Assembly (NCBI GenBank): GCA_947623905.1
Contig: CANQHX010000001.1
Coordinates: 1-64,000 of the forward strand
DNA from: an uncultured Lachnospiraceae bacterium
Lineage (GTDB): Bacteria; Bacillota; Clostridia; Lachnospirales; Lachnospiraceae
DNA: 64,000 nucleotides
Direction of reading: 5' to 3'
Part shown: positions 1 to 64,000 of the stretch, in pieces
Position numbering within the stretch: position 1 is the stretch's first letter
Layout of the letters: every line of letters starts with the position of its first letter
Made by a program: the position numbers and the translations under genes
The notes under the pieces: generated by a model
Seen by the model: only the letters and a program-made list of their open reading frames with translations
What the model was told of the DNA's origin: nothing
The model's database searches: none

Positions 1-93
1 ATGGCAGTGTTTATAGCATTAAAAACGAGAACTCATAAAGGAAACAGGAAAAGTGCCAACGAGTACTTGACACAAACTATGCTTTTTTGCTTC

Positions 94-122
94 TTGACTT
101 TTTCAATTTTATCCTTTATAAT
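94..122 (+). promoter_or_regulatory. Candidate sigma-A promoter in the AT-rich leader
   Basis: TTGACT (94-99), a 17-base spacer and a perfect TATAAT (117-122). Transcription would start near 129, giving a leader of about 190 bases before the gene at 321. The stretch 1-320 is markedly AT-rich compared with the genes; apart from the two promoter-like sites I see no gene or RNA family in it. Confidence 0.5.
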
Positions 123-274
123 AAAAATGTAATATAAAGATTGTAACGAAAAATATCATATTTATGTTGCATGGCGTCTTCTGCATACAGGCGGCAGCTG
201 ACCCCATTCCGGAGCCGGATATCTGTAATTTCTTTTTATACTATTCTGATAAAGATCTTTAAACTTCCCGTTGA

Positions 275-303
275 TTTACACCCCTATTTTACTGCTTTAT
301 AAT
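275..303 (+). promoter_or_regulatory. Second candidate promoter, very close to the start codon
   Basis: TTTACA (275-280), a 17-base spacer and TATAAT (298-303). The predicted transcription start, about 310, falls inside the ribosome binding site at 305-312. It is therefore either a chance match in AT-rich DNA or would give a nearly leaderless message. The promoter at 94-122 fits the gene better. Confidence 0.3.
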
Positions 304-320
304 TAAAGGAGGAATTTTTA

Positions 321-1004
321 TTGCTTGATAAAGATACATATGGTGCTGAGGGCGGCCGCAAGTCCGACAGTGCTGCGCCGCCGGATGATTTCATCATGCG
401 GCCAAGGGTGGACGTGTGTTTTAAACGCCTCATGGAGGACGAAGAGGTCCGCACCGGTTTCCTGTCTGCCATACTGGGCATTCCGCCGGAAGAGATAAAG
501 AGTGTGGTGCTCTTGCCCACGGGCACTCTCCCGGAGTACGGGGATGACAAGCTGGGCATCCTGGAGGTCCATGTGCTGGAGCTGCCAAAGATAAAAGATG
601 GAGCATATCCAGAGAGTAAACTGCTGCACTGGGCAAAGTTTTTAAACAGCAACACACGAACGGAGATGAAAAACATGGCAGTAAAAGATCCATACATTGA
701 AAAGGCCTACCGACAGGTAGTGAAACTGAGCGCGGATGAGATGGCGCGATTGGAGTACGAAGCCCGAGAGAAGGCGGAGCGTGACCATGACGCCTACCTC
801 AAGAGCTCCTGGCTGGACGGGCAGAAGGATGGTATCCTGTTCGGAATGCGTATATTGATGTGTATACAGAACTCCCGTCAGGAGGGACTTTCGGACCGTC
901 AGATCATAAGTCGTCTTTCGGAACGCTTTTCCCTGAAGGAGGAAGAAGCGGAGGAATATATGAAAGGCATTGGACAGTTAAATGAGATCAGAGGATCTGT
1001 ATGA
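321..1004 (+). CDS. Rpn/PDDEXK_2-family nuclease (transposase-like) with an in-frame internal deletion
   Basis: Start is TTG at 321 behind a strong AAAGGAGG (305-312); 227 residues. The N-terminal part (DFIMRPRVDVCFKRLMED, then the LLPT and DDKLGIL segments, about residues 24-80) and the C-terminal part (LELPK, WAKFLN, LSADE...LEYEAREKA, about 87-160) match the two halves of PD-(D/E)XK family transposases/Rpn proteins that are common in Lachnospiraceae. From my knowledge of the family, roughly 80-90 residues that normally lie between DDKLGILDV and the LELPK segment are absent. These carry the catalytic Asp environment and the E-x-Q motif. The join reads GILEVHVLELPK in one frame. The protein is probably catalytically dead unless the fold is rebuilt by partners. 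The gene is an isolated unit and DNA just upstream is AT-rich. Family call fairly sure; the deletion is inferred from remembered homologues. Confidence 0.75.
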   Translation: MLDKDTYGAEGGRKSDSAAPPDDFIMRPRVDVCFKRLMEDEEVRTGFLSAILGIPPEEIKSVVLLPTGTLPEYGDDKLGILEVHVLELPKIKDGAYPESKLLHWAKFLNSNTRTEMKNMAVKDPYIEKAYRQVVKLSADEMARLEYEAREKAERDHDAYLKSSWLDGQKDGILFGMRILMCIQNSRQEGLSDRQIISRLSERFSLKEEEAEEYMKGIGQLNEIRGSV

Positions 1005-1090
1005 GAAAAGCAATAAATGAGAGAGGACAAGTTCTTATACGGATCATTTTCCCGGGGCAGAGAGGCGGGGAAAGGCAGAAGGCCGGTCCG

Positions 1091-1119
1091 TTGACAACAG
1101 GCGCTGCGTGCGGTATCCT
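1091..1119 (+). promoter_or_regulatory. Candidate promoter for the lipoprotein gene
   Basis: TTGACA (1091-1096), a 17-base spacer and TATCCT (1114-1119). The -35 is perfect and the -10 is weak (4 of 6). It lies 73 bases before the chosen start of the lipoprotein gene. Confidence 0.4.
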
Positions 1120-1191
1120 GTTAGTATAAAACGGAGAAGTTGCCGGACGGCAGGCCGTCTTTTGCGTAAACGCTCCGGAAAGGAGATCATG

Positions 1192-1752
1192 ATGAAAAAA
1201 CGCGCAGCCATATTTTGGATGATTATACTGCTCTGCGGGACTCTTTCTGCCTGCGCCCCGGGGAAACGGGACGGCGCGGCTGACGGGCAGGCTGAGACCG
1301 GGCAGCCCGGCGCCGGAGAACAGGATGCTGCCACGGAGACGCCCCTGTCGCCTGTGGAGGTGCGGCTGGGAAATGTGACCATTGCCCTCGGGGACGATAT
1401 GGACAAGGTAAAGGAGAGCCTTGGGGAGCCCCTGGATTGTCAGGAGACTCAGAGCTACGTGTATGATGGCTATGAAAAGACATTTACCTACGATGGCGCG
1501 GAGATCATCACTTATCCGATGGACGGAAAGGATATCGTCAGCTCCATAAGCCTGCTCGACCAAAGCGGCGTCTCAGGCAGCGGCGTTCAGGTGGGGGATG
1601 ATCCGGATACGGTGGAGAAGCTGTACGGCGGGGAGCAGCTGGTAAAGGGAAGCGCCTATTATCTGTATGAAACGGAGGATTATGGCTATTCCTTTTATCT
1701 GGGAGACGATGGAAAGATCGCGGTTGTAGAGGCGTACGTTTATGCGGAGTGA
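1192..1752 (+). CDS. Small secreted lipoprotein with two BamE-like half-repeats
   Basis: Two ATGs lie in tandem at 1189 and 1192. I chose 1192 because AGGAG (1181-1185) is then six bases away. The N-terminus is a lipoprotein signal: KKR, a hydrophobic run, and a lipobox LSAC with the Cys about 20 residues in. A low-complexity Gly/Ala/Glu/Thr linker follows. The mature domain contains two similar segments, (L)GDDMDKVKESLGEP and VGDDPDTVEKLYGGE, resembling the G-x-s-x-x-e-V-x-x-x-L-G-x-P repeat of the BamE/SmpA fold. In Gram-positives that fold occurs in many uncharacterised lipoproteins. Role unknown. The bases 1164-1180 just upstream are nearly identical to a stretch at 58593-58609, also just upstream of a start codon. 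Confidence 0.75.
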   Translation: MKKRAAIFWMIILLCGTLSACAPGKRDGAADGQAETGQPGAGEQDAATETPLSPVEVRLGNVTIALGDDMDKVKESLGEPLDCQETQSYVYDGYEKTFTYDGAEIITYPMDGKDIVSSISLLDQSGVSGSGVQVGDDPDTVEKLYGGEQLVKGSAYYLYETEDYGYSFYLGDDGKIAVVEAYVYAE

Positions 1753-1864
1753 CGGGGAGCCCGGGACAAAGGGGCAGAAAATCGCGGAGATAAAAAGACA
1801 AATTTTGTACCGCGTCCCCGGAACATTGTAACAAAATGTTTATATAAAATTAGTATAATCCCAC

Positions 1865-1892
1865 TTGTATTGTAACATCTTTCGTATATAAT
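1865..1892 (+). promoter_or_regulatory. Candidate promoter that argues for the GTG start at 1946
   Basis: TTGTAT (1865-1870), a 16-base spacer and TATAAT (1887-1892). Transcription would begin near 1899, only five bases before the first in-frame ATG at 1904, which has no ribosome binding site. This supports the GTG at 1946 as the true start. Confidence 0.5.
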
Positions 1893-1945
1893 GCCTAAAA
1901 TGCATGCAGAAACCGTACGAGCAGTATGGGAAAGGTGGAAATACT

Positions 1946-2611
1946 GTGGATCAGACCATTGAGGTATGCGGTGTAAAGCTGGATAATTCCAATCTGGAAA
2001 ATATGGTGCGTCAGGCAGAGGAAGCGTTCCGCGACGACAGGCTGTATGTGGTGGATCTGGTGAACGGGGACCTGCTGAAAGCGCTGGCATCGGATGAAAG
2101 CCTTCAGAAAAAAATGCAGAGGGTCGACCTGGCCGTAGTGGGCGATACCGCTGTGGCGGATGTGCTGCCGGATTTTTACACGCTGACAAATGAAGCCATC
2201 AGCCAGAACGTGCTGCTGAGCCGTCTTTTTATGGATTTTGTGCGGGAGCAGAAGTCTGTTTACTGGCTGGGCACTACGGAAGAGCAATATGAGTTTTTCC
2301 GGGTATATATAGACAAATTCTACCCCGGTCTTATGGTGGCAGGCGCGTTTGCCTTTGACCCCGAAGCCGGCGTGGAGGAAACGGTGATCAATGATATCAA
2401 TCGTGTCATGCCCGACGTGATCTTGTCCAGACTGCCGGTGCCCTATCAGGAGCAGTTCATCTGTGAACACGGGGCAAAGATCAACGGCCGTCTCTGGATC
2501 GGAATATCGGATAAATTCCGGCACGCGCATTCCGCTGAAAAGCCCGGCAGCAAGATCAAAGCCATGATAGACAAGACCATTCTCCGGCGTATCGTCAACA
2601 GCAACAGCTGA
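1946..2611 (+). CDS. Divergent WecG/TagA/CpsF-family glycosyltransferase-like protein
   Basis: The start is GTG at 1946, preceded by AAAGGTGG (1931-1938); 221 residues. The segments NGDLLKAL, VDLAVVGD, VYWLGTTEEQ, YPGLMVAGAF and PDVILSRLPVPYQEQFI follow the order of motifs in the WecG/TagA family. These enzymes transfer ManNAc(A) or related sugars to undecaprenyl-linked acceptors at the membrane. Several family hallmarks are altered. The PDG motif after the Asn reads VGDT, the P-K-Q-E segment reads PYQEQ, and the VG-x-FDF-x-AG...RAP block reads IGISDKF...EKP. It may have a changed donor or be inactive. It is a single-gene unit, closed by the terminator at 2656-2690. Confidence 0.7.
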   Translation: MDQTIEVCGVKLDNSNLENMVRQAEEAFRDDRLYVVDLVNGDLLKALASDESLQKKMQRVDLAVVGDTAVADVLPDFYTLTNEAISQNVLLSRLFMDFVREQKSVYWLGTTEEQYEFFRVYIDKFYPGLMVAGAFAFDPEAGVEETVINDINRVMPDVILSRLPVPYQEQFICEHGAKINGRLWIGISDKFRHAHSAEKPGSKIKAMIDKTILRRIVNSNS

Positions 2612-2655
2612 ATAAAGTCCCGGACGGGGATAGAGTTCTTTTTCGATCGTATAAT

Positions 2656-2690
2656 AAGAGCCATGAGAGATAATTTTCATGGCTCTTTTT
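2656..2690 (+). terminator. Rho-independent terminator
   Basis: An 11-base inverted repeat (AAGAGCCATGA at 2656-2666, TCATGGCTCTT at 2677-2687) with a ten-base AT-rich loop, running into a T tract. Confidence 0.85.
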
Positions 2691-2757
2691 GTATGACCCG
2701 CTCCGCTTCTTTTCTGAGGCCGCGGTCCATACGGAAGATCCGGAAAGGAGCGGTCAT

Positions 2758-3642
2758 ATGAAAGGTAACTGGAAAGATTGTCTGTACATTATCGTCGGCA
2801 CGGGGCTGTTCGCCTTCGTGGTGCAGAGTATCCTGGATCCTCAGGGCATGGTCATGGGCGGCTTTACCGGTATCTCCATCATTGTAAAGGAGCTGGGGGC
2901 GCAATACGGGCTGTCCGTGCCGGTCGGGCTGACCAATACCGTGCTGAATGTGCCGCTGTTTCTGGCGGCGTGGAAAAAGCTCGGCTGGCGGTTCATCAGC
3001 CGGTCCTTCGGGGCGGCTATGCTGGTGTCGCTGTGGTTGTTTGTGCTGCCGGCAGTGCCGCTGATAAAGGGCGACATGATCCTTTCCGCGCTGTTCGGCG
3101 GACTGTTAAGCGGCACGGGACTGGGCCTTGTGCTGCGCACCGGCGCCACGACAGGAGGCTCCGATATGCTGGCCACGGTGCTGAAGCCTTTTTTTCCCGG
3201 TGTGTCGGTAGTGGTGCTGTTTCATGTGATGGACGGAGTTATCGTGCTGGCGGGCGCTTTTGTTTTCGGCATTCCCATGGCGCTGTATGCCATCGCGGCG
3301 CTGTATGTCAGCGGCAGAGTATCGGATCTTCTGGTAGAAGGCGGCAGCCACGCCAAGGCCGTGATCATTATCACGGACCGGTGGCAGGCGGTAGCCGGGG
3401 CCATCATGGAACAGCTGGAACGGGGCGTCACGGGGCTGTCTTCCCGGGGGATGTACACCGGGCAGGATCGCCAGACACTTATGTGCGTGGCGGGGAGAAG
3501 GGAGATTGTCCGGCTGAAGGAGATCATCGCCCGGACGGACCCGGCGGCCTTTGTTATGGTGTCTGACGTGCGGGAAGTGCTGGGGGAAGGCTTTTCAGTA
3601 CCCGGAGCCGTCCGGCAGGCGGAAGAACACGGCAGAGGATAA
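2758..3642 (+). CDS. YitT-family membrane protein (DUF161 + DUF2179)
   Basis: ATG at 2758 follows AAAGGAG (2744-2750) at good spacing; the open frame extends upstream but has no other site. The product is 294 residues. The first two thirds are hydrophobic with about five or six membrane segments and the family motifs DPQGMVMGGFTGISIIVKE near the start and LRTGATTGGSDMLA mid-protein. The last third is a soluble DUF2179 domain (HAKAVIIITD... through RGVTGLSSRGMYTG...LMCVAGRREI). YitT proteins are widespread in Firmicutes with no settled substrate. It sits between two terminators together with the MscS gene, 81 bases downstream. Confidence 0.88.
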   Translation: MKGNWKDCLYIIVGTGLFAFVVQSILDPQGMVMGGFTGISIIVKELGAQYGLSVPVGLTNTVLNVPLFLAAWKKLGWRFISRSFGAAMLVSLWLFVLPAVPLIKGDMILSALFGGLLSGTGLGLVLRTGATTGGSDMLATVLKPFFPGVSVVVLFHVMDGVIVLAGAFVFGIPMALYAIAALYVSGRVSDLLVEGGSHAKAVIIITDRWQAVAGAIMEQLERGVTGLSSRGMYTGQDRQTLMCVAGRREIVRLKEIIARTDPAAFVMVSDVREVLGEGFSVPGAVRQAEEHGRG

Positions 3643-3723
3643 AATCTCTTGACGGAGGGGCAGGTTATAGTTTATAAAATGATTAGAAGAATCGCCATGC
3701 GATCAGGAGGAATGGAGGATAGT

Positions 3724-4608
3724 ATGGATATGTCATATATACTTGCCGCGGGGGATGCACACCAGGCGGCGCAGGATGTGATCGATGAAGCGGAAACTAT
3801 CATTGAGACCGTGGAAGGGTTTATTCCAAGGATGATCAATTTCGGGGTCAATGTGCTTATCGCCCTGGTATTGTTTTTTCTCGGGCGGGTAGTCATCCGC
3901 ATCACGATAAAAATGATGAACAATATCATGGAAAGATCCCGCGTGGATGAGAGTATTCAGAAGTTTCTCAGCTCTCTTGTCAACGTGACCCTGTACATCC
4001 TGCTGGGCATTATCATATGCGGCCGGGTGGGCATAGAGACCACTTCCATCATTGCGATATTTACTTCTGCCTCCCTGGCCATCGGCCTTGCCCTCCAGGG
4101 AGCCCTGTCCAATCTGGCCGGCGGCGTGATGATCCTTATCATCAAGCCTTTTAAGACGGGGGATTATGTGGTGGCGAAAACGGTAGAGGGAAAGGTGGAG
4201 CGCATCGATCTGTTTTACACCCGGATCATCACGCTGGACAACAAGCTGGTGCTTGTGCCCAACGGCGAACTGACATCCTCTGTCATCACAAACGTGACTG
4301 CCTTTGAAAAACGGCGGGTGGACGTAAAGGTTTCCATCAGCTACCCGGATGATATTGAGAAGGCGAGAACGGCCATTCTCGCTGTTATCGGCGCAAACCA
4401 AAAGATCCTCCCCGATGACCCCATACAGGTTGTGGTGGACGAACTGGGAGCCAATGGCGTAGAACTCAAGGTGTGGGTGTGGACAGCCACGGAAGATTAC
4501 TGGGACGTGCTCTTTGCCCTGCGGGAGGATATCAAGAAGGCCCTGGATGAAAACGGCATTGTCATACCGTACAATCAGGTGGATGTACATATCGTGGAGG
4601 AAAAGTAA
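3724..4608 (+). CDS. MscS-family mechanosensitive channel
   Basis: I chose ATG 3724, with GGAGG at 3714-3718; the ATG at 3712 lies too close to its own AGGAGG. The product is 294 residues: a short N-terminal region, three membrane segments (about residues 35-60, 70-95 and 100-130), then the pore-lining helix with the Gly/Ala-rich pattern SLAIGLALQGALSNLAGGVMI. After that comes the beta domain typical of MscS (KPFKTGDYV...GKVERIDLFYTRI...LVPNGEL) and an alpha/beta C-terminal domain. The channel opens on membrane tension and releases solutes during osmotic downshock. Size and domain order match small-conductance channels. Confidence 0.92.
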   Translation: MDMSYILAAGDAHQAAQDVIDEAETIIETVEGFIPRMINFGVNVLIALVLFFLGRVVIRITIKMMNNIMERSRVDESIQKFLSSLVNVTLYILLGIIICGRVGIETTSIIAIFTSASLAIGLALQGALSNLAGGVMILIIKPFKTGDYVVAKTVEGKVERIDLFYTRIITLDNKLVLVPNGELTSSVITNVTAFEKRRVDVKVSISYPDDIEKARTAILAVIGANQKILPDDPIQVVVDELGANGVELKVWVWTATEDYWDVLFALREDIKKALDENGIVIPYNQVDVHIVEEK

Positions 4609-4629
4609 AAAAGGTGGTTCTGCCGCCGC

Positions 4630-4655
4630 GCCCTGCCTGTCTGCAGGGCATTTTT
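4630..4655 (+). terminator. Rho-independent terminator after the MscS gene
   Basis: GCCCTGC (4630-4636), a six-base loop and GCAGGGC (4643-4649), then A and a run of five T with more T just after. Confidence 0.75.
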
Positions 4656-4776
4656 CGCGTTTTTCAGGTTCCGTATCCATCATTTAGTAATTATTCACAA
4701 AATTTACACTTTATTTTTTTGTGGTTTTGCTATATTATAATATTTGAAGTTTTATGCGCACCACAGGAGGGATTAT

Positions 4777-5856
4777 ATGATTTCCAATCAAATCTTGCAG
4801 AGCACATTAGATAGTATAAAGGGAATCTCCAAAAAAGACATGGCAGTGCTTGATCCTGCCGGCAATGAACTGGCCGGCACGATGTCCAGGCATGTAGCCG
4901 GCGGAAGCAGTATCCAGCAGCTTGTCCAGTCTGAGGAGGAAATGCAGAAACTGGGCGACTGTCTGCTGTACAAGATTTGTGACGGGCCCCAGCCGTCGTA
5001 TATCCTCATTGTGGACGGGACGGATCCCCAGTCGGAGATGATAGGGAGCATGACGGCCCTGCAGCTGCGCAATCTGCTGGTGGCTTACCGGGAACGGTTT
5101 GACCGGGATAATTTTATCAAGAACCTGCTGCTGGACAATCTCCTGCTGGTGGATATCTATTCCAGGGCAAAGAAACAGCATGTAGCCACGGACGCCCACC
5201 GGGTAGTGTTTGTAGTGGAGACGGAGAAGGAAAATGACAACAATACCCTGGACAAGCTCAAGGCTTTGTTCCCGGAAAAACAGAAGGATTTTGTCACGTT
5301 CATCGATGAGAGGCACATTGTAGTGGTGAAGGAGCTGGGAGAGCAGGAGCACTATGAGGCGCTGGCCAGGATCGCGGATTCCATGCTCCGCACGGTGGAC
5401 GGCGGGAACATACGGGTATCCTACGGCACCATCGTTCATGAACTGAAGGAGGTGTCCCGCTCTTACAAGGAAGCCAATCTGGCTCTGGAGGTGGGCAGGA
5501 TCTTCTTTGAGGACAGCAATGTGGTGGCGTACAATACTCTGGGTATCGGACGGCTGATCTATCAGCTGCCCATCCCTCTGTGCCGCATGTTCATCCGCGA
5601 GATATTCGGCCAGCGGTCCCCGGATGAATTTGACGAGGAGACGCTGACGACCATCAGCAAGTTTTTTGAAAACAGTCTTAACGTGTCGGAGACGTCCCGG
5701 CAGCTGTTCATCCACCGCAACACGCTGGTGTACCGGCTGGATAAGCTGCAGAAGACCACCGGGCTGGATCTTCGCGTTTTTGAGGATGCCATTACCTTCA
5801 AGATTTCTTTGATGGTATCAAAATACATGAAATATATGGAAAAGCAGGATTTCTGA
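4777..5856 (+). CDS. PucR/CdaR-type helix-turn-helix regulator
   Basis: ATG 4777 follows AGGAGGG (4765-4771); 359 residues. The N-terminal ~150 residues form a sensor-like region (KKDMAVLDPAGNELAG). The middle has the GGDEF-like fold typical of CdaR proteins. The C-terminus is the PucR HTH_30 domain (LNVSETSRQLFIHRNTLVYRLDKLQ, about residues 300-340). It is closely related to the regulator at 44787-45884: the last ~100 residues are near-identical in pattern. It ends 22 bases before ftsE on the same strand, so it may be co-transcribed with, and possibly regulate, the ftsEX-hydrolase-protease operon. A TATAAT lies at 4736-4741 but I cannot pair it with a good -35. Ligand unknown. Confidence 0.88.
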   Translation: MISNQILQSTLDSIKGISKKDMAVLDPAGNELAGTMSRHVAGGSSIQQLVQSEEEMQKLGDCLLYKICDGPQPSYILIVDGTDPQSEMIGSMTALQLRNLLVAYRERFDRDNFIKNLLLDNLLLVDIYSRAKKQHVATDAHRVVFVVETEKENDNNTLDKLKALFPEKQKDFVTFIDERHIVVVKELGEQEHYEALARIADSMLRTVDGGNIRVSYGTIVHELKEVSRSYKEANLALEVGRIFFEDSNVVAYNTLGIGRLIYQLPIPLCRMFIREIFGQRSPDEFDEETLTTISKFFENSLNVSETSRQLFIHRNTLVYRLDKLQKTTGLDLRVFEDAITFKISLMVSKYMKYMEKQDF

Positions 5857-5878
5857 TCCTGCGGGAAAGGTATGTGTC

Positions 5879-6565
5879 ATGATACAACTGGAAAATGTAA
5901 GCAAAGAGTACACGCCGGGCAATCCTGCGGTGACAGGCATTGACCTGCATATCGAGAAAGGCGAGTTTGTCTTTATCATCGGCAACAGCGGCGCGGGCAA
6001 GACGACTCTGTTCAAGCTGCTGTTAAAGGAGCTGGATCCTACTTCCGGTACGATCCGGGTGGCCGGCAGGGACCTGAGCCAGCTGAAGCGCAGGGATATT
6101 CCCGCATATCGCAGGAATATCGGCGTGGTGTTTCAGGATTTCCGCCTGCTGAAGGACCGGAATGTCTATGAGAACATTGCCTTTGCCCAGCGGGTGGTGG
6201 AGACCCCTTATCGGCGTATCCGCAGAGAAGTGCCCCAGATCCTCTCTACCGTAGGGCTGGCGGAGAAATATCTCTCCAAGCCGGGAGAACTTTCCGGCGG
6301 CGAGCAGCAACGGGTGGCCATTGCCAGAGCGCTGGTGAACAAGCCGGATATCCTCATGGCCGACGAGCCTACCGGCAATCTGGATCCCCAGAACGCCTGG
6401 GAGATCATGAAGCTTCTGGAGCAGGCCAATGAAGACGGCACCACCATCGTGGTAGTGACCCACAACAGAGAGATCGTGGACGCTATGAAAAAGCGGGTCA
6501 TCACTCTGGAAAACGGAGTGGTGGTCAGTGATGTGGAAGAAGGTGGATATATTTATGAAGATTAA
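5879..6565 (+). CDS. ftsE: Cell division ATP-binding protein FtsE
   Basis: 228 residues, ATG with GAAAGG upstream. It has a Walker A GNSGAGKT (residues 35-42), Q-loop VFQDFRLL, signature LSGGEQQRVAIARAL, Walker B ILMADEPTGNLD and the His switch VVVTH. The short size and the FQDFRLL segment are characteristic of FtsE. With FtsX it forms a type VII ABC complex that does not transport but transmits ATP-driven movement across the membrane to activate a peptidoglycan hydrolase. The 3' end overlaps ftsX by 11 bases, implying translational coupling. Confidence 0.95.
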   Translation: MIQLENVSKEYTPGNPAVTGIDLHIEKGEFVFIIGNSGAGKTTLFKLLLKELDPTSGTIRVAGRDLSQLKRRDIPAYRRNIGVVFQDFRLLKDRNVYENIAFAQRVVETPYRRIRREVPQILSTVGLAEKYLSKPGELSGGEQQRVAIARALVNKPDILMADEPTGNLDPQNAWEIMKLLEQANEDGTTIVVVTHNREIVDAMKKRVITLENGVVVSDVEEGGYIYED

Positions 6566-7463
6566 TTCACTGGGATATTCCATCAAACAGGGCCTGCAGA
6601 ATATCGTGCGCAACAAATTTTTCTCCCTGGCGTCCATTGCTACCATGATCGTGTGCGTGCTGCTGTTTGGTACATTTTATGCCATTATCGTCAATTTTGA
6701 CCATATGGTAAAGAACGCCGAGGAAGGCGTGGCCATTACCGTATTTTTTGAGAAGGACCTGTCTGACGAGCAGATCACCATGATCGGTGACCAGATCCGC
6801 AGCAAGGAAGAAGTGGCGGATGTGGTATATGTTTCCGCGGAGGAAGCGTGGGAGACATATAAGAACCAGTATTTTGCCGAGGATCCCTCTCTTGCCGACG
6901 GCTTTAAGGAGGACAATCCGCTTGCGGATTCCGCCAATTATCAGGTGTACATGAAGGATGTGGAAAAGCAGCAGCAGCTTGTGGATGAACTGCGTGCCAC
7001 GGAGGGTGTGAGGAAGGTCAACAGCAACCAGGTGGCGGCGGATACGCTGTCGGATTTCAACCGGCTGCTGTCCTATGTGACGGTAGGCCTTATCATCCTG
7101 CTTCTGGCTGTGGCTGTGTTCCTCATCGGCAACACGATCAACGTGGGCATTACGGTGCGCCGGGAGGAGATCGGCATCATGAAGCTCATCGGCGCCACGG
7201 ATATGTTTGTCAAAGCGCCCTTTGTGTTTGAGGGCGTGATCATCGGCCTTGCGGGGGCCATCATCCCGCTGATCCTGCTGTACGTCCTGTACAGCCAGGT
7301 GGTGCGGTTCGTCATGGAGAAATTTCAGCTGCTCACAGGCATTATCTCCTTCCTGCCGGCAGGAGAAGTATTCCGCGTACTGGTTCCGGTGTCCATCTGC
7401 ATCGGCGTGGGCATTGGCCTGATCGGCGGACTGTTTACCACACACAAGCACCTGAAAGTGTGA
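6555..7463 (+). CDS. ftsX: Cell division protein FtsX
   Basis: I chose ATG 6555 (MKINSLGYSIKQGLQNIVRNKFFS) with AGGTGG a few bases upstream; the ATG at 6528 has no site. The product is 302 residues. There is one N-terminal membrane segment (about 20-42), an extracytoplasmic domain (about 45-165) of the kind that contacts hydrolase coiled coils, then three membrane segments with the FtsX-core pattern RREEIGIMKLIGAT. It partners FtsE and should act on the M23 hydrolase encoded 14 bases downstream. Confidence 0.95.
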   Translation: MKINSLGYSIKQGLQNIVRNKFFSLASIATMIVCVLLFGTFYAIIVNFDHMVKNAEEGVAITVFFEKDLSDEQITMIGDQIRSKEEVADVVYVSAEEAWETYKNQYFAEDPSLADGFKEDNPLADSANYQVYMKDVEKQQQLVDELRATEGVRKVNSNQVAADTLSDFNRLLSYVTVGLIILLLAVAVFLIGNTINVGITVRREEIGIMKLIGATDMFVKAPFVFEGVIIGLAGAIIPLILLYVLYSQVVRFVMEKFQLLTGIISFLPAGEVFRVLVPVSICIGVGIGLIGGLFTTHKHLKV

Positions 7464-7477
7464 AAGGCGGGATCTAC

Positions 7478-8851
7478 ATGTGGAAGAAAAGGCTTCGCGG
7501 CTTCATTGCCCTGGGGATGTGCGCTGTCATGGCGTGGCCGGCATACGCTTCTTCGGTGGATGCCCTGCAGGACAGCATCAATCAGCTGCAGCAGCAGCAA
7601 CAGCAGATCGAAAATGATCTCAATAATATCCAGCAGAGCAATAACCAGATCCAGAACGACATGAACAATACCCAGCAGAATACGGCCCAGCTGCAGCAGC
7701 AGAAAGAGGCGCTGGAGAAAAGTATTCAGGAGCTGGATGATCAGATGATGACGGCGGCCGGGGAACTGAATGATATCAGGACCCGTCTGGATGCCAACCA
7801 GCAGCAGATCGAGCAGATACAGCAGCAGAAGGCCCAGGCGGAGGAGCAGGTCAGCAGGCAGTATGAGGACATGAAAAAGCGCATACAGTATATGTATGAG
7901 CAGGGCCAGTATGCGTATCTGGAAATGTTCCTGTCCGCGGTGGATATGAACGATTTTATCAACAAGGCGGATTTTGTCAATGAGATAATGGATTATGACC
8001 GGCAGATGCTGCAGCAGTATCAGAACACAAAGCAGGCGGTGGCCGACAGCGAGGCCCGTCTGCAGCAGGACCGGGAGGCCCTTTCTCAGCTGGAAGGACA
8101 GGCAAACGCCAGGGTGCAGGAGCTGGAAAATCTTACGGCGCAGAAAGCTGCCCAGGTGGAAAATTACAATCAGCTTCTGGCGTCCAATCAGGCGCTGACA
8201 GAAGAATACCAGAAAAAACTGGATGAGCAGAACGCCATCTTCCAGCAGCTGGAGGCGGCGGCAGCGTCCAATCAGGCCGCCCAGTCGGATGCCCTTGCCG
8301 CTCTGTCCCAGGCTGTCGCTACGGCAGGGGAGGAACAGAAGGCCCAGGCAGAACAGCAGGCGGCTCAGGCGTGGCTGCAGCAGGCTTCCACTACGGAGCA
8401 GGCGGAGCTGCAGAAGCAGGGATACAATATTACCGTAGATCCCAACACCCTGTTCGCGTGGCCGTGCCCCAACTATGTAAGGATCTCCAGCGAGTACGGC
8501 TGGCGGGAGCATCATCCCATATATGGGGACAGAAGGTTCCACAACGGTATCGATATCAGCTCAGAGACCGGCAATCCCATCGTGGCGGCGTATAAAGGCG
8601 TTGTTATCGGAGCCGGGTATGATTCCGGCATGGGCAATTACGTGATGCTGGATCACGGCAACGGTCTCGTGACGGTGTATATGCACGCCTCGTTCCTGTG
8701 CGTGGCTCTGGGACACGTAGTGGAGAAGGGCCAGTTGATCGCGCTGGTAGGCTCTACCGGAGATTCCACAGGACCGCATCTGCATTTTTCCACCCGGTTA
8801 AACGGTACATACGTCAGCCCGTGGAATTACGTGACACAACCCCAACAATGA
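7478..8851 (+). CDS. FtsEX-dependent coiled-coil M23 peptidoglycan hydrolase (PcsB/CwlO/EnvC-like)
   Basis: ATG 7478 behind AAGGCGGG; the GTG at 7460 overlapping the ftsX stop is less likely. The product is 457 residues with a signal peptide (WKKRLRGF...AWPAYASS). About residues 27-300 are a very Gln-rich coiled coil. A LytM/M23 endopeptidase domain with intact zinc ligands follows: H355 and D359 (HNGID) and H434/H436 (HLHF). Unlike EnvC it therefore looks catalytically active itself. Family knowledge: the coiled coil docks on the FtsX outer domain, and FtsE ATP hydrolysis releases the active site for septal or lateral wall cleavage. The CtpA gene 17 bases downstream may process it. Confidence 0.92.
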   Translation: MWKKRLRGFIALGMCAVMAWPAYASSVDALQDSINQLQQQQQQIENDLNNIQQSNNQIQNDMNNTQQNTAQLQQQKEALEKSIQELDDQMMTAAGELNDIRTRLDANQQQIEQIQQQKAQAEEQVSRQYEDMKKRIQYMYEQGQYAYLEMFLSAVDMNDFINKADFVNEIMDYDRQMLQQYQNTKQAVADSEARLQQDREALSQLEGQANARVQELENLTAQKAAQVENYNQLLASNQALTEEYQKKLDEQNAIFQQLEAAAASNQAAQSDALAALSQAVATAGEEQKAQAEQQAAQAWLQQASTTEQAELQKQGYNITVDPNTLFAWPCPNYVRISSEYGWREHHPIYGDRRFHNGIDISSETGNPIVAAYKGVVIGAGYDSGMGNYVMLDHGNGLVTVYMHASFLCVALGHVVEKGQLIALVGSTGDSTGPHLHFSTRLNGTYVSPWNYVTQPQQ

Positions 8852-8868
8852 TAGAAGGATGACAATAT

Positions 8869-10209
8869 ATGAGCGACATGAATCAGGATTACGAAAACGG
8901 ATCGGAAGATCCCCTTCAGGAGCGGCAGGAACAACCGGCGCCTGAACCTGCGGCTTTTAAACGAAAAAAACGTTCATTTTTATTCCCCCTCTTCGGCGGC
9001 GTCTGCCTGGGCGCCCTGCTTATGGCGCTGATCTTCGGCGGCGTTCTGCTGGCCGGCCGCCTTGGGTCGGACTCGGACAAAGACGGGTCTGTTTTGGCAA
9101 ACAGCCCCCTCTCCCGGCAGACGGAAGAAAAACTGAGCAGCCTGAAAGGGCTTCTGGATCTGTACTATCTGTACAAAGATGATGTGACGGATGAGGATAT
9201 AGAAAACGGCATCATAAAGGGTTACGTGAACGCCATGGGCGATCCCTATACCGTATATTACGATAAAGAGGAGACGGCAGCCCTTTTCCAGGATATAGAA
9301 GGTTCTTACAGCGGCGTAGGGGCTTCCCTGCAGCAGAACCGGAACGACATGCTGATCACAGTGGTGAAGTGCTTTGAGGGCGCTCCCGCCTATGAGGGCG
9401 GCCTGCTGCCCGGCGATATCATCGTCAAGGTGGACGACACCGATGTGACCGCCATGGATATCGATGAAGCAGTGTCCCTGATCAAGGGAGAGGAAGGAAC
9501 GGATGTAAGGCTGACCATTGCCAGAGAAGGAGAGTCGGATTACATCGAAAAGACCTTCACCAGACAGCAGATCGATATCCCCACAGTGGAGTCTGAGGTA
9601 TTGAATGGCAATATCGGCTATATACAGGTGAGCAATTTTGACAGCGTGACCCCCGGGCAGTTTTCCGGACAGCTGGAAAAGCTGGAGGAACAGGGGATCG
9701 AGGGACTCGTGGTAGACCTGCGGGACAATCCCGGCGGCGTCATGGACGCGGCCCTGGATCTGTGTGAGGAATTTATTCCCCAGGAACTGCTGGTGTATAC
9801 GGAGGACCGGTATGGCAATCAGGAAAAATCATATTCTTCTTCCACCGAAGAAGACGTATTCGGCAAACCGGTGGCGGTGCTGGTCAACGGCAACAGCGCC
9901 AGCGCGTCGGAGATCATGGCGGGAGCCATGAAGGATACTGGGCGCGGCACGATAGTGGGGACCACTACCTTCGGCAAGGGCATCGTCCAGCAGGTGCTGG
10001 GGATGGAGGATGGCACCGCCCTGAAGGTGACCATGTGCAAATATTATACGCCCAAAGGAAATGATATCCACGAGGTGGGCATCACGCCGGATGTGGAGGT
10101 CGAACTGGACGAATCCCTCTGGCAGAAAGCGTCCTGGACCCATGAGGAGGACAATCAGCTGCAGGAGGCGCTCAGGGTACTGAACGGTCAGATACAGGCA
10201 GAACAATAA
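8869..10209 (+). CDS. S41-family C-terminal processing protease (CtpA/CtpB type)
   Basis: 446 residues. A charged, Pro-rich cytoplasmic N-terminus is followed by one membrane anchor (about residues 40-62). Next come an S41 N-terminal helical region containing GYVNAMGDPYTVYYD, a PDZ domain (about 125-215: GSYSGVGASL...PGDIIVKVDDTDV) and the peptidase domain with NSASASEIMAGAM (Ser nucleophile) and TFGKG (general-base Lys). It acts outside the membrane. It is the last gene of the ftsEX cluster, so processing of wall enzymes or their regulators is plausible. A weak hairpin (10217-10246) follows without a proper T tract. Confidence 0.93.
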   Translation: MSDMNQDYENGSEDPLQERQEQPAPEPAAFKRKKRSFLFPLFGGVCLGALLMALIFGGVLLAGRLGSDSDKDGSVLANSPLSRQTEEKLSSLKGLLDLYYLYKDDVTDEDIENGIIKGYVNAMGDPYTVYYDKEETAALFQDIEGSYSGVGASLQQNRNDMLITVVKCFEGAPAYEGGLLPGDIIVKVDDTDVTAMDIDEAVSLIKGEEGTDVRLTIAREGESDYIEKTFTRQQIDIPTVESEVLNGNIGYIQVSNFDSVTPGQFSGQLEKLEEQGIEGLVVDLRDNPGGVMDAALDLCEEFIPQELLVYTEDRYGNQEKSYSSSTEEDVFGKPVAVLVNGNSASASEIMAGAMKDTGRGTIVGTTTFGKGIVQQVLGMEDGTALKVTMCKYYTPKGNDIHEVGITPDVEVELDESLWQKASWTHEEDNQLQEALRVLNGQIQAEQ

Positions 10210-10282
10210 AAATCGTCAGGGGCCGGTGCGGACGCATTGACCCCTGTTTGTATCATACAACATGCATTCACGGAGGAATCAC

Positions 10283-11749
10283 ATGAATTCAAATACAGAG
10301 GACAACAGGCCCGAGGACAGGGAACAGGAGATAAAAGAGGCGGCCGGTAAGCCGGAGCAGGAGGAAAAAGCCGGAAAAGATCGGGAGCAGGAAAAGCCCG
10401 GCGGTTCCCGGGAGCCGGAGGAAAAGAAAAAGGAGCGGTTCTGCATTATGTGCCGCCGTCCCGAGAGCAAGGTAAAACAGCTTATGGACATGCCAAACGG
10501 CATGTGCGTGTGTACAGAGTGCGCGGAGAAGGCCATGGAGCCCATCACGAGCGGCCAGATCAATCTGCAGGATCTGCTGAGCCGCATGCCCAAAAATATC
10601 AACATGATGTTTATGGGCCCCGGGCTGGGACGTCAGCCCCGGGAGAAGAAAAAGGAAGAGAAAAAACAGGTGCCGGAAGTCCCCCTGGCGGAACGGCTGC
10701 GGAGCATTCCCGCGCCCCACAAGATCAAAGGCTGGCTGGACCAGTATGTCATCGGGCAGGAACGGGCGAAAAAATACATTTCCGTAGCGGTTTACAACCA
10801 CTATAAGCGGGTGGAGACCGGTACCATGGACGACATAGAGATCGAAAAATCCAACATGCTGCTCATCGGTCCTACCGGCAGCGGAAAGACGTATATGGTG
10901 AAGACCCTGGCAAAGCTGCTCAACGTGCCTCTTGCCATTGCCGACGCCACCTCTCTCACGGAGGCAGGCTACATAGGCGATGACATTGAGAGCGTAGTGA
11001 GCAAACTTCTTGCCGCCGCCGGAAACGATGTGGAAAAAGCCCAGCGGGGCATCATCTTTGTGGACGAGATCGACAAGATCGCCAAGAAGAAAAACGCCCA
11101 TCAGCGGGACGTCAGCGGAGAGTCTGTACAGCAGGGGATGCTGAAGCTGCTGGAGGGGTCCGAGGTGGAAGTGCCTGTGGGAGCAGGCAGCAAAAACGCC
11201 ATGGTGCCTTTGGAGACGGTAAACACAAAAAATATCCTGTTTATATGCGGCGGAGCTTTCCCCGGCCTTACGGATGTGATCAAGGAGCGCCTGAACAAGC
11301 AGTCCTCCATGGGCTTTCAGGCGGATCTGAAGGATAAATATGACAATGATCCCAACCTGCTGTCCAAGGTGACGGTGGAGGATCTGCGCAATTTCGGCAT
11401 GATCCCGGAGTTCCTGGGACGTCTGCCGGTGATCGTCAGCCTTGACGCGCTGGACAAAAAAATGCTGGTGCAGGTGCTCAAGGAGCCGAAAAATGCTATT
11501 TTGAAGCAGTATCAGAAGCTGCTGGAGCTGGACGAGGTAAAGCTGGAGTTTGAGGAGGACGCCCTGGAAGCCATCGCGGAAAAGGCGCTGGAGAAGGACA
11601 CCGGCGCGCGGGCGCTGCGGGCCATCATCGAAGATTTCATGGTGGATATCATGTACGAGATACCAAAGGACGACACCATCGGCACAGTGATCATCACGGC
11701 GGACTATATCAACGGCAAGGGCGGGCCCAGGATCATTCCCAGGGTGTAG
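10283..11749 (+). CDS. Variant ClpX-type AAA+ unfoldase with a charged N-terminal extension
   Basis: ATG 10283 with GGAGGAA (10272-10278); 488 residues against about 420 for ordinary ClpX. Residues 1-53 are almost entirely Glu/Lys/Arg/Gln. A zinc-binding domain follows (C54, C57, C77, C80), then a Lys/Glu-rich linker and the AAA+ core. Core motifs are Walker A GPTGSGKT (196-203), pore loop GYIG, Walker B IIFVDEID and sensor FLGRLPVI. The ClpP-contact loop reads MGF rather than IGF, so ClpP docking remains possible. The RKH loop that helps select substrates in E. coli ClpX reads SKN. No clpP is nearby. It is probably a second, specialised ClpX beside the housekeeping copy expected elsewhere. 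Confidence 0.88.
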   Translation: MNSNTEDNRPEDREQEIKEAAGKPEQEEKAGKDREQEKPGGSREPEEKKKERFCIMCRRPESKVKQLMDMPNGMCVCTECAEKAMEPITSGQINLQDLLSRMPKNINMMFMGPGLGRQPREKKKEEKKQVPEVPLAERLRSIPAPHKIKGWLDQYVIGQERAKKYISVAVYNHYKRVETGTMDDIEIEKSNMLLIGPTGSGKTYMVKTLAKLLNVPLAIADATSLTEAGYIGDDIESVVSKLLAAAGNDVEKAQRGIIFVDEIDKIAKKKNAHQRDVSGESVQQGMLKLLEGSEVEVPVGAGSKNAMVPLETVNTKNILFICGGAFPGLTDVIKERLNKQSSMGFQADLKDKYDNDPNLLSKVTVEDLRNFGMIPEFLGRLPVIVSLDALDKKMLVQVLKEPKNAILKQYQKLLELDEVKLEFEEDALEAIAEKALEKDTGARALRAIIEDFMVDIMYEIPKDDTIGTVIITADYINGKGGPRIIPRV

Positions 11750-11865
11750 GGCCCGAAACATCTGCCGTATCGTATAATGGTGGCCGCAGGAGGACATAGG
11801 ATCGGAAAACTGCTCATATAGTAGTGAAAAACGGTATCTTTGAACGATACAAGGAGAGCAGTCCT

Positions 11866-13563
11866 ATGCCTTCATGCAGAGAACAGATCCTGTCGGACGA
11901 TTATTACGACCTGATCTCCGAGGTGACGGAGACCAGTCCCCTGAATCCCCTGTACGCCCTGTTTACCTGCGTTCAGCAGGTAAACCCGGGCCTTGCGGTA
12001 CTGCATATCAGCAGGCAGCAATATCCGGTCTACGATTTTATCATCGCGTCTTACACAGCTACCCCGAAATGTTATGCCCTGGCAGATGTCCGGACGCTGG
12101 AGCAGGCGGGCATCTATCAGGTGCAGCAGTACCCCGGCCTGGAGCTCACGGGAAAAGATGTGCTCATCGGTTTTGTGGATACGGGGATAGATTATACTTC
12201 AGATAGTTTCAGAAATCCGGACGGTACTACCCGGATCGTTGGCATCTGGGATCAGACGGACCAGACGGGCAATCCCCCTCCGGGGCGCCTGTACGGTTCT
12301 TATTATTCCGGAGAGCAGATCAATGAGGCACTGCAAAGTGATTTTCCCCTTGACATAGTGCCGGAAACAGACGATATCGGCCACGGTACGTTTATGGCTT
12401 CGGTAGCCGCCGGAGGGCCGTCCCGTCAGGGCGCGTACCTCGGGGCGGCGCCCGACAGCCGGCTGCTGGTGGTGAAATGCAAGCAGGCCAAGGAATATCT
12501 CCGCCGCCTGTACCGCATCCGGGAAGGCGCGGCGGCGTTTCAGGAAAATGATCTGATCCTCGGAGTCACCTTTCTTCTGGAGACTGCCAGAGCTATGGAT
12601 CTTCCCATCGTCATCTGTCTTGGCATGGGCACCAATCAGGGAGATCACAACGGCAATTCCCATCTGGGGGATCTCCTGCAGCAGATCAGCGCCCAGCGCA
12701 GATGCGCCGTGGTGGTGGCGTCGGGCAATGAAGCCAATGCCGGACATCATTTTTACGGACAGCCTGCGCAGCAGGACCAGGCGACGGATGTGGAGATCCG
12801 GGTGGATGAGGGAGAAACCGGGTTTTCTATGGAACTGTGGGCCGGGGTGCCGGATCTGTACAGTGTGTCGGTCACCTCGCCGTCTGGGGAGGTATTGCCC
12901 CGCGCGCCGGTGGCGTTCCGGCAGAGCCAGACGTACCAGTTCCTGTTTGAGCGTACCAGGCTTCAGATCGATTATTTTATCTCCGAAACCCAGGCGGGGG
13001 ATGAGCTGATCTTCCTGTCCTTTGACCGGCCGGCGCCGGGCATCTGGACCGTCAGCGTGCACCCCGTGCGGCAGCCTTACAATGCCTTTCATGTATGGCT
13101 GCCTGTAACGGAATTTCTGTCCGGAGATACTTTTTTTCTCCGGGCCAATCCGGAGGTGACGCTGACGGAGCCGTCGGCGGTGCCCAGGGTCATTACCGTC
13201 GGGGCATACAACGGCGCTACAGGCGCCATAGATATACAGTCGGGCAGGGGCTACACCCGTTCCGGCGTGGTAAAACCGGATCTTGTGGCGCCGGGAGCTG
13301 ATGTGACAGGCCTTCTGCCCGACGGCAGATACGGCGCCCGCACCGGCACGAGCATATCCGCCGCTGTCACGGCGGGAGGCGCGGCCCTTTTGCTGGAGTG
13401 GGCGGTGACCCAGGGCAATCAGCTGACCGTTGATGCCCTTGATATTAAAAGCTATCTTATCCGGGGTGTGGATACGCCTCCCGGCAGGGAGTATCCCAAC
13501 CGGGAATGGGGGTACGGCACCCTGAACGTGTACGGGGCGCTGGAATCACTGAGGATCATGTAG
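11866..13563 (+). CDS. Subtilisin-like S8 peptidase of the clostridial CspB/CspC type
   Basis: I chose ATG 11866 (AAGGAG at 11851-11856) over ATG 11824. The product is 565 residues with no signal peptide. The catalytic triad is complete: D105 in FVDTGID, H173 in GHGTFMAS and S496 in GTSIS. Between H and S lies the ~200-residue beta-rich insertion typical of Csp subtilases, and the end (PNREWGYGTLNVYGALE) is also characteristic. In C. difficile and C. perfringens, Csp proteases act in spore germination; many Lachnospiraceae carry multiple paralogues of unknown role. No spore genes lie beside it, so the function here stays open. Confidence 0.9.
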   Translation: MPSCREQILSDDYYDLISEVTETSPLNPLYALFTCVQQVNPGLAVLHISRQQYPVYDFIIASYTATPKCYALADVRTLEQAGIYQVQQYPGLELTGKDVLIGFVDTGIDYTSDSFRNPDGTTRIVGIWDQTDQTGNPPPGRLYGSYYSGEQINEALQSDFPLDIVPETDDIGHGTFMASVAAGGPSRQGAYLGAAPDSRLLVVKCKQAKEYLRRLYRIREGAAAFQENDLILGVTFLLETARAMDLPIVICLGMGTNQGDHNGNSHLGDLLQQISAQRRCAVVVASGNEANAGHHFYGQPAQQDQATDVEIRVDEGETGFSMELWAGVPDLYSVSVTSPSGEVLPRAPVAFRQSQTYQFLFERTRLQIDYFISETQAGDELIFLSFDRPAPGIWTVSVHPVRQPYNAFHVWLPVTEFLSGDTFFLRANPEVTLTEPSAVPRVITVGAYNGATGAIDIQSGRGYTRSGVVKPDLVAPGADVTGLLPDGRYGARTGTSISAAVTAGGAALLLEWAVTQGNQLTVDALDIKSYLIRGVDTPPGREYPNREWGYGTLNVYGALESLRIM

Positions 13564-13605
13564 AGGAACGATATACCACTGCGTTCACATTACGGGGAAA
13601 CGGTT

Positions 13606-14676
13606 ATGGTACAGATATACAAATGCCCGTCCTGCGGCGCCAATATGACGTTCGACGCCCAGAGCCAGCAGCTGTCCTGCCCTTACTGCGGCAGGAAGAT
13701 GCCGATATCAGAGTATAAAGAGCCGAAGCAGAAAGAGCCGGAACAGAAGGAACCGGAACAGAAAGAGCCGGAGCAGCCTGCCCATGAAGAGCAAGCTGCA
13801 TCCGGTACATTTAAGATGTTCCACTGCCCGTCCTGCGGGGCGGAGCTGCTGACAGACGAATATACCACGGCGACCTTCTGCAATTACTGCGGCAGCTCCG
13901 CTCTTATCGAGAGCCGTCTGGAAGGGGAGGACGCGCCGGAGCTGGTCATTCCCTTCCAGATCACGAAGGAAAAGGCCCGGGAGGCGTATCTTTCCTGGGC
14001 GAAGCGCGGTCTGCTCACGCCGCCGGGCTTTGTGAGCAGGGCTACCGTGGAGAAAATATCCGGCCTGTATGTGCCGTTCTGGCTGTATGACTACAATGTG
14101 CAGGCGTTCATTGAGGCAGACTGTACCCGCACGCGGGTGCAGCGGACGAAAAATGAGGAGATCATTTATACCGACCATTTTGATGTGCAGCGGGAAGTTC
14201 ACGCTACATATGAGAAAGTGCCTGCCGACGCGTCAGAGAAGATGAACGATGCGCTGATGGATAAGCTGGAGCCGTTCTCCTACGACAAGCTGACGCCCTT
14301 TAAGATGGAATATCTGTCAGGCTTTTTTGCGGAGAAATACAATTATACCAGCGGTCAGCTGAGAGAACGGGCAGACGCGCGGGTAAAGGAGTATGGCGCC
14401 AGGCTGGCCATGGACAGCATCCGGGGCTATGAGATGATAACTCCTGTGCGGGAAGACGTGAACCTGCAGCTGACCCGTACCCGATACGCCATGCTTCCTG
14501 TGTGGATGCTCAACTACCGGTACATGGGAAAGGATTATATGTTTACCATGAACGGGCAGACAGGAAAGATCATCGGAGAGATCCCCGTGAGCAAAGGGAA
14601 AGTGGCGGCGTATTTCGTGCTGATCACGGCATTGATATTCGGTCTGGCCATGGCGTTTTTCTACTTTTTCCTGTAA
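13606..14676 (+). CDS. Membrane-anchored double zinc-ribbon protein
   Basis: 356 residues. Two zinc ribbons are separated by a low-complexity linker. Ribbon 1 is CPSCGANM...CPYCG (residues 6-27) and ribbon 2 is CPSCGAEL...CNYCG (about 72-95). The linker contains four tandem 5-residue units, KEPKQ then KEPEQ three times. A ~200-residue conserved domain follows (LVIPFQITKEKAREAYLSWAKR...GLYVPFWLYDYNV...LPVWMLNYRYMGKDY). One C-terminal membrane segment ends the protein, leaving the ribbons in the cytoplasm. The type is common in Firmicutes next to TPM-domain genes, as here (21 bases upstream of one). Biochemical role unknown. Confidence 0.85.
   Translation: MVQIYKCPSCGANMTFDAQSQQLSCPYCGRKMPISEYKEPKQKEPEQKEPEQKEPEQPAHEEQAASGTFKMFHCPSCGAELLTDEYTTATFCNYCGSSALIESRLEGEDAPELVIPFQITKEKAREAYLSWAKRGLLTPPGFVSRATVEKISGLYVPFWLYDYNVQAFIEADCTRTRVQRTKNEEIIYTDHFDVQREVHATYEKVPADASEKMNDALMDKLEPFSYDKLTPFKMEYLSGFFAEKYNYTSGQLRERADARVKEYGARLAMDSIRGYEMITPVREDVNLQLTRTRYAMLPVWMLNYRYMGKDYMFTMNGQTGKIIGEIPVSKGKVAAYFVLITALIFGLAMAFFYFFL
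13717..13776 (+). repeat. Four tandem 15-bp units coding KEP[K/E]Q
   Basis: Four in-frame 15-base units inside the zinc-ribbon gene, with third-position differences between copies. It is a potential site of unit gain or loss that would change only linker length. Confidence 0.85.
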
Positions 14677-14697
14677 CCGGCTGAGGGGAGGCCGCAT

Positions 14698-15591
14698 ATG
14701 AGAATGATCCGAAGATACATAAGTTTTCTGGCAGCAGTGGCCCTGACTCTGGGAATGTGCTGCGCGCCGGTATACGGATTTTATTATGATGATCCCGGCT
14801 ATGATGACTTCGGTTATGACAGCTATGACTATGATGATTACGGCTATGACAGCTATTCCGCGGGCAGCTATGACAGGGTCTATGATATGTACGGCCTGTT
14901 CTCCGCGGATGAGAGGTCGTCGCTGGATGCTATGTGCCGTCAGTACGGGGCGGACTGCGGGCTGGACCTGATCATCGTCACGGCCGGAAGCACCGGGGGC
15001 AAAAGTGACATGGAATACGCGGATGATTTTTACGACGCGCACGAGTTCGGCTATGAGGGGGAGACAGGTGTGCTGCTGCTCATAGATATGGGAGAAAGGC
15101 AGATCTGGATCAGTACCGCCGGGGCGGCCATAGATCAGTTTACAGAGGAGCGTATTGACAGCCTGGTAGACGAGATCGCCGGAGAACTGGCAGACGGCGA
15201 TTATTATGAAGGCTGTGAGACATTTATCCAGCATTCCTGCCGGTATTTTACCACGGAAGTGTCTGCCGGCGAGGTAAGGCGCGCCAGAGGGGTCCCTCTG
15301 GGGATGATCTGCGTTTCTCTTGCCGCCGCCATGGCCATAGCGGCGGGCGTGCTGTATGCCCTGTACCGGTCCTATGTGGGGACCATGACAGCGGATCATC
15401 TCACTTATCTTCAGGAAAACACCTTGTCCGTGACCCGCTCGGGAGACAGGTTCCTCCGCACTACCATGGCGGTGCACCGTCTGGATACGGCAAACCGTTC
15501 CCGGCCCGGCGGAATGGGAGGCGGGCCGGGCGGCGGCGTTCATACCAGCGGCGGCGGCAGCACGCACGGCGGCGGAGGAGGAAGTTTTTAA
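14698..15591 (+). CDS. Secreted TPM-domain protein with a Tyr/Asp-rich N-terminal tract
   Basis: 297 residues with a signal peptide (MIRRYISFLAAVALTLGM...VYG). A tract of about 33 residues built from YDD/YDS/YGYD units follows directly. Then comes a TPM domain (about residues 62-190: VYDMYGLFSADERSSLDAM...DLIIVTAG...GVLLLIDMGERQIWISTAG), a membrane segment (about 200-225) and a Gly-rich tail with GGG/H repeats ending GGGGGSF. TPM domains occur in plant TLP18.3 and bacterial proteins and may bind metals or act as phosphatases; here it faces outside. It pairs with the upstream zinc-ribbon gene, 21 bases away. Confidence 0.85.
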   Translation: MRMIRRYISFLAAVALTLGMCCAPVYGFYYDDPGYDDFGYDSYDYDDYGYDSYSAGSYDRVYDMYGLFSADERSSLDAMCRQYGADCGLDLIIVTAGSTGGKSDMEYADDFYDAHEFGYEGETGVLLLIDMGERQIWISTAGAAIDQFTEERIDSLVDEIAGELADGDYYEGCETFIQHSCRYFTTEVSAGEVRRARGVPLGMICVSLAAAMAIAAGVLYALYRSYVGTMTADHLTYLQENTLSVTRSGDRFLRTTMAVHRLDTANRSRPGGMGGGPGGGVHTSGGGSTHGGGGGSF

Positions 15592-15609
15592 AGATCTGTG
15601 CCGGAAGGA

Positions 15610-16131
15610 TCACATTTTTTCCGGCTGAGGATACTGGACGCCGAAGGTCTCCACCGTGATCTCTTTGATCACCTGAGGTTCCATGGGCCGGTCCTGATAG
15701 TCCGTGGGCGTCATGGCGATCTGGTCCACTACGTCCAGCCCTTCTGTTACCTGACCGAAGGCGGCGTAGGCTCCGTCCAGATGGGGCGCCGCGGCGTGCA
15801 TGATAAAGAACTGGCTGCCGGCGCTGTTGGGCATCATGGAGCGCGCCATGGACAGCACGCCGGGGGTGTGCTTCAGCTGATTGGGGAATCCATTCTGGGC
15901 AAACTCGCCGCGGATGCTGTAGCCAGGGCCGCCGGCTCCGGTTCCCTCCGGGCAGCCTCCCTGGATCATAAAACCGGGAATGATCCGGTGAAAGGTCAGG
16001 CCGTTGTAATAACCCTTCTGTACAAGGGAAATAAAATTATTTACCGTATTGGGAGCGATCTGGGGAAATAATTCCGCAGATATTTTTTTTCCGTTTTCCA
16101 TGGTAATGGTGATCACAGGATTTTGTGCCAT
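15610..16131 (-). CDS. Cyclophilin-type peptidyl-prolyl cis-trans isomerase
   Basis: 173 residues, no signal peptide, so cytoplasmic. Cyclophilin motifs are present in order: FHRIIPGFMIQGG (active-site Arg), GPGYSIRGEF, GVLSMARSMMPNSAGSQFFI and LDGAYAAFGQV. It speeds proline isomerisation during folding. Read convergently against the TPM gene and divergently from the M23-dockerin gene, it has its own promoter (16164-16192) and GAAAGGA binding site. Confidence 0.95.
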   Translation of the reverse strand: MAQNPVITITMENGKKISAELFPQIAPNTVNNFISLVQKGYYNGLTFHRIIPGFMIQGGCPEGTGAGGPGYSIRGEFAQNGFPNQLKHTPGVLSMARSMMPNSAGSQFFIMHAAAPHLDGAYAAFGQVTEGLDVVDQIAMTPTDYQDRPMEPQVIKEITVETFGVQYPQPEKM

Positions 16132-16163
16132 TGTTTTTCGTCCTTTCTATATATAGTAGTTTC

Positions 16164-16192
16164 ATTGTATGATAAAAGACAAAATTAGTAAA
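16164..16192 (-). promoter_or_regulatory. Candidate promoter of the cyclophilin gene
   Basis: On the minus strand TTTACT, a 17-base spacer and TACAAT, about 35 bases before the start codon. Confidence 0.45.
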
Positions 16193-16232
16193 GAACGGAA
16201 TTGTAAACAAAAATTTACATAAAAGAAAGATA

Positions 16233-16261
16233 TTGACAAATTTGTTAAAAAGTGTTGTAAT
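16233..16261 (+). promoter_or_regulatory. Strong candidate promoter of the M23-dockerin gene
   Basis: TTGACA (16233-16238), 17 bases and TGTAAT (16256-16261), in a very AT-rich divergent intergenic region. Confidence 0.6.
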
Positions 16262-16317
16262 AATTGTTAAGAAGATGTTTACATAATCTTTTCAATTAAA
16301 AAGGGAGGATGAACAAA

Positions 16318-17241
16318 GTGAGAAAGATGTGGAAAAAACTGACGGGTGTTGCATTGTCTGCTGTAATGCTGGTGGGGACATGCATGAGCGCTGTGGCTGC
16401 AAATTCGCCTTTTGGATGGCCTTTGAAGGATGATACCAGATATTATCTGTACCGGGGCGTTGCCAACGGACATGAAGGACTGGACATCGCCGCGTCGGAC
16501 GGGCAGCCGGTGCTTGCGGCAGCAGACGGCGTGGTCAGGGGGATCTATGTGGGCTGCACCAATTACGACGGATATGACGAGACCGGCACCAACTGCAAAA
16601 AGCGGGGAAAATGCAATCCCACGTATCGTTCCAATAGCTGTCCCCAGGGATATTCATCCGACGGATTCTGCAACGGCGGAAACGGCAACTGCGTGATCAT
16701 ATATCATGAAGGACAGAAGGTCGCTACTTCTTATGCCCATATGGTAAGTATCGCGCAGAACCTGAAAGTAGGGGACAAGGTGAAAAAAGGACAGGTGATC
16801 GGGTATGCGGGAAGCACAGGACGTTCCTCCGGCACCCATCTGCACATTGAGACCCGTGTAGGCACCATGGGCAGCAATGCGCTGACATTCTGGAACAACC
16901 CCCTTGGCAATCTTCTGGACTACCTGCCCTCCAGCATTACGTCCAGGGTTTCCGGTTCCGGTTCTGAGGGACATACAGGAGTCCCCGATACAACACCAAC
17001 ACCCACACCCACACCAAAGCCGGAGCCGAAGCCGGAGTTAATGCCTCTCGTGGCTCACGGACTGGGCGACATAGATGATGACGGGAGAATAACCGTAGCC
17101 GACGCATTGAATGTTCTGCGTTTCGTGGTAGGCACTGTGAAGCCTACGGCGGAAGAAGAGGCGAGAGCCGACGTCAATGATGACGGGAAAGCCGATACTC
17201 AGGACGCATTGCATATCCTGAGATATGTGGTGTACAACTAA
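16318..17241 (+). CDS. Secreted M23 peptidase with a Cys-rich insertion and a C-terminal dockerin domain
   Basis: The ATG at 16309 directly abuts GGGAGG (16303-16308); GTG at 16318 has nine-base spacing and is chosen. The product is 307 residues with a signal peptide ending near SAVAAN. The M23 domain keeps its zinc ligands H52/D56 (HEGLD) and H174/H176 (HLHIE). Between strands lies a ~45-residue insertion with eight cysteines (GC, NCKKRGKC, NSC, FC, NC), suggesting disulfides. A Thr-Pro/Lys-Pro-Glu linker leads to a type-I dockerin-like pair of calcium loops (about 250-305: GDIDDDGRITVADALN and ADVNDDGKADTQDALH). Dockerins bind cohesins; no cohesin gene is visible here. It is monocistronic, with its own promoter and terminator. 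Confidence 0.88.
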   Translation: MRKMWKKLTGVALSAVMLVGTCMSAVAANSPFGWPLKDDTRYYLYRGVANGHEGLDIAASDGQPVLAAADGVVRGIYVGCTNYDGYDETGTNCKKRGKCNPTYRSNSCPQGYSSDGFCNGGNGNCVIIYHEGQKVATSYAHMVSIAQNLKVGDKVKKGQVIGYAGSTGRSSGTHLHIETRVGTMGSNALTFWNNPLGNLLDYLPSSITSRVSGSGSEGHTGVPDTTPTPTPTPKPEPKPELMPLVAHGLGDIDDDGRITVADALNVLRFVVGTVKPTAEEEARADVNDDGKADTQDALHILRYVVYN

Positions 17242-17267
17242 AAGATACTCTGCCGCCTGTTATGTAT

Positions 17268-17295
17268 AAAAAAGAGTCCCGCGGGACTCTTTTTT
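17268..17295 (+). terminator. Perfect palindromic terminator
   Basis: A 28-base perfect palindrome: A6, GAGTCCC, GC, GGGACTC, T6. It can stop transcription from either side. Confidence 0.9.
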
Positions 17296-17297
17296 AG

Positions 17298-17326
17298 TTG
17301 AAAACCCCGGGGCGAACAAGTATAAT
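17298..17326 (+). promoter_or_regulatory. Candidate promoter of the ParA operon
   Basis: TTGAAA (17298-17303), 17 bases and TATAAT (17321-17326), starting two bases after the preceding terminator; the leader would be about 75 bases. Confidence 0.6.
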
Positions 17327-17407
17327 ATTATTGTATATGGATCCTGTTATGCAGATATCGTGAGACCATGGTGCTGTGTGAAACCAGCATATGCGGATGA
17401 GGAAGTC

Positions 17408-18199
17408 ATGAAGAAAGATACGAAAGTGATTTGTTTTGCCAACAACAAAGGCGGCAGCGGCAAGACCACTACCTGCGCCAATGTGGGCTACAGCCTGTGG
17501 GAGATGGGCCGGCGGGTGCTTTTGATCGACGGGGATATGCAGCTGAACCTGTCCCTTTCTTTTTTTAGCGAGGAACAGGTGCTGGATATGGCAAAAAGTG
17601 AGCGCAATCTGTATCACGCCGTGTGCGATCAGAAGGATCTGAAGGATTATATTGTCCGGACCCCGCAGGAAGGGCTGGATCTGATCCCGTCCTCCACGCT
17701 GATGAGCGGCATTGAATTTCAGCTGTTTACCAAATGGCAGCGGGAATTTATACTGAAACGGTGCCTGTCTTCGATCGCGGGATCGGGAGAGTATGACTAC
17801 ATTCTCATTGACGCGCCGCCCACCCTGGGAGGATGGGTGATGAACATCCTGTGCGCTTCCCACGGCATCATTGTTCCCGTGGAGGCCAGCCCCTGGGGGC
17901 TGTTCGGCCTGGCAAACATGTTCGAATTTCTGGGCCAGGTGAGAGATATGGCCCGGGATCTGCAGACCATGGGGATCGTCATCACAAAGGTCAACACGAG
18001 AAAAAATTATTTTAAACAGACCATGGACGCTCTGCGGGAGCTGAAGGAGATACCGGTGTTTGACAGCTACATACGGATCGACAGTACCATTGAGTGGTCC
18101 CAGGATAATAACCAGCCGGTGGCGGCATACAGAAAGAGCAGCCGCAGCGGCGCGGAATACAGGGCATTGGCTAAGGAGGTAGATGAATATGCCTGGTAA
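17408..18199 (+). CDS. Orphan ParA-family positioning ATPase
   Basis: ATG 17408 with GAGGAAG close upstream; 263 residues. The deviant Walker A KGGSGKT (14-20) has the signature Lys of ParA/MinD proteins; Walker A' is DGDMQLN and Walker B is LIDAPPTLGG. No N-terminal HTH is present, so it belongs with type Ib/orphan ParAs that pattern cargo on the nucleoid (chromosome origins, chemoreceptors, carboxysomes, storage granules). No parB or parS-like gene is next to it. The following frame overlaps by 11 bases and encodes a basic Ala/Lys-rich protein, the likely partner. The C-terminal region (Arg/Lys-rich YRKSSRSGAEYRALAKE) could bind DNA non-specifically. Confidence 0.88.
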   Translation: MKKDTKVICFANNKGGSGKTTTCANVGYSLWEMGRRVLLIDGDMQLNLSLSFFSEEQVLDMAKSERNLYHAVCDQKDLKDYIVRTPQEGLDLIPSSTLMSGIEFQLFTKWQREFILKRCLSSIAGSGEYDYILIDAPPTLGGWVMNILCASHGIIVPVEASPWGLFGLANMFEFLGQVRDMARDLQTMGIVITKVNTRKNYFKQTMDALRELKEIPVFDSYIRIDSTIEWSQDNNQPVAAYRKSSRSGAEYRALAKEVDEYAW

Positions 18200-18506
18200 G
18201 ACAAAAGTTGGAACCGGAAGCATGCAGAGAGCAGCCAAGAGCGCGGCCGCCGCAAAGCCTGCCGCGGCAAAAAAGACAGCCGGGACAAAGACCGCGGCAG
18301 GATCAGCCGCAAAAACGGCAGGGACCGGAACAGCAAAGGCAAAGAGCGGAAAGACCACGGCGGCAAAGGCTGCCGTAAACGCGTCTGTTCTTGTGCCGGA
18401 TCCTCAGGTAAACGCGCTTGTGGACGCCGCGGCGGCGCCTGAGACCGAAAAGAAGCCCAGACAGGAGAGCAGGATATACAGCGCCCTTCCGGTGCATCTG
18501 CTGTAG
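18189..18506 (+). CDS. Histone-H1-like Ala/Lys-rich small protein, partner of ParA
   Basis: ATG 18189 lies nine bases after AAGGAGG (18173-18179); ATG 18183 is too close. The product is 105 residues. Residues 1-65 are Lys/Ala/Thr/Gly repeats (AAKS, AAAKP, AAAKK, TAG-TKT, AAKA), like the tails of histone H1, AlgP, PhaF or the HU extensions of actinobacteria. Residues 66-105 are non-repetitive (NASVLVPDPQVNALVD, ending ESRIYSALPVHLL) and could be the contact to a partner. The 11-base overlap with parA indicates coupling. By analogy with PhaF/PhaM and McdB it could link a cargo to the nucleoid; that is inference. The gap after it holds an imperfect 10-bp inverted repeat near 18560-18596, without a T tract. 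Confidence 0.75.
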   Translation: MPGKTKVGTGSMQRAAKSAAAAKPAAAKKTAGTKTAAGSAAKTAGTGTAKAKSGKTTAAKAAVNASVLVPDPQVNALVDAAAAPETEKKPRQESRIYSALPVHLL

Positions 18507-18619
18507 ACGGGAAACCGCCATTTAGGTTACGATGATCTCTGGTAAAAAAACGACGGAAAACCGGCAGGCATATGGCAAAAAATTGTCTGCCGGTGTCGGA
18601 AAAAAAGTGCAAAAAGTGC

Positions 18620-18648
18620 TTGCAATTTAAGGTGAGTTATTATATAAT
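18620..18648 (+). promoter_or_regulatory. tRNA promoter
   Basis: TTGCAA (18620-18625), 17 bases and TATAAT (18643-18648), about 18 bases ahead of the tRNA. Confidence 0.7.
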
Positions 18649-18666
18649 TCACATTGTTGTAAATAT

Positions 18667-18738
18667 TGGCCCATCGCCAAATGGTAAGGCAACGGACTCT
18701 GACTCCGTCATTTCAAGGTTCGAATCCTTGTGGGCCAG
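18667..18738 (+). tRNA. tRNA-Gln (anticodon CTG)
   Basis: A 72-base cloverleaf. The acceptor stem TGGCCCA pairs with TGGGCCA (18731-18737), with G as discriminator. The anticodon stem is ACGGA/TCCGT with loop CTCTGAC (anticodon CTG, 18699-18701), and the T-arm is CAAGG-TTCGAAT-CCTTG. CCA is not encoded. It decodes CAG. Confidence 0.95.
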
Positions 18739-18744
18739 CTTTTA

Positions 18745-18775
18745 GCTGCCAGAAGAAGTTCTGGCAGCATTTTTT
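18745..18775 (+). terminator. Terminator after tRNA-Gln
   Basis: A ten-base stem (GCTGCCAGAA at 18745-18754, TTCTGGCAGC at 18759-18768) with a GAAG tetraloop, then A and seven T. Confidence 0.9.
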
Positions 18776-18828
18776 TCTTTCAGAAGGCAGCGCCTTCCGA
18801 AAGGAGACCGAAAGAGGGACGGATATTT

Positions 18829-19566
18829 ATGTATATCAGACAGGAGCGGGTGCGGTACAGCGAGATGAACGCCGGCGGCGTCATGACGGTGCCTGCGCTG
18901 CTCAATTATTATCAGGACTGCTGCAGCTTTCAGTCAGAAGATCTGGGCGTCGGCGTGGCGTATCTGCGGGAGCACCATCAGGCATGGGTGCTGGCCGGCT
19001 GGAACATTGAGATCGACAGGATGCCTTCTGACATGGAGCCCATTGAGGTGGCCACATGGCCCTATGAGTTCAAAGGATTTTACGGCTACAGGAATTTTAC
19101 CATGAAGGACGCGGACGGAAAGCTGCTTTCCCGTGCCAACAGCTGCTGGATCTATATGGATCTGGACAGGGGACGTCCCTGCAGGGTGCCGGAGGATGTG
19201 GCACGGATCTATGCTTATAACGAGCCTCTGGATATGGAACTGCCGCCCCGGAGAATGGCTCTGCCGGAAGGCGGGATGATCGATGAGATGCCGGAGATCC
19301 CTGTGCAGTCCCACCATCTGGATACCAACCATCATGTGAACAACGGCCAGTATGTGGCCATTGCCAGCGAATATCTGCCGGAGGATTTCGTTGTGAAGCG
19401 GATACTGGTGGAATACAAGAAGGCGGCTGTGCCGGGAGATATCTTCTGCCCGCGGGTCGCCGCGGACCCTTCCGGCATTACCGTGTCACTGGACAACCGG
19501 GACAGGGTGCCCTACGCTGTTGTAAAATTTGCGGGAGCAGTTCTGCCGGAGAAAGAAATGGTGTGA
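18829..19566 (+). CDS. Acyl-ACP thioesterase (FatA/FatB-like double hotdog)
   Basis: I chose ATG 18829 (MYIRQERVRYSEM) preceded by AGAGGGA. The longer frame would run through the tRNA and its terminator. The product is 245 residues in two hotdog halves. The second contains DTNHHVNNGQYVAIA, matching the catalytic D-x-N-x-HVNN segment of bacterial acyl-ACP thioesterases, which release free fatty acids from ACP and so end chain growth. The next gene starts seven bases after the stop. Confidence 0.88.
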   Translation: MYIRQERVRYSEMNAGGVMTVPALLNYYQDCCSFQSEDLGVGVAYLREHHQAWVLAGWNIEIDRMPSDMEPIEVATWPYEFKGFYGYRNFTMKDADGKLLSRANSCWIYMDLDRGRPCRVPEDVARIYAYNEPLDMELPPRRMALPEGGMIDEMPEIPVQSHHLDTNHHVNNGQYVAIASEYLPEDFVVKRILVEYKKAAVPGDIFCPRVAADPSGITVSLDNRDRVPYAVVKFAGAVLPEKEMV

Positions 19567-19573
19567 GAAACGT

Positions 19574-20512
19574 ATGCTGAAAACAGGAACAAGGCAGGAA
19601 CTTGAGATCGTATCAAAGACGGATTTCGGCGTGTATCTGAGCGACGGTGAGGAGAAGGTGCTGCTTCCCAGAAAGCAGGTGCCGGCAGGCGCGGCCGTGG
19701 GGGATCGGATGACGGTATTTCTCTACCGTGACTCTCAGGACCGGATGATCGCCACTGTCAATACGCCCAAACTGATGCTGGGGCAGGTGGGCAGGCTGGA
19801 AGTGTCAGAGTGCACCCGCATCGGCGCCTTTCTTGACTGGGGGCTGGAAAAGGACCTGTTTCTTCCTTTCCACGAACAGACGGTGAAGGTGAAGCCTCAC
19901 GAGACCCATCTGGTGGCGGTGTACATGGACAAGAGCGGCAGGCTGTGCGCCACTATGAACGTGTACCCCTATCTGGAGAGCCTGGATCTTGCCAACGTGC
20001 CCATCCGTTTCCGCCCGGGATCCTGGTGCGTCGGCACCCCGTATGAGACGAGCGGCAATTTCGGCGTGTTCGTGGCGGTGGAGGACCGGTATTCCGGCCT
20101 GATCCCCAAAAAGGAATGTCCGGCGGACATCCCCATCGGAAAAGAGGTAAACGTGCGCGTTACCGCCATTCGGGAGGACGGCAGGCTGGACTTGAGCCTG
20201 CGGGAAAAAGCCTATCTCCAGATGGATGAGGACAGCGGGATGCTGCTGGAGCTCATGGAACAATACGGCGGCGTCCTTCCCTTTACGGATAAGGCGTCCC
20301 CCCAGACCATAGCCAGAGAGACGGGACTGAGCAAGAATGCGTTCAAGCGGGCGGTGGGCCGCCTGCTGAAGCAGGGAAAGATAGAGATAAAAGAGACCTG
20401 TATCCGGGTAAAAGGAGCACAAAGGGACGATAAACCGTCTTTTGCGGATCCGTCCCCCAAAAGCAGGTCCGGTTATGCGCGGGAACCACGCGCGGAAAGG
20501 AGAAAATCATGA
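19574..20512 (+). CDS. CvfB/YitL-family S1-domain RNA-binding protein
   Basis: Start ATG 19574; 312 residues. Three S1-like OB folds cover about residues 1-65, 70-135 and 150-215 (ECTRIGAFLDWGLEKDLFLPF; NFGVFVAVEDRYSGLIPKKE; LDLSLREKAY). A winged-helix domain at about 225-285 (GLSKNAFKRAVGRLLKQGKI) completes the CvfB architecture. CvfB binds RNA and affects virulence gene expression in staphylococci; its general role is unclear. The last bases overlap the ridA start (ATGA). Confidence 0.88.
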   Translation: MLKTGTRQELEIVSKTDFGVYLSDGEEKVLLPRKQVPAGAAVGDRMTVFLYRDSQDRMIATVNTPKLMLGQVGRLEVSECTRIGAFLDWGLEKDLFLPFHEQTVKVKPHETHLVAVYMDKSGRLCATMNVYPYLESLDLANVPIRFRPGSWCVGTPYETSGNFGVFVAVEDRYSGLIPKKECPADIPIGKEVNVRVTAIREDGRLDLSLREKAYLQMDEDSGMLLELMEQYGGVLPFTDKASPQTIARETGLSKNAFKRAVGRLLKQGKIEIKETCIRVKGAQRDDKPSFADPSPKSRSGYAREPRAERRKS

Positions 20513-20904
20513 GCAGTGTTAATGTGATCAAAACCGACAGGGCCCCCGCGGCCATCGGCCCTTATTCCCAGGCCATCGCCTTAAACGGCATGGTGTATAC
20601 CTCAGGGGTGATCCCCGCAGTGCCGGAGACCATGGAGATACCGGAGGGCGTAGAGGCCCAGGCTGTTCAGGCGCTGACCAATCTGAAAGGGCTGCTGGAG
20701 GCTTCGGGATCCGGCACGGACGTGGTGGTAAAGACCACGGTGTTCATCAAAAATATGGATGATTTCGGCGCTATCAACGCCATTTACGAAAGGTTTTTCA
20801 ACGGCAGCTTTCTGCCCGCCCGCTCCTGTGTGGAGGTGGCGCGTCTGCCCAAGGACGTGCTCCTGGAGATCGAGGCGATCGGCCTGGTGAAAGAAAAGGG
20901 CTGA
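20509..20904 (+). CDS. ridA: RidA-family enamine/imine deaminase
   Basis: 131 residues starting in the ATGA overlap with the cvfB-like stop, with GGAAAGGAG upstream. RidA signatures are present: IGPYSQA near the start, VYTSGVIP, and the C-terminal ARSCVEVARLPKDVLLEIEAI with the Arg that binds the substrate carboxylate. The enzyme removes reactive 2-aminoacrylate and related imines made by PLP enzymes, in the cytosol. Confidence 0.93.
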   Translation: MSSVNVIKTDRAPAAIGPYSQAIALNGMVYTSGVIPAVPETMEIPEGVEAQAVQALTNLKGLLEASGSGTDVVVKTTVFIKNMDDFGAINAIYERFFNGSFLPARSCVEVARLPKDVLLEIEAIGLVKEKG

Positions 20905-20996
20905 AACAAACGGCAATTTTATGTGCCGCCGGCTATAATAATCCTTATTTTGGGTACAATACCAAAGAAACTGATTTACGAAATGAGGGTCCGCAT

Positions 20997-21977
20997 ATGA
21001 TTTCGTCCGATATTGGAATCGATCTGGGAACAGCCAGTGTGCTTGTCTATGTAAAAGGAAAAGGGGTTGTGCTCCGGGAGCCCAGCGTGGTGGCTTTCGA
21101 CCGGGACAGCCATAAGATACGCGCCATCGGGGAAGAAGCAAGAGCCATGCTCGGCAGGACGCCGGGCAATATGATCGCCGTGCGCCCCATGCGCCAGGGC
21201 GTGATATCGGACTATGCGGTGACGGAGCGGATGCTCCGGTATGTGATCCAGAAGGCGCTGGGCCGCCGCAGCTACCGGAAGCCCAGAGTCAGTGTCTGTG
21301 TTCCCAGCCAGGCCACCGAGGTGGAGCGGAAGGCTGTGGAGGACGCGGCCATCCAGGCGGGAGCCAGGGAAGTGCATATGATCGAAGAGCCTATTGCGGC
21401 GGCTATCGGCGCGGGTATCGATATATGGCGGCCCTACGGGAACATGATCATAGATATCGGCGGCGGCACCACAGATATCGCGGTGATCTCCATGGGCGGG
21501 ATCGTGTGCAGCATCTCCCTGAAGGTAGCAGGAGACGATTTCAATGAGGCCATTGTCCGGTATATGCGCAAGACCCACAATCTGCTTATCGGAGAACAGA
21601 CCGCCGAGTCCATTAAAATGGATATCGGTACGGTAGTGCCCGGCATGCAGCAGCTGAAAAAGGATGTGAAGGGGCGGAATCTCCTTACCGGACTGCCCAG
21701 AACGGTGACCATCACCAGTGAGGAGGTGGCCGAGGCACTGAAGGAGGCCACGGGACAGATCGTGGACGCGGTGCATACCGTGCTGGAAATGACGCCCCCG
21801 GAACTGTCCGCGGATATTTCCGAACGGGGTATGGTGCTCACAGGGGGCGGCGCCCTGCTGCGGGGACTGGACGAGCTCCTGGAGGAGAGTACCGGGATCA
21901 ATACCATGACGGCGGAGGAGCCTCTTATGGCTGTTGCCATCGGCACGGGGCAGTATGTGGAGGACAGGCAGGAGTGA
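20997..21977 (+). CDS. mreB: Rod-shape actin homologue MreB/Mbl
   Basis: 326 residues, with GAGGG seven bases before the ATG. Actin-fold motifs: phosphate 1 GIDLGTASVLVY, connect 1 (RPMRQGVISDY), phosphate 2 IDIGGGTTDIAVIS, adenosine motif VLTGGGALLRGLDELL. It forms membrane-associated filaments that direct lateral wall synthesis. The usual mreC and mreD are not adjacent, so it may be an Mbl/MreBH-type second copy. Confidence 0.93.
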   Translation: MISSDIGIDLGTASVLVYVKGKGVVLREPSVVAFDRDSHKIRAIGEEARAMLGRTPGNMIAVRPMRQGVISDYAVTERMLRYVIQKALGRRSYRKPRVSVCVPSQATEVERKAVEDAAIQAGAREVHMIEEPIAAAIGAGIDIWRPYGNMIIDIGGGTTDIAVISMGGIVCSISLKVAGDDFNEAIVRYMRKTHNLLIGEQTAESIKMDIGTVVPGMQQLKKDVKGRNLLTGLPRTVTITSEEVAEALKEATGQIVDAVHTVLEMTPPELSADISERGMVLTGGGALLRGLDELLEESTGINTMTAEEPLMAVAIGTGQYVEDRQE

Positions 21978-22064
21978 CCGCGCGGTTCCCGGCTTTCGGG
22001 TAAGACAAAAGCGCCGGGCGTCTGGCGGAGCGGCTCCGGCAGGCCGCCGGAATGAGGATGATTC

Positions 22065-24281
22065 ATGGAAGAACGCACAGGCTATATAGAAAGTATCCGT
22101 TTCCGCAACGAGGAAAACGGTTATACCATTCTCACCCTTGTGGACGAATACGGCGATGAGCTGATCTGCTGCGGGACGTTTCCCTATATCCACCAGGGAG
22201 AATATGCCCTGCTGGAGGGGGAGATGGTCGTTCATCCTGTCTACGGGGAGCAGATGAAGGTGGTCCGCTATACGCCCGCCGCCCCCAAAAACAAGCTGGT
22301 CATGGAGCGGTATCTGTCCTCCGGGGCCATCAAGGGGATCGGCAGGGCCCTTGCCGCCCGGATCGTAAAAAAATTCGGGGAAGATACATACGAGATACTG
22401 GAGGACCAGCCGGAACGTCTGGCGGAAGTAAAGGGCATCAGTGAGCAGAAGGCAAGGGATATTGCCGCTCAGCTGCTGGAACAGCAGGAGATGCGCTCCG
22501 CCATGCTGTATCTGCAGCAGTTCGGGATCTCTCTGAACCTGTCCGCGAAGATCTATCAGAAATACGGAAACAATGTGTATAAAATACTGCAGGAAAATCC
22601 CTACCGTCTTGCGGAAGATATTACCGGCGTAGGCTTTAAGATCGCAGATGAGATCGCGAGAAAGGCGGGAGTGGCGCCGGAAGACGCCTTCCGTCTGGAA
22701 AGCGGTCTTTTGTATGTGCTCCAGCAGGCGGCGGGAGAGGGCCATCTCTATCTGCCATCCTCCCTGCTCCTTCCGAGGGCTGCGGACATGCTTGGGGTGG
22801 AGGAGTCTCTTATGTCAAAACCCCTTATGGACCTGAGCATTGCCCGGAAGATCATATGCAGGGCCCGGGGGGAGGACGCCCAGGTGTACCTGGCCTCCGC
22901 CTACTATACGGAGCTTCAGACAGCCACTCTGCTCAGGCAGCTGGACCGGCCCGTCAGCGTGGATCCGGATCGTCTGGAGGCCTATCTGGAAAAAGGCCGT
23001 CTGGGGGAGATGGAGCTGGACGAGCTCCAGTGCCAGGCCATCCGGCAGGCGGCGTCCAACGGCCTGATGGTCCTCACCGGAGGACCCGGTACCGGAAAGA
23101 CGACCACCATCAACGGCATGATATCCTATTTTGCGGGAGAAAAGCTGGATATCCTGCTGGCGGCGCCTACCGGCAGGGCGGCAAAGCGCATGGCAGAGGC
23201 TACAGGCTATGAGGCGCGGACCATCCACCGGATGCTGGAGCTGGCGGGCAATCCCGAGGATCCGGACAGCCAGGCGTTCGGCAGAGATCAGGATACGCCT
23301 CTGGAAGCGGACGTGGTGATCATTGACGAGATGTCCATGGTAGATATCTATCTGATGAACGCTCTCTTAAAAGCCATTGCCCCCGGCACCAGGCTGATCC
23401 TGGTGGGGGATGTGGACCAGCTGCCCAGCGTAGGGCCGGGCTGCGTCCTCAGGGACGTGATCGATTCCGGCTGCGTGCCGGTGGTGCGGCTGACGAAGAT
23501 CTTCCGTCAGGCGGCCCAGAGCGATATCGTCGTGAACGCCCACCGGATCAACGGCGGACAGCCCATTGCCCTGGATAACAAGAGCCGGGATTTCTTTTTT
23601 CTGGAGCGGAACAGCGCTCAGGTCATCGAGGAGGGGATCGTGTATCTGGTCCGTTCCAAGCTGCCTCCTTATGTGAAGGCCCGGCCTTTTGACATACAGG
23701 TGATCACCCCCATGCGCAAGGGACTGCTGGGCGTGGAAAATCTGAACCGCGTCCTCCAGCAGCATCTCAACCCTCCGGCGCCCGGCAAGGAGGAGCATCC
23801 GTTCCGGGAGGTGGTCTTCCGGGAGGGTGACAAGGTGATGCAGGTCCGCAACAATTATCAGCTGGAATGGGAAGTGCGCAATGAGTTTGACATTCTTGCG
23901 GACAGCGGCGTAGGCGTGTTCAACGGCGATATGGGCGTTATCCGGAGGGTGGATCCTGTGGGTGAGGAGCTGACGGTAGCGTTCGATGACGGCCGGACGG
24001 CCCGGTATCCGTTCCGGATGCTGGAGGAACTGGAACTGGCCTATGCCATTACCATACATAAATCCCAGGGCAGCGAGTACCCGGCAGTGGTGCTGCCTCT
24101 GCTCTCCGGTCCCAGCATGCTTTTTTACCGGAATCTGCTCTACACGGCGGTGACCAGGGCCAGAAAGTGCATCACCATCATCGGCAGCAGCCGGACTGTA
24201 GAGCGCATGATCGAAAACGGAAACCGCCAGGCCCGGTACACCGGGCTGAAAGAACAATTGAAGAAATTGTATGAGATTTGA
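22065..24281 (+). CDS. recD2: RecD2-type SF1B DNA helicase
   Basis: 738 residues. Order: N-terminal OB-like domain (IRFRNEENGYTILTL), helix-hairpin-helix region (IKGIGRALAARIVKKFG, VKGISEQKARDIA), then the helicase core. Core motifs are Walker A TGGPGTGKTTT (about 345-355), Walker B VVIIDEMSMVD, motif III LVGDVDQLPSVGPG and the C-terminal AYAITIHKSQGSEYPAV...YTAVTRARK. No recB or recC is present, as expected for RecD2. These 5'-3' helicases act in repair and fork stability. The gene is followed after 60 bases by comF. Confidence 0.94.
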   Translation: MEERTGYIESIRFRNEENGYTILTLVDEYGDELICCGTFPYIHQGEYALLEGEMVVHPVYGEQMKVVRYTPAAPKNKLVMERYLSSGAIKGIGRALAARIVKKFGEDTYEILEDQPERLAEVKGISEQKARDIAAQLLEQQEMRSAMLYLQQFGISLNLSAKIYQKYGNNVYKILQENPYRLAEDITGVGFKIADEIARKAGVAPEDAFRLESGLLYVLQQAAGEGHLYLPSSLLLPRAADMLGVEESLMSKPLMDLSIARKIICRARGEDAQVYLASAYYTELQTATLLRQLDRPVSVDPDRLEAYLEKGRLGEMELDELQCQAIRQAASNGLMVLTGGPGTGKTTTINGMISYFAGEKLDILLAAPTGRAAKRMAEATGYEARTIHRMLELAGNPEDPDSQAFGRDQDTPLEADVVIIDEMSMVDIYLMNALLKAIAPGTRLILVGDVDQLPSVGPGCVLRDVIDSGCVPVVRLTKIFRQAAQSDIVVNAHRINGGQPIALDNKSRDFFFLERNSAQVIEEGIVYLVRSKLPPYVKARPFDIQVITPMRKGLLGVENLNRVLQQHLNPPAPGKEEHPFREVVFREGDKVMQVRNNYQLEWEVRNEFDILADSGVGVFNGDMGVIRRVDPVGEELTVAFDDGRTARYPFRMLEELELAYAITIHKSQGSEYPAVVLPLLSGPSMLFYRNLLYTAVTRARKCITIIGSSRTVERMIENGNRQARYTGLKEQLKKLYEI

Positions 24282-24341
24282 GGCAGGTTTTCTGTTCGGG
24301 AGGCGCCGCTCGAACAGAAAGTCTGCGGAACAGGAGGATCA

Positions 24342-25073
24342 TTGGAAATAAATAAAAACTATCTCTACTCCGGATCCGAGGCCGTGCTCCGGTGGCTGTA
24401 TCCCCGCCGGTGCCCCATATGCGGAAACGTGGTGAAGGACAAGAAGGCGCTGGCCTGCGGAGGCTGCATAAGGCAGCTGCCCTATATCGACGACAGATAC
24501 TGCTTCCGGTGCGGAAAACAGCTGGAGGACGGGGCGGAGGAATATTGCCCGGACTGTCGGAGCAGGGGCCATCTGTTTGCCGCGGGGCGCAGCGTATGGA
24601 TCCATGGCGGTCCTATAGGAAAGGCGGTCTATCAGTTTAAATATGGGGGAAAACGGGAATACGGCCTGTTTTTTGCCCATGAGATGGCGCGCCGCTGGTT
24701 CCCTTTTCTGCAGGCAAACCGGATCCAGGCTGTCATACCGGTACCCCTGCATAAGGCCAGATACCGGGAAAGAGGATACAATCAGGCAGGTATCCTGGCC
24801 GGTCATGTGGGAAAACTCACTGGTCTTCCCGTATATGAAAAATGTCTTGTGCGCGTAAAAAACACTCTGCCCCAGAAAATGCTGGGCGGAGGAGAAAGAC
24901 AGCGCAATCTGGAAAATGCTTTTCAAATGGCAGATGCTCTGCCGGCTTCCCGAATTCTCCTCATCGATGATATTTATACCACCGGCGCCACTCTGGACTG
25001 GTGCAGCGCCGTCCTTTTGCGCGCAGGGGCAGAGTCTGTGTATTTCTGCACGGTCACCAACGGGATCGGATAA
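24342..25073 (+). CDS. ComF-family phosphoribosyltransferase-like protein
   Basis: TTG start at 24342, five bases after GGAGG (24333-24337); 243 residues. The N-terminal four-cysteine zinc motifs are CPICG...CGGC and CFRCG...CPDC. The PRTase domain carries the PRPP motif ILLIDDIYTTGAT and the ComF pattern RERGYNQAGILA. In competent bacteria ComF helps imported single-stranded DNA integrate. Many non-competent Firmicutes keep it. Position beside recD2 fits DNA processing. Confidence 0.92.
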   Translation: MEINKNYLYSGSEAVLRWLYPRRCPICGNVVKDKKALACGGCIRQLPYIDDRYCFRCGKQLEDGAEEYCPDCRSRGHLFAAGRSVWIHGGPIGKAVYQFKYGGKREYGLFFAHEMARRWFPFLQANRIQAVIPVPLHKARYRERGYNQAGILAGHVGKLTGLPVYEKCLVRVKNTLPQKMLGGGERQRNLENAFQMADALPASRILLIDDIYTTGATLDWCSAVLLRAGAESVYFCTVTNGIG

Positions 25074-25166
25074 AAAACAGGCATCCGAGCCGCGGATCGG
25101 CAGATATGTCCGGACCGGTAGCCCGAGGACAAAAAGATGTGGTCGTGCAGGGCGGAAAAATTGTGG

Positions 25167-25195
25167 TTGCTTATGGGCGGGAGAATTGTTATAAT
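25167..25195 (+). promoter_or_regulatory. Candidate extended -10 promoter for the cdaA operon
   Basis: TTGCTT (25167-25172), 17 bases and TATAAT (25190-25195), with TG at 25187-25188 making an extended -10; about 50 bases before the first gene of the four-gene operon. Confidence 0.55.
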
Positions 25196-25246
25196 GATAT
25201 CTGGAGTTTTGCGCTGTGACGTACAGGCAGAGAAAGGCGGAAAAAA

Positions 25247-25684
25247 TTGTTAAACACGGACCGTATCAAGTTGATGACCCGGCTGGGCGCTTACGAGGAG
25301 CGCCAGGGCAAAGAAGTTTTGCCGGTGGTCACCTATTTTAAAAATGACTATATCATAAAAAACATGATCTGGACGGCCATTACCACTACCATAGCGTTTC
25401 TGCTGGTCATGGTATTGTGGGTCGTGTTCCGGTTTGAATTTTATCTGGAACATCTTGCGCAGATGAATCTCATCCTGCTGGCGCTGCGGGTGGTCATTTT
25501 TTACGCTGCCGCGCTGATCCTGTCGGAGGTGGCGGCATACTTTGTGTTCGACTATAAATACCGGAGAGCCCGGAAGCTGCTGAAGCCTTACGCCAAAGGC
25601 TTAAAAGAGCTGGAGGAGCTGTACAAAAAAGAGGATAAGGCGAAACTGGGCCTTACCGCGGCGACAGGAGGAGGAAAAGAATGA
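25247..25684 (+). CDS. Uncharacterised two-pass membrane protein, first gene of the cdaA operon
   Basis: TTG start at 25247 with AGAAAGGCGG directly upstream; 145 residues. Two membrane segments (about 37-62 and 73-100) lie between a basic N-terminus and a basic/acidic cytoplasmic tail (YKYRRARKLLKPYAKGLKELEELYKKEDK). No enzyme motif. The stop overlaps the next start (ATGA), so the two are translationally coupled. I do not recognise a named family. Confidence 0.8.
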   Translation: MLNTDRIKLMTRLGAYEERQGKEVLPVVTYFKNDYIIKNMIWTAITTTIAFLLVMVLWVVFRFEFYLEHLAQMNLILLALRVVIFYAAALILSEVAAYFVFDYKYRRARKLLKPYAKGLKELEELYKKEDKAKLGLTAATGGGKE

Positions 25685-26754
25685 TCTTTCTCAGAGTAAA
25701 AGACTGGTTAAAGGGAATATACGGACGGTACGAAGGCCTGCTTCTGGGGATCCTGCGGTTTATCATGGCCCTCACGGCTTTCCTGCTGATCTTTTTCAAT
25801 ATCGGGTTTGACGCGCGGCTGAACAATCCGCTGATCGCGGTGGCGCTGGCGGTTGTGTGCGGCTTCCTTCCCGTGAACGTGACGGTGTTTTTTGCCGGCA
25901 TCCTTGTGGTGATACACACCTACGCGGCTTCCATGGAGTTTGCCGTCGTGCTTCTGGTAATCTTTCTCGTGGTGGAGCTGGCTTACATGCATTTCGCTCC
26001 CCGGTACGGATATCTGCTGCTGGTGATGCCCATCGCCGGCTTTCTGGGGATCCCCTGCGCGCCTGTACTGGTGTGCGGCCTCATGACGGGCCCTTCCGCG
26101 GCTGTTCCGCTGGCCCTGGGTTCCCTTGTATATCATATTCTGGACTATGTGAAGGTCTATGCGGCCTCCGCCAGCGGCACGGATATTGAAAATATCCTGT
26201 CCAGGTATCAGTATGTGATCGAAAACGCATTCAATAATCCGGAGACGTACCTGACGATCCTGACGGTGGTAGCGGTGCTGGTGCTCGTGTATGTGATCCG
26301 CAGGCTTTCCGTGGATTACGCATGGCTTATAGCAGCCGTATCCGGCGCCATCCTGTATCTGGTGCTCATGCTTGTGGGGGATCTTGTGCTGACCATAGAA
26401 GTCAACCTGGTCGCCCTTATCCTCAATGTGGTCATATCCCTGCTGCTGACGGTGCTGGTGATCCTGTTTGTGTTCCAGGTAGATTACAAGCGGACGGAGC
26501 GGGTACAGTTTGAGGATGACGAATATGTCTATTATGTAAAAGCGGTGCCGAAAATGACCATCAGCGCCACCAAGAGAGCGGAGCCGGTAAAGAAGATCCT
26601 TACGGCAGGCAAAAACGCGGACGCCGAAAAGGACGGAGCGGATCCCGGGGATGTGGAAGCTGTAGAAGAACTGGAGGATCCGGACGAGGGAGCGGAGTCT
26701 TCCTCACATGTGGCGGAGAAGCTGAAGGAATTGTCAGAGAAGCTGGACAGATAA
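25681..26754 (+). CDS. Uncharacterised polytopic membrane protein upstream of cdaA
   Basis: 357 residues. About eight to nine hydrophobic segments fill residues 20-275, split by a soluble loop near 160-195 (SGTDIENILSRYQYVIENAFNNPETY). A cytoplasmic tail follows (YKRTERVQFEDDEYVYYVKAVPKM), ending in an acidic low-complexity region. The last quarter of the membrane part carries an integral-membrane pattern seen in Lachnospiraceae hypothetical proteins; no transporter family is clear to me. Coupled to the preceding gene and 58 bases before cdaA. Confidence 0.8.
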   Translation: MIFLRVKDWLKGIYGRYEGLLLGILRFIMALTAFLLIFFNIGFDARLNNPLIAVALAVVCGFLPVNVTVFFAGILVVIHTYAASMEFAVVLLVIFLVVELAYMHFAPRYGYLLLVMPIAGFLGIPCAPVLVCGLMTGPSAAVPLALGSLVYHILDYVKVYAASASGTDIENILSRYQYVIENAFNNPETYLTILTVVAVLVLVYVIRRLSVDYAWLIAAVSGAILYLVLMLVGDLVLTIEVNLVALILNVVISLLLTVLVILFVFQVDYKRTERVQFEDDEYVYYVKAVPKMTISATKRAEPVKKILTAGKNADAEKDGADPGDVEAVEELEDPDEGAESSSHVAEKLKELSEKLDR

Positions 26755-26812
26755 CGGCAGGACCGGCTGCCCGGCAGCAGATTTTCGGAAAACGGATGAA
26801 AGGAGTGGGAAC

Positions 26813-27691
26813 ATGGAACAGATCAGTCTTTTTTTTCAGAAGTATATGTCATGGCTCACGCTCCCCAATCTTCAGGTCACCAACTTTCTGGAGATCCTCA
26901 TCATCGCGTTCGCGGTGTATGAGATCATGCTTCTGTTCAAAAATACCCGCGCGGGCGTGCTGCTGAAGGGCCTGCTGGTGCTTCTGCTTTTCCTGGGCGT
27001 ATGCTATATACTGCAGATGCATACGATCCTCTGGCTGCTGGGCGCCATTCTCAATGTAGGCATCATCGCCCTTGTGGTGCTGTTTCAGCCGGAGCTCCGC
27101 CGGGCTCTGGAACAGCTGGGCAATCAGAATTTCCTGAACGGTATTTTTGATAACGGAAAGATCGTGAAAGAACTCATATCGGACCAGTCTATCAATGAAC
27201 TTGTGCGGGCCTGCTTTGAGATGGGAAGGGAACGCACCGGAGCCCTGGTAGTATTGGAGCGGGAGATCAGCCTGGCGGAGTACAGCCGCACCGGCATTCC
27301 GGTGGACGGTGTCGTGACCGCTCAGCTGCTCATCAATATATTTGAAAAAAATACGCCTCTCCACGACGGGGCCGTGATCATCCGCAATGACCGGGTGGAG
27401 ACGGCTACCTGCTACCTCCCCCTGTCCAACAATATGGAGCTTTCCAAGGCGCTGGGCACCCGCCACAGAGCGGGCATCGGCATTACGGAGGAGAGCGACG
27501 CCGTGACGCTCATCGTGTCGGAGGAGACGGGCCGCGTGTCCGTGGCAAAGGGAGGCCAGCTGATGCAGGATGTGAACCAGGACACCCTGCGCAGAGAACT
27601 GATCGCCTGTCAGAACAAGCAGGTGAAGGAATCCAGGCTGAAAAAGATATTAAAGCATAATGACCATGGCAGGGGGAAGAAAAGAAAATGA
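26813..27691 (+). CDS. cdaA: Membrane-bound diadenylate cyclase CdaA
   Basis: 292 residues. Three N-terminal membrane helices (about 22-95), a short coiled linker, then the DAC domain with both catalytic motifs: DGA (185-187, in HDGAVII) and RHR (217-219, in GTRHRAGIGI). It makes c-di-AMP from two ATP, controlling potassium and osmolyte uptake and wall homeostasis. The stop overlaps cdaR (ATGA). Confidence 0.95.
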   Translation: MEQISLFFQKYMSWLTLPNLQVTNFLEILIIAFAVYEIMLLFKNTRAGVLLKGLLVLLLFLGVCYILQMHTILWLLGAILNVGIIALVVLFQPELRRALEQLGNQNFLNGIFDNGKIVKELISDQSINELVRACFEMGRERTGALVVLEREISLAEYSRTGIPVDGVVTAQLLINIFEKNTPLHDGAVIIRNDRVETATCYLPLSNNMELSKALGTRHRAGIGITEESDAVTLIVSEETGRVSVAKGGQLMQDVNQDTLRRELIACQNKQVKESRLKKILKHNDHGRGKKRK

Positions 27692-28923
27692 AAAGATTTT
27701 TCACACAGAACCTGGGCCTGAAGCTCATATCGCTGGTCATTGCGTTTTTCCTGTGGCTGTTCATGTACAATTCCAGTGATCCTGACGGTGTCCGTCAGAT
27801 GACGGTGCCCATTACCCTGCGGAATGAAAATACGCTGGAGGACAACGGCCTTACCTATCAGGTAGTAGATGACATGACCTCCGTCCAGGTAAGCGTCCGG
27901 GCCCCGCTGTCGGTGCGGAATGCCCTGACGGAATCGGATATTCAGGTAGTAGCGGATTTTTCAAAGGTGACGGCGGAATATACCGTTGCGCTGGAAGCAT
28001 CCTGCAGCCGGTACCGGTCCAGTGTGGAGGAACTGGCGTTGGAAAAACCGGTGCTGCAGCTGGAGGTGGAAAAGCTGGTGACCCGGCAGATGACCGTAGG
28101 CATCAATCTGTCAGGAGAGCCGAGGGCAGGCTACGCGGTGGTCAGCTCCGGCGTGTCGCCGAACCGTGTTACCATCACCGGGCCGGAATCTCAGATGGAG
28201 CGCCTGGACGCGCTGAATGTTACCGTGTCAGTGGACGATGTGAACAGCGGTTTTGAGAGTACGGCCAAGATCCAGGCATACGACGAGGGCGGCTATGTCA
28301 TGGACATGACCCGCATGGAGCTCAGTGATATGGATGTGCTGGCCACCGTCGGGGTGTCGGAGACGAAGAATGTGGACATCCAGGTGACGCCAAAAGGAAA
28401 ATGTGCCGTAGGCTACGGCGTCAGGGAGGTTACAGTGACGCCCCGGACGGTAACCCTGTACGGAGATGAGTCGCTGCTTCAGGAAACGGACGCCATCGTC
28501 ATACCGTCGTCCCAGCTGGACATTTCCGGCGCCACGTCCGATGTGGAGCGGAAGATCAATCTGACGACGCTGCTTCCCGAAGGCCTGCAGCTTGCCGGCA
28601 GCAGTGAGGTGGTGCGGGTAGTGGCCGTAGTGGAGCAGGAGACCAGCCGTTCCGTGAAGATACCCGTGACGGGTATCCTGCAGATCAATGTGCCTGCCGG
28701 GTACAACGTGTCCTTCGGCACAGTGACGGAGATCACCATTCCCCTGACGGGACTGGAGAGCACGCTGGAATCACTCACGGCGGAAAGTCTCAAGCCCACT
28801 GTGGATCTTGGAGGCCTGGGCGCGGGCACCCACGAGATCTCCGTAGGTCTGACCCTGCCGGACGGTGTGGTGCAGGGAAGCGACGTGAAGGTTCAGGTGA
28901 CGCTCAACGAAAGCGCCGGGTAG
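27688..28923 (+). CDS. cdaR: CdaA regulator with YbbR repeats (CdaR)
   Basis: 411 residues. An N-terminal membrane anchor (about 7-27) is followed by about four extracytoplasmic YbbR domains of ~80 residues. Their recurring features are the VxVRAPLSV, V-S-S-G-V-S-P-N-R-V-T-ITGPES and VTVTPRTVTLYG strands. CdaR binds CdaA at the membrane and tunes its activity. The usual third gene, glmM, does not follow; an HPr-like gene with its own promoter comes next. Confidence 0.93.
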   Translation: MKRFFTQNLGLKLISLVIAFFLWLFMYNSSDPDGVRQMTVPITLRNENTLEDNGLTYQVVDDMTSVQVSVRAPLSVRNALTESDIQVVADFSKVTAEYTVALEASCSRYRSSVEELALEKPVLQLEVEKLVTRQMTVGINLSGEPRAGYAVVSSGVSPNRVTITGPESQMERLDALNVTVSVDDVNSGFESTAKIQAYDEGGYVMDMTRMELSDMDVLATVGVSETKNVDIQVTPKGKCAVGYGVREVTVTPRTVTLYGDESLLQETDAIVIPSSQLDISGATSDVERKINLTTLLPEGLQLAGSSEVVRVVAVVEQETSRSVKIPVTGILQINVPAGYNVSFGTVTEITIPLTGLESTLESLTAESLKPTVDLGGLGAGTHEISVGLTLPDGVVQGSDVKVQVTLNESAG

Positions 28924-28952
28924 CGGACCCGGGCATAAAAATGGAAAGACTC

Positions 28953-28981
28953 TTGTTCAAATGAGAAAAAAGTGGTAAACT
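28953..28981 (+). promoter_or_regulatory. Candidate promoter of the HPr-like gene
   Basis: TTGTTC (28953-28958), 17 bases and TAAACT (28976-28981). With the terminator at 29293 it would make the HPr-like gene a single-gene unit. Confidence 0.4.
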
Positions 28982-29018
28982 GTAGTATAGGGGAAATGTT
29001 ATTTGGGAGGAAAGGTAT

Positions 29019-29282
29019 ATGGTAACACAGAAAATTCAGATCAACAATCCGGCCGGACTGCATTTAAAACCTGCGGGGAACCTCTGTAAGGCGGCCATGC
29101 GGTACCGCTCCATGATCACGTTCCGTTTCAGAGACACCACAGCCAACGCCAAAAGCGTGCTGAGTGTGCTGGGCGCCTGTGTAAAATGCGGAGATGAAAT
29201 CGAACTGATGTGTGAGGGGTCAGACGAGCAGGAGGCCCTCAGTGCTTTGGTGGCTTTGATCCAGGCCGGTCTGGGCGACTGA
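29019..29282 (+). CDS. HPr-family phosphocarrier-like protein
   Basis: 87 residues, with GGGAGGAAAGG before the ATG. The His site reads NPAGLHLKPAG: the phospho-accepting His is kept, but the Arg two residues later, normally needed for EI/EII transfer, is Lys. The regulatory Ser region is present (NAKSVLSVLGACVKCGDEI). It could be a PTS HPr, a regulatory paralogue (Crh/NPr-like) or a carrier for a non-sugar system. No other PTS gene is in the window. Confidence 0.9.
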   Translation: MVTQKIQINNPAGLHLKPAGNLCKAAMRYRSMITFRFRDTTANAKSVLSVLGACVKCGDEIELMCEGSDEQEALSALVALIQAGLGD

Positions 29283-29292
29283 GAAAAAAATT

Positions 29293-29322
29293 CCCCGGCA
29301 GTGAGAGGCTGCCGGGGTTTTT
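29293..29322 (+). terminator. Terminator after the HPr-like gene
   Basis: A nine-base GC-rich stem (CCCCGGCAG at 29293-29301, CTGCCGGGG at 29309-29317) with a seven-base loop, then five T. Confidence 0.92.
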
Positions 29323-29374
29323 CATTTAAAGGAGAAAAAGTATTTCCCTGAATACAGGAAACGGAGAGATACAC

Positions 29375-30349
29375 ATGGTAAAATTGTATGTTGTGATACC
29401 TTGTTATAATGAAGAAGAGGTCCTTCCCGAAACCGCCTCCAGGCTGAAAGACAAATTTGCCGCGCTGAGGGAGCAGGGGGTCATCACAGCGGACAGCCGC
29501 GTCGTGTTTGTGGACGACGGCTCCAAAGACCGCACATGGGCCATGATCGAGGAATTCCACAGGCGGGATCCCCTGTATATGGGGGTAAAGCTGTCCCGGA
29601 ACCGGGGACACCAGAATGCCCTGCTGGCGGGATTGTACAGCGTGCGGGACATGGCAGACGCCGTGATCTCCATGGACGCGGACCTGCAGGACGACATCAA
29701 CGCCATAGACCGATTTTTGGAGAAGTACAGGGAAGGCGCCCAGGTGGTGTACGGCGTGCGCAGCTCCAGAAAAAAAGACACGTTTTTTAAAAAGTTTACG
29801 GCGGAAGGCTTTTACAAGATCATGAACCTCATGGGAGCGGAGATCGTGTTCAACCATGCGGATTACCGTCTGCTGAGCAACTGCGCCCTGAACCATCTGT
29901 TTGAATTCAAAGAGGTGAACCTGTTCCTGCGGGGGATCGTGCCCATGGTGGGCTTTCAGTCCGATGTGGTCTATTACGAACGGGCGGAACGGTTTGCCGG
30001 AGAGAGCAAATATCCTCTGAAAAAAATGATCGCCTTTGCCTTCGAGGGGGTTACGTCCCTTACCATAAAGCCCATCCGGTTCATCATCAGCATCGGCGTA
30101 TTTATGCTTGTGGTGAGCATCGCCATGCTGTTATATTTTCTCATACGGCATTTCGGCGGGCACACAGTTACCGGCTGGACCAGCCTCATCGTGTCCATCT
30201 GGACGCTGGGAGCCATTCAGCTGATCAGCATCGGCGTTATCGGTGAATATATCGGAAAGATCTATCTGGAAACAAAAGAGCGTCCCCGGTTTATCATTGA
30301 GACGTTTCTCAAGGACGAGGACGGGAAAGGAACAGAAAAAACAGTATGA
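29375..30349 (+). CDS. GtrB/DPM1-type polyprenyl-phosphate sugar transferase
   Basis: 324 residues. GT-A domain of family GT2: VVIPCYNEEEVLP, VDDGSKDRTW, SRNRGHQNALLAGL, and the DxD-type motif SMDADLQDD. The C-terminus holds two membrane helices (about 232-258 and 268-295), the GtrB layout. Such enzymes load one sugar onto undecaprenyl phosphate at the inner face for later addition outside. The stop overlaps the next start. First gene of the surface-polymer block. Confidence 0.9.
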   Translation: MVKLYVVIPCYNEEEVLPETASRLKDKFAALREQGVITADSRVVFVDDGSKDRTWAMIEEFHRRDPLYMGVKLSRNRGHQNALLAGLYSVRDMADAVISMDADLQDDINAIDRFLEKYREGAQVVYGVRSSRKKDTFFKKFTAEGFYKIMNLMGAEIVFNHADYRLLSNCALNHLFEFKEVNLFLRGIVPMVGFQSDVVYYERAERFAGESKYPLKKMIAFAFEGVTSLTIKPIRFIISIGVFMLVVSIAMLLYFLIRHFGGHTVTGWTSLIVSIWTLGAIQLISIGVIGEYIGKIYLETKERPRFIIETFLKDEDGKGTEKTV

Positions 30350-31452
30350 AAGTTGCCATTGTACACGACTGGCTGACCATTTACGGCGGCTCGGAGGCCA
30401 TTGTACGCATCCTCCACGGCATGTTTCCCCAGGCCCCCATCTATACGTCTGTCTACGACAGGGACAATATGCCGGACGATTTTAAAGAGATGGATATCCG
30501 TCCGTCCTTTCTTCAGAAGATGCCCCTTGCAAAAAAGAAATATACCACATATCTGCCCCTTATGCCCAGGGCATTTGAACAGTTTGACCTGACCGGCTAC
30601 GACCTGGTGATCTCTTCCAACACATGCTGTTCCAAGGGCGTCATCACAGGACCGGACACGCTGCATATCTGTTACTGCAATACTCCCATGCGCTACGGAT
30701 GGGAGTTTTACCACGAGTACGTGGACCAGAAGAGCGCGCCCGCCCGTTTTGTCATCGCGGGCATGATGAAAAAGATCCGCATGTGGGACCGGCTCAGCGC
30801 GGACCGCGTGGACGTGTTCATCGCCAATTCGGGGAACGTGGCGCGGCGTATCCGGAAGCATTACAGGAGAGACGCCAGGGTCATCTATCCTCCCGTGCGG
30901 ACACAGCGGTTTCAGGCCGCGGGAGAGGCGGGAGACTATTATCTGGCGGTGTCCAGGCTGGTGCCCTACAAGCGCATTGATCTGGTGGCGGAAGCTTTTA
31001 CGGAGCTGGGACTGCCCTTAAAGATCGTGGGAGCCGGCAGCGAATATGAGAAGATAAAGGCCGTGTCCGGTTCCAATGTGGAGCTGCTGGGCAGGCTGGG
31101 GGATGAGGAAGTGATCCGGCTCATGCAGGGCTGCAGGGCGTTCCTGTTCCCCGGCGAGGAGGATTTCGGCATTACGCCCGTGGAAGCCCAGGCCTGCGGC
31201 AGGCCGGTCATCGCCTACGGAAAGGGCGGCGCTCTGGAGACGGTAAAGAAAAACGTCACCGGCGTGTTCTTCCCGGAGCAGACAAAGGCGTCCGTCATAC
31301 AGGCCGTAAAAGAATTTGAGACGATGACCTTTGACAGTCAGGTGATCCGCGCCCACGCCGAGACATTCAGCGAGGAGCGGTTCATAAAAGAACTCCGTGA
31401 CTTTATCATGGAACAATACGAGAAATTTGAAAGCGAGAAGATCCGCCCCTGA
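30346..31452 (+). CDS. GT4 glycosyltransferase of the WbaZ/WbpZ/WbdB type
   Basis: 368 residues. N-terminal VHDWLTIYGGSEAIVRIL, then YTTYLPLMPRAFEQFDLTGYDLVISSNTCCSKGV and CNTPMRYGWEFYHEY. These are the hallmark stretches of mannosyl- or D-rhamnosyltransferases in homopolymer pathways. The C-terminal GT4 nucleotide-sugar site is EEDFGITPVEAQACGRPVIAYGKGG (E-x7-E). It precedes manC-gmd-rmd, so GDP-mannose or GDP-D-rhamnose is the likely donor. ATGA overlap with the previous gene. Confidence 0.88.
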   Translation: MKVAIVHDWLTIYGGSEAIVRILHGMFPQAPIYTSVYDRDNMPDDFKEMDIRPSFLQKMPLAKKKYTTYLPLMPRAFEQFDLTGYDLVISSNTCCSKGVITGPDTLHICYCNTPMRYGWEFYHEYVDQKSAPARFVIAGMMKKIRMWDRLSADRVDVFIANSGNVARRIRKHYRRDARVIYPPVRTQRFQAAGEAGDYYLAVSRLVPYKRIDLVAEAFTELGLPLKIVGAGSEYEKIKAVSGSNVELLGRLGDEEVIRLMQGCRAFLFPGEEDFGITPVEAQACGRPVIAYGKGGALETVKKNVTGVFFPEQTKASVIQAVKEFETMTFDSQVIRAHAETFSEERFIKELRDFIMEQYEKFESEKIRP

Positions 31453-31534
31453 TACCCGTACAGGGCATAACCATATGACACGAAGCAAGGGCCGCGGATA
31501 ATCAGTACCAGAGGCGGAGATGGGAGAGAATACA

Positions 31535-32602
31535 ATGCAGGTTTTCAACGTGATCATGGCAGGGGGAGGCGGCACCCGCTTCTGGCCCCTGTCCAGGCAG
31601 CGGCATCCGAAGCAGCTGCTGAATCTAAGCGGACGGGATATTATGGTCAATGAGACCATTCTCCGCATGGAATCCATTGTGCCCCGGGAGCATACCTTCA
31701 TCGTCACCAACGAAGCCCAGGCGGACCTGCTGGAAGAACTGGTGGTGCCGGGGGTGGCGAAGGAACATATCCTGCGGGAGCCCGCGGCCCGGAATACGGC
31801 GCCCTGTATATTGTACGCCGCCCTGAAGCTGAGCGCTCTGTATGGAGAGGACGGCGTTATGTGCGTGCTGGCGTCGGACCATTATGTAGGCCGGCAGAAG
31901 GCCTATGAAGCGATCATGCAGAAAGCCGTGGAGGTGGCCGGCAGGACAGGAAAAGCGGTAACGGTCGGTATTACGCCCGCTTATCCTGCGGAGAGCTACG
32001 GGTACATCGCCATGGGAGACGCCCCGGAGGACGGCGTGTACCGGGTGGAGCACTTTGTGGAAAAGCCTTCACGGGAAACGGCGGAAAAGTATCTGGCCGC
32101 GGGAAATTATCTGTGGAACAGCGGGATGTTCGTGTGGAAGATCTCCACGGTGCTGGAGGCGTACCGGCGGTATCTGCCGGACATGCTCCGCGCCATGGGA
32201 CCTCTGATGCAGGTGATCAATACAGAGCGGGAGCAGGACGTGCTGGCGCAGGTATATCCTTCCCTGGAAAATATCTCCGTAGATTACGGCATCATGGAGC
32301 GGATGGAAGATGTGCTGGTGGTTCCCGGGGACTACGGCTGGAGCGACGTGGGCAGCCTGGACGGCCTGGAAGTATTCCATGCGCCTGACGGACAGGGCAA
32401 TGTGCTGCTGGGCGACGTGCTGGCGAGAGAGACAAAAAATTCTATCATCAGAAGCGGCGGACGGCTCGTCGCCGTAAACGGCGTGGAGGGCCTCATGGTC
32501 ATCGATACGCCGGACGCGCTGCTCATCTGTCCCAAAGACAGGGCCCAGGATGTGAAGTATATCGTGGAGCAGCTGAAGGAGCAGGGCAGGAAAGAGATCT
32601 GA
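31535..32602 (+). CDS. manC: Mannose-1-phosphate guanylyltransferase
   Basis: Start ATG 31535 ([20 protein letters not shown]) with GGGAGAG at good spacing; ATG 31520 is possible. The product is 355 residues. It carries the nucleotidyltransferase signature [19 protein letters not shown], plus [27 protein letters not shown] and WNSGMFVWK. There is no fused isomerase domain. It makes GDP-mannose from mannose-1-P and GTP, the entry to GDP-D-rhamnose made by the next two genes. Confidence 0.94.
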
Positions 32603-32661
32603 CAGAAAAGGCGGCGGGCTGCCGGAGACATCGGCAGGACCGGCCGGGAATGGGGAATATC

Positions 32662-33681
32662 ATGAAACATGCACTGATCACCGGGATCACGGGGCAGGAC
32701 GGCTCTTATCTTACAGAGCTGCTGCTGGAAAAGGGTTATGAAGTATACGGCATCATGCGGCGGAAGAGCAAGGTGGATTACGGCAACATAGAGCACCTGA
32801 AGGACCGGATCACGCTGCTGTATGCCGATATGACGGATATCGTATCTCTTATATCCGCCATGAAGCAGTCCCAGGCGGATGAAGTATACAATCTGGCGGC
32901 CCAGTCGTTTGTGGCCACTTCGTGGGATACCCCTGTGGGCACGGCGGAGATCGACGCCATCGGGGTGACGAATATGCTGGAGGCTATCCGGATCGTAAAT
33001 CCCCGGTGCCGGTTCTATCAGGCGTCCACCAGCGAGATGTTCGGCAAAGTACAGGCCATGCCCCAGAATGAGCAGACGCCGTTTTATCCTCGCAGTCCTT
33101 ACGGGGTGGCAAAGCTCTACGGGCACTGGATCACGAAAAATTACCGGGAAAGCTTCGGCATGTATGCCTGCTCCGGTATTTTGTTCAATCACGAATCCGA
33201 GCGGCGGGGCGTGGAATTTGTCACGCGAAAGATCACCCGGGCGGTGGCCCGGATCCGATACGGCCGCCAGGAAGTGCTGGAGCTGGGCAATCTCTCGGCG
33301 AAACGGGACTGGGGCCATTCAAAAGATTACGTGTATGCCATGTGGCTCATGCTCCAGCAGGAGACGCCTGACGATTACGTGATCAGCACCGGCGAGACAA
33401 GGACGGTGCGGGACTTTGCCGGGGAAGCCTTCCGGGCGGCAGGCATGCCCCTCGTGTGGCAGGGCGAGGGTCTGCGGGAGGTTGGCCTGGAGGAAGCCAC
33501 CGGAAAGGTACGCGTGCGGGTAAATCCGGACTTCTTCCGCCCCGCGGAGGTAGATATCCTGCTGGGAGATTCTTCTAAGGCACAGCGGGAGCTGGGCTGG
33601 AAACGGGAGATCTCCTTTACGGAGCTTGTGGAACGCATGGTGCGCAATGACCTTGCGCTGGAAGAAGGAGCCAGGGAATGA
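32662..33681 (+). CDS. gmd: GDP-mannose 4,6-dehydratase
   Basis: ATG 32662 with GGGGAA upstream; 339 residues. Rossmann [23 protein letters not shown], then STSEMFG, and the SDR catalytic Tyr/Lys in [27 protein letters not shown] and [17 protein letters not shown] are diagnostic of Gmd. The product is GDP-4-keto-6-deoxy-mannose. Overlaps rmd by four bases. Confidence 0.96.
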
Positions 33682-34640
33682 GGATACTCATCACCGGAGG
33701 GGCAGGCTTTGTGGCGGGACATCTGATCCGCCGTCTGCTGCAAAACAGAGATGCGGATATTTACGCAGGCGTGCTGAATGACCGGGAACGGGAGCTGCTG
33801 GGTGATCAGCAGAGCGTGGGACTGGACGTGACAGATCCCATGATGGTGCGGCAGGCGGTCAGCCGCATACGTCCTGACCGGATCTTCCATCTGGCGGCCC
33901 AGTCCAGCGTGGCGCTGTCTTTTGAACAGCCGGAGCTGACATATCGGGTAAACGTGGAGGGAACGGCAAACCTGCTGGAAGCGGTAAAGGATTACGTCCC
34001 CGCGTGCCGGGTGCTGCTGACAGGCAGCGCCGATCAGTACGGTACCGTATCGCCGGAAAATACGCCCATCCGGGAGGACGCGCCTCTGGATGCCGGCAGC
34101 CCCTACGGGATCTCCAAGATCCGGCAGGAGGAGCTGGGGAAAAAATATGCCCGGGAGTATGGGCTGGACGTGGTCATGACCCGCTCCTTTCCCCATATCG
34201 GGCCGGGGCAGTCAAGGCGGTTCGTCATTGCCGACTGGTGCGCCCAGGCGGCGGAGATGGCAAAGAGAAAAGACCCGCATCCGAAGCTTATCGTGGGCAA
34301 TCTGGAGGCAGTGCGGGATTTCACCGACGTGCGGGATGTGGTGGAAGCATATGCGGCGCTTCTGGAAAAGGGGAGCCCCGGACAGATATACAATGTATGC
34401 AGCGGTACCGGCTGGAAGCTGGCGCAGGTGCCGGATCGGATCGCAAAGGCAGCGGGCCTGGCGCATCTTGACGTGCGGCAGGATCCGTCCCGTATGAGGC
34501 CGTCGGATATTCCCGTGCTGGTGGGAGACAACAGCCGGCTGAAAGCCGCCACAGGCTGGAAGCCCGCAGTGTCATTTCAGGAGTCGCTGGCGGATATCGT
34601 CCGCGCCCAGACGGCGGCCGGCGGCGGGCCGGGACACTGA
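33678..34640 (+). CDS. rmd: GDP-6-deoxy-D-mannose (GDP-D-rhamnose) reductase
   Basis: 320 residues. SDR fold with [24 protein letters not shown], Tyr/Lys in [12 protein letters not shown]. The segments [43 protein letters not shown] and [20 protein letters not shown] follow the Rmd pattern closely. It reduces the Gmd product to GDP-D-rhamnose. Alternatives such as GDP-talose synthase cannot be fully excluded, but the motifs favour Rmd. Confidence 0.88.
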
Positions 34641-34669
34641 TCGTTCCCTTTTTCGAGATGTTTTCTGTC

Positions 34670-34697
34670 TTTACATTTTATCATCTTTATGTATAAT
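34670..34697 (+). promoter_or_regulatory. Candidate promoter before the first phosphoglycerol-transferase-like gene
   Basis: TTTACA (34670-34675), 16 bases and TATAAT (34692-34697) in a short AT-rich gap after rmd. Confidence 0.6.
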
Positions 34698-34737
34698 ATA
34701 TATGTATTTTACCTGTGATCTGCAATAAAGGGCAATT

Positions 34738-36594
34738 ATGGAAAGACAAAAGAAATGCAATAAGCGGGAGATCCTGGCGCTGATCTGTACATCTCTTACG
34801 GCCGGTATCTGTATTTTTTTGTCCAGATGTGTATTCTGGATGATGCGTACATGGAACGGACTGACCATAGAGGAAGTGATCTATCACCTTACCTCCCCTA
34901 TAGAAGGCACTGACAGGGACATTATCAGGAGATTTGTCCTCAATTGTGTGCTGCCCGGCGCGGCAGTGATCGCCGTGGCGGCGGTGGTGCTGGTGATACT
35001 GTGGAAGAAACGCAGGCGGTTTGGCAGGGCGGCAGCCGCTATCTGCGGCGGCACAGCGTGTATCCTGGCAGTCAGTCTGGTATACCTGTGGACCAGCCTG
35101 GATGTTTCCGCTTATATTAAAAATCAGATCACGGATTCCACGTTTATCCAGGACCATTACGTGGACCCGGCGGATGTGGATCTGACGTTTCCGGAGAAAA
35201 AGCGGAACCTGATCTATATTTATCTGGAGTCCATGGAGACGACTTATACAGATACAGAAAATGGCGGCGGCTTCGCGGGAGAAAATTTCATCCCCCGGCT
35301 CACGAAGATCGCCCAGGAAAATGAGGATTTTTCCGGGACGGACAGGGCGCTGGACGGCGGCTCCGCCATGCACAATACCACCTGGACGGTGGCGGCCATG
35401 TTTGCCCAGAGCAGCGGACTTCCCCTGACCCTTCCCCTGTCCAACCACAACGCCATGAATACCCAGGAGGAATTTTTCCCTGATGTGACCGATCTGGGGG
35501 ACATTCTGGAGGACAACGGATACCACAACGTGTTCCTGCTGGGCTCCGACATTGAGTTTGGCGGCAGAAAGCTGCTGTTTACCCAGCACGGGGACTATAC
35601 CATCTATGATTATGTGTATTCCAACGAGACGGGGGAGATCGCCCCGGACTACCATGTGTTCTGGGGATATGAGGATGAGAAGCTGTTTGAACACGCCAGA
35701 AATCATCTGACGGAGCTGGCGGCCGGGCCGGAACCCTTCAACCTGACCATCCTCACGGTGGACACCCACTTTGAGGACGGCTATGTGTGCCGGGACTGCG
35801 GCGATTCCCACGGGGACAACCAGTACGGCAATGTGATCAACTGCTCCGACAACAAGGTGGCCGATTTTGTGGCCTGGGTGCAGCAGCAGCCGTTTTATGA
35901 AAATACTACCATTATCCTTTCTGGGGACCACCCCACTATGGATGTGGATTTCTGCAACGATATCACAGAGGCGTACAACCGCCGTACATACACTGCCGTG
36001 ATCAACAGTCCTGTCAGTCCCGCGGAAGAAAAATACCGGGAATATGCCACCTTTGACATGTTCCCCACCACGCTGGCCGCGCTGGGCGTCACCATTCCCG
36101 GCAACCGTCTGGGGCTGGGCGCGAATCTGTTCTCCACAGAGCAGACCATACTGGAGCAGTACGGCTATGACTATGCCAACGGAGAGCTGGAGAAGCACTC
36201 CTCGTTTATGGATGAACTGACGAAGAATATTGATATCGGCCAGGAGATGGATCAGACGAGAGGAGAATTGTCCGGCAAGGTGCTGGTCCACGCCCCCAAT
36301 GCCCAGACAGGCAATGTGAGCATCCAGCTGTCCATCAACAGCCGCCATTATATTGCGAAGGTGACCTGCGCGGTGTCCACTCTGGAGGACGGCTCGGACA
36401 AAAAGGAGTATGACGCCGGGTGGAACGCGGACCATACATTTATCGCGAATATCAACCCCAGGGATTTCGCGTCCGGCAGCACGGCGTTTGACATTGAGAT
36501 CTATGCCGCGGACGATAAGGGAGAGCTTCTGCCGGTAGCGCAGATCGAGGATCTTTCCCTGGAGGATCTGCCCTACAGCTGCGCGGTAGAGTGA
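34738..36594 (+). CDS. OpgB/LtaS-like phosphoglycerol transferase (alkaline-phosphatase fold)
   Basis: 618 residues. Three N-terminal membrane helices (about 15-38, 65-90, 98-118), then an extracytoplasmic sulfatase-like domain. Features: LIYIYLESMETTY (metal-binding Glu), the active-site Thr segment HNTTWTVAAMFAQSSGLPL (T214/T215), TVDTHFEDGY and LSGDHPTMD. A C-terminal beta-rich region of ~120 residues follows. The W-T-V-A-x-M segment is closest to OpgB/MdoB, which moves phosphoglycerol from phosphatidylglycerol to glycans. Here it likely decorates a wall or membrane glycan. A second, distinct member lies at 49637. Confidence 0.88.
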   Translation: MERQKKCNKREILALICTSLTAGICIFLSRCVFWMMRTWNGLTIEEVIYHLTSPIEGTDRDIIRRFVLNCVLPGAAVIAVAAVVLVILWKKRRRFGRAAAAICGGTACILAVSLVYLWTSLDVSAYIKNQITDSTFIQDHYVDPADVDLTFPEKKRNLIYIYLESMETTYTDTENGGGFAGENFIPRLTKIAQENEDFSGTDRALDGGSAMHNTTWTVAAMFAQSSGLPLTLPLSNHNAMNTQEEFFPDVTDLGDILEDNGYHNVFLLGSDIEFGGRKLLFTQHGDYTIYDYVYSNETGEIAPDYHVFWGYEDEKLFEHARNHLTELAAGPEPFNLTILTVDTHFEDGYVCRDCGDSHGDNQYGNVINCSDNKVADFVAWVQQQPFYENTTIILSGDHPTMDVDFCNDITEAYNRRTYTAVINSPVSPAEEKYREYATFDMFPTTLAALGVTIPGNRLGLGANLFSTEQTILEQYGYDYANGELEKHSSFMDELTKNIDIGQEMDQTRGELSGKVLVHAPNAQTGNVSIQLSINSRHYIAKVTCAVSTLEDGSDKKEYDAGWNADHTFIANINPRDFASGSTAFDIEIYAADDKGELLPVAQIEDLSLEDLPYSCAVE

Positions 36595-36648
36595 CAGGAA
36601 AGCGCCGGATCGGATTTTCAGCGGCAGGAAGGTGTTGGATACAATTAA

Positions 36649-37602
36649 ATGGATAAGATTGCTGTATTGATCCCCTGTTATAATGAAAGTGCCAGCATCG
36701 GTAAGGTAGTGAGGGATTTCAGACGGGAGCTGCCGGAGGCAGTCATATATGTATATGACAACAATTCTTCTGACGGCACCGACCGGATCGCCCGAGAAGC
36801 CGGGGCTGTGGTGCGCTATGAACACCAGCAGGGCAAGGGAAATGTGATCCGCCGCATGTTCGGAGAGATCGACGCGGAATGTTACATCATGGTGGACGGC
36901 GACGATACCTACCCGGCGGAAAATGCCCGGGAGATGTGCAGCCTGGTGCTGGAGAAAAAAGTGGACATGGTAGTGGGGGACAGGCTTTCCTCCACCTACT
37001 TTGCGGAAAACAAGCGCCCTTTCCACAATTTTGGAAATACTGTTGTCCGGGCTGCCATCAATTTTATGTTCCGGAGCGATATCCGGGACATTATGACCGG
37101 CTGCCGGGCGTTCAGCTATCGGTTCGTAAAGACCTTTCCCGTGCTGTCCAGAGGGTTTGAGATCGAAACAGAGATGAGCATTCACGCCATTGACAAAAAT
37201 ATGTATCTGGAAAATGTGGTCATCGACTACCGGGACCGGCAGGAGGGCAGCCAGTCCAAGCTGAATACGTATTCCGACGGCAGGAAGGTGCTGCTGACGA
37301 TCTTCCGGCTGTTCCGTATCTACCGGCCCTTCCGGTTTTTCGGGATAGTGGCGCTGCTGCTGGCAATTCTCGCCACTGTTTTCTTTGTGCCGGTGCTGGT
37401 CACTTACTGGCAGACGGGGCTGGTGCCCAATTTCCCTACCCTCATCGTGTGCGGATTCGTGTATTTGGCCGCGATAGAGTCTCTGTTTTCCGGCCTGATC
37501 CTTCAGACCATCTACCAGAAAAACCGGCAGGATTTTGAGATGGAACTGTACCGGGTCACCGGTGAGGAGGCAAAACAGAAAGCAAAGGAAGCTTCAGAGT
37601 AA
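36649..37602 (+). CDS. GT2 membrane glycosyltransferase (polyprenyl-phosphate type)
   Basis: 317 residues. GT-A domain: VLIPCYNESASIGKVV, VYDNNSSDGTDRI, QGKGNVIRRMF, DxD in VDGDDTYPAE, and GCRAFSYRFVKTFP...GFEIETEMSIHA. Two C-terminal membrane segments (about 225-250 and 262-290). Similar proteins make polyprenyl-linked sugars for glycan side groups. It lies 54 bases after the phosphoglycerol-transferase-like gene, and both may act on the same polymer. Confidence 0.88.
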   Translation: MDKIAVLIPCYNESASIGKVVRDFRRELPEAVIYVYDNNSSDGTDRIAREAGAVVRYEHQQGKGNVIRRMFGEIDAECYIMVDGDDTYPAENAREMCSLVLEKKVDMVVGDRLSSTYFAENKRPFHNFGNTVVRAAINFMFRSDIRDIMTGCRAFSYRFVKTFPVLSRGFEIETEMSIHAIDKNMYLENVVIDYRDRQEGSQSKLNTYSDGRKVLLTIFRLFRIYRPFRFFGIVALLLAILATVFFVPVLVTYWQTGLVPNFPTLIVCGFVYLAAIESLFSGLILQTIYQKNRQDFEMELYRVTGEEAKQKAKEASE

Positions 37603-37621
37603 ATACAGAAAGATACTTGTG

Positions 37622-37650
37622 TTGAATTTTACGGCATTGTATGGTAAAAT
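37622..37650 (+). promoter_or_regulatory. Candidate promoter of the rml genes
   Basis: TTGAAT (37622-37627), 17 bases and TAAAAT (37645-37650), 72 bases before rmlA. Confidence 0.5.
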
Positions 37651-37721
37651 TTTCTGCAGAGTATTTTTGGCAACAGGACAACAAGCCATTATTGAGAGCA
37701 TATATTGAAAGGAGTTTTTCC

Positions 37722-38600
37722 ATGAAAGGAATCATTCTTGCCGGGGGCTCCGGCACAAGGCTGTATCCGCTGACGATGGTCACATCCAAGCAGCTGCTGC
37801 CCATCTACGACAAGCCGATGATCTATTACCCTCTGTCCACCCTTATGCTGGCGGGGATCCGGGATATCCTCATTATCTCCACCCCTCAGGATCTGCCCAA
37901 TTTCAGACGGCTGCTGGGGGACGGCAGCCACTACGGCATCCATTTAAGCTACGCCGAGCAGCCTTCGCCTGACGGGCTGGCCCAGGCATTTATCATCGGC
38001 GAGGAATTTATTGCCGGCGACGCCTGCGCCATGGTGCTGGGAGACAATATCTTTTACGGCAGCGGACTGAAGAAGCATCTGCGGGACGCGGCGTCCAGAG
38101 AGAATGGCGCCACTGTGTTCGGCTACTATGTGGAGGATCCGGAGCGGTTCGGCATCGTGGAATTTGACGAGAACGGCAAGGCTGTCTCCATCGAGGAAAA
38201 GCCCGCCCATCCCAAGTCCAACTACTGTGTCACGGGACTGTATTTCTATGACAACAGAGTGTGCGAGTTCGCGAAGCAGGTGAAGCCTTCTGACAGAGGC
38301 GAGCTGGAGATCACGGATCTCAACCGCATGTATCTGGAGGACGGCAGTCTCAACGTGGTGACGCTGGGCAGAGGTTACGCGTGGCTGGATACCGGCACAG
38401 TGGATTCTCTTTCGGAAGCCACTGAGTTTGTGCGGGTCATCGAAGGCCGCCAGGGCATCAAGATCTCGGCGGTGGAGGAGATCGCCTACAAGAACGGCTG
38501 GATCGACAAGGAACAGCTGCTGGAGTCCGCAAAGCTCTACGGCAAATCTCCTTACGGACAGCATCTGCAGAAAGTAGCCGACGGCAAGTATAAATATTGA
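37722..38600 (+). CDS. rmlA: Glucose-1-phosphate thymidylyltransferase
   Basis: ATG 37722 with AAAGGAG (37708-37714); 292 residues. [44 protein letters not shown] and WLDTGT are the RmlA/RfbA motifs. It makes dTDP-glucose, step one of dTDP-L-rhamnose synthesis. Feedback inhibition by dTDP-rhamnose is usual in the family. Starts the tight cluster rmlA-C-B-D. Confidence 0.96.
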
Positions 38601-38620
38601 TGGATGGAAGGAACGATACC

Positions 38621-39172
38621 ATGAACGTGATCGAGACAGAAGTAAAAGATGTATACATCATTGAGCCTCAGGTGTTCGGGGACAACCGGGGCTGGTTTAT
38701 GGAGAGCTGGTCTCAAAAGAAGATGGAGGACGCCGGCCTGCACTATGAATTTGTGCAGGACAATCACTCCTATTCGTCCCAGAAGGGCGTGCTGCGGGGC
38801 CTTCATTTCCAGAAGGGAGCGGATGCACAGGCCAAGCTGGTGCGCTGCGTGCGTGGCGCCGTGCTGGACGTGGCGGTGGATATGCGCAAAGGCTCCCCTA
38901 CATATAAGAAATGGGTGTCTGTGGAGCTTTCCGCGGAGAATAACCGGCAGTTCCTCATTCCCAGGGGCTGTCTCCACGGGTTTGTGACCCTGACGGACGA
39001 TGTGGAGTTTTTGTACAAGGCGGACAATTTCTACGCGCCTGCGTCGGACCGGAACATCCGGTGGAACGATCCGGAGATCGGCGTGGACTGGGGGATCGAA
39101 AACCCTATCCTGTCGGAAAAGGACGCAAAAGCGCCGTTCTTAAAGGACAGCGACATTGATTTTGTATACTAA
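38621..39172 (+). CDS. rmlC: dTDP-4-dehydrorhamnose 3,5-epimerase
   Basis: ATG 38621 with GGAAGGA upstream, 20 bases after rmlA; 183 residues. Cupin fold with QDNHSYSSQKGVLRGLHFQ (catalytic His), VRCVRGAVLDVAVDMRKGSPTY, PRGCLHGFVTL and the Tyr-containing DNFYAP. Third enzyme of the dTDP-L-rhamnose pathway. Confidence 0.95.
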   Translation: MNVIETEVKDVYIIEPQVFGDNRGWFMESWSQKKMEDAGLHYEFVQDNHSYSSQKGVLRGLHFQKGADAQAKLVRCVRGAVLDVAVDMRKGSPTYKKWVSVELSAENNRQFLIPRGCLHGFVTLTDDVEFLYKADNFYAPASDRNIRWNDPEIGVDWGIENPILSEKDAKAPFLKDSDIDFVY

Positions 39173-39196
39173 AATGAAAGAGCAGAGGAGAAGATT

Positions 39197-40216
39197 ATGA
39201 ATATCATCGTGACCGGCGGCGCCGGCTTTATCGGCAGCAATTTCGTATTCCACATGCTGGACAAATATCCCGACTACCGGATCATCTGTCTGGATAAACT
39301 GACCTACGCGGGCAACATGTCTACCCTGGCGCCTGTCATGGACAATCCCAATTTCCGCTTTGTGAAGGCGGATATCTGCGACAGGGAGGCAGTAAATAAA
39401 CTGTTTGAGGAGGAGCATCCCGACATTGTGGTAAACTTTGCCGCGGAGTCCCATGTGGACCGTTCCATCGAGGACCCGGGCATTTTCCTCCAGACCAATA
39501 TCATCGGCACGGCCACCCTCATGGACGCCTGCCGCAAGTACGGCATCACAAGGTATCATCAGGTATCCACCGACGAGGTGTACGGAGATCTGCCTCTGGA
39601 CCGGCCTGACCTGTTCTTTACGGAGGAGACGCCGATCCATACCAGTTCTCCCTACAGCAGCTCCAAGGCCGGGGCCGACCTGCTGGTGCTGGCATACCAC
39701 CGCACCTACGGCCTGCCTGTGACCATCAGCCGCTGCTCCAACAACTATGGGCCGTATCATTTCCCGGAGAAGCTGATCCCTCTCATGATCGCCAACGCCC
39801 TCAATGACAAGCCTCTGCCCGTGTACGGCAAGGGCGAGAATGTCCGGGACTGGCTGTACGTGGAGGACCACTGCAAGGCCATCGATCTGATCATCCACAA
39901 GGGCAGGGTCGGGGAAGTATACAACATCGGCGGCCACAATGAGATGCGCAATATCGACATCGTAAAGCTCATCTGCAAAGAACTGGGCAAGCCGGAGAGC
40001 CTGATCACCTATGTGACGGATCGGAAGGGACACGACATGCGCTACGCCATCGATCCCGCCAAGATCCACAGGGAGCTGGGCTGGCTGCCGGAGACTATGT
40101 TTAAGGACGGCATCAAAAAGACCATCCAGTGGTATCTGGACCATCGTGACTGGTGGGAGGATATCATCAGCGGCGAATATCAGAATTACTATGAAAAAAT
40201 GTATGGCAACCGGTGA
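39197..40216 (+). CDS. rmlB: dTDP-glucose 4,6-dehydratase
   Basis: 339 residues, with GAGGAG before the ATG. TGGAGFIGSNFVFHML, AAESHVDRSIEDP, STDEVYGDL, Tyr/Lys in YSSSKAGADLLV, and RCSNNYGPYHFPEKLIPL are the RmlB signature. Second pathway enzyme, NAD-dependent. Confidence 0.96.
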   Translation: MNIIVTGGAGFIGSNFVFHMLDKYPDYRIICLDKLTYAGNMSTLAPVMDNPNFRFVKADICDREAVNKLFEEEHPDIVVNFAAESHVDRSIEDPGIFLQTNIIGTATLMDACRKYGITRYHQVSTDEVYGDLPLDRPDLFFTEETPIHTSSPYSSSKAGADLLVLAYHRTYGLPVTISRCSNNYGPYHFPEKLIPLMIANALNDKPLPVYGKGENVRDWLYVEDHCKAIDLIIHKGRVGEVYNIGGHNEMRNIDIVKLICKELGKPESLITYVTDRKGHDMRYAIDPAKIHRELGWLPETMFKDGIKKTIQWYLDHRDWWEDIISGEYQNYYEKMYGNR

Positions 40217-40227
40217 GGTAGATAGAA

Positions 40228-41094
40228 ATGAAAGTATTGGTGACAGGTGTTAAGGGCCAGCTTGGCTATGATGTGATGAAGGAGCTGGCAAAGCGTGATA
40301 TCCCCGCGGTGGGAGCGGATATTGAAGAATTTGACATTACCGATATGGAGCAGACCCGGAAGTTTATCACGGAAAGCGGCGCCGACGCGGTGATCCACTG
40401 TTCCGCCTATACCGCCGTGGACGCGGCGGAGGATAATCTGGAGCTGTGCAGAAGGGTCAACGGGGAAGGCCCGGGCAACATCGCCCTGGTATGTAAGGAG
40501 ATCGGCGCGAAGATGCTGTATATCAGCACCGACTATGTTTTTCCCGGCAGGGGAGAGCTGTTCTATGAGCCCGATGATCCTACAGGCCCCGCGGGAGCTT
40601 ACGGCATGACCAAGCTCCAGGGGGAGGAGGCCGTGAAGGCTGTTCTGGACAATTATTTTATCGTCCGCATTTCATGGGTGTTCGGCTTAAACGGCAAAAA
40701 CTTTGTCCGCACCATGCTCCGTCTGGGGGAGACCCATGACAAGCTGACCGTAGTGTGCGACCAGATCGGTTCCCCTACCTATACGGCGGATCTTGCTCCG
40801 CTGCTTGTGGACATGATCGGCACGGAAAAATACGGGGTCTACCATGCTACCAATGAGGGGATCTGCTCCTGGGCGGAATTTGCCGAGGAGATCTTCCGCC
40901 AGGCGGGCATGGAAGTAAAAGTGGTTCCCGTGACGACGGAAGAGTATGGCGCAAAGGCGCCCCGTCCCAAAAACTCCCGCATGTCCAAGGAAAAGCTGCT
41001 GGAGGCAGGCTTTTACAAGCTGCCCAGCTGGCAGGACGCATTGTCCAGATATCTGCGGGAGCTTTCGGAAGCTTCTGCTGAAGCGAAGGACTGA
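40228..41094 (+). CDS. rmlD: dTDP-4-dehydrorhamnose reductase
   Basis: 288 residues. TGVKGQLGYDVMKEL, VIHCSAYTAVDAAE, STDYVFPG, Tyr/Lys in YGMTKLQGEEAV and RISWVFG. Final step, yielding dTDP-L-rhamnose. Eleven bases after rmlB; ddl follows after 47 bases. Confidence 0.95.
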   Translation: MKVLVTGVKGQLGYDVMKELAKRDIPAVGADIEEFDITDMEQTRKFITESGADAVIHCSAYTAVDAAEDNLELCRRVNGEGPGNIALVCKEIGAKMLYISTDYVFPGRGELFYEPDDPTGPAGAYGMTKLQGEEAVKAVLDNYFIVRISWVFGLNGKNFVRTMLRLGETHDKLTVVCDQIGSPTYTADLAPLLVDMIGTEKYGVYHATNEGICSWAEFAEEIFRQAGMEVKVVPVTTEEYGAKAPRPKNSRMSKEKLLEAGFYKLPSWQDALSRYLRELSEASAEAKD

Positions 41095-41141
41095 AAGCGG
41101 GATTCCTGCGCGGCAAAACGGTTATGATACGGAGCGTAACT

Positions 41142-42182
41142 ATGAAACAGAAATTATTGATCCTATGCGGCGGACAGTCCAGCGAGCACAGTATTTCCAG
41201 GATGTCCTGCACGTCTATCTTAAAAAATATCGACAGGGAAAAGTATGACATTACCGTGGCGGGCATTGACCGTAACGGGGCATGGTACCTGCTGGATGAA
41301 AAACAGGAGGACCTGTCAAAGAGTACATGGCTGAAGGACAGCAGGAGGCTCACCGCCATTTTTGACCTGCTGAAAGGGCAGGATGTGGTGTTCCCTGTCA
41401 TGCACGGCCTCTATGGGGAGGACGGCACCGTTCAGGGCCTTCTGGAACTGGCGGGCGTTCCCTATGTGGGCTGCCGGGTGCTGGGCTCCAGCGTATGCAT
41501 GGACAAGATCTTTGGGAAAAAGATCCTTGACCGGGCGGGCGTTCCCCAGGTAAAGTCCGTTTACGTGAAAAAGCGGTATGACGGCAATGTGGTGGCAGTG
41601 ACGGAAGATATGGAGGAACGGACCGATGTGGAAGGATACATCGCGGACACACTGGGCCTGCCCTGCTTTATCAAGGCCAGCCGTTCCGGTTCCAGCGTGG
41701 GCTGCTACCGCTGTGAGAAGCGGGAGGATATCCTGCCCACTATTGAGAAGGCGGCGCAGTATGACAGCCATATCGTAGTGGAAGAATGCATTGACTGCAT
41801 TGAGCTGGAGACGGCCGTGCTGGGCAATGACGATGTGATCGTTTCCCGGGTGGGGCAGATCATGCCCCACGGTGAGTTTTATACATTCGAGTCAAAATAT
41901 GAGGATGAGGAGAGCAAGACGTGTATCCCCGCCATGGTGGACGAAGCTGTCCAGGAGCAGATCCGGAAATATGCCGTAAAGGCTTTTAAAGCCGTGGACG
42001 GCCACGGCTTTGCCCGGGTGGATTTCTTCCTGGACAAAAAGACCGGCAGGATCTATCTCAATGAGATCAATACCATTCCCGGCTTTACCAATATTTCCAT
42101 GTATCCTCAGCTGATGGATGACTTCGGCATACCATACAGCCGGCTGATCGACCGGCTGATCGAGCTGGCACTGGAGGTTTGA
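41142..42182 (+). CDS. ddl: D-alanine--D-alanine ligase
   Basis: Start ATG 41142; 346 residues. ATP-grasp fold: LCGGQSSEHSISRMS, FPVMHGLYGEDGTVQG, KASRSGSSVGCYRC and NEINTIPGFTNISMYPQL. The omega-loop segment FESKYEDEES keeps Tyr after the Lys, the form associated with D-Ala-D-Ala rather than D-Ala-D-Lac synthesis. It is likely co-transcribed with rmlABCD and ended by the palindromic terminator that follows. Confidence 0.93.
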   Translation: MKQKLLILCGGQSSEHSISRMSCTSILKNIDREKYDITVAGIDRNGAWYLLDEKQEDLSKSTWLKDSRRLTAIFDLLKGQDVVFPVMHGLYGEDGTVQGLLELAGVPYVGCRVLGSSVCMDKIFGKKILDRAGVPQVKSVYVKKRYDGNVVAVTEDMEERTDVEGYIADTLGLPCFIKASRSGSSVGCYRCEKREDILPTIEKAAQYDSHIVVEECIDCIELETAVLGNDDVIVSRVGQIMPHGEFYTFESKYEDEESKTCIPAMVDEAVQEQIRKYAVKAFKAVDGHGFARVDFFLDKKTGRIYLNEINTIPGFTNISMYPQLMDDFGIPYSRLIDRLIELALEV

Positions 42183-42185
42183 CAG

Positions 42186-42219
42186 AAGATCCGGCGTCCC
42201 GTACGGGACGCCGGATCTT
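42186..42219. terminator. Bidirectional palindromic terminator between ddl and the DUF885 gene
   Basis: A 34-base perfect palindrome (15-base arms, GTAC centre), AAGATCCGGCGTCCC and its complement, between convergent genes. The last bases of the minus-strand gene sit in the stem. Confidence 0.85.
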
Positions 42220-44089
42220 ATTGATTCACGCCCAGTGCCTCCCGCACCACGGCAAAGGGGGCGTCTCCCACATCCAGAAAGGCTTTGTGAAATGCCGTTT
42301 CCGTATAGTCTGCTCCCATCTTTTCCATGAAAGCTTCTTTGATATCCATGATCTCCAGATAGCCGCCGAAATAGCAGAGATAGTTGGCGGGCGCGGCACA
42401 GATATAGGCGTACACCTGCTCGGCGCTGTTGTCGTCTTCCATTCCGCAGCTTTTCAGAAAATCTTTCACATCCTGTATATCCCACCCGTAATAGTGAATG
42501 CCCATGTCCAGTATGGAGCTGATCTCCAGGGAAAGCCGGTTCCCCGCGGCGTAAAGCTCCGCCAGCCGCGGCTCTGTGTCCAGAAAGGAGTAGGAATACA
42601 ATTCACTGTAGGTGGCCCATCCCTCGCTGTATCCTATGTGGCTGAAGGTGGCCCGCAAAAGAGGCAGGTTGAGAGCGCTGCAGTAGGCATTCTGGTACAG
42701 ATGACCGGGAAAGCCTTCGTGGGCAAGGGTAGTGTACAGAGACATATCCGAGGTCATCTTGCTCTTGTTGAGATAGATGGTATGCCGGTCCGTGGTGTCT
42801 ATGGGAGGGATCAGATAGAAGGCGGGACTTGTGGCGTCCTCCAGTCCTTCGTCCACGTATTCCAGTTTGCAGGCTACCGGATCCTCCAGCGGGGGAAACT
42901 GCTTTTTGATGGATCTTGACAGCTGCTTCAGCAGGCCCTCCGGCAGGGATGTGTCTTCCCCTGAGGCGGGCGCGGCATTTGTCTCAGCCGGCGTGTTGTT
43001 CCCGGTGAGGAGCCGGCGGTCGGCTTTCAGTGCTGAAGTGAGCCGGGCGTACAGCTGGTCCGGTTCCCAGTGGATCCCCGCCCTGGACTTGAGCAGCCAC
43101 TGGTAATATTCTTTTCCGCCGGACCGCCGGCACAGTCCTGTGGGGGCGTCTGCGGCCCAGGGCAGCAGGGCTTCCAGATCGTCCGCGAGTTTTTTGTAAG
43201 CCGGGGCGACGGTATCTGTGAGAATGGATCGATTCTGTTCTGCGGCATCCCGGATCTCTTCCGGCGTCAGTACCTCCTTCAGCGCCGCCAGCCTTGTGTC
43301 CATGGTGGTGGCCAGAAAGTGGGGCGTCCGGGCGGTCCGGGACAGCGCTTCCTGAAGCTGCCTGCACTGTTTTACCGTCTGGGAAAGGGCGTCCCTGTCC
43401 GGCATGCAGCCGGCCATGGCTTTGTTCTCGTAGAATGCGGCCAGCTGTTCAAAATAGCCGGGCAGCTCTCTCAGAAGAGCCAGGTAAGTGTCCACATCCT
43501 TTTTATCCGCAAAATGATATTCGGCCAGAAGGACGGGAAGCTGGCACTGGTAGCCGGAATAGGGATTGAGAATATCGGAAAACCATATGAAATTTTCGCT
43601 CTGGCTTTCCGCTTCCAGGGCGGCGGCGGTCACCTTCCAGGTAAGCTGCTGTCCGGCGTCCAGCTGATCGGTGTCAAAGGTTTTCAGCTGTTCCAGCACA
43701 AGCCCCGCCTGCCGGGCGCTTTCTTTCATGGCGTCCGCTGAATAGGTTCCGAGGGACACCGTTTCTTCCTCCTGCTCCAGTCCGTACCGGGCCGGATCCG
43801 CCAGGGTATAGTGGAGGGACAGGGTGTTGCCCGACAGCCTTGCCCTTGCCAGCCACTCTGTGAACGCGTCAAAATCATCGGTGAGCGTTTCATCAGATGC
43901 CGGATCGTCCGTCCGTTCTTTTTGGGACAGCTCCCCCCGGGCGGGGGCGTCCGGAGAAAGGCCGGGAGCCGTGCTTTGCCGGGAGGCGCAGCCTGTGAGG
44001 ATCAGCCCTGCGCACAGCAGCCACAGCAGGCAGGTCCGGTACAGCTTTCCCGGAAGGTTCGTAAGGAAAATAGTGGGATGCTTCTTCAT
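42218..44089 (-). CDS. DUF885 putative metallopeptidase lipoprotein
   Basis: 623 residues from ATG 44089; the frame is open further upstream and no clear binding site decides the start. A lipoprotein signal (KKHPTIF...LLWLLCAGLILTGC) puts it on the outer face of the membrane. The DUF885 core has the HEGFPGHLYQ motif (HE-x-x-PGH) and a downstream SEGWATYSELYSY (glutamate ligand), consistent with a zinc peptidase. Substrate unknown. Confidence 0.85.
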   Translation of the reverse strand: MKKHPTIFLTNLPGKLYRTCLLWLLCAGLILTGCASRQSTAPGLSPDAPARGELSQKERTDDPASDETLTDDFDAFTEWLARARLSGNTLSLHYTLADPARYGLEQEEETVSLGTYSADAMKESARQAGLVLEQLKTFDTDQLDAGQQLTWKVTAAALEAESQSENFIWFSDILNPYSGYQCQLPVLLAEYHFADKKDVDTYLALLRELPGYFEQLAAFYENKAMAGCMPDRDALSQTVKQCRQLQEALSRTARTPHFLATTMDTRLAALKEVLTPEEIRDAAEQNRSILTDTVAPAYKKLADDLEALLPWAADAPTGLCRRSGGKEYYQWLLKSRAGIHWEPDQLYARLTSALKADRRLLTGNNTPAETNAAPASGEDTSLPEGLLKQLSRSIKKQFPPLEDPVACKLEYVDEGLEDATSPAFYLIPPIDTTDRHTIYLNKSKMTSDMSLYTTLAHEGFPGHLYQNAYCSALNLPLLRATFSHIGYSEGWATYSELYSYSFLDTEPRLAELYAAGNRLSLEISSILDMGIHYYGWDIQDVKDFLKSCGMEDDNSAEQVYAYICAAPANYLCYFGGYLEIMDIKEAFMEKMGADYTETAFHKAFLDVGDAPFAVVREALGVNQ

Positions 44090-44142
44090 GTTGTACTGTA
44101 TGCCGAAAAAAAGAAAACATACCATAAAAAAACGGCAGACGC

Positions 44143-44171
44143 TTGAATACCGGAGCCAAAAATGGTACACT
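44143..44171 (+). promoter_or_regulatory. Candidate promoter of the DUF4364-pucR-hydratase operon
   Basis: TTGAAT (44143-44148), 17 bases and TACACT (44166-44171), about 70 bases before the GTG start. Confidence 0.4.
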
Positions 44172-44241
44172 TAAATAGATTGTGATATGCGCAGGCAGAT
44201 CAGAAAGGCGCGGAGACCACGTGCTGAAAGGAGGAATTGCT

Positions 44242-44790
44242 GTGCAGGAGGACAGATTGCTGCTCTACAAGCTGATCGTGCTGTACATGCTGGGCAAGGT
44301 GAATTTTCCCATGACAAACGACCAGCTGTCCAGATTTATCCTCACCCAGGGATATACGGATTATTTCAAGTTCCAGGAAACCATGTCGGATCTTCTGGAG
44401 ACGGGTATGATCTCAGGAGAAAGTGTGCGCAACAACACCTATTATTCCATCAGCGATAAGGGCCGGGAGACCATTCAGTACTTTCAGTACAAGATATCCG
44501 ACGCGATCCGGCAGGATATCCACGACTATCTCAGGAGCAATGAATATGATCTCCGGGAGGAAGTCTCTCTCGTATCGGACTATACCCTTTCCAAAAACCG
44601 CCAGTACGCGGTTAAGCTGAAGATACGGGAACAGGACAGCTATCTGCTGGACATGACGCTCCTGGTGCCCCAGGAGGAACAGGCCAGAGCGATGTGCGAC
44701 CAGTGGCAGGAGAAGAGCCAGAAGATATATGCGTATATCATGAAGCAGCTTATGGCGGCAGAGAAAGATCGGAAGGAACAGAAAGCATGA
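44242..44790 (+). CDS. DUF4364-family winged-helix-like protein
   Basis: GTG 44242 lies seven bases after AAAGGAGG (44227-44234); 182 residues. The first ~75 residues look like a winged helix (KLIVLYMLGKVNFPMTNDQLSRFIL through SGESVRNNTYYSISDKGRETI). The rest is an alpha/beta domain with LSKNRQYAVKLKIREQ. DUF4364 is typical of Clostridia and function is unproven; DNA binding is plausible. The stop overlaps the next start (ATGA). Confidence 0.88.
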   Translation: MQEDRLLLYKLIVLYMLGKVNFPMTNDQLSRFILTQGYTDYFKFQETMSDLLETGMISGESVRNNTYYSISDKGRETIQYFQYKISDAIRQDIHDYLRSNEYDLREEVSLVSDYTLSKNRQYAVKLKIREQDSYLLDMTLLVPQEEQARAMCDQWQEKSQKIYAYIMKQLMAAEKDRKEQKA

Positions 44791-45884
44791 ATCAGAATCA
44801 GGCGCTGAAAAACAGTTTGATGGATCTGAAGCGGGTGACAAATGCCAGCGTGGAATTTGCTCTTTTTGACGGGAACGGCATTCTCATGCTGTCCACCGGT
44901 CAGATGAAGCAGGTGCCGGCAGACACGGTGACGCGGTTTTTTGCTTCCGGCGCGGAAGGGCAGGAGATGGGGGAATATCATTTCTTCCGGGTGTCCGTGA
45001 AGCTGCAGCCGGAGTATGTGCTGGTAGCCGAGGGAGAGCGGGCGTATCTGCTGGGGCGGATCGCGGCGACTCAGCTGTCTCACCTGATCATGGCCTACAG
45101 CCAGCAGTATGACGTCAACGGTTTTTTCCAGAATCTCCTGCTGGACAACCTTCTGGCAGTGGATATCTATAACCGGGCCACACAGCTGCAGGTGGCGGTG
45201 GAGTGCAGCCGGGCGGTGATCGTCATAGAGACCGAGGGAAAAGAAGACGACGGTTCTCTGGAGATGATCAGCAGCCTCATGGATACGGGAGATTACACCG
45301 TGACCGTGGATGAGCACAGCATTATCGTCATCAAGGACATGAGCCGTGAGCCGGAGCTGCCCGTGCTGGAGCAGGCCGCCTGCATGTTCCGGGATATGCT
45401 CAATACGGAGGTCATGTCAAAGGTGCGTATCGGGTACGGTTCTATCGTAAAGGATGTGCGGGATCTGCCCCGGTCCTACAAGGAGGCCCGGCTGGCCCTG
45501 GACGTGGGAAAGATCTTTTACAGTGAGCGCACCATCATCTCCTACAGCGCTCTGGGAATCGGCAGGCTGATCTATCAGCTTCCCATGGGTCTGTGCCGGA
45601 TGTTTATCGAGGAGACGTTTCCCGATAAGACGCCGGATGATCTGGATGAAGAGACTCTTGCCACCATCCGGAAGTTTTTTGAAAACGACCTGAACGTGTC
45701 GGTGACGGCCCGGCAGCTGTATGTCCACCGCAATACCATGGTATACAGGCTGGACAAGATCCAGAAAGCGACAGGACTGGATGTGCGCAGCTTTGAGGAC
45801 GCGATGACCTTTAAGATCGCGCTGATGGTCCTGAACTATATGAAATATGTAAATAAAGTGCCGCCCGAAGGCGGCGCGTCATGA
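44787..45884 (+). CDS. PucR/CdaR-type regulator, paralogue of the one at 4777
   Basis: ATG 44787 in the ATGA overlap; 365 residues. Same domain plan as the first regulator. The middle shares GGDEF-like blocks ([22 protein letters not shown]), and the C-terminal HTH is [23 protein letters not shown]. The two proteins align over most of their length; the N-terminal sensor parts differ most. It precedes an aconitase-family gene by 40 bases, a possible target. Confidence 0.88.
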
Positions 45885-45924
45885 TCGCTCAGAAGAAAAT
45901 GAAGAATGGAGGATAAAGGACAGT

Positions 45925-48210
45925 ATGATAACATTATATGAAGGCGGCGCGTATCTTGTAAACGGTAGGGAACTGATCGCCGACGGCCCGGAAGCGGCGC
46001 AGGCACTGACAGCCCGTACAGGGAAGGCCGTGACAAAAGAAGACGCCAGAAAGCAGACCATGGCCTACGGGATCCTGGAGGCCCACAACACCTCCGGCAG
46101 CATGGAGAAGCTGCAGATCCGGTTTGATAAGCTCACATCCCATGATATTACGTTTGTGGGCATTATCCAGACAGCAAGGGCCAGCGGCCTGGAGCGATTT
46201 CCCGTGCCCTATGTGCTGACCAACTGCCACAACAGCCTGTGCGCCGTGGGCGGCACCATCAACGAGGACGACCACATGTTCGGCCTTTCCTGCGCCAAAA
46301 AGTACGGCGGCATCTACGTGCCTCCTCATCAGGCGGTGATCCACCAGTTTGCCAGGGAGATGCTGGCAGGCGGCGGCAAGATGATCCTTGGCTCCGACAG
46401 CCACACCCGCTACGGCGCCCTGGGCACCATGGCCATGGGCGAAGGCGGCCCCGAGCTGGTGAAGCAGCTGCTGTGCCAGACGTATGACATCAACATGCCC
46501 GGGGTGGTGGGCGTGTACCTGACCGGTACGCCCGCTAAGGGCGTGGGTCCTCAGGATGTTGCCCTGGCCATTATCGGGGAAGTATTTGCCAACGGCTATG
46601 TGAACAACAAGGTCATGGAATTTATCGGCGACGGCGTGGCGAACTTAAGCGCCGACTTCCGTATCGGCGTGGACGTTATGACCACGGAGACCACCTGCCT
46701 GTCCTCCATCTGGACGACCGATGAGAAGATCCGGGAGTTTTATGATATCCACGGGAGAGTGGAGGAGTACAAGGAACTAGCTCCCGGGGACGTGGCGTAC
46801 TATGACGGCATGATCGTGGTGGACCTTGGCGCCATCAAGCCTATGATCGCCATGCCGTTCCATCCCAGCAATACATACACCATCGAGGACGTAAAGGCCA
46901 ATCTGGCCGACGTGCTGGCGGATGTGGAGAAGAAAGCTCTTGTGAGCCTGGACGGCGCCGTGGAGTATTCTCTGCAGGACAAGATCCGGGACGGCAAACT
47001 CTATGTGGACCAGGGCATCATCGCCGGATGTGCCGGCGGCGGCTTTGAAAATATATGCGCGGCGGCTGACATCCTGAAAGGCAGGAGCATCGGCGCCGAT
47101 GAATTTACACTGAGCGTGTACCCGGCCAGCATGCCCGTTTATATGGAACTGGTGCGTAACGGCGCGGCAGCGGATCTGATGGCCACCGGCGCGGTGATGA
47201 AGACCGCGTTCTGCGGGCCCTGCTTCGGCGCGGGAGACACCCCTGCCAACAACGCCTTCAGCATCCGTCATTCCACCAGGAACTTCCCCAACCGGGAGGG
47301 CAGCAAGCTTCAGAGCGGACAGATCTCTTCCGTGGCTCTTATGGACGCCCGTTCCATCGCCGCCACAGCGGCAAACAAGGGCTATCTGACGGCAGCCACG
47401 GAGCTGGATGTGGAATACACCGGAAAGAAGTATCACTTTGACGCTTCCATCTATGCCAACAGAGTGTTTGACAGCCACGGCGTGGCAGACCCGGACGTGG
47501 AGATCCGGCTCGGGCCCAACATCAAGGACTGGCCGGCCATGAGCGCCCTGCCGGAGAACCTTGTGCTGAAGGTAGTGTCCGAGATCCACGATCCGGTCAC
47601 CACCACAGACGAGCTGATCCCCTCCGGCGAGACGTCCTCCTACCGCTCCAATCCTCTGGGCCTGGCGGAGTTCGCCCTGTCCAGAAAGGATCCCGCCTAC
47701 GTGGGCAAGGCCAAGGCCATCCAGAAGGCGGAGAAGGCAAGGACTGCCGGGGAAGATCCCGCGGAGGCGTTCGGAGAGCTGAAGCCTGTGCTGGAGACGC
47801 TGCGAAAGGCATATCCCGACAGCAATGACGGCAATACCGGCTACGGCAGCACCATTTTCGCCGTGAAGCCCGGCGACGGCTCCGCCAGGGAACAGGCGGC
47901 CTCCTGCCAGAAGGTACTGGGCGGCTGGGCGAACATCGCCAACGAGTACGCCACCAAGCGGTACCGTTCCAACCTGATCAACTGGGGCATGGTGCCCTTC
48001 CTCATCGACCGGGGAGAGCTGCCCTTTAAAAATGACGATTACCTGTACATCCCCGGCATCAAAGCCGCTGTGAAGGACAAAGCGTCCGAAGTGACCGCCT
48101 ATGTGATCAATGATGGCATGAAGCCCTTCGCCCTTCATATCGGGGAGATGACCGACGACGAGAGGGAGATCATCCTGAAGGGCTGCCTTATCAATTACAA
48201 CCGGCGGTGA
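45925..48210 (+). CDS. Aconitase-superfamily hydratase (YbhJ-like)
   Basis: 761 residues, with GGAGGATAAAGGA before the ATG. Iron-sulfur ligands are present: C369 (AGCAGGG) and C430/C433 (CGPCFG), spaced as in mitochondrial aconitase. [25 protein letters not shown] matches the substrate-domain motif, and the C-terminal swivel domain follows. It differs from citrate aconitase in many places and belongs to the hydratase subgroup common in Lachnospiraceae, substrate not established. No citrate synthase or isocitrate dehydrogenase is nearby. Confidence 0.88.
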
Positions 48211-48324
48211 CGCCGCGGCAAAGCTGTCCGGATCCATGCCAAGCTGCTGGATGTCACCACGGATCAGCTGCTTGGCATGGATCCGGACGGTCTGCGCAGC
48301 GCCTGTCTACGCCAGAAAGACTAG
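48211..48324 (+). pseudogene. Possible scrap of an XRE-type HTH regulator, within an inverted repeat
   Basis: The frame continuing after the hydratase stop reads AKLLDVTTDQLLGMD before a stop at 48322. This resembles the end of many XRE helix-turn-helix domains (LAKLLDVSTDYLLG). There is no start or N-terminal half. It may be a chance result of the inverted repeat described in the next entry. Confidence 0.25.
48226..48288. repeat. 24-base inverted repeat between convergent genes
   Basis: Arms at 48226-48249 and 48265-48288 match with one mismatch, around a 15-base loop. There is no T tract on either side, so it is not a standard terminator, although its place between two convergent genes would suit one. 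Confidence 0.7.
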
Positions 48325-49365
48325 ACGGCGGTACAGCATCAGATTGATGAACAGGCAGACAGCCTCCGCCAGCACTTTGGAGATGGCAAAATGCACGCCC
48401 ACATAACAAAGGCCCCACAGGATGGCGGTGGACAGAAGGAACATGAGCGGCGCGGCGGTAAGGTAGCGCGTCAGTTCTTTCCGGTTGCGCCGCGCGCTGG
48501 ATCCGTCGCGCAGGGTGGAACGGCTGCTGGACAGGCTGCGGGTCATGAAATAATTTAAAGGCGCGGTGAGCAGAAAAGCAGCCAGGCTGGCAGCCAGCAG
48601 TGTCTGCGTCTCCTGCAGCGACAGCCAGGACAGGCCGATGTACAGCCCGATGAAAAAAAGGATGTTCAGCAGCAGGCACAGGATCGTGGCCCCCATATTG
48701 GGCGCCAGGGTTCCGAATACCCGCAGGGAATCTCCCATGGTATGGTAATGGGTGGTCTTCTGTGCATGCTTATAATCCACACGGATGGGGAATTCCAGGA
48801 CATGCCGTTTGTTCTTCGTATAATAAATGATCTGGCTGGCCTCATACTCGTACCGGTCGCCGGGGGTATTGAGCAGAAGAGGGATCTGCGTGCTGTAAGC
48901 CGCCCGCAGTCCGGTCTGTACATCCTGGATGGTAATGCCGCAGGCCCATTTTACCAGCCTGCTGGAAATAGCGTTGCTCCAGCGGAACCGTCCCGGCATG
49001 GCAACGTCGAAATCCCGCTGGCCCAGTATGAGGATATTTGTAAAACGCTGGCACTGCTCCAGCAGGAACAATGCGTCCTCCGTGCTGTATTTGCCGTCGT
49101 CCTCCAGAAATACCATGCCCGTATCCTGGGAGAGATGATGGCTCAGATAGCGGAGAGCCGTTTTGATGGCGGCTCCTTTTCCCATGTTCAGCGGATGGGT
49201 CAGAAGGGTGCATTTGTCTTTTATCTGATCAAAAACAGGACGGTAAGCAGCGCTGCTGCCGTCGTCTACTACGATGATCTCATCTATTTCAGGTCTATGA
49301 AGATCTTCTACGAGTTGCACGAGATTTTCGTTCGGCTCGTAGGAGGGGATCACTGCTACGCCCAA
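48307..49365 (-). CDS. GT2 glycosyltransferase fused to a GtrA-type flippase domain
   Basis: TTG start at 49365, seven bases after AGGAGG on the minus strand; the longer frame has no better site. The product is 352 residues. Residues 1-215 are a GT2 domain (VAVIPSYEPNENLV, VVDDGSSAAYRPVF, LNMGKGAAIKTALRY, FLEDDGKYSTED). The last ~130 residues have four membrane helices with the GtrA pattern, ending CLFINLMLYRRLVF. Separate GtrB and GtrA normally load and flip a polyprenyl-phosphate sugar; here both steps sit in one chain. Confidence 0.85.
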   Translation of the reverse strand: MGVAVIPSYEPNENLVQLVEDLHRPEIDEIIVVDDGSSAAYRPVFDQIKDKCTLLTHPLNMGKGAAIKTALRYLSHHLSQDTGMVFLEDDGKYSTEDALFLLEQCQRFTNILILGQRDFDVAMPGRFRWSNAISSRLVKWACGITIQDVQTGLRAAYSTQIPLLLNTPGDRYEYEASQIIYYTKNKRHVLEFPIRVDYKHAQKTTHYHTMGDSLRVFGTLAPNMGATILCLLLNILFFIGLYIGLSWLSLQETQTLLAASLAAFLLTAPLNYFMTRSLSSSRSTLRDGSSARRNRKELTRYLTAAPLMFLLSTAILWGLCYVGVHFAISKVLAEAVCLFINLMLYRRLVFLA

Positions 49366-49416
49366 TGGGGTACCTCCTGTGAAAAAACACAACTGACAGG
49401 ATTTTTGAACAGAAAT

Positions 49417-49445
49417 ATTATACCGAAAACCGGCTGCAAAATCAA
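49417..49445 (-). promoter_or_regulatory. Promoter of the GT2-GtrA gene
   Basis: On the minus strand TTGATT, 17 bases and TATAAT, about 50 bases before the TTG start. Confidence 0.6.
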
Positions 49446-49543
49446 TAGGGGGCTGGACGGTTTCCCGTTCCGTATTCCTGACCTGCTGCTGTTTTGTGCC
49501 GTTTTGCCCGTCAAACACGCCTTTTGCCCGCCATAAGAAAAAG

Positions 49544-49572
49544 TTGACTTCTGATGGTTGAAATGCTATGAT
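49544..49572 (+). promoter_or_regulatory. Strong extended -10 promoter of the export operon
   Basis: TTGACT (49544-49549), 17 bases and TATGAT (49567-49572), with TG at 49564-49565. No comparable promoter or terminator is seen until after 62107, so it may drive the whole polymer export operon. Confidence 0.65.
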
Positions 49573-49636
49573 AATTTATCGAGTTGCGGCTTGCCGCAGG
49601 AGCCATATGGCGGGGTAAACGGAGGAAGATTGCGGT

Positions 49637-51280
49637 ATGGGTACAAATCCTTCAAATGAAAAAAACAAGGGAAAAAAGACAAAAGCTGAAATTGTGAAAC
49701 AATACCATCTGCGGGAAGTTTCTTTCCTATGCAAATACGTCTTTTCTTTTATCCTTATCATACTTGCCTCCCAAAGGTCCGGACAGCTGACCTTCTGGTT
49801 TGGCACATTCGAACTGTTGCTGGCTGCGTTGCTGACAAATGTCATCAGAAAAGACATCGCAAGAAATATTTTTAACGACGTGCTGATCCTTTTATTGAAT
49901 GTGCAGATGTGCGTACTTCTGTACGGCAATACCTATGTGACGCTCGTCATGATCACAAATCTGGAACATATCCAGGATCTGACAGGCAGGGCCTCTTATG
50001 TGCTGGCGGCGATCTTTTCTGTGGGCTTTGCCTTTTTGCCGGTGAGGCGGATCAGGCTTAAGGCGCGCACATCTGTCCTGCTGACCGGTGTGCTTTCCCT
50101 GGAACTGATCTTCTGCATGTTTGCCGGGAACAGCTATTCTCCTTATTATGCGTATCTGGATCTGATCAGGCAGAGACAGGAGCGCTACGCGCTGAAAAAA
50201 CAGGCAGAAGAAGCAAATGTAGATAAAAGCTATTATTATAAAGAAAAGATAACCGGACATATAGACAAGCCTGTCAATCTGCCGGAACAGCCCAATGTAG
50301 TATGTATTTTTGTGGAAGGGCTGTCACAGAATATTGTGGAAGATCCCAGGGGGATCATGGAGAATGTGGCCGCCTATGAAAAAAAATCCCTGAATTTTAC
50401 CGATTATTTTAACCACACCTTTGCCACATTCAGGGGCATAAGCGGGCAGCTGTACAGCGGTTATCAGGAAAACAACTATGATGAAAATACCCTGATCTCC
50501 CTTCAGGATGTACTGAAGGACGAGGGGTACCATACTATATTTATCAATTCTGAGCCAAATAACACCATATTCACATCTTTTCTGGCCGATCTGGGATTTG
50601 ATACCCTGGTCAGCAACGTGGGACACGACTATGAAGGCCTGCTGGAATCCCTTTCCGACCGGGAAGCCTATGAGGAGTTGTTCCGCCAGATGGAACAGGC
50701 TTCGGGGGAAAAAGACCCCTTCTTTATCTCCATGTATACGTTCGGAACCCATGCTTCCTGGAATTCCGTGAATAAAAAATTCGGAGATGGAAGCGATCAG
50801 GAATTAAATAAGTTTTATGAAGCGGACTATTATTTCGGGGAATTTATGGAAAAATTTGAAAAGAGCGACATGGCGAAAGACACCATCATCGTGTTTACCT
50901 CGGATCACGCGACATATCAGGACGAAGGCTTTGATAAGGCATTTCCCAACGCGGACAGGACGGTAGTGGGTCTAGACCGTATTCCGCTTTTCTTCTATTA
51001 CAAAGGGATCGCTCCCGCTGATATAGACGCCAAGGGCCGCAATTCTCTGGACCTGGCGCCTACCATATGCGATTATCTGGATATTTCCGCGGAAAACTAT
51101 TTCCTTGGTGATTCCCTGTTTATGTCCGCGGAGCTGAATAATAATTACGACACGGTATACAGCAGCGAGTCTGACGTGTACACTACCAGAGGCGGCGTGA
51201 TCACGACGCTGCCGAAGGAAACGGAAGATATTTTTCTGGACGGCCTGTACGGTTATTTCTACATTAAACAGGGAGAATGA
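49637..51280 (+). CDS. LtaS-like phosphoglycerol transferase
   Basis: 547 residues. About five membrane helices in residues 25-170, then an extracytoplasmic sulfatase-fold domain. Motifs: PNVVCIFVEGLSQNI (metal Glu), the Thr segment NHTFATFRGISGQLYSG (T261/T264), SMYTFGTHASW and VFTSDHATY. It has the LTA-synthase arrangement and likely transfers phosphoglycerol to a lipid or glycan acceptor. It opens the operon and ends four bases before the next gene. Confidence 0.87.
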   Translation: MGTNPSNEKNKGKKTKAEIVKQYHLREVSFLCKYVFSFILIILASQRSGQLTFWFGTFELLLAALLTNVIRKDIARNIFNDVLILLLNVQMCVLLYGNTYVTLVMITNLEHIQDLTGRASYVLAAIFSVGFAFLPVRRIRLKARTSVLLTGVLSLELIFCMFAGNSYSPYYAYLDLIRQRQERYALKKQAEEANVDKSYYYKEKITGHIDKPVNLPEQPNVVCIFVEGLSQNIVEDPRGIMENVAAYEKKSLNFTDYFNHTFATFRGISGQLYSGYQENNYDENTLISLQDVLKDEGYHTIFINSEPNNTIFTSFLADLGFDTLVSNVGHDYEGLLESLSDREAYEELFRQMEQASGEKDPFFISMYTFGTHASWNSVNKKFGDGSDQELNKFYEADYYFGEFMEKFEKSDMAKDTIIVFTSDHATYQDEGFDKAFPNADRTVVGLDRIPLFFYYKGIAPADIDAKGRNSLDLAPTICDYLDISAENYFLGDSLFMSAELNNNYDTVYSSESDVYTTRGGVITTLPKETEDIFLDGLYGYFYIKQGE

Positions 51281-51284
51281 CATT

Positions 51285-53072
51285 TTGGGTGATGGTTTTT
51301 TGCGATTGGGCGCAGACAAGGGAAAACGGGCGATAAAGCGGCTTGCAGGCTTTTTGGCGGGGGAAACGCCCCAAAAGCGGTATCAGCGCTGGTATGACCG
51401 GCACAGAGCCTCGAAGGAGGACCTGGAAGCCCAGAGGGCCGCGTCCCTGTCCCCTGCGCCGAAGATCAGCATACTGGTCCCTGTCTATGATACGCCGGTC
51501 CAGCTGCTTCGGGAAATGATCGATTCGGTCATTGCCCAGTCCTACCCCAACTGGGAACTGTGCGTCGGGGACGGCAGCCCGGAGAACAAAGAACTGGAGG
51601 CGGTTCTTTCTGCGTATCACAGCAGGGATCCCAGGATCCGCTACAGGGTGCTGGAGAAAAACGGGGGCATATCGGGCAACACCAATGAGGCCCTTGCCCT
51701 CGCGTCGGGAGAATTTGTGGGCCTTCTGGACCATGACGACCTGCTGGCGCCGGACGCGCTGTATCATGTGGCGCGGATGCTCCGGGACCCCCGGACGGAC
51801 GTGGTGTATACCGACGAGGACAAGATATACGGCAGGAGGCGCCGGCACAGGGAGCCTTATTTTAAACCGGATTTTTCCATCGATCTGCTCCGTTCCCAGA
51901 ACTATATCGCCCATTTTTTTGTGGCGCGAAGATCCATCGTGGAACAGGTGGGCGGGTTTCGCTCCGCGTATGACGGCTCCCAGGACTACGATCTGATCCT
52001 GCGGTGTGTGGAAAAGGCCAGAGGCATTGTGCATGTGCCCAGGATCCTGTATCACTGGCGGATGACGGCGGTATCCACGGCGCAGGACCCGGCCAGCAAA
52101 ATGTACTGTTACGAAGCCGGAAGGCGCGCTATACAGGATCACCTGGACCGCGTGGGCGTTAAGGGGAACGTGGAGCACGCAGGGATATGGGGCGCCTACC
52201 ATGTGGTCTATGACACCGCGCCCCACCCGCTGGTTTCCATCATCATCCCCAACAGGGACGGCGGGGAAACGCTGAATGCCTGCGTCCGCTCTGTTGTGGA
52301 GAAAAGCACATACCGCAATTTTGAATTTGTGGTGGTAGACAGGGAGAGCGGCCGGAAAGAAAACGCTGACCGTTATAAGGATCTCCGGCGGGAAACTGAC
52401 CGGGTAAAGGTGGTATACATGGAAGGGGATCCCGGCGTCTCTGCCATGATCAATTTTGGCGTGGAGCGCGCGGAGGGAGAGTATCTGCTCCTGCTGCGTG
52501 GTGACATGGAGCTGCTCCTGGCGGACAGCATTTCGGATATGCTGGGCGTCTGCATGAGGAAAGAGACGGGCGCCGCAGGCGCCGGGATCCTGTCGGCAGA
52601 AGGCACGGTGGCGCACGCCGGTATGGTCATCGGGCCCGGCGGGCAGACAGGCCGCGTGTTTTCCGGTATTGGAGCGGACGACTACGGATATATGGCCCGG
52701 GCGCGCATCAGCTGCGATTACAGCGCGGTGTCCGGGGCGTGCCTGATGACGAAACGGAGCGTGTTTGAGGAAGCAGGCGGTTTTTCCGAGGCGTTTTCAG
52801 ACGGACGAAACAGCGTGGATTACTGCATGAAGGTACGTGAAACAGGCCTTCTTGTAGTGTATGACGCCTTTGCCCGGTGGCGCAGCCGCGGGAACGGGGA
52901 CGTGTGGAACGATCAGAAGGATCCCGGGCAGGAAGCAGACCGGTTCTGTGAGAAATGGAAAAAGACGCTGGAAGAAGGAGACCCGTATTTTAACAAAAAT
53001 TTACGCGATGGTTTTGCTTCTTTTGCGGACAATAGAAAAATAGGATGCACATTAGGACAAAATATTGTATAA
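51285..53072 (+). CDS. Two-domain GT2 glycosyltransferase (rhamnan-type)
   Basis: TTG start at 51285 with GGGAG upstream; 595 residues. Domain 1 (about 60-290) is ILVPVYDTPVQLLREMIDSVIAQSYPNWELCVGDGSP, then GGISGNTNEALALASGEFVGLLDHDDLL (DHDD metal site). Domain 2 (about 310-560) is VSIIIPNRDGGETLNACVRSVVEKSTY, with the DxD position reading LLRGDMELL. The format is common in rhamnan and O-antigen synthases where each domain makes one linkage. It is paralogous to the next gene. Confidence 0.88.
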   Translation: MGDGFLRLGADKGKRAIKRLAGFLAGETPQKRYQRWYDRHRASKEDLEAQRAASLSPAPKISILVPVYDTPVQLLREMIDSVIAQSYPNWELCVGDGSPENKELEAVLSAYHSRDPRIRYRVLEKNGGISGNTNEALALASGEFVGLLDHDDLLAPDALYHVARMLRDPRTDVVYTDEDKIYGRRRRHREPYFKPDFSIDLLRSQNYIAHFFVARRSIVEQVGGFRSAYDGSQDYDLILRCVEKARGIVHVPRILYHWRMTAVSTAQDPASKMYCYEAGRRAIQDHLDRVGVKGNVEHAGIWGAYHVVYDTAPHPLVSIIIPNRDGGETLNACVRSVVEKSTYRNFEFVVVDRESGRKENADRYKDLRRETDRVKVVYMEGDPGVSAMINFGVERAEGEYLLLLRGDMELLLADSISDMLGVCMRKETGAAGAGILSAEGTVAHAGMVIGPGGQTGRVFSGIGADDYGYMARARISCDYSAVSGACLMTKRSVFEEAGGFSEAFSDGRNSVDYCMKVRETGLLVVYDAFARWRSRGNGDVWNDQKDPGQEADRFCEKWKKTLEEGDPYFNKNLRDGFASFADNRKIGCTLGQNIV

Positions 53073-53133
53073 TCACTTCATGAAAGCGGTGTGAGGCACC
53101 CTTTCCAGTGAACAGAAAGGGATCGACGGACCA

Positions 53134-54813
53134 ATGATGAATAAGATAAAAAAAGCCTTCAGCCTGTTGCGGCAGCAGGGCCCGGGAACATTCGCGGGCA
53201 CGGTGCGCCGGTACTGCAGGGAGAAAAAGGAGGAGAAGGCGCAGCTTGCCCTCGCCCGGTCCTTTCATCTGATCTCCGGGCAGGAGCGGGCAGCACAGCG
53301 GCAGGCCGTTTTTCAGGATCCGCTTACCTTCAGCATTTTAACCCCCCTGTTTAACACGCCCCGGACCTATCTGACGGAACTTCTGGATTCCCTGGCGGCC
53401 CAGACGTATGGCGACTGGCAGCTTTGTCTCTATGACGCAAGCGACGACGCCCACGCCTATGTGGGGCAGATCTGCAGAGAGCGGGCGGCGGCCGATCCCC
53501 GTATTTCCTATGAGAAAGCGGAAAAAAATCTGGGCATCTCCGGCAATACCAACGCCTGCCTTCGCATGGCAAAAGGAACGTACATCGGTCTGCTGGACCA
53601 CGACGACATACTGCATGAGTCCGCCCTGTATGAGATGCGCAGCGCCATTGAGGCGCGTCAGGCGGATTTCCTGTATTCCGACGAGGTAAAATTTTCCGAT
53701 GCCGTGGAAAATGCCCGTGACTTTAATTTCAAACCGGATTTCGGAAAGGATGAGCTGCGCTCTCACAACTTCATCTGTCATTTTACCGTGTTTCAGCGCA
53801 GCCTGTTAAATGATATGGAGGATGCCTACCGCCCGGCGTTTGACGGCAGCCAGGACCATGATATGGTGCTGCGGCTGACGGAGCGGGCAGCCAGGATCGT
53901 GCATATCCCGAAGGTGCTGTACTATTGGCGGGTGCATCCCGAATCGGTGTCCATGAATCTGGACTCCAAGAGCTATGCGGTGGACGCTGCCATCCGTGCT
54001 ATTCAGGAGCAGCTGGACCGCACCGGGGAGCGGGGAACGGTTGCCAGCAACCTGCCCTACCGGACCATATACCGGGTGCGCTATCAGGTGCCTCCCGGCG
54101 CGAAGGTGACCGTGTTTTTGCACGGCTGCCGGGATCAGGCCCACTATGAGCAGGCACGGCAGAGGCTTGCCGCCTGCACCGCCTGGCCGGATGTGGAGAT
54201 CCTGCCCCTGTACGGGACGGACGGCGGGGAAACGCTGGGCGCCCTTTTGAACAGGCAGATAAGCCAGGCGTCAGGAGCGTACATCGCGCTGCTTCACGCG
54301 GACTGTGAGATGACCACGGCAGAGTGGGCAGAGGAAATGCTCATGTTTGCCATCCGGCCGGATGTGTGCGCTGTGTCCCCGAAGATCTGTTACGAGGATG
54401 GGACGATCTGCTATGCCGGGCTGGCCATGGACGGGGAGTCGCCCTCCGGCCTGCGGTTTCCGGGGCGGGGCACGCCGGATACGGACCAGGGCTTTGAGGC
54501 CATGCTGCGCCATGTGCGCAATACCACGGCGGCGTGGAATATCTGCTGTATGTTTTCCAGGAAGACGTACGAAAGTCTTGAGGGATTTGCGGAGGATATG
54601 GACGGATATGAGGCGGCAGATCTCTCTCTCAGGGGCGTGCAGGCAGGAAAATGGAATGTTTGGACGTGTTTTGCCGGCGGCATACTGCGGGACAGAAGTC
54701 TTGACCAGAGCGGCGCTCTCATGCCCGCCGCGTTTGCCGGGAGATGGCGTCCGGTGCTGGACGCGCCGGATCCCTTTGTGAATCCTGCCTTAAAAAAGCT
54801 CAACATCTTATAA
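53134..54813 (+). CDS. Second two-domain GT2 glycosyltransferase
   Basis: 559 residues. Domain 1 (about 65-290) is closely similar to that of the upstream gene (FSILTPLFNTPRTYLTELLDSLAAQTYGDWQLCLYDASD; NLGISGNTNACLRMAKGTYIGLLDHDDIL; FKPDFGKDELRSHNFICHF). Domain 2 (about 310-540) is degenerate at its start (VTVFLHGCRDQAHYEQARQRL) but keeps GAYIALLHADCEMTT. The two probably arose by tandem duplication. It likely adds rhamnose or another sugar during backbone synthesis. Confidence 0.87.
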   Translation: MMNKIKKAFSLLRQQGPGTFAGTVRRYCREKKEEKAQLALARSFHLISGQERAAQRQAVFQDPLTFSILTPLFNTPRTYLTELLDSLAAQTYGDWQLCLYDASDDAHAYVGQICRERAAADPRISYEKAEKNLGISGNTNACLRMAKGTYIGLLDHDDILHESALYEMRSAIEARQADFLYSDEVKFSDAVENARDFNFKPDFGKDELRSHNFICHFTVFQRSLLNDMEDAYRPAFDGSQDHDMVLRLTERAARIVHIPKVLYYWRVHPESVSMNLDSKSYAVDAAIRAIQEQLDRTGERGTVASNLPYRTIYRVRYQVPPGAKVTVFLHGCRDQAHYEQARQRLAACTAWPDVEILPLYGTDGGETLGALLNRQISQASGAYIALLHADCEMTTAEWAEEMLMFAIRPDVCAVSPKICYEDGTICYAGLAMDGESPSGLRFPGRGTPDTDQGFEAMLRHVRNTTAAWNICCMFSRKTYESLEGFAEDMDGYEAADLSLRGVQAGKWNVWTCFAGGILRDRSLDQSGALMPAAFAGRWRPVLDAPDPFVNPALKKLNIL

Positions 54814-54836
54814 CCATACGATTTAGGAGAAAAAAC

Positions 54837-57020
54837 ATGTCAATAATAAAGACAATGGCATCGAAATCAGCCCGTATCCTCCGGGAGGAGGGAGTGACAG
54901 GATTTGTGCGGAAAGGGAAAAATTATATCTATCATCAGTACTATATCCGCAAGCATCCCCAGCCCAGGGCAGATCAGGTGTTTAAGGATGTGCTGTTCAT
55001 CAACGGGTGTGATGAGAGCGTGCCCCATCCTGCCCGTTACCGGGTGACCCATCAGCGGGAACAGCTTGCCGCCAACCATGTTTCCAGCGGAGAGGTGTAT
55101 TACGCCAATCTTACGCTGGATCAGGTCCGTTTTTACCGAACTTTTATTTTTTTCCGCTGTCCGTACACGGACATGATCGGAGAGTTTATAAAGCTTGCCA
55201 AAAAACTCAACAAGCATGTGCTGTTTGATATCGACGACCTGGTGGTGGACACCCGATATACGGATACCATCAAATACCTGGATTCCATGACAAAAGAAGA
55301 ACGGGATCTCTATGACGACGGCGTTCGCCGCATGGGAAAGACGCTGAAGCTGTGCGATGCTGCCATTACCACCACCGAGCGCCTGGCCGAGGAACTGGGC
55401 CATTATGTGCCGGAGGTGTTCATCAACCGCAATACGGCCTCCGAGGAGATGTGGGGCCTGTCCAATGAGGCGCTGAAGAACAAAAAAGAGGATCCGGAGC
55501 ATGTGCGCATCGGATATTTCAGCGGCAGCCTGACCCACAACGACGATTTTCTCATGATCCTCCCTGCCCTCATACGGGTGATGGAACAATATCCTCAGGT
55601 GCAGCTCCACGTGGTGGGAGAGCTGGATCTGCCGGAGGAACTGAAGCAGTTTGCGGACCGGATCGTGTCTCATCCTTTTATGGACTGGCGCAGGCTGCCG
55701 GAGCTGATCGCCGGGGTGGATATCAATCTGGCGCCTCTTGAGCAGAGTATCTTCAATGAGGCAAAGTCTGAAAATAAATGGGTGGAGGCGGCGCTGGTGG
55801 AGACCCCTACGGCAGCCAGCAATGTGGGCGCTTTTGCCCGGATGATAGAGCATGGAGAGACGGGTATGCTGTGCAGTACCCGGGAGGACTGGGAAAAAGC
55901 ACTTTCTGCGCTTGTGGCGGACAGAGACCTGCGGGTGCGGCTGGCGAAAAATGCCCGCCGTTACTGCACCAGGCACTGCGTGACCGTATATACGGGACGC
56001 CCCCTGACGCAGTTCCTGCAAAAATACACGACACCCAATATCGCTTTTGTGCTGCCGTCCATGAATATCAGCGGCGGCATCATGGTGGCCATCCGCCATG
56101 CCCGCTTTCTGCAGCAGGAGGGCTGGGACGTGATGCTGATGAACGTGGACGCGTCCGTGGAATGGTACATGGAGGGAGACTGCCAGATGCCGGTGCTCTC
56201 TCAGGAGCTGCAGTTTCTGGGCGGCAGGATCGACCGTGCCGTGGCGACCATGTGGACGACCGTTACGTTTCTGGAGCAGTACCACAACATTGAAAAGCGC
56301 TACTATCTGGTGCAGAATTTTGAGACGGATTTTTATGAGCCGGGGATCGCGCTGCGGGTGTTTGCCAACATGAATTACCTGCCCCATGTGCCGGTGCAGT
56401 TCCTGACCATTTCCAGGTGGTGCCAGCAGTGGCTTCTGGAGGATTACGGCCAGGAAGCCCGCTACGCGCCCAACGGCATGGAGCGCGGCCGGTTTGCGCC
56501 CCACAGGCGGACATTTGACGGACGGGTCCGCATCCTCATCGAGGGGGACTGCGCCGTGGAGTATAAAAATGTGGATGAGAGCTTCCGCATCGTGGAAAAG
56601 CTGGATCCCGAAAGATTTGAGGTCTGGTACATGTCCTACAACGCCCAGCCCAAGTCCTGGTACCGTGTGGACAAGTTTCTGCACCAGGTTCCTTATGAGA
56701 AGGTCCATGAGGTCTATCAGCAGTGCGACATCCTGTTAAAGACCAGCTATCTGGAGAGCTTTTCCTACCCCCCGCTGGAGATGATGGCCACCGGCGGCTA
56801 CGCCGTGGTAGTGCCAAACGGCGGCAACAGGGAATATCTGGAGGACGGAAAAAACTGCCTGCTGTATCCGCTTGGACAGATCGACCAGGCGGTGGCGGCC
56901 ATTGAGCGTCTCTGCGGCGACAGTGCTCTGCGGGAACGGCTGTATGCAGGCGGGCAGGAGACGGCAGAGAGCCGGGACTGGGAGACGGTCCGCCGGCAGA
57001 TCGTAGCGTTGTATGAGTAG
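54837..57020 (+). CDS. Large glycosyltransferase with two GT4 modules
   Basis: ATG 54837 with AGGAG (54824-54828); 727 residues. Module 1 (to about 415) has HVLFDIDDLVVDTRYT, RIGYFSGSLTHNDDF and the donor site NKWVEAALVETPTAASNVGAF. Module 2 (about 420-727) has PNIAFVLPSMNISGGIMVAIRHARFL (GGxMVA acceptor loop) and LESFSYPPLEMMATGGYAVVVPNGGNREYL. Two modules in one chain suggest two alternating linkages or a polymerase, as in WbdA-type enzymes. The stop overlaps the permease start. Confidence 0.88.
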   Translation: MSIIKTMASKSARILREEGVTGFVRKGKNYIYHQYYIRKHPQPRADQVFKDVLFINGCDESVPHPARYRVTHQREQLAANHVSSGEVYYANLTLDQVRFYRTFIFFRCPYTDMIGEFIKLAKKLNKHVLFDIDDLVVDTRYTDTIKYLDSMTKEERDLYDDGVRRMGKTLKLCDAAITTTERLAEELGHYVPEVFINRNTASEEMWGLSNEALKNKKEDPEHVRIGYFSGSLTHNDDFLMILPALIRVMEQYPQVQLHVVGELDLPEELKQFADRIVSHPFMDWRRLPELIAGVDINLAPLEQSIFNEAKSENKWVEAALVETPTAASNVGAFARMIEHGETGMLCSTREDWEKALSALVADRDLRVRLAKNARRYCTRHCVTVYTGRPLTQFLQKYTTPNIAFVLPSMNISGGIMVAIRHARFLQQEGWDVMLMNVDASVEWYMEGDCQMPVLSQELQFLGGRIDRAVATMWTTVTFLEQYHNIEKRYYLVQNFETDFYEPGIALRVFANMNYLPHVPVQFLTISRWCQQWLLEDYGQEARYAPNGMERGRFAPHRRTFDGRVRILIEGDCAVEYKNVDESFRIVEKLDPERFEVWYMSYNAQPKSWYRVDKFLHQVPYEKVHEVYQQCDILLKTSYLESFSYPPLEMMATGGYAVVVPNGGNREYLEDGKNCLLYPLGQIDQAVAAIERLCGDSALRERLYAGGQETAESRDWETVRRQIVALYE

Positions 57021-58439
57021 AAATCAAGAGGGAAAGGCACAGGGTCAGAGAAGCATGTCAAAGAAAAAGATGGCGGTGTTCGCCGCCGTGATCTTGTTGG
57101 GGATCCTGACAAATATAGTGATCTTCCGGTATATCAAGCCGGATACGCAGGCAGGCTACAAATTTATATTTACCATAGAGGCGGACCAGGCCCAGACGTA
57201 TCAGCTGTATTACCGGTCTGATCAGACCATTGACTGGGACGCGGTGCGCAGTGTGCAGTCAGATTATGACAGGCCGGGAGAACCGGAGACATTTACCTTT
57301 TACCTGCCCAACGAAGCACGCTATCTCCGCTTTGATTTCGGGACTGTGCCGGGTGTACATACCCTGTCTGATGTGCGGATCGGCAGCGGCTCCCAGGACC
57401 TTCTCCTGGATCCCGGCCGGATGCTTACGGGGACCCAGACCTTTATGCTGGACGTGCTGCGGGAGCAGGACGGGGCGATCTATGCCGTTACCAACGGGGA
57501 CGACAGCTCCTTTACCTTTGACATCACGAACATAGACCTGGAAGCATTTCTGCTGGAGGCCCAGAGGGTCCCCACGCTGCTGGCCAATGTGGGGCGCTGC
57601 CTGCTGGTGGATCTGACGCTTCTGATGCTGCTGGTGTTTTATGCTCCCTTCAAGGAGCTGGCGATGGATGTGCTCCGCAGCAGAAAGCTCCTGATGAATC
57701 TGGCAAAAAATGATTTCAAGACCAAATACGCCGGCTCTTATCTGGGCATCATATGGGCGTTCATCCAGCCCATCGTTACGGTGCTGGTCTACTGGTTCGT
57801 GTTTGAGGTAGGCTTCCGGTCCGGTCCGGTGATGGATGTGCCCTGGGTGCTCTGGCTCATCGCCGGCATCGTTCCGTGGTTTTCTTCAGCGACGCCTTAA
57901 ACGGCGGCACCTCCAGCATGATCGAGTACAGTTATCTGGTGAAGAAGGTAGTCTTTCAGATCGACATCCTGCCTATCGTGAAGATCGTGTCAGCGCTGTT
58001 TGTGCATATTTTCTTTGTGGCGTTCATCATCTTTGTGTACGCCCTCAACGGGTTTTTACCGACGCTTTATATCATACAGGTGGTCTATTATTCCTTCTGC
58101 ATGTTTGTGTTCGTGCTGGGCTTGAGCTACATCACCAGCGCGGTGGTGGTCTTTTTCAGGGATCTGGGGCAGATCATCAACATTCTGCTGCAGGTGGGCA
58201 TCTGGCTGACCCCTATCATGTGGCAGGAAACCATGATGGGAGAGGGGATCCGATGGGTGCTGAAGCTGAATCCGGTATACTATGTGGTCAACGGCTACCG
58301 GGAGGCCTTTATCTCAAAAGAATGGTTCTGGACCAATCCCACCCAGCTGATCTATTTCTGGTTTGTGACGGTGCTCGTCTTTGCGCTGGGCATGACCATG
58401 TTCCGGCGGCTCAGAGTGCATTTCGCGGACGTGCTGTGA
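57013..58439 (+). pseudogene. ABC-2 polysaccharide exporter permease (Wzm/TagG-like), split by a -1 frameshift
   Basis: The 5' frame runs 57013-57900 (ATG 57055 is an alternative start); the 3' frame runs 57876-58439. The first ends IAGIVPWFSSATP and stops; the second continues with FFSDALNGGTSSMIEYSYLVKKVVFQ. One extra T in the run at 57880-57883 would join them as PWFFFSDALNGG, the usual sequence of the family. The join gives about 475 residues: an unusual N-terminal part (one helix, ~130 extracytoplasmic residues, a second helix near 205), then the six-helix ABC-2 domain with AKNDFKTKYAGSYLGIIWAF. It should partner the ATPase at 58621. The frameshift could be a sequencing error, a real inactivation, or a slippage switch. 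Confidence 0.85.
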
Positions 58440-58476
58440 TAAACAGCAGGAACGTGAGGAACGGTAAAAGGGAATA

Positions 58477-58590
58477 GATTGAAAAATCGCACTGATGTGC
58501 CGATTTTTCAATCAGATATTTGTGCCGGGGCGTCACAAATATCTTTGATGGCAGACGAGAAATCGTATTCACGAATTTCTCGTCGCCCCG
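58477..58590. repeat. Three consecutive hairpins with a loop-to-tail complement
   Basis: Hairpin 1 (58477-58513): 16-bp stem, TGAT loop, one bulged C. Hairpin 2 (58514-58544): perfect 11-bp stem AGATATTTGTG/CACAAATATCT with a nine-base loop. Hairpin 3 (58554-58584): 13-bp stem, ATTC loop, one bulged A. The loop of hairpin 2 contains CGGGGCG (58526-58532), exactly complementary to CGCCCCG (58584-58590), so a pseudoknot or alternative fold is possible. It fills the only large gap (181 bases) in the exporter operon. Confidence 0.85.
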
Positions 58591-58620
58591 TCGCGCAAAC
58601 GCTCCGGAATGAGGAATGAT

Positions 58621-59901
58621 ATGGAGGATTACGCGATCCGCGTAGCGGATGTGACAAAATTATATAAGCTGTACAACAAGCCCAGCGACCGGCTGAAGGA
58701 ATCCCTGAAGCTGACACGGAAGAAAAACTATCAGGAGCATTACGCCCTGCGGAATGTGAGTATCGATATCCGCAGGGGCGAGACGGTGGGCATCATCGGC
58801 ACAAACGGCTCCGGAAAATCCACCCTGCTGAAGATCATCACCGGCGTGCTGAACCAGACGTCCGGGGACGTGCAGGTGAACGGACGTATTTCCGCCCTTC
58901 TGGAGCTGGGCGCCGGGTTCAACGGCGAGTATACGGGTATTGAGAATGTGTACCTCAACGGGACGATGATCGGCTTTACCCGGGAGGAGATCGATGAGCG
59001 GCTGGAGGACATCCTGGAGTTTGCCGACATCGGAGATTTTGTGTATCAGCCGGTGAAGACCTATTCCAGCGGTATGTTCGTGCGGCTGGCTTTCGCCGTG
59101 GCCATCAATATCGATCCGGAGATCCTTATCGTGGACGAGGCGCTGTCGGTGGGAGACGTGTTTTTCCAGGCCAAATGCTTCCACAAATTTGAGGAATTTA
59201 AGAAGCAGGGCAAGACTATTGTGTTCGTGAGCCACGATCTGGGCAGCGTCAACAAATACTGCGACCGGGTCATCCTGCTGAACCGGGGCGTGAAGCGCGC
59301 CGAGGGCGACCCGAAGGAAATGATCGATCTGTACAAGAAGATCATGGTAAATCAGGACGACGGAGAGGATACACAGGATACGGCCGCGCCGGAGGAGGAA
59401 GAGCCGGAGGATGATACCGGCGTCCTCTGGAAGAGCAGGATGGTGGAAAACCCCAGCTGCTCCCGATACGGCACCGGCGAGGCGGATATCATAGATTACT
59501 GCATCATGGATGCAAAGGGGAATATCACCAACATGATCAGCAAGGGGGACACCTTTACGATCCGGATGAAGGTGCGTTTCCATCAGGATATACGCGGCCC
59601 CATCATGGCCTACACCATACGGGACAGGCACGGCACGGAGATCACCGGCACCAATACCATGTACGAGGGACTGGATCTGGGGCTGGTGAAAAAGGGCAGC
59701 ACCCGGGTGGTATCCTTTACCCAGAAGATGGAGCTGAAGGGCGGGGAATATCTGGTCTGCCTGGGCTGCACCGGGTTTGTGAACGGCAAGTTTGACGTGT
59801 ACTGCCGTCTGTACGAGGTGTGCGTGCTGCAGAATATTTCCGACAAAAACATCGTAGGCTATTACGACATGGAATCCCGCGTGAAGGTCAAGGAAGGATA
59901 G
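58621..59901 (+). CDS. Polysaccharide ABC exporter ATPase with C-terminal carbohydrate-binding-type domain (Wzt-like)
   Basis: ATG 58621 with GAGGA upstream; 426 residues. The ABC domain has Walker A GTNGSGKST (60-68), LLELGAGFNGEYTGIENVYLNG (typical of Wzt/TagH), signature YSSGMFVRLAFAVA and Walker B ILIVDEALSVGD. After an acidic linker (about 247-275) comes a ~150-residue beta-sandwich like Wzt-C (GEADIIDYCIMDAKGN...FTIRMKVRFHQDI...IRDRHGTEITGTNTM). In E. coli O9a this domain recognises the capped end of the polymer. Such a domain predicts a non-reducing-end cap, matching the next two genes. Confidence 0.92.
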   Translation: MEDYAIRVADVTKLYKLYNKPSDRLKESLKLTRKKNYQEHYALRNVSIDIRRGETVGIIGTNGSGKSTLLKIITGVLNQTSGDVQVNGRISALLELGAGFNGEYTGIENVYLNGTMIGFTREEIDERLEDILEFADIGDFVYQPVKTYSSGMFVRLAFAVAINIDPEILIVDEALSVGDVFFQAKCFHKFEEFKKQGKTIVFVSHDLGSVNKYCDRVILLNRGVKRAEGDPKEMIDLYKKIMVNQDDGEDTQDTAAPEEEEPEDDTGVLWKSRMVENPSCSRYGTGEADIIDYCIMDAKGNITNMISKGDTFTIRMKVRFHQDIRGPIMAYTIRDRHGTEITGTNTMYEGLDLGLVKKGSTRVVSFTQKMELKGGEYLVCLGCTGFVNGKFDVYCRLYEVCVLQNISDKNIVGYYDMESRVKVKEG

Positions 59902-59920
59902 AGAAGGCAAAGGAGCAGGT

Positions 59921-60841
59921 ATGGACGGGAAATTGGAAAATGAGCGTATCGGCGGTTTTTCGCTGAATTATCAGTTTTACTCCGGGGAGGACCGTTACAG
60001 CGACGGCGATATCGAGGAGGAGATGCTGCAGGTATGCAGGGAAAAGCGGCAGGCGCAGGCGCTGAAAGAGCAGCCTTCCTGGCCCATGCTCTATCACCTG
60101 TCCCCTGCCAGGGAAAATCTGCTGGAGTGGTATGATTTCCTTCCCGGCGGGTCGCTGCTGGAGGTCGGGTCAGGCTGCGGCGCCCTCACGGGACTGTTTG
60201 GCCGGCGCCTGGACCGGGTCGTGTGCATCGAGCTTTCCCGCAGGCGTTCCCTGATCAACGCCTGCAAAAACGGGGACAGCGCTTCCGCGGAGATCTATGT
60301 GGGGAATTTTGAGGACATCGTCCTGGAGGAGACATTTGACTATGTGACCCTCATCGGGGTGCTGGAGTACGCCAGATCCTACATTTCCGGGGAAAAGCCC
60401 TTTCACGCCATGTTAAGGCGGGTGGGAGAACGCCTTCGCCCCGACGGCAGTCTTATCATTGCTATAGAGAACAAGATGGGGATGAAATATTTTTCCGGCG
60501 CGGCGGAGGATCACACGGGCAGGCCCTATGACGGCATCCAGAACTATATCGGCGGTTCCGGCGCGGTGACTTTTTCCAGACCGGAGCTTCAGGCACTTCT
60601 GGAAGAATGCGGGTACAGGGATCTGACCTTTTATTACCCGGTACCGGACTATAAGCTGCCGTCGGCTGTGTATTCTGACGCGTACCTGCCGGGACGGGGG
60701 GAACTGCGCAATATCAAGCGGGCCTACGCGGGAGAAAATCTCCAGATGTTTGACGAGGAAGTGGCCTTTGACAGAGTATGTGAGGACGGGCTGTTTCCCT
60801 ATTTCGCAAATTCCTTTCTGGTCATTGCAAAAAAGGGATGA
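59921..60841 (+). CDS. SAM-dependent methyltransferase (candidate chain-capping enzyme)
   Basis: 306 residues, with AAAGGAG before the ATG. Class I fold: motif I LLEVGSGCGALTGLFG (about 86-100), acidic RVVCIELSRRRSLIN, IYVGNFEDI and FDYVTLIGVLEYAR. The rest resembles the methyltransferase part found fused to kinases in chain terminators (FSRPELQALLEECGYRDLTFYYPVPDYKLP). Sits between the Wzt-like ATPase and the kinase/coiled-coil gene, 15 bases from the latter. Substrate is inferred. Confidence 0.88.
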   Translation: MDGKLENERIGGFSLNYQFYSGEDRYSDGDIEEEMLQVCREKRQAQALKEQPSWPMLYHLSPARENLLEWYDFLPGGSLLEVGSGCGALTGLFGRRLDRVVCIELSRRRSLINACKNGDSASAEIYVGNFEDIVLEETFDYVTLIGVLEYARSYISGEKPFHAMLRRVGERLRPDGSLIIAIENKMGMKYFSGAAEDHTGRPYDGIQNYIGGSGAVTFSRPELQALLEECGYRDLTFYYPVPDYKLPSAVYSDAYLPGRGELRNIKRAYAGENLQMFDEEVAFDRVCEDGLFPYFANSFLVIAKKG

Positions 60842-60856
60842 GAGGTTGAGTGCCGT

Positions 60857-62107
60857 ATGAGAACAGTCATTTACAGCAAATACAATCAGAGCAGGACCCC
60901 CAGGTTTCAGACAAAGACGCTCATCTGTCAGGAGGAAGGACGGCAGTACATTGAAAAGCGTCCCCTGAATGAGGAGGCCGCCGCCCATATCCGTCAGTTT
61001 CGGGACAATTATGAGCAGGTAAAAGATCTGTATCCCGCCATCCGTCTGGTGGAAGGGACTTTTGAAGAGGATTGTGTGCGCTATCCGTTTGTCCGGGGCA
61101 CCGGCCTGGAGGAAGCGCTGTGCCGGGGATTGTCTTCCTGGGAGGAATTGTTCGCGCGGATGAAGCAGATCTTTTCAAAGCTGTACGCGGCAGCTCCAAA
61201 GAACCGGTGCGAGTTTGCCTCCACCGGCGGATTTGCGGAAATGTTCGGAGAAGCGGACTGCAGCGGGATGGAATGTATCTCCCCCTGCAATCTGGATGTG
61301 ATCTTCGACAATCTGGTGCTGCTGCCCGACGGCTCGGTAACCGCCTTCGACTATGAGTGGGTGTGTGATTTCCCTGTGCCGGAGCGCTATGTGATCTACC
61401 GGATCCTCTGCCATTTTTATGATAAATATCTGGCAGAGATCTCCGCCAGATACACGTTCGCCGCTTTTGTGGCGGAATTTGACTTTACAGACCGGGAACT
61501 GACCGTATTCCGGCAGATGGAGGACGCATTTATCCGGTACGCCTATACAGGGGGCGAGCCGGCCTTCACGGACGCCCGTTACCAGAAAAAACGGGTCACC
61601 CTGGAAGAACTGGAGGACCACGCTTCGCTGGTGAAGGAGCGCGAGGAGGCCATCGCGCGCTATCAGGAGGTGCTGCAGGTGCTCCACGATACGGAAAAGG
61701 AATATCTGCTCACCATAGACCGTCTCAACGAGGCGGTGCGGATCAAGGAAGAAGTAGAACAGGTGCTCCATGATACAGAGAAGGAATATCTGCTCACCAT
61801 AGACCGTCTCAATGACGCGGTGCGGATCAAGGAAGAGGCGGAAGGACTGCTCCACAACACGGAGAAGGAATACTTGCTTACCATAGACCGTCTCAACGAG
61901 GCGGTGCGGATCAAGGACGAGATGTACGCCCAGCTCATGCAGGCCAACGAGATGCTTGCCGGCGTGAACCGGGCTTACGGGGAGACAAGCGCGGCCCTGC
62001 AGCAGAGCCGTGAGGAATGTCAGCGTATGCGCGCTTCCGTTTCCTGGAAGGTGACAAAGCCTCTGCGCGGCGTCGGACGGGCGCTTGGCCGCGGAAAGAA
62101 ACAATGA
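60857..62107 (+). CDS. Kinase-like protein with a repeat-built coiled coil (WbdD-type terminator/ruler candidate)
   Basis: 416 residues. Residues 1-250 are a protein-kinase/APH-like fold: Lys in YIEKRPL (K34), hinge YPFVRGTGLEEAL, catalytic Asp and metal Asn in LDVIFDN (D147, N152), and a DFG-equivalent DYEW (D165). Residues ~252-385 form a coiled coil containing three 28-residue tandem repeats (275-302, 303-330, 331-358), each exactly four heptads. The C-terminus (ASVSWKVTKPLRGVGRALGRGKKQ) is a basic amphipathic helix suited to bind the membrane. WbdD of E. coli O9a has the order methyltransferase, kinase, coiled coil, membrane helix; here the methyltransferase is a separate gene. Confidence 0.82.
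   Translation: MRTVIYSKYNQSRTPRFQTKTLICQEEGRQYIEKRPLNEEAAAHIRQFRDNYEQVKDLYPAIRLVEGTFEEDCVRYPFVRGTGLEEALCRGLSSWEELFARMKQIFSKLYAAAPKNRCEFASTGGFAEMFGEADCSGMECISPCNLDVIFDNLVLLPDGSVTAFDYEWVCDFPVPERYVIYRILCHFYDKYLAEISARYTFAAFVAEFDFTDRELTVFRQMEDAFIRYAYTGGEPAFTDARYQKKRVTLEELEDHASLVKEREEAIARYQEVLQVLHDTEKEYLLTIDRLNEAVRIKEEVEQVLHDTEKEYLLTIDRLNDAVRIKEEAEGLLHNTEKEYLLTIDRLNEAVRIKDEMYAQLMQANEMLAGVNRAYGETSAALQQSREECQRMRASVSWKVTKPLRGVGRALGRGKKQ
61679..61930 (+). repeat. Three tandem 84-bp repeats in the coiled coil
   Basis: Copies at 61679-61762, 61763-61846 and 61847-61930, nearly identical at the DNA level. Each encodes [VL]LH[DN]TEKEYLLTIDRLN[ED] followed by AVRIK[ED]E and three variable residues. The period of 28 residues equals four heptads, so gain or loss of a copy keeps both frame and coiled-coil register. 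Confidence 0.95.
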
Positions 62108-62144
62108 GGACCGCGATGTTTTTACGTATGGGGGTGTAAGATCT

Positions 62145-63176
62145 ATGAAGGTCAGAAATTTTGTACAGGAATTTATCGCAGAGGAAGAAGGAAAACCCTT
62201 CGACAGCTGTCACGCCGCCACGCTGCTGCAGCTGGAGGATGACGTAGTGCTGGCCGCGTGGTTCGGCGGCAGTCATGAAAAGGGCCCGGATGTGGATATC
62301 TGGGTATCCAGACGGGTGAACGGAGCGTGGGAATTTCCCCGCAGGGCGGCCCAGGTGCGGGCTGTCGCCATGTGGAACCCGGTGCTGTTCCGGAAACAGG
62401 ACGGCACGGTCGTACTGTTTTTCAAGGTGGGCGCTGCCATTCCCATATGGAAGACTTATTTTGTGGAGAGCCGGGACGGCGGCGAGACCTTTACCGATCC
62501 TCAGGAACTGGTGCCGGGGGACTGCTCCGGCGGAAGGGGCCCGGTGAAGAACAAGCCGATCCGTTTAAAGGACGGTACCGTGCTGGCCCCTGCTTCCTTT
62601 GAGGGAGATACATGGGACGCTTTTGTGGACATTTCCACAGACGACTGCGCGACGTGGGAGATGAGCAGCCTTGTGCCCGTGCGCCGCGCGGGGACGGACT
62701 CCAGAGTCATGCACCGTCCTTACAACAAGCTCTGCCTGTTCGGCAAGGGCGTCATCCAGCCCACTCTGTGGCAGGATGACAAGGGGGACGTGCACATGTT
62801 CATGCGCAGCACCAGCTCCCGGATCTTCCGCAGCGACTCCGCCGACGGGGGACGTACCTGGTGTACCGCCTATGATACCGGCCTGCCCAACAATAACAGC
62901 GGCATCGATCTGGTGCGCATGAACAACGGCGACATCGTCCTGGTGTACAATCCCAGGGAAAATCTGCCCGGTATGTTCAACGGCCCCCGCACACCCCTGA
63001 CGGTGGCGGTGTCGAAGGACAACGGCGGGACCTTTACCCACCTGATCGATCTGGAGACCCAGGAGGGCGCTTACTGTTACCCCGCCGTGATCTGCAATGA
63101 TAAGAATGAAGTGCTGATCGCTTATACCTGGCAGCGGAAGAATATGGTATTCTGCAAGCTGGAGTATGAGGAGTGA
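62145..63176 (+). CDS. Sialidase-fold BNR protein without signal peptide
   Basis: ATG 62145, 37 bases after the ruler gene; 343 residues. Six-bladed-propeller type, with Asp boxes SRDGGETF, SADGGRTW and SKDNGGTF, and the sialidase-like segments SCHAATLLQLEDDVVLAAWFGG and NNNSGIDLVRMNNGDIVLVYN. There is no secretion signal, so it would act in the cytoplasm. Either it cleaves an imported or internal glycan, or it is a family member with another hydrolase, lyase or binding activity. No sialic acid catabolic genes are nearby. Confidence 0.82.
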   Translation: MKVRNFVQEFIAEEEGKPFDSCHAATLLQLEDDVVLAAWFGGSHEKGPDVDIWVSRRVNGAWEFPRRAAQVRAVAMWNPVLFRKQDGTVVLFFKVGAAIPIWKTYFVESRDGGETFTDPQELVPGDCSGGRGPVKNKPIRLKDGTVLAPASFEGDTWDAFVDISTDDCATWEMSSLVPVRRAGTDSRVMHRPYNKLCLFGKGVIQPTLWQDDKGDVHMFMRSTSSRIFRSDSADGGRTWCTAYDTGLPNNNSGIDLVRMNNGDIVLVYNPRENLPGMFNGPRTPLTVAVSKDNGGTFTHLIDLETQEGAYCYPAVICNDKNEVLIAYTWQRKNMVFCKLEYEE

Positions 63177-63183
63177 GAGGCAT

Positions 63184-64000
63184 ATGGAACAGATGACCCT
63201 TTTCGGGGGAGAGGAAACCCAGCCTCTGGCCGCCAGGCTGCGGCCCCGGACGCTGGAAGAATTTGTGGGGCAGACCCACCTGCTGGGGCAGGGGAAGGTG
63301 CTGCGCCGCCTCATTGAGAGCGATCAGATATCCTCCATGATCTTCTGGGGGCCTCCCGGCGTGGGAAAGACCACCCTTGCCCGGATCATCGCCAACCGCA
63401 CCAACGCGTCTTTTATTGATTTTTCCGCTGTGACCAGCGGCATCAAGGAGATCCGCGGCGTGATGCAGCAGGCGGAGGGCAACCGGATGTACGGGGCGAG
63501 GACCATCGTATTCGTAGACGAGATCCACCGGTTCAACAAAGCCCAGCAGGACGCCTTCCTGCCCTTTGTGGAAAAGGGGAGCATCATCCTCATCGGCGCC
63601 ACCACGGAAAATCCGTCCTTTGAGATAAACAGCGCTCTTCTTTCCCGGTGCAAGGTGTTTGTGCTCCAGGCGCTGAAGACGGAGGAGCTGACGGCTCTTC
63701 TGCGCCGGGCCCTGCAGGATCCCAGGGGGTTCGGCAACATGACGGTGCGCATATCCGATGAAATGCTGGAATTTCTCGCCAACTTTGCCAACGGCGACGC
63801 CCGCACGGCCCTGTCCACACTGGAGATGGTAGTGCTCAACGGCCAGGTGGACGGAAGCGGCGCCGTGACGGTGACAGAGGAGACGCTGGAGCAGTGTACA
63901 TCCAAAAAATCCCTTCTGTATGACAAGAAGGGGGAGGAACATTACAATCTTATTTCCGCCCTCCACAAGTCCATGCGCAATTCCGATCCTGACGCGGCAG
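63184..64000 (+). CDS. rarA: Replication-associated recombination protein RarA (5' part, runs off the window)
   Basis: 272 residues visible from ATG 63184. N-terminal PLAARLRPRTLEEFVGQTHLLG, Walker A GPPGVGKTT (about 56-64), Walker B IVFVDEIHRFNKAQQDAFLP, sensor 1 IGATTENPSFEIN, Arg finger SALLSRC, then LYDKKGEEHYNLISALHKSMR. These define RarA/MgsA/WRNIP1, a clamp-loader-like AAA+ protein acting at stalled forks. The start is eight bases after the sialidase-fold gene stop. Confidence 0.95.
   Translation, partial: MEQMTLFGGEETQPLAARLRPRTLEEFVGQTHLLGQGKVLRRLIESDQISSMIFWGPPGVGKTTLARIIANRTNASFIDFSAVTSGIKEIRGVMQQAEGNRMYGARTIVFVDEIHRFNKAQQDAFLPFVEKGSIILIGATTENPSFEINSALLSRCKVFVLQALKTEELTALLRRALQDPRGFGNMTVRISDEMLEFLANFANGDARTALSTLEMVVLNGQVDGSGAVTVTEETLEQCTSKKSLLYDKKGEEHYNLISALHKSMRNSDPDAA

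Follow-up and report, generated by a model that had tools for sequence, protein, structure and literature searches.

Results

A Soj-Like ATPase Gene Overlaps the Gene for a Small Basic Protein

The window analysed here, a 64,000-nucleotide stretch of contig CANQHX010000001.1 (C1 in our numbering) from an uncultured Lachnospiraceae bacterium, encodes a ParA-type ATPase followed directly by a small basic protein, which we call the adaptor (Table 1). The two frames overlap by exactly 11 bases (18189–18199), as an earlier note on this DNA had stated, with the adaptor starting at ATG 18189 and an in-frame alternative ATG at 18183. That note had also given the pair its own promoter, and a promoter-like element matching 11 of 12 consensus positions, a match by consensus only, indeed precedes ParA. 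Further upstream, positions 16309–17241 encode an M23-like peptidase that, as read from the sequence, ends in dockerin-like repeats; similar genes lie at the same site in two relatives, G204 and G181.

Table 1. Features of the ParA–adaptor locus (window coordinates).
Feature	Position	Strand	Basis
Promoter-like TTGAAA-17-TATAAT 5' of ParA (putative)	17298..17326	+	11/12 consensus match; consensus only
ParA/Soj-like deviant Walker-A ATPase, 263 aa; McdA-like by context	17408..18199	+	Pfam AAA_31, AF2 fold, alignment
Deviant Walker A motif NNKGGSGKTT with ParA signature lysine	17441..17470	+	Lys14, Lys19 invariant in 23 orthologues
Small basic Ala/Lys-rich adaptor, 105 aa, McdB-like	18189..18506	+	Overlapping homologues with common termini after 61/112 orthologous ParAs
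N-terminal motif VGTGSMQR, putative ParA-contact/activation peptide	18207..18230	+	[VIL][GS]xxS[ILMV]xR in 55/55 distinct adaptors
C-terminal motif LPVHLL, putative shell/cargo-binding peptide; His at aromatic position	18486..18503	+	Family LPx[Y35/H11/W6/F3]L[LM], 55 distinct adaptors

The ATPase matches Pfam AAA_31 (1.4e-50). Its AF2 model (pLDDT 85) has its best solved counterparts in ParA/Soj (Z 33.6) and McdA (Z 28.2), and comparison of the sequence with structure chains gives 1e-22 to 1e-29 for ParA/Soj and 1.5e-11 for McdA, placing the protein nearer to Soj than to McdA in both sequence and fold. The Walker A motif and Arg198 are invariant in an alignment of 23 sequences; Arg198 aligns with a conserved arginine of the Soj family and, from what is known of Soj, presumably binds DNA.

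The Small Frame Is Conserved at Its Termini

Overlapping adaptors with the same termini follow 61 of 112 orthologous ParAs, so the earlier note was right to call the tail conserved-looking; one more adaptor, at locus L067, runs off its contig before the C terminus. In 55 of the 61, the distance from the adaptor start to where the ParA stop codon ends is 10–20 bases. Non-conservation of the small frame, which the note had named as the outcome that would speak against its proposal, was looked for in relatives and did not hold there; the common termini and the near-fixed overlap indicate a real gene, conserved into its tail. Near the N terminus, [VIL][GS]xxS[ILMV]xR is present in all 55 distinct adaptors and in 0.02% of residue shuffles; it includes an arginine and usually a lysine as well. 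The C-terminal LPx[YHWF]L served as the rule for detecting adaptors, and its presence in 55 of 55 is therefore by construction; the residue at its aromatic position is Tyr in 35, His in 11, Trp in 6, and Phe in 3. The window protein has His there, not the Tyr, Phe, or Trp expected of microcompartment (BMC) adaptors. Between the termini the sequence varies, from 51-aa minimal proteins up to 200-aa Lys/Ala repeats.

Could the small protein be a histone-H1-like, DNA-compacting protein that follows ParA by chance? The earlier note's epithet "histone-H1-like" reflects composition only (27% Ala, 13% Lys, net charge +12; by composition count, 77% of residues fall within AKTEPSGQ). The window protein has no significant Pfam match, falls in no family, and was not matched by a histone-family profile; the only notable match to Pfam HC2, in one relative, scored 25.8 bits, far below the cut-off of 40. 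What relatives conserve are the short terminal segments at either end and not the Lys/Ala middle, which some relatives replace with a ParB_N domain or acidic-mixed sequence, and the adaptor start overlaps ParA almost always. We regard such a chance neighbour as very improbable.

ParA Co-occurs with GRM5 Microcompartments

Clustering of the genes that surround ParA at 80 loci brought out microcompartment genes. ParA (presence cut-off E < 1e-80) is found in 41 of 397 Lachnospiraceae genomes, and BMC shell genes in 118; all 41 ParA-positive genomes carry shell genes (41/41 versus 118/397 overall; Fisher 7.7e-25, although this and the following p-values overstate independence because the genomes share ancestry). 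Presence and absence are well separated, since a looser search at 1e-40 across 60 relatives brought no further matches. Outside the family, all three ParA-positive genomes found are BMC-positive, compared with 12 of 30 in an arbitrary sample of other members of the class.

GRM5 is the fucose/rhamnose aldolase type of BMC (1,2-propanediol). Among the 118 BMC genomes, ParA occurs in 41 of the 77 with the GRM5 class II aldolase and in none of the 41 without it (1.3e-10), four genomes having been reassigned to the aldolase-positive group on split, partial, or weaker matches; under a strict aldolase cut-off of 1e-120 the counts become 37/73 and 4/45 (p 2.6e-6; GRM5 as defined in PMC4207490 and PMC6325248). 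In 16 of the 41 genomes, BMC genes are found on the contig of ParA at a distance of ≤15 kb. These linked loci contain BMC-H, PduT, PduS, PduL, and genes for glycyl radical enzymes, one of which has diol dehydratase 5i2a as its best match. ParA is dispensable for the organelle, since 36 of the 77 GRM5 genomes lack it.

Co-occurrence, linkage, and synteny point, with good confidence, to GRM5 fucose/rhamnose microcompartments as the cargo. The adaptor itself is present in 31 of the 41 ParA genomes and absent in 10. The earlier note's McdB-like positioning idea is well supported by comparison, and the cargo that it called unknown can now be assigned to GRM5.

The Pair as a Probable Satellite of a Dispersed System

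In the window's own genome, a BMC locus lies on another contig and the pair does not adjoin BMC genes; searching the window with the BMC proteins of the main locus gave no match. The main GRM5 locus (C2:45253-54010) encodes an aldolase, an aldehyde dehydrogenase, an alcohol dehydrogenase, four BMC-H proteins, PduL, BMC-P, PduS, and PduT, and C40 adds a diol dehydratase-like enzyme and its activase. Together, C2 and C40 hold the GRM5 set: class II aldolase, aldehyde dehydrogenase, Zn-alcohol dehydrogenase, PduS, PduT, shell proteins, and dehydratase with activase. A break near residue 623 divides the glycyl radical enzyme of this set (1,2-propanediol dehydratase-like; L218, G000:C40:14216-16695) between two reading frames, through either real decay or an assembly error. 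A satellite locus (L135, G000:C122:476-1875) adds two shell genes; the EutP/PduV-like GTPase that it also encodes is a second candidate for a positioning factor in this genome.

The site of the pair is syntenic with G204 and G181, in which an Fe-alcohol dehydrogenase (lactaldehyde-reductase/PduQ-like) directly follows the adaptor, as it does at other loci too; in the window this gene is absent and a tRNA-Gln takes its place. Because the GRM5 parts are dispersed, and because G204 and G181 keep the site together with the Fe-alcohol dehydrogenase, the pair is probably best seen as a satellite of a dispersed GRM5 system.

Some Adaptors Contain a ParB N-Terminal Domain

Six scanned adaptors (L092, L071/L104, L010, L026, L037, and L221) match Pfam ParB_N with values of 6e-9 to 1e-13, all clearing the gathering cut-off. 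These adaptors come from several branches, and the domain sits between the conserved termini; L100, L028, and L036, close relatives of some of them, have a featureless linker instead. An AF2 model of one ParB_N-bearing adaptor, built from four sequences only, reached pLDDT 43.5 and was uninformative. Retention of the domain in some adaptors suggests descent from ParB, and the simplest reading would be a ParB-like ancestor from which ParB_N was lost repeatedly. The statement in the earlier note that parB is missing holds locally, with none beside the window pair, but must be amended for several relatives, whose adaptors contain this ParB domain internally.

A Soj-like ATPase whose partners sometimes carry ParB_N might also be the remnant of a ParABS-type DNA-segregation system, or a partition pair of a mobile element, with a coincidental link to BMCs. 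No helix-turn-helix domain was found in the six scanned ParB_N-bearing adaptors, however, and a canonical Soj/ParB pair lies on another contig of the window's genome; chromosomal synteny is stable, and the co-occurrence with BMCs is without exception among the 41 ParA genomes. Such a segregation remnant or mobile-element pair seems to us hardly credible.

A Clade without the Adaptor

In a quick tree whose branches are supported only in part, all ParAs that lack the adaptor except L077 fall into one clade. A relocated adaptor was not found by regular expression over the 16-kb loci or in three BMC operons, nor when 11 genomes without an adaptor were searched with a profile; this negative is weak, as the profile also missed two of six known adaptors, including that of the window. 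Directly after ParA, this clade usually has an AraC-type regulator (L011-L017, L137, L138), followed by a rhamnulokinase and then a rhamnose-isomerase-like gene, which suggests that ParA may be co-regulated with rhamnose use.

All ten genomes of the clade have one BMC-H gene with an in-frame basic tail of 35–87 residues, which has an ATG and a Shine-Dalgarno-like site of its own; where the gene would ordinarily start, another Shine-Dalgarno and ATG follow. From the two apparent starts (L138:17879-18376, L139:3984-4370, L150-L156, and L159), a long form with the Lys/Ala-rich tail and a short form from the internal site (KEEKRM) can be read. Tails on BMC-H also occur in many genomes without ParA. 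K[TA][AILV][QEA]RV is present in 10 of 10 tails of the clade (shuffle frequency 0.0007) and in none of 15 others (4 from adaptor-positive, 11 from ParA-negative genomes), a motif chosen after looking and, because the ten genomes are one clade, counting as one evolutionary event. Its likeness to adaptor N termini, such as VGKSSIQRVK, extends over only three or four residues. As a general rule, replacement of the adaptor by a tail was set aside: adaptor-less G495, outside the clade, has a tail without the strict motif. We treat replacement by a shell tail as a lead, not a result. Tentatively, and with considerable doubt, one may join it to the origin of the adaptor: a ParB-derived protein would repeatedly have lost its ParB_N (CTPase-type) domain, keeping only a peptide for ParA at its N terminus and one for the shell at its C terminus, and in one clade the basic tail of a dual-start BMC-H would have gained K[TA]xxRV, letting ParA grip the shell without an adaptor.

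A different job for the pair in GRM5 microcompartments (assembly, recruitment of enzymes, or regulation, for example) would also suit the clade in which an AraC regulator immediately adjoins ParA and the adaptor is missing, and the same co-occurrence data fit such a job. Yet the ParA fold with its invariant Walker A is typical of nucleoid-gradient ATPases, and the adaptor's architecture parallels that of McdB; we therefore think a role other than positioning unlikely.

Discussion

Our analyses revealed a gene pair with conserved adaptor termini, a ParA fold, strict co-occurrence with GRM5 genes, and partial linkage to them. From these observations, it is in our view probable that the pair positions GRM5 (fucose/rhamnose, 1,2-propanediol) microcompartments in the manner of McdAB, and we propose the following model. 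Dimers of ATP-bound ParA would attach to the nucleoid. The basic N-terminal motif of the adaptor would contact ParA, stimulating ATP hydrolysis and release, while the Lys/Ala linker, presumably disordered, may provide reach, multivalency, and perhaps condensation. The C-terminal LPxYLL-type peptide (LPVHLL in the window) would keep the adaptor on the shell, and a moving zone of ParA depletion would space the compartments and divide them between daughter cells. Against this reading, the window's pair does not adjoin BMC genes, its adaptor has His at the aromatic position, the ATPase is nearer to Soj than to McdA, and about half of the GRM5 genomes do without ParA.

How closely does this pair resemble McdAB of carboxysomes? 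As there, a ParA/MinD-family ATPase with a deviant Walker A and invariant lysines precedes a small, basic, low-complexity partner, and the proposed cargo organelle is a BMC; the partner lies directly downstream, with an overlap kept in relatives, in what is predicted to be one operon. Its conserved N-terminal motif, with an Arg and usually a Lys, may correspond to the basic N terminus of McdB, and its C-terminal motif to the short cargo motif there. The first 20 residues of McdB are enough for McdA binding (PMC12204374), and McdB requires its C-terminal aromatic residue to associate with carboxysomes (PMC11321042); by this likeness, the N-terminal motif of the adaptor may be a ParA-contact/activation peptide and the C-terminal motif a shell- or cargo-binding peptide. 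In contrast to McdAB, the probable cargo is a GRM5 metabolosome, the C terminus reads LPx[Y/H/W/F]LL in place of a Trp motif, and the window pair is unlinked to the BMC operon. By mechanism, we propose that it works like McdAB; we do not file it as McdAB because the window adaptor lacks the C-terminal aromatic, the ATPase is nearer to Soj, and the genes stand outside the BMC operon.

The concept is not new, since putative McdAB-like pairs near PDU/GRM operons were proposed earlier (PMC8262871; PMC11321042). Those pairs share with ours the proposal, the gene order, and, for most of this adaptor family, a Tyr or Phe within the last five residues. What differs here is the tie to GRM5 by genome counts, the His variant, the ParB_N-bearing adaptors, and the adaptor-less clade with its motif-bearing shell tail. 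In the literature covered, to which the primary 2020 survey (MacCready 2020) does not belong, we met neither an assignment to GRM5 based on counting genomes nor ParB_N-bearing adaptors nor the tail lead; on that basis we consider the last two new.

Two other systems invite comparison. Soj/ParA–Spo0J/ParB is closest to the ATPase in fold and sequence and shares the ParB N-terminal domain with some adaptors, but differs in the helix-turn-helix, not found in the scanned adaptors, and in the BMC association, the genome having its separate Soj/ParB. PduV/EutP GTPases, for which a role in BMC positioning has been proposed, are likewise encoded in GRM5 sets and in the satellite locus of the window's genome, but are unrelated, Ras-like GTPases with no adaptor.

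A positioning system of this kind is known for carboxysomes and is at most predicted for the GRM5 type of compartment. The pair bears on how catabolic microcompartments find their place in the cell and pass to daughter cells. A 2021 review described the organisation of metabolosomes as unclear (PMC8262871), and McdAB, ParA, and MinD proved irrelevant to the Pdu compartments of Salmonella in a 2026 study (PMC12866334). The pair is a defined, genetically simple candidate in many gut Lachnospiraceae, with its cargo named, and natural variants, including His, Tyr, and Trp termini, ParB_N-containing adaptors, and adaptor-less genomes, make the question of metabolosome positioning directly testable.

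What the first reader, a model, noticed from the sequence alone, without database searches (positions are those of the whole stretch)
59921..62107. Split WbdD-like terminator with a repeat-built molecular ruler in a Gram-positive bacterium
Seen: an exporter ATPase with a Wzt-C-like domain, a stand-alone methyltransferase, and a kinase-fold protein carrying a long coiled coil and a basic C-terminal helix, in that order. Known: in E. coli O9a, WbdD (methyltransferase + kinase + coiled coil + membrane helix) caps the polymannose, its coiled coil sets chain length as a ruler, and Wzt-C recognises the cap. Inference: the same capping, measuring and recognition logic operates here, with methyltransferase and kinase on separate genes, on a rhamnose-containing polymer in a cell without an outer membrane. 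I know of no described system of this form.
Basis: partly seen in the sequence, partly recalled or inferred. Interest (0 to 1): 0.92.

Follow-up and report, generated by a model that had tools for sequence, protein, structure and literature searches.

The report
Split sugar-chain capping enzyme pair
A gut bacterium without an outer membrane carries a two-gene version of the kinase-plus-methyltransferase "cap" enzymes that Gram-negative bacteria use to stop and measure surface sugar chains, and relatives of this unannotated kinase occur in about half of the genera of its family (Lachnospiraceae).

Summary
Wzm, Wzt with a Wzt-C domain, a stand-alone methyltransferase (MT), and a kinase-fold protein (KIN) with a coiled coil built from three 28-residue repeats lie in one run. 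Sequence databases do not recognise KIN, but its predicted fold is that of aminoglycoside/choline phosphotransferases, and the kinase triad (K34, D147xxxxN152, D165) is invariant in its family. MT and KIN are an obligate pair: in 27 loci picked by KIN alone, MT was fused or adjacent in all 27, and a Wzt-C protein was present in 25. The true relative is not WbdD but the K. pneumoniae O7 terminator ORF6 (MT + phosphotransferase-like kinase + coil + rhamnosyltransferases), shown in vitro to add methyl-phosphate to rhamnose. Pseudomonas and Citrobacter homologues bridge the two. KIN divergence tracks Wzt-C divergence and not the ATPase domain of the same protein, as expected if Wzt-C reads the kinase's cap. 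Among close orthologues the coil differs only by whole heptads (2, 3 or 4 units). So capping, measuring and export logic in a Gram-positive is well supported as inference; the cap chemistry and the ruler are untested. Wzm is frameshifted in this assembly. Verdict: new variant of a known kind, widespread and unannotated.

The parts
57013..58439 (+). Wzm, export permease; read as two ORFs 57013-57900 and 57876-58439 because of a 1-base shortening of a T-run at 57880-57883 relative to L013; carries a ~230-residue N-terminal extension before the permease domain
   Evidence: (ABC2_membrane on second ORF)
58609..59901 (+). Wzt: export ATPase with C-terminal Wzt-C carbohydrate(cap)-binding domain (residues 285-421)
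59921..60841 (+). MT: stand-alone SAM-dependent methyltransferase, predicted to methylate the terminal phosphate (by homology to ORF6-O7)
60857..61546 (+). KIN kinase domain (residues 1-230), APH/choline-kinase-like fold; K34, D147, N152, D165xEW
61622..62035 (+). coiled coil of KIN (residues about 256-393), about 20 nm if one continuous coil
61676..61927 (+). three tandem 84-nt (28-residue, 4-heptad) repeats inside the coil
62036..62104 (+). basic amphipathic C-terminal segment with motif SVSWKVTKPLR, putative membrane/polymerase docking end
53134..54813 (+). GT2-type glycosyltransferase, candidate chain polymerase; its homologue is fused to the C-terminal end of KIN-coil in L014 and L065
51285..53072 (+). 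GT2-type glycosyltransferase (two domains) of the same cluster
54744..57020 (+). two-domain GT1/GT4-type glycosyltransferase, weak WsaF_C similarity; homologue next to KIN-GT fusion in L014, L065
31520..34640 (+). mannose-1-phosphate guanylyltransferase, GDP-mannose 4,6-dehydratase and a reductase-like protein: probable GDP-D-rhamnose supply
37641..41094 (+). RmlA, RmlC, RmlB, RmlD: dTDP-L-rhamnose supply

Best explanation
The pair MT + KIN is a two-gene chain terminator of the K. pneumoniae O7 ORF6 type, serving a rhamnose-containing polymer that is built on a lipid in the cytoplasm and exported by Wzm/Wzt. The glycosyltransferases extend the chain at the membrane. KIN sits with its C-terminal basic helix at the membrane/polymerase end and its kinase head about 20 nm away at the tip of the coil, so only chains long enough to reach the head are phosphorylated on their last sugar. 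MT then methylates that phosphate, which stops growth, and Wzt-C recognises the capped end and licenses export. Shown here by computation: the parts, the kinase fold and active-site residues, the obligate MT-KIN pairing, the Wzt-C domain, homology to the O7-type terminators, KIN/Wzt-C co-divergence, and heptad-unit coil changes. Inferred: the chemistry (phosphate, then methyl-phosphate), the acceptor sugar, the ruler role, the membrane docking, and the trans complex of MT with KIN.
For: KIN: APH(3')-type fold Z 12.4 over about 200 residues; R13, K34, D147, N152, D165, E167, W168 invariant in 27 relatives. Homology to the characterised terminator: a profile of fused Lachnospiraceae MT-KIN proteins matches a Pseudomonas 1457-aa protein across both domains (E 5.2e-66) and a Citrobacter O-antigen-cluster protein (best domain E 4.9e-67). 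The Pseudomonas protein has Y28, Y66, G91, G93, E112 and Y158 exactly where the paper places them in ORF6-O7, and a catalytic-type Asp at 443 against O7 D441, whose Ala mutant is inactive. MT-KIN pairing: 27/27 KIN-selected loci (10 fused, 17 adjacent) and 48/54 MT-selected loci; Wzt-C in 25/27. A fused relative models as one compact two-domain protein, pTM 0.86. Wzt-C: PF14524 and 2r5o. Co-divergence in 38 deduplicated loci: KIN~Wzt-C given NBD, partial r 0.49, 0/1000 permutations; KIN~NBD given Wzt-C, -0.01; KIN~Wzt-C given Wzm, 0.53. Ruler: 2, 3 and 4 units in L013, window and L014, differences 21 and 28 residues; independent 21- and 28-residue tandems in L024 and L030. KIN-coil is fused to GT2 in many relatives.
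Against: No chemistry is shown for any Gram-positive member. The actual ORF6-O7 sequence was not on hand, so its link rests on bridge proteins and published residue numbers. Some fused MT-KIN relatives (L023, L026, L027, L037) have almost no coil, so a coil is not needed for capping and may be only an oligomerisation stalk. MT does not co-diverge with Wzt-C. Three MT loci with sequence left downstream show no recognisable KIN next to MT (L025, L029, L041). Wzm is frameshifted in this assembly, so export may be broken in this strain or the assembly is wrong.
Confidence: 0.72

Rival explanations
1. Cap without ruler: MT and KIN cap the chain as above, but the coil only holds the enzyme as a dimer or trimer and ties it to the polymerase or membrane; chain length is set by enzyme ratio.
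For: Relatives with fused MT-KIN and almost no coil exist (L023, L026, L027, L037). In WbdD the first coil helix drives trimer formation (PMC3482155).
Against: Close orthologues change coil length only by whole heptads through tandem 28-residue units, and independent lineages built coils from 21- or 28-residue tandems; in WbdD coil length sets chain length (PMC11231755).
Confidence: 0.4
2. Phosphate-only or cyclic-phosphate cap plus a separate methylation: KIN leaves a phosphate cap like the one on the C. difficile Ox247 S-layer rhamnan, while MT methylates a sugar hydroxyl (as E. coli O8 or WsaE do).
For: A modified, possibly cyclic, phosphate on a terminal rhamnose is reported for an ABC-exported Gram-positive glycan (PMC6254364); MT is uncoupled from Wzt-C divergence.
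Against: MT and KIN are inseparable (27/27) and homologous to ORF6-O7, which methylates the phosphate (PMC11231755).
Confidence: 0.2
3. True WbdD descendant that split into two genes.
For: Same order MT - kinase - coil - basic helix; Foldseek aligns WbdD structures over about 552 columns of the fused model, ranks 25-30, E about 3e-9.
Against: TM-score only 0.2; KIN and MT-KIN profiles list no WbdD chain; the best structural neighbours of KIN are APH enzymes.
Confidence: 0.05
4. KIN is a choline- or amino-sugar-type kinase for decorating the polymer, unrelated to termination.
For: LicA choline kinase is among the structural matches.
Against: No LicC/LicD-like neighbours among the cluster genes scanned with Pfam; obligate linkage to MT and Wzt-C; homology to the O7 terminator.
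Confidence: 0.05

Closest known systems
K. pneumoniae O7 terminator ORF6 (PMC11231755)
   Same: Methyltransferase + phosphotransferase-like kinase without database annotation + coiled coil, with Wzm/Wzt and rhamnosyl GT2 modules; homologous MT and kinase domains through Pseudomonas and Citrobacter relatives; same named SAM-site residues.
   Different: O7 is one large protein with GT2 modules and a carbohydrate-binding domain in a Gram-negative LPS pathway; here MT and KIN are separate genes, the CBM is absent, GT2 is separate, the coil is a tandem repeat, and the host has no outer membrane.
E. coli O9a / K. pneumoniae O3 WbdD (PMC3482155)
   Same: Logic and order of parts: MT, kinase, coil, amphipathic end, paired with Wzt-C.
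   Different: WbdD kinase is of the eukaryotic protein-kinase type; no sequence similarity was detected; WbdD is a single protein acting on mannan.
Geobacillus stearothermophilus WsaE / Wzm-Wzt S-layer glycan (PMC2943079)
   Same: Gram-positive, ABC-exported rhamnan, cap at the non-reducing end, MT next to rhamnosyltransferases.
   Different: 2-O-methyl cap, no kinase, length determinant unknown.
Clostridium difficile Ox247 S-layer glycan (PMC6254364)
   Same: Gram-positive, dTDP-rhamnose, ABC exporter, phosphate on the terminal rhamnose proposed to end synthesis.
   Different: Phosphate possibly cyclic, responsible enzyme not named; no MT or kinase described in the text searched.
Aquifex aeolicus Wzm/Wzt (PMC9445017)
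   Same: Wzt ATPase and cap-binding domain homologous to the window Wzt.
   Different: Cap is 3-O-methyl mannose/rhamnose, no phosphate.

Membership tests
O7-type MT-kinase chain terminators (ORF6-O7) | Homologous MT domain with the SAM-site residues Y28, Y66, G91, G93, E112, Y158 | tested here: met
   Same columns in window MT: Y26, Y58, G83, G85, E104, Y150; Pseudomonas bridge has them at the O7 numbers
O7-type MT-kinase chain terminators (ORF6-O7) | APH/AmiN-like kinase domain with catalytic Asp (D441 in O7) | tested here: met
   APH fold Z 12.4; D147 aligned to Pseudomonas D443, two residues from the O7 number; direct O7 sequence not available
O7-type MT-kinase chain terminators (ORF6-O7) | MT and kinase acting as a pair (fused) | tested here: met
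   Adjacent genes here; fused or adjacent in 27/27 KIN-selected loci
O7-type MT-kinase chain terminators (ORF6-O7) | Coiled coil after the kinase | tested here: met
O7-type MT-kinase chain terminators (ORF6-O7) | Adds methyl-phosphate to the terminal rhamnose | not testable with these tools
   needs enzyme assay and NMR
WbdD | Order MT - kinase - coil - amphipathic end | tested here: met
   met as two adjacent genes
WbdD | Detectable sequence similarity to WbdD | tested here: not met
   no WbdD chain listed for MT-KIN or KIN profiles against all PDB sequences (one search lists 60 of 66 hits)
WbdD | Eukaryotic protein-kinase-type kinase domain | tested here: inconclusive
   best structural matches are APH enzymes; absence of WbdD from the list is not proof
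WbdD | Phosphate-binding H132, H133, R203 in the MT | not tested
   WbdD sequence not available to align
Capped-polymer Wzt (Wzt-C carbohydrate-binding domain) | NBD plus C-terminal PF14524 domain | tested here: met
   E 2.2e-40; profile hits 2r5o, E 1.3e-12
WsaE-type methyl-cap terminators | MT fused to two rhamnosyltransferase domains, no kinase | tested here: not met
   MT is a 306-aa stand-alone protein followed by a kinase gene

The most novel reading that the evidence does not exclude
About half of Lachnospiraceae genera use an unannotated two-part phospho-methyl capping machine as a core checkpoint for a Gram-positive surface polymer, and in the window lineage its length dial is digital: each in-frame gain or loss of an 84-nt, four-heptad repeat adds or removes about 4 nm of ruler and so changes chain length by a fixed step.
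Probability: 0.4. Interest if true: 0.78.

Novelty: new variant of a known kind. Interest (0 to 1): 0.62.

Why it matters
Length control and export licensing of surface polymers are understood in detail only for Gram-negative O antigens. A homologous capping kinase that no Pfam or NCBIfam model recognises, present in 106 of 200 sampled Lachnospiraceae genera, would carry that mechanism into a dominant gut family and make Gram-positive polymer length, end groups and antigenicity directly testable. The repeat-unit coil offers a natural series (2, 3, 4 units) for testing the molecular-ruler idea, and the KIN/Wzt-C co-divergence suggests that the kinase's product is what the exporter reads.

Tried and rejected
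Pfam, NCBIfam and PDB sequence searches for a kinase signature in KIN: nothing. PDB profile searches for WbdD: not listed. WbdD structures do not appear among the 50 rows of the VIA-align list for KIN; this is not evidence of a different fold. Search for KIN on plasmids: none. Looking for the O7-like gene in E. coli by DNA: none. MT matches in three unannotated faecal 'Bacteriophage sp.' records were judged probable bacterial fragments and not followed. Literature searches for a described Gram-positive MT-kinase terminator found none; the library lacks most subscription journals.

Full report
OBSERVATION. The window belongs to a Lachnospiraceae-type genome of 2.41 Mb. In order on the + strand lie Wzm (two ORFs, see below), Wzt 58609-59901, MT 59921-60841 and KIN 60857-62107, with gaps of 19 and 15 nt between the last three. 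Wzt has the ABC ATPase and PF14524 Wzt_C domains. A profile of Wzt-C domains from 16 loci has the E. coli O9a Wzt-C crystal structure 2r5o as its best PDB hit (E 1.3e-12). MT is a class I methyltransferase. KIN is recognised by neither Pfam nor NCBIfam, and no Pfam kinase model matches any of 27 relatives.

KINASE FOLD. AlphaFold2 with 27 relatives gives a confident domain at residues 1-230 (block pLDDT mostly above 90), then helices 256-331 and 338-411. Foldseek and VIA-align 2 put it with aminoglycoside, macrolide and choline phosphotransferases (APH(3')-Ia Z 12.4, rmsd 4.1 over 202 residues). Across the family R13, K34, D147xxxxN152 and D165xEW are invariant, the pattern expected of a working phosphotransferase (established knowledge of the APH/kinase superfamily). 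A shared fold alone does not show function.

COIL AND C-TERMINUS. Residues 256-393 follow a heptad pattern (a/d 67% hydrophobic against 32%; 1 of 2000 shuffles equals it). Inside it are three 84-nt direct repeats, each 28 residues or four heptads. The end, SVSWKVTKPLRGVGRALGRGKKQ, has a high hydrophobic moment and charge +5; the SWK-T-PLR motif recurs after the coil in L013, L014 and L065.

PAIRING. In 54 loci found through MT, KIN is fused in 22 and adjacent in 26; of the six without, L040 and L055 stop at or just after MT. To avoid selection bias I took 27 loci chosen by KIN alone from Lachnospiraceae genomes: MT was fused in 10 and adjacent in 17, so 27 of 27, and a Wzt-C protein was present in 25, next to MT in 22. 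In many relatives KIN is also fused at its other end to GT2 glycosyltransferases; in L014 and L065 that GT2 is the homologue of the window's 53134-54813 gene.

WHICH KNOWN FAMILY. WbdD structures are found by Foldseek for the fused model, aligned over about 552 columns, but with TM-score 0.2, and the profiles find no WbdD chain by sequence. Literature gives a better match: K. pneumoniae O7 ORF6 contains an MT, an unannotated 223-residue domain resembling the aminoglycoside-type kinase AmiN, a CBM, a coil and two GT2 modules. It phosphorylates and then methylates O-3 of a terminal rhamnose, and D441A kills the kinase (PMC11231755). I searched for Gram-negative bridges with a fused Lachnospiraceae protein and found a Citrobacter braakii plasmid O-antigen cluster (rml genes, wzm, wzt, a 649-aa MT-KIN-coil protein, GTs) and a Pseudomonas asturiensis 1457-aa MT-KIN-coil-GT2 protein. 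The MT-KIN profile spans both domains of the Pseudomonas protein (E 5.2e-66) and matches the Citrobacter protein in two pieces. The Pseudomonas protein has exactly the residues named for O7 (Y28, Y66, G91, G93, E112, Y158) and a catalytic-type Asp at 443 beside O7's 441; these map to Y26, Y58, G83, G85, E104, Y150 of the window MT and D147 of KIN. Some Lachnospiraceae and Clostridium relatives also carry a domain after the kinase that weakly resembles the Pseudomonas segment in the O7 CBM position.

COUPLING TO EXPORT. In 38 loci deduplicated at 60% KIN identity, KIN distances correlate with Wzt-C distances after removing the ATPase-domain signal (partial r 0.49, 0 of 1000 permutations; Spearman 0.31, 0 of 1000) and after removing Wzm (0.53). 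KIN shows no correlation with the ATPase domain once Wzt-C is removed (-0.01). The jackknife range is 0.45-0.52. MT does not show the effect (0.02). This is what is expected if the kinase's acceptor specificity and Wzt-C see the same terminal sugar while MT sees mainly the phosphate; that reading is inference. Partial Mantel tests can be liberal, and the ATPase domain is more conserved than the others (0.70 mean identity), which is why Wzm (0.51) was used as a second control.

RULER. The two closest orthologues carry 2 units (L013) and 4 units (L014, fused to GT2) against 3 in the window. The distances from kinase end to the SWK motif are 130, 151 and 179 residues, so differences are 21 and 28, all multiples of seven. 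Unrelated tandems of 21 (L024) and 28 residues (L030) arose in other lineages; all five detected tandems have periods that are multiples of seven. This fits selection to keep the coil in register while its length changes, the property of a ruler, but is also compatible with a stalk. Relatives with almost no coil exist.

DISTRIBUTION. KIN is found in 106 of 200 Lachnospiraceae genera sampled (85 of 164 good genomes), but in only three genomes outside the family in a Bacillota-wide sample of 299, plus a Patescibacteria MAG (Woykebacteria, L058) with MT-KIN-Wzm-Wzt. It is therefore not a curiosity of one genome.

PRECEDENT IN GRAM-POSITIVES. Geobacillus WsaE caps an exported rhamnan with 2-O-methyl, with the length determinant unknown (PMC2943079). 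C. difficile Ox247 puts a modified, possibly cyclic, phosphate on the terminal rhamnose of an ABC-exported glycan (PMC6254364). So Gram-positive capping is known; a kinase-methyltransferase terminator with a coil in Gram-positives was not found in the library searched.

CAVEATS. No chemistry. The O7 sequence itself could not be retrieved. The polymer is not identified; both GDP-D-rhamnose and dTDP-L-rhamnose genes are in the window. Wzm reads as two ORFs because a T-run at 57880-57883 is one base shorter than in L013; whether this is real or an assembly error is open.

VERDICT. Observation confirmed; interpretation right in logic, wrong in lineage, and too strong on novelty. New variant of a known kind, widespread and unannotated, with clear tests.

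Noticed in passing
window 57013-58439: The permease gene Wzm is split by a single-base shortening of a T-run (57880-57883) relative to L013, where the gene is intact; real inactivation, phase variation or assembly error cannot be told apart.
   Followed up: partly
window 57013-57700; L013 3233-4639: This Wzm has a roughly 230-residue N-terminal extension before the permease domain with no Pfam match, present in some relatives (L013, L014, L032, L038, L059) and absent in others; possibly an extracytoplasmic domain.
   Followed up: no
window 34738-36594 and 49637-51280: Two membrane sulfatase-fold (PF00884, LTA-synthase/phosphoglycerol-transferase-like) proteins flank the polysaccharide genes, hinting at glycerol-phosphate decoration of the polymer.
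   Followed up: no
window 62085-63176: BNR_2 (sialidase-like repeat) protein directly after KIN; its longest reading frame overlaps the end of KIN, so the true start is probably further in.
   Followed up: no
L058 337-4252: A Patescibacteria (Woykebacteria) MAG carries MT-KIN-Wzm-Wzt, so the module reaches outside Bacillota and Pseudomonadota.
   Followed up: partly
L042-L054 (Eisenbergiella and relatives), L032, L039, L059: A beta-type domain of about 140-170 residues after KIN weakly resembles the segment of the Pseudomonas protein in the position of the O7 carbohydrate-binding module; in Eisenbergiella it ends the protein with no long coil.
   Followed up: partly
L025, L029, L041: MT without a recognisable KIN next to it although sequence continues downstream; possibly methyl-only terminators.
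   Followed up: no
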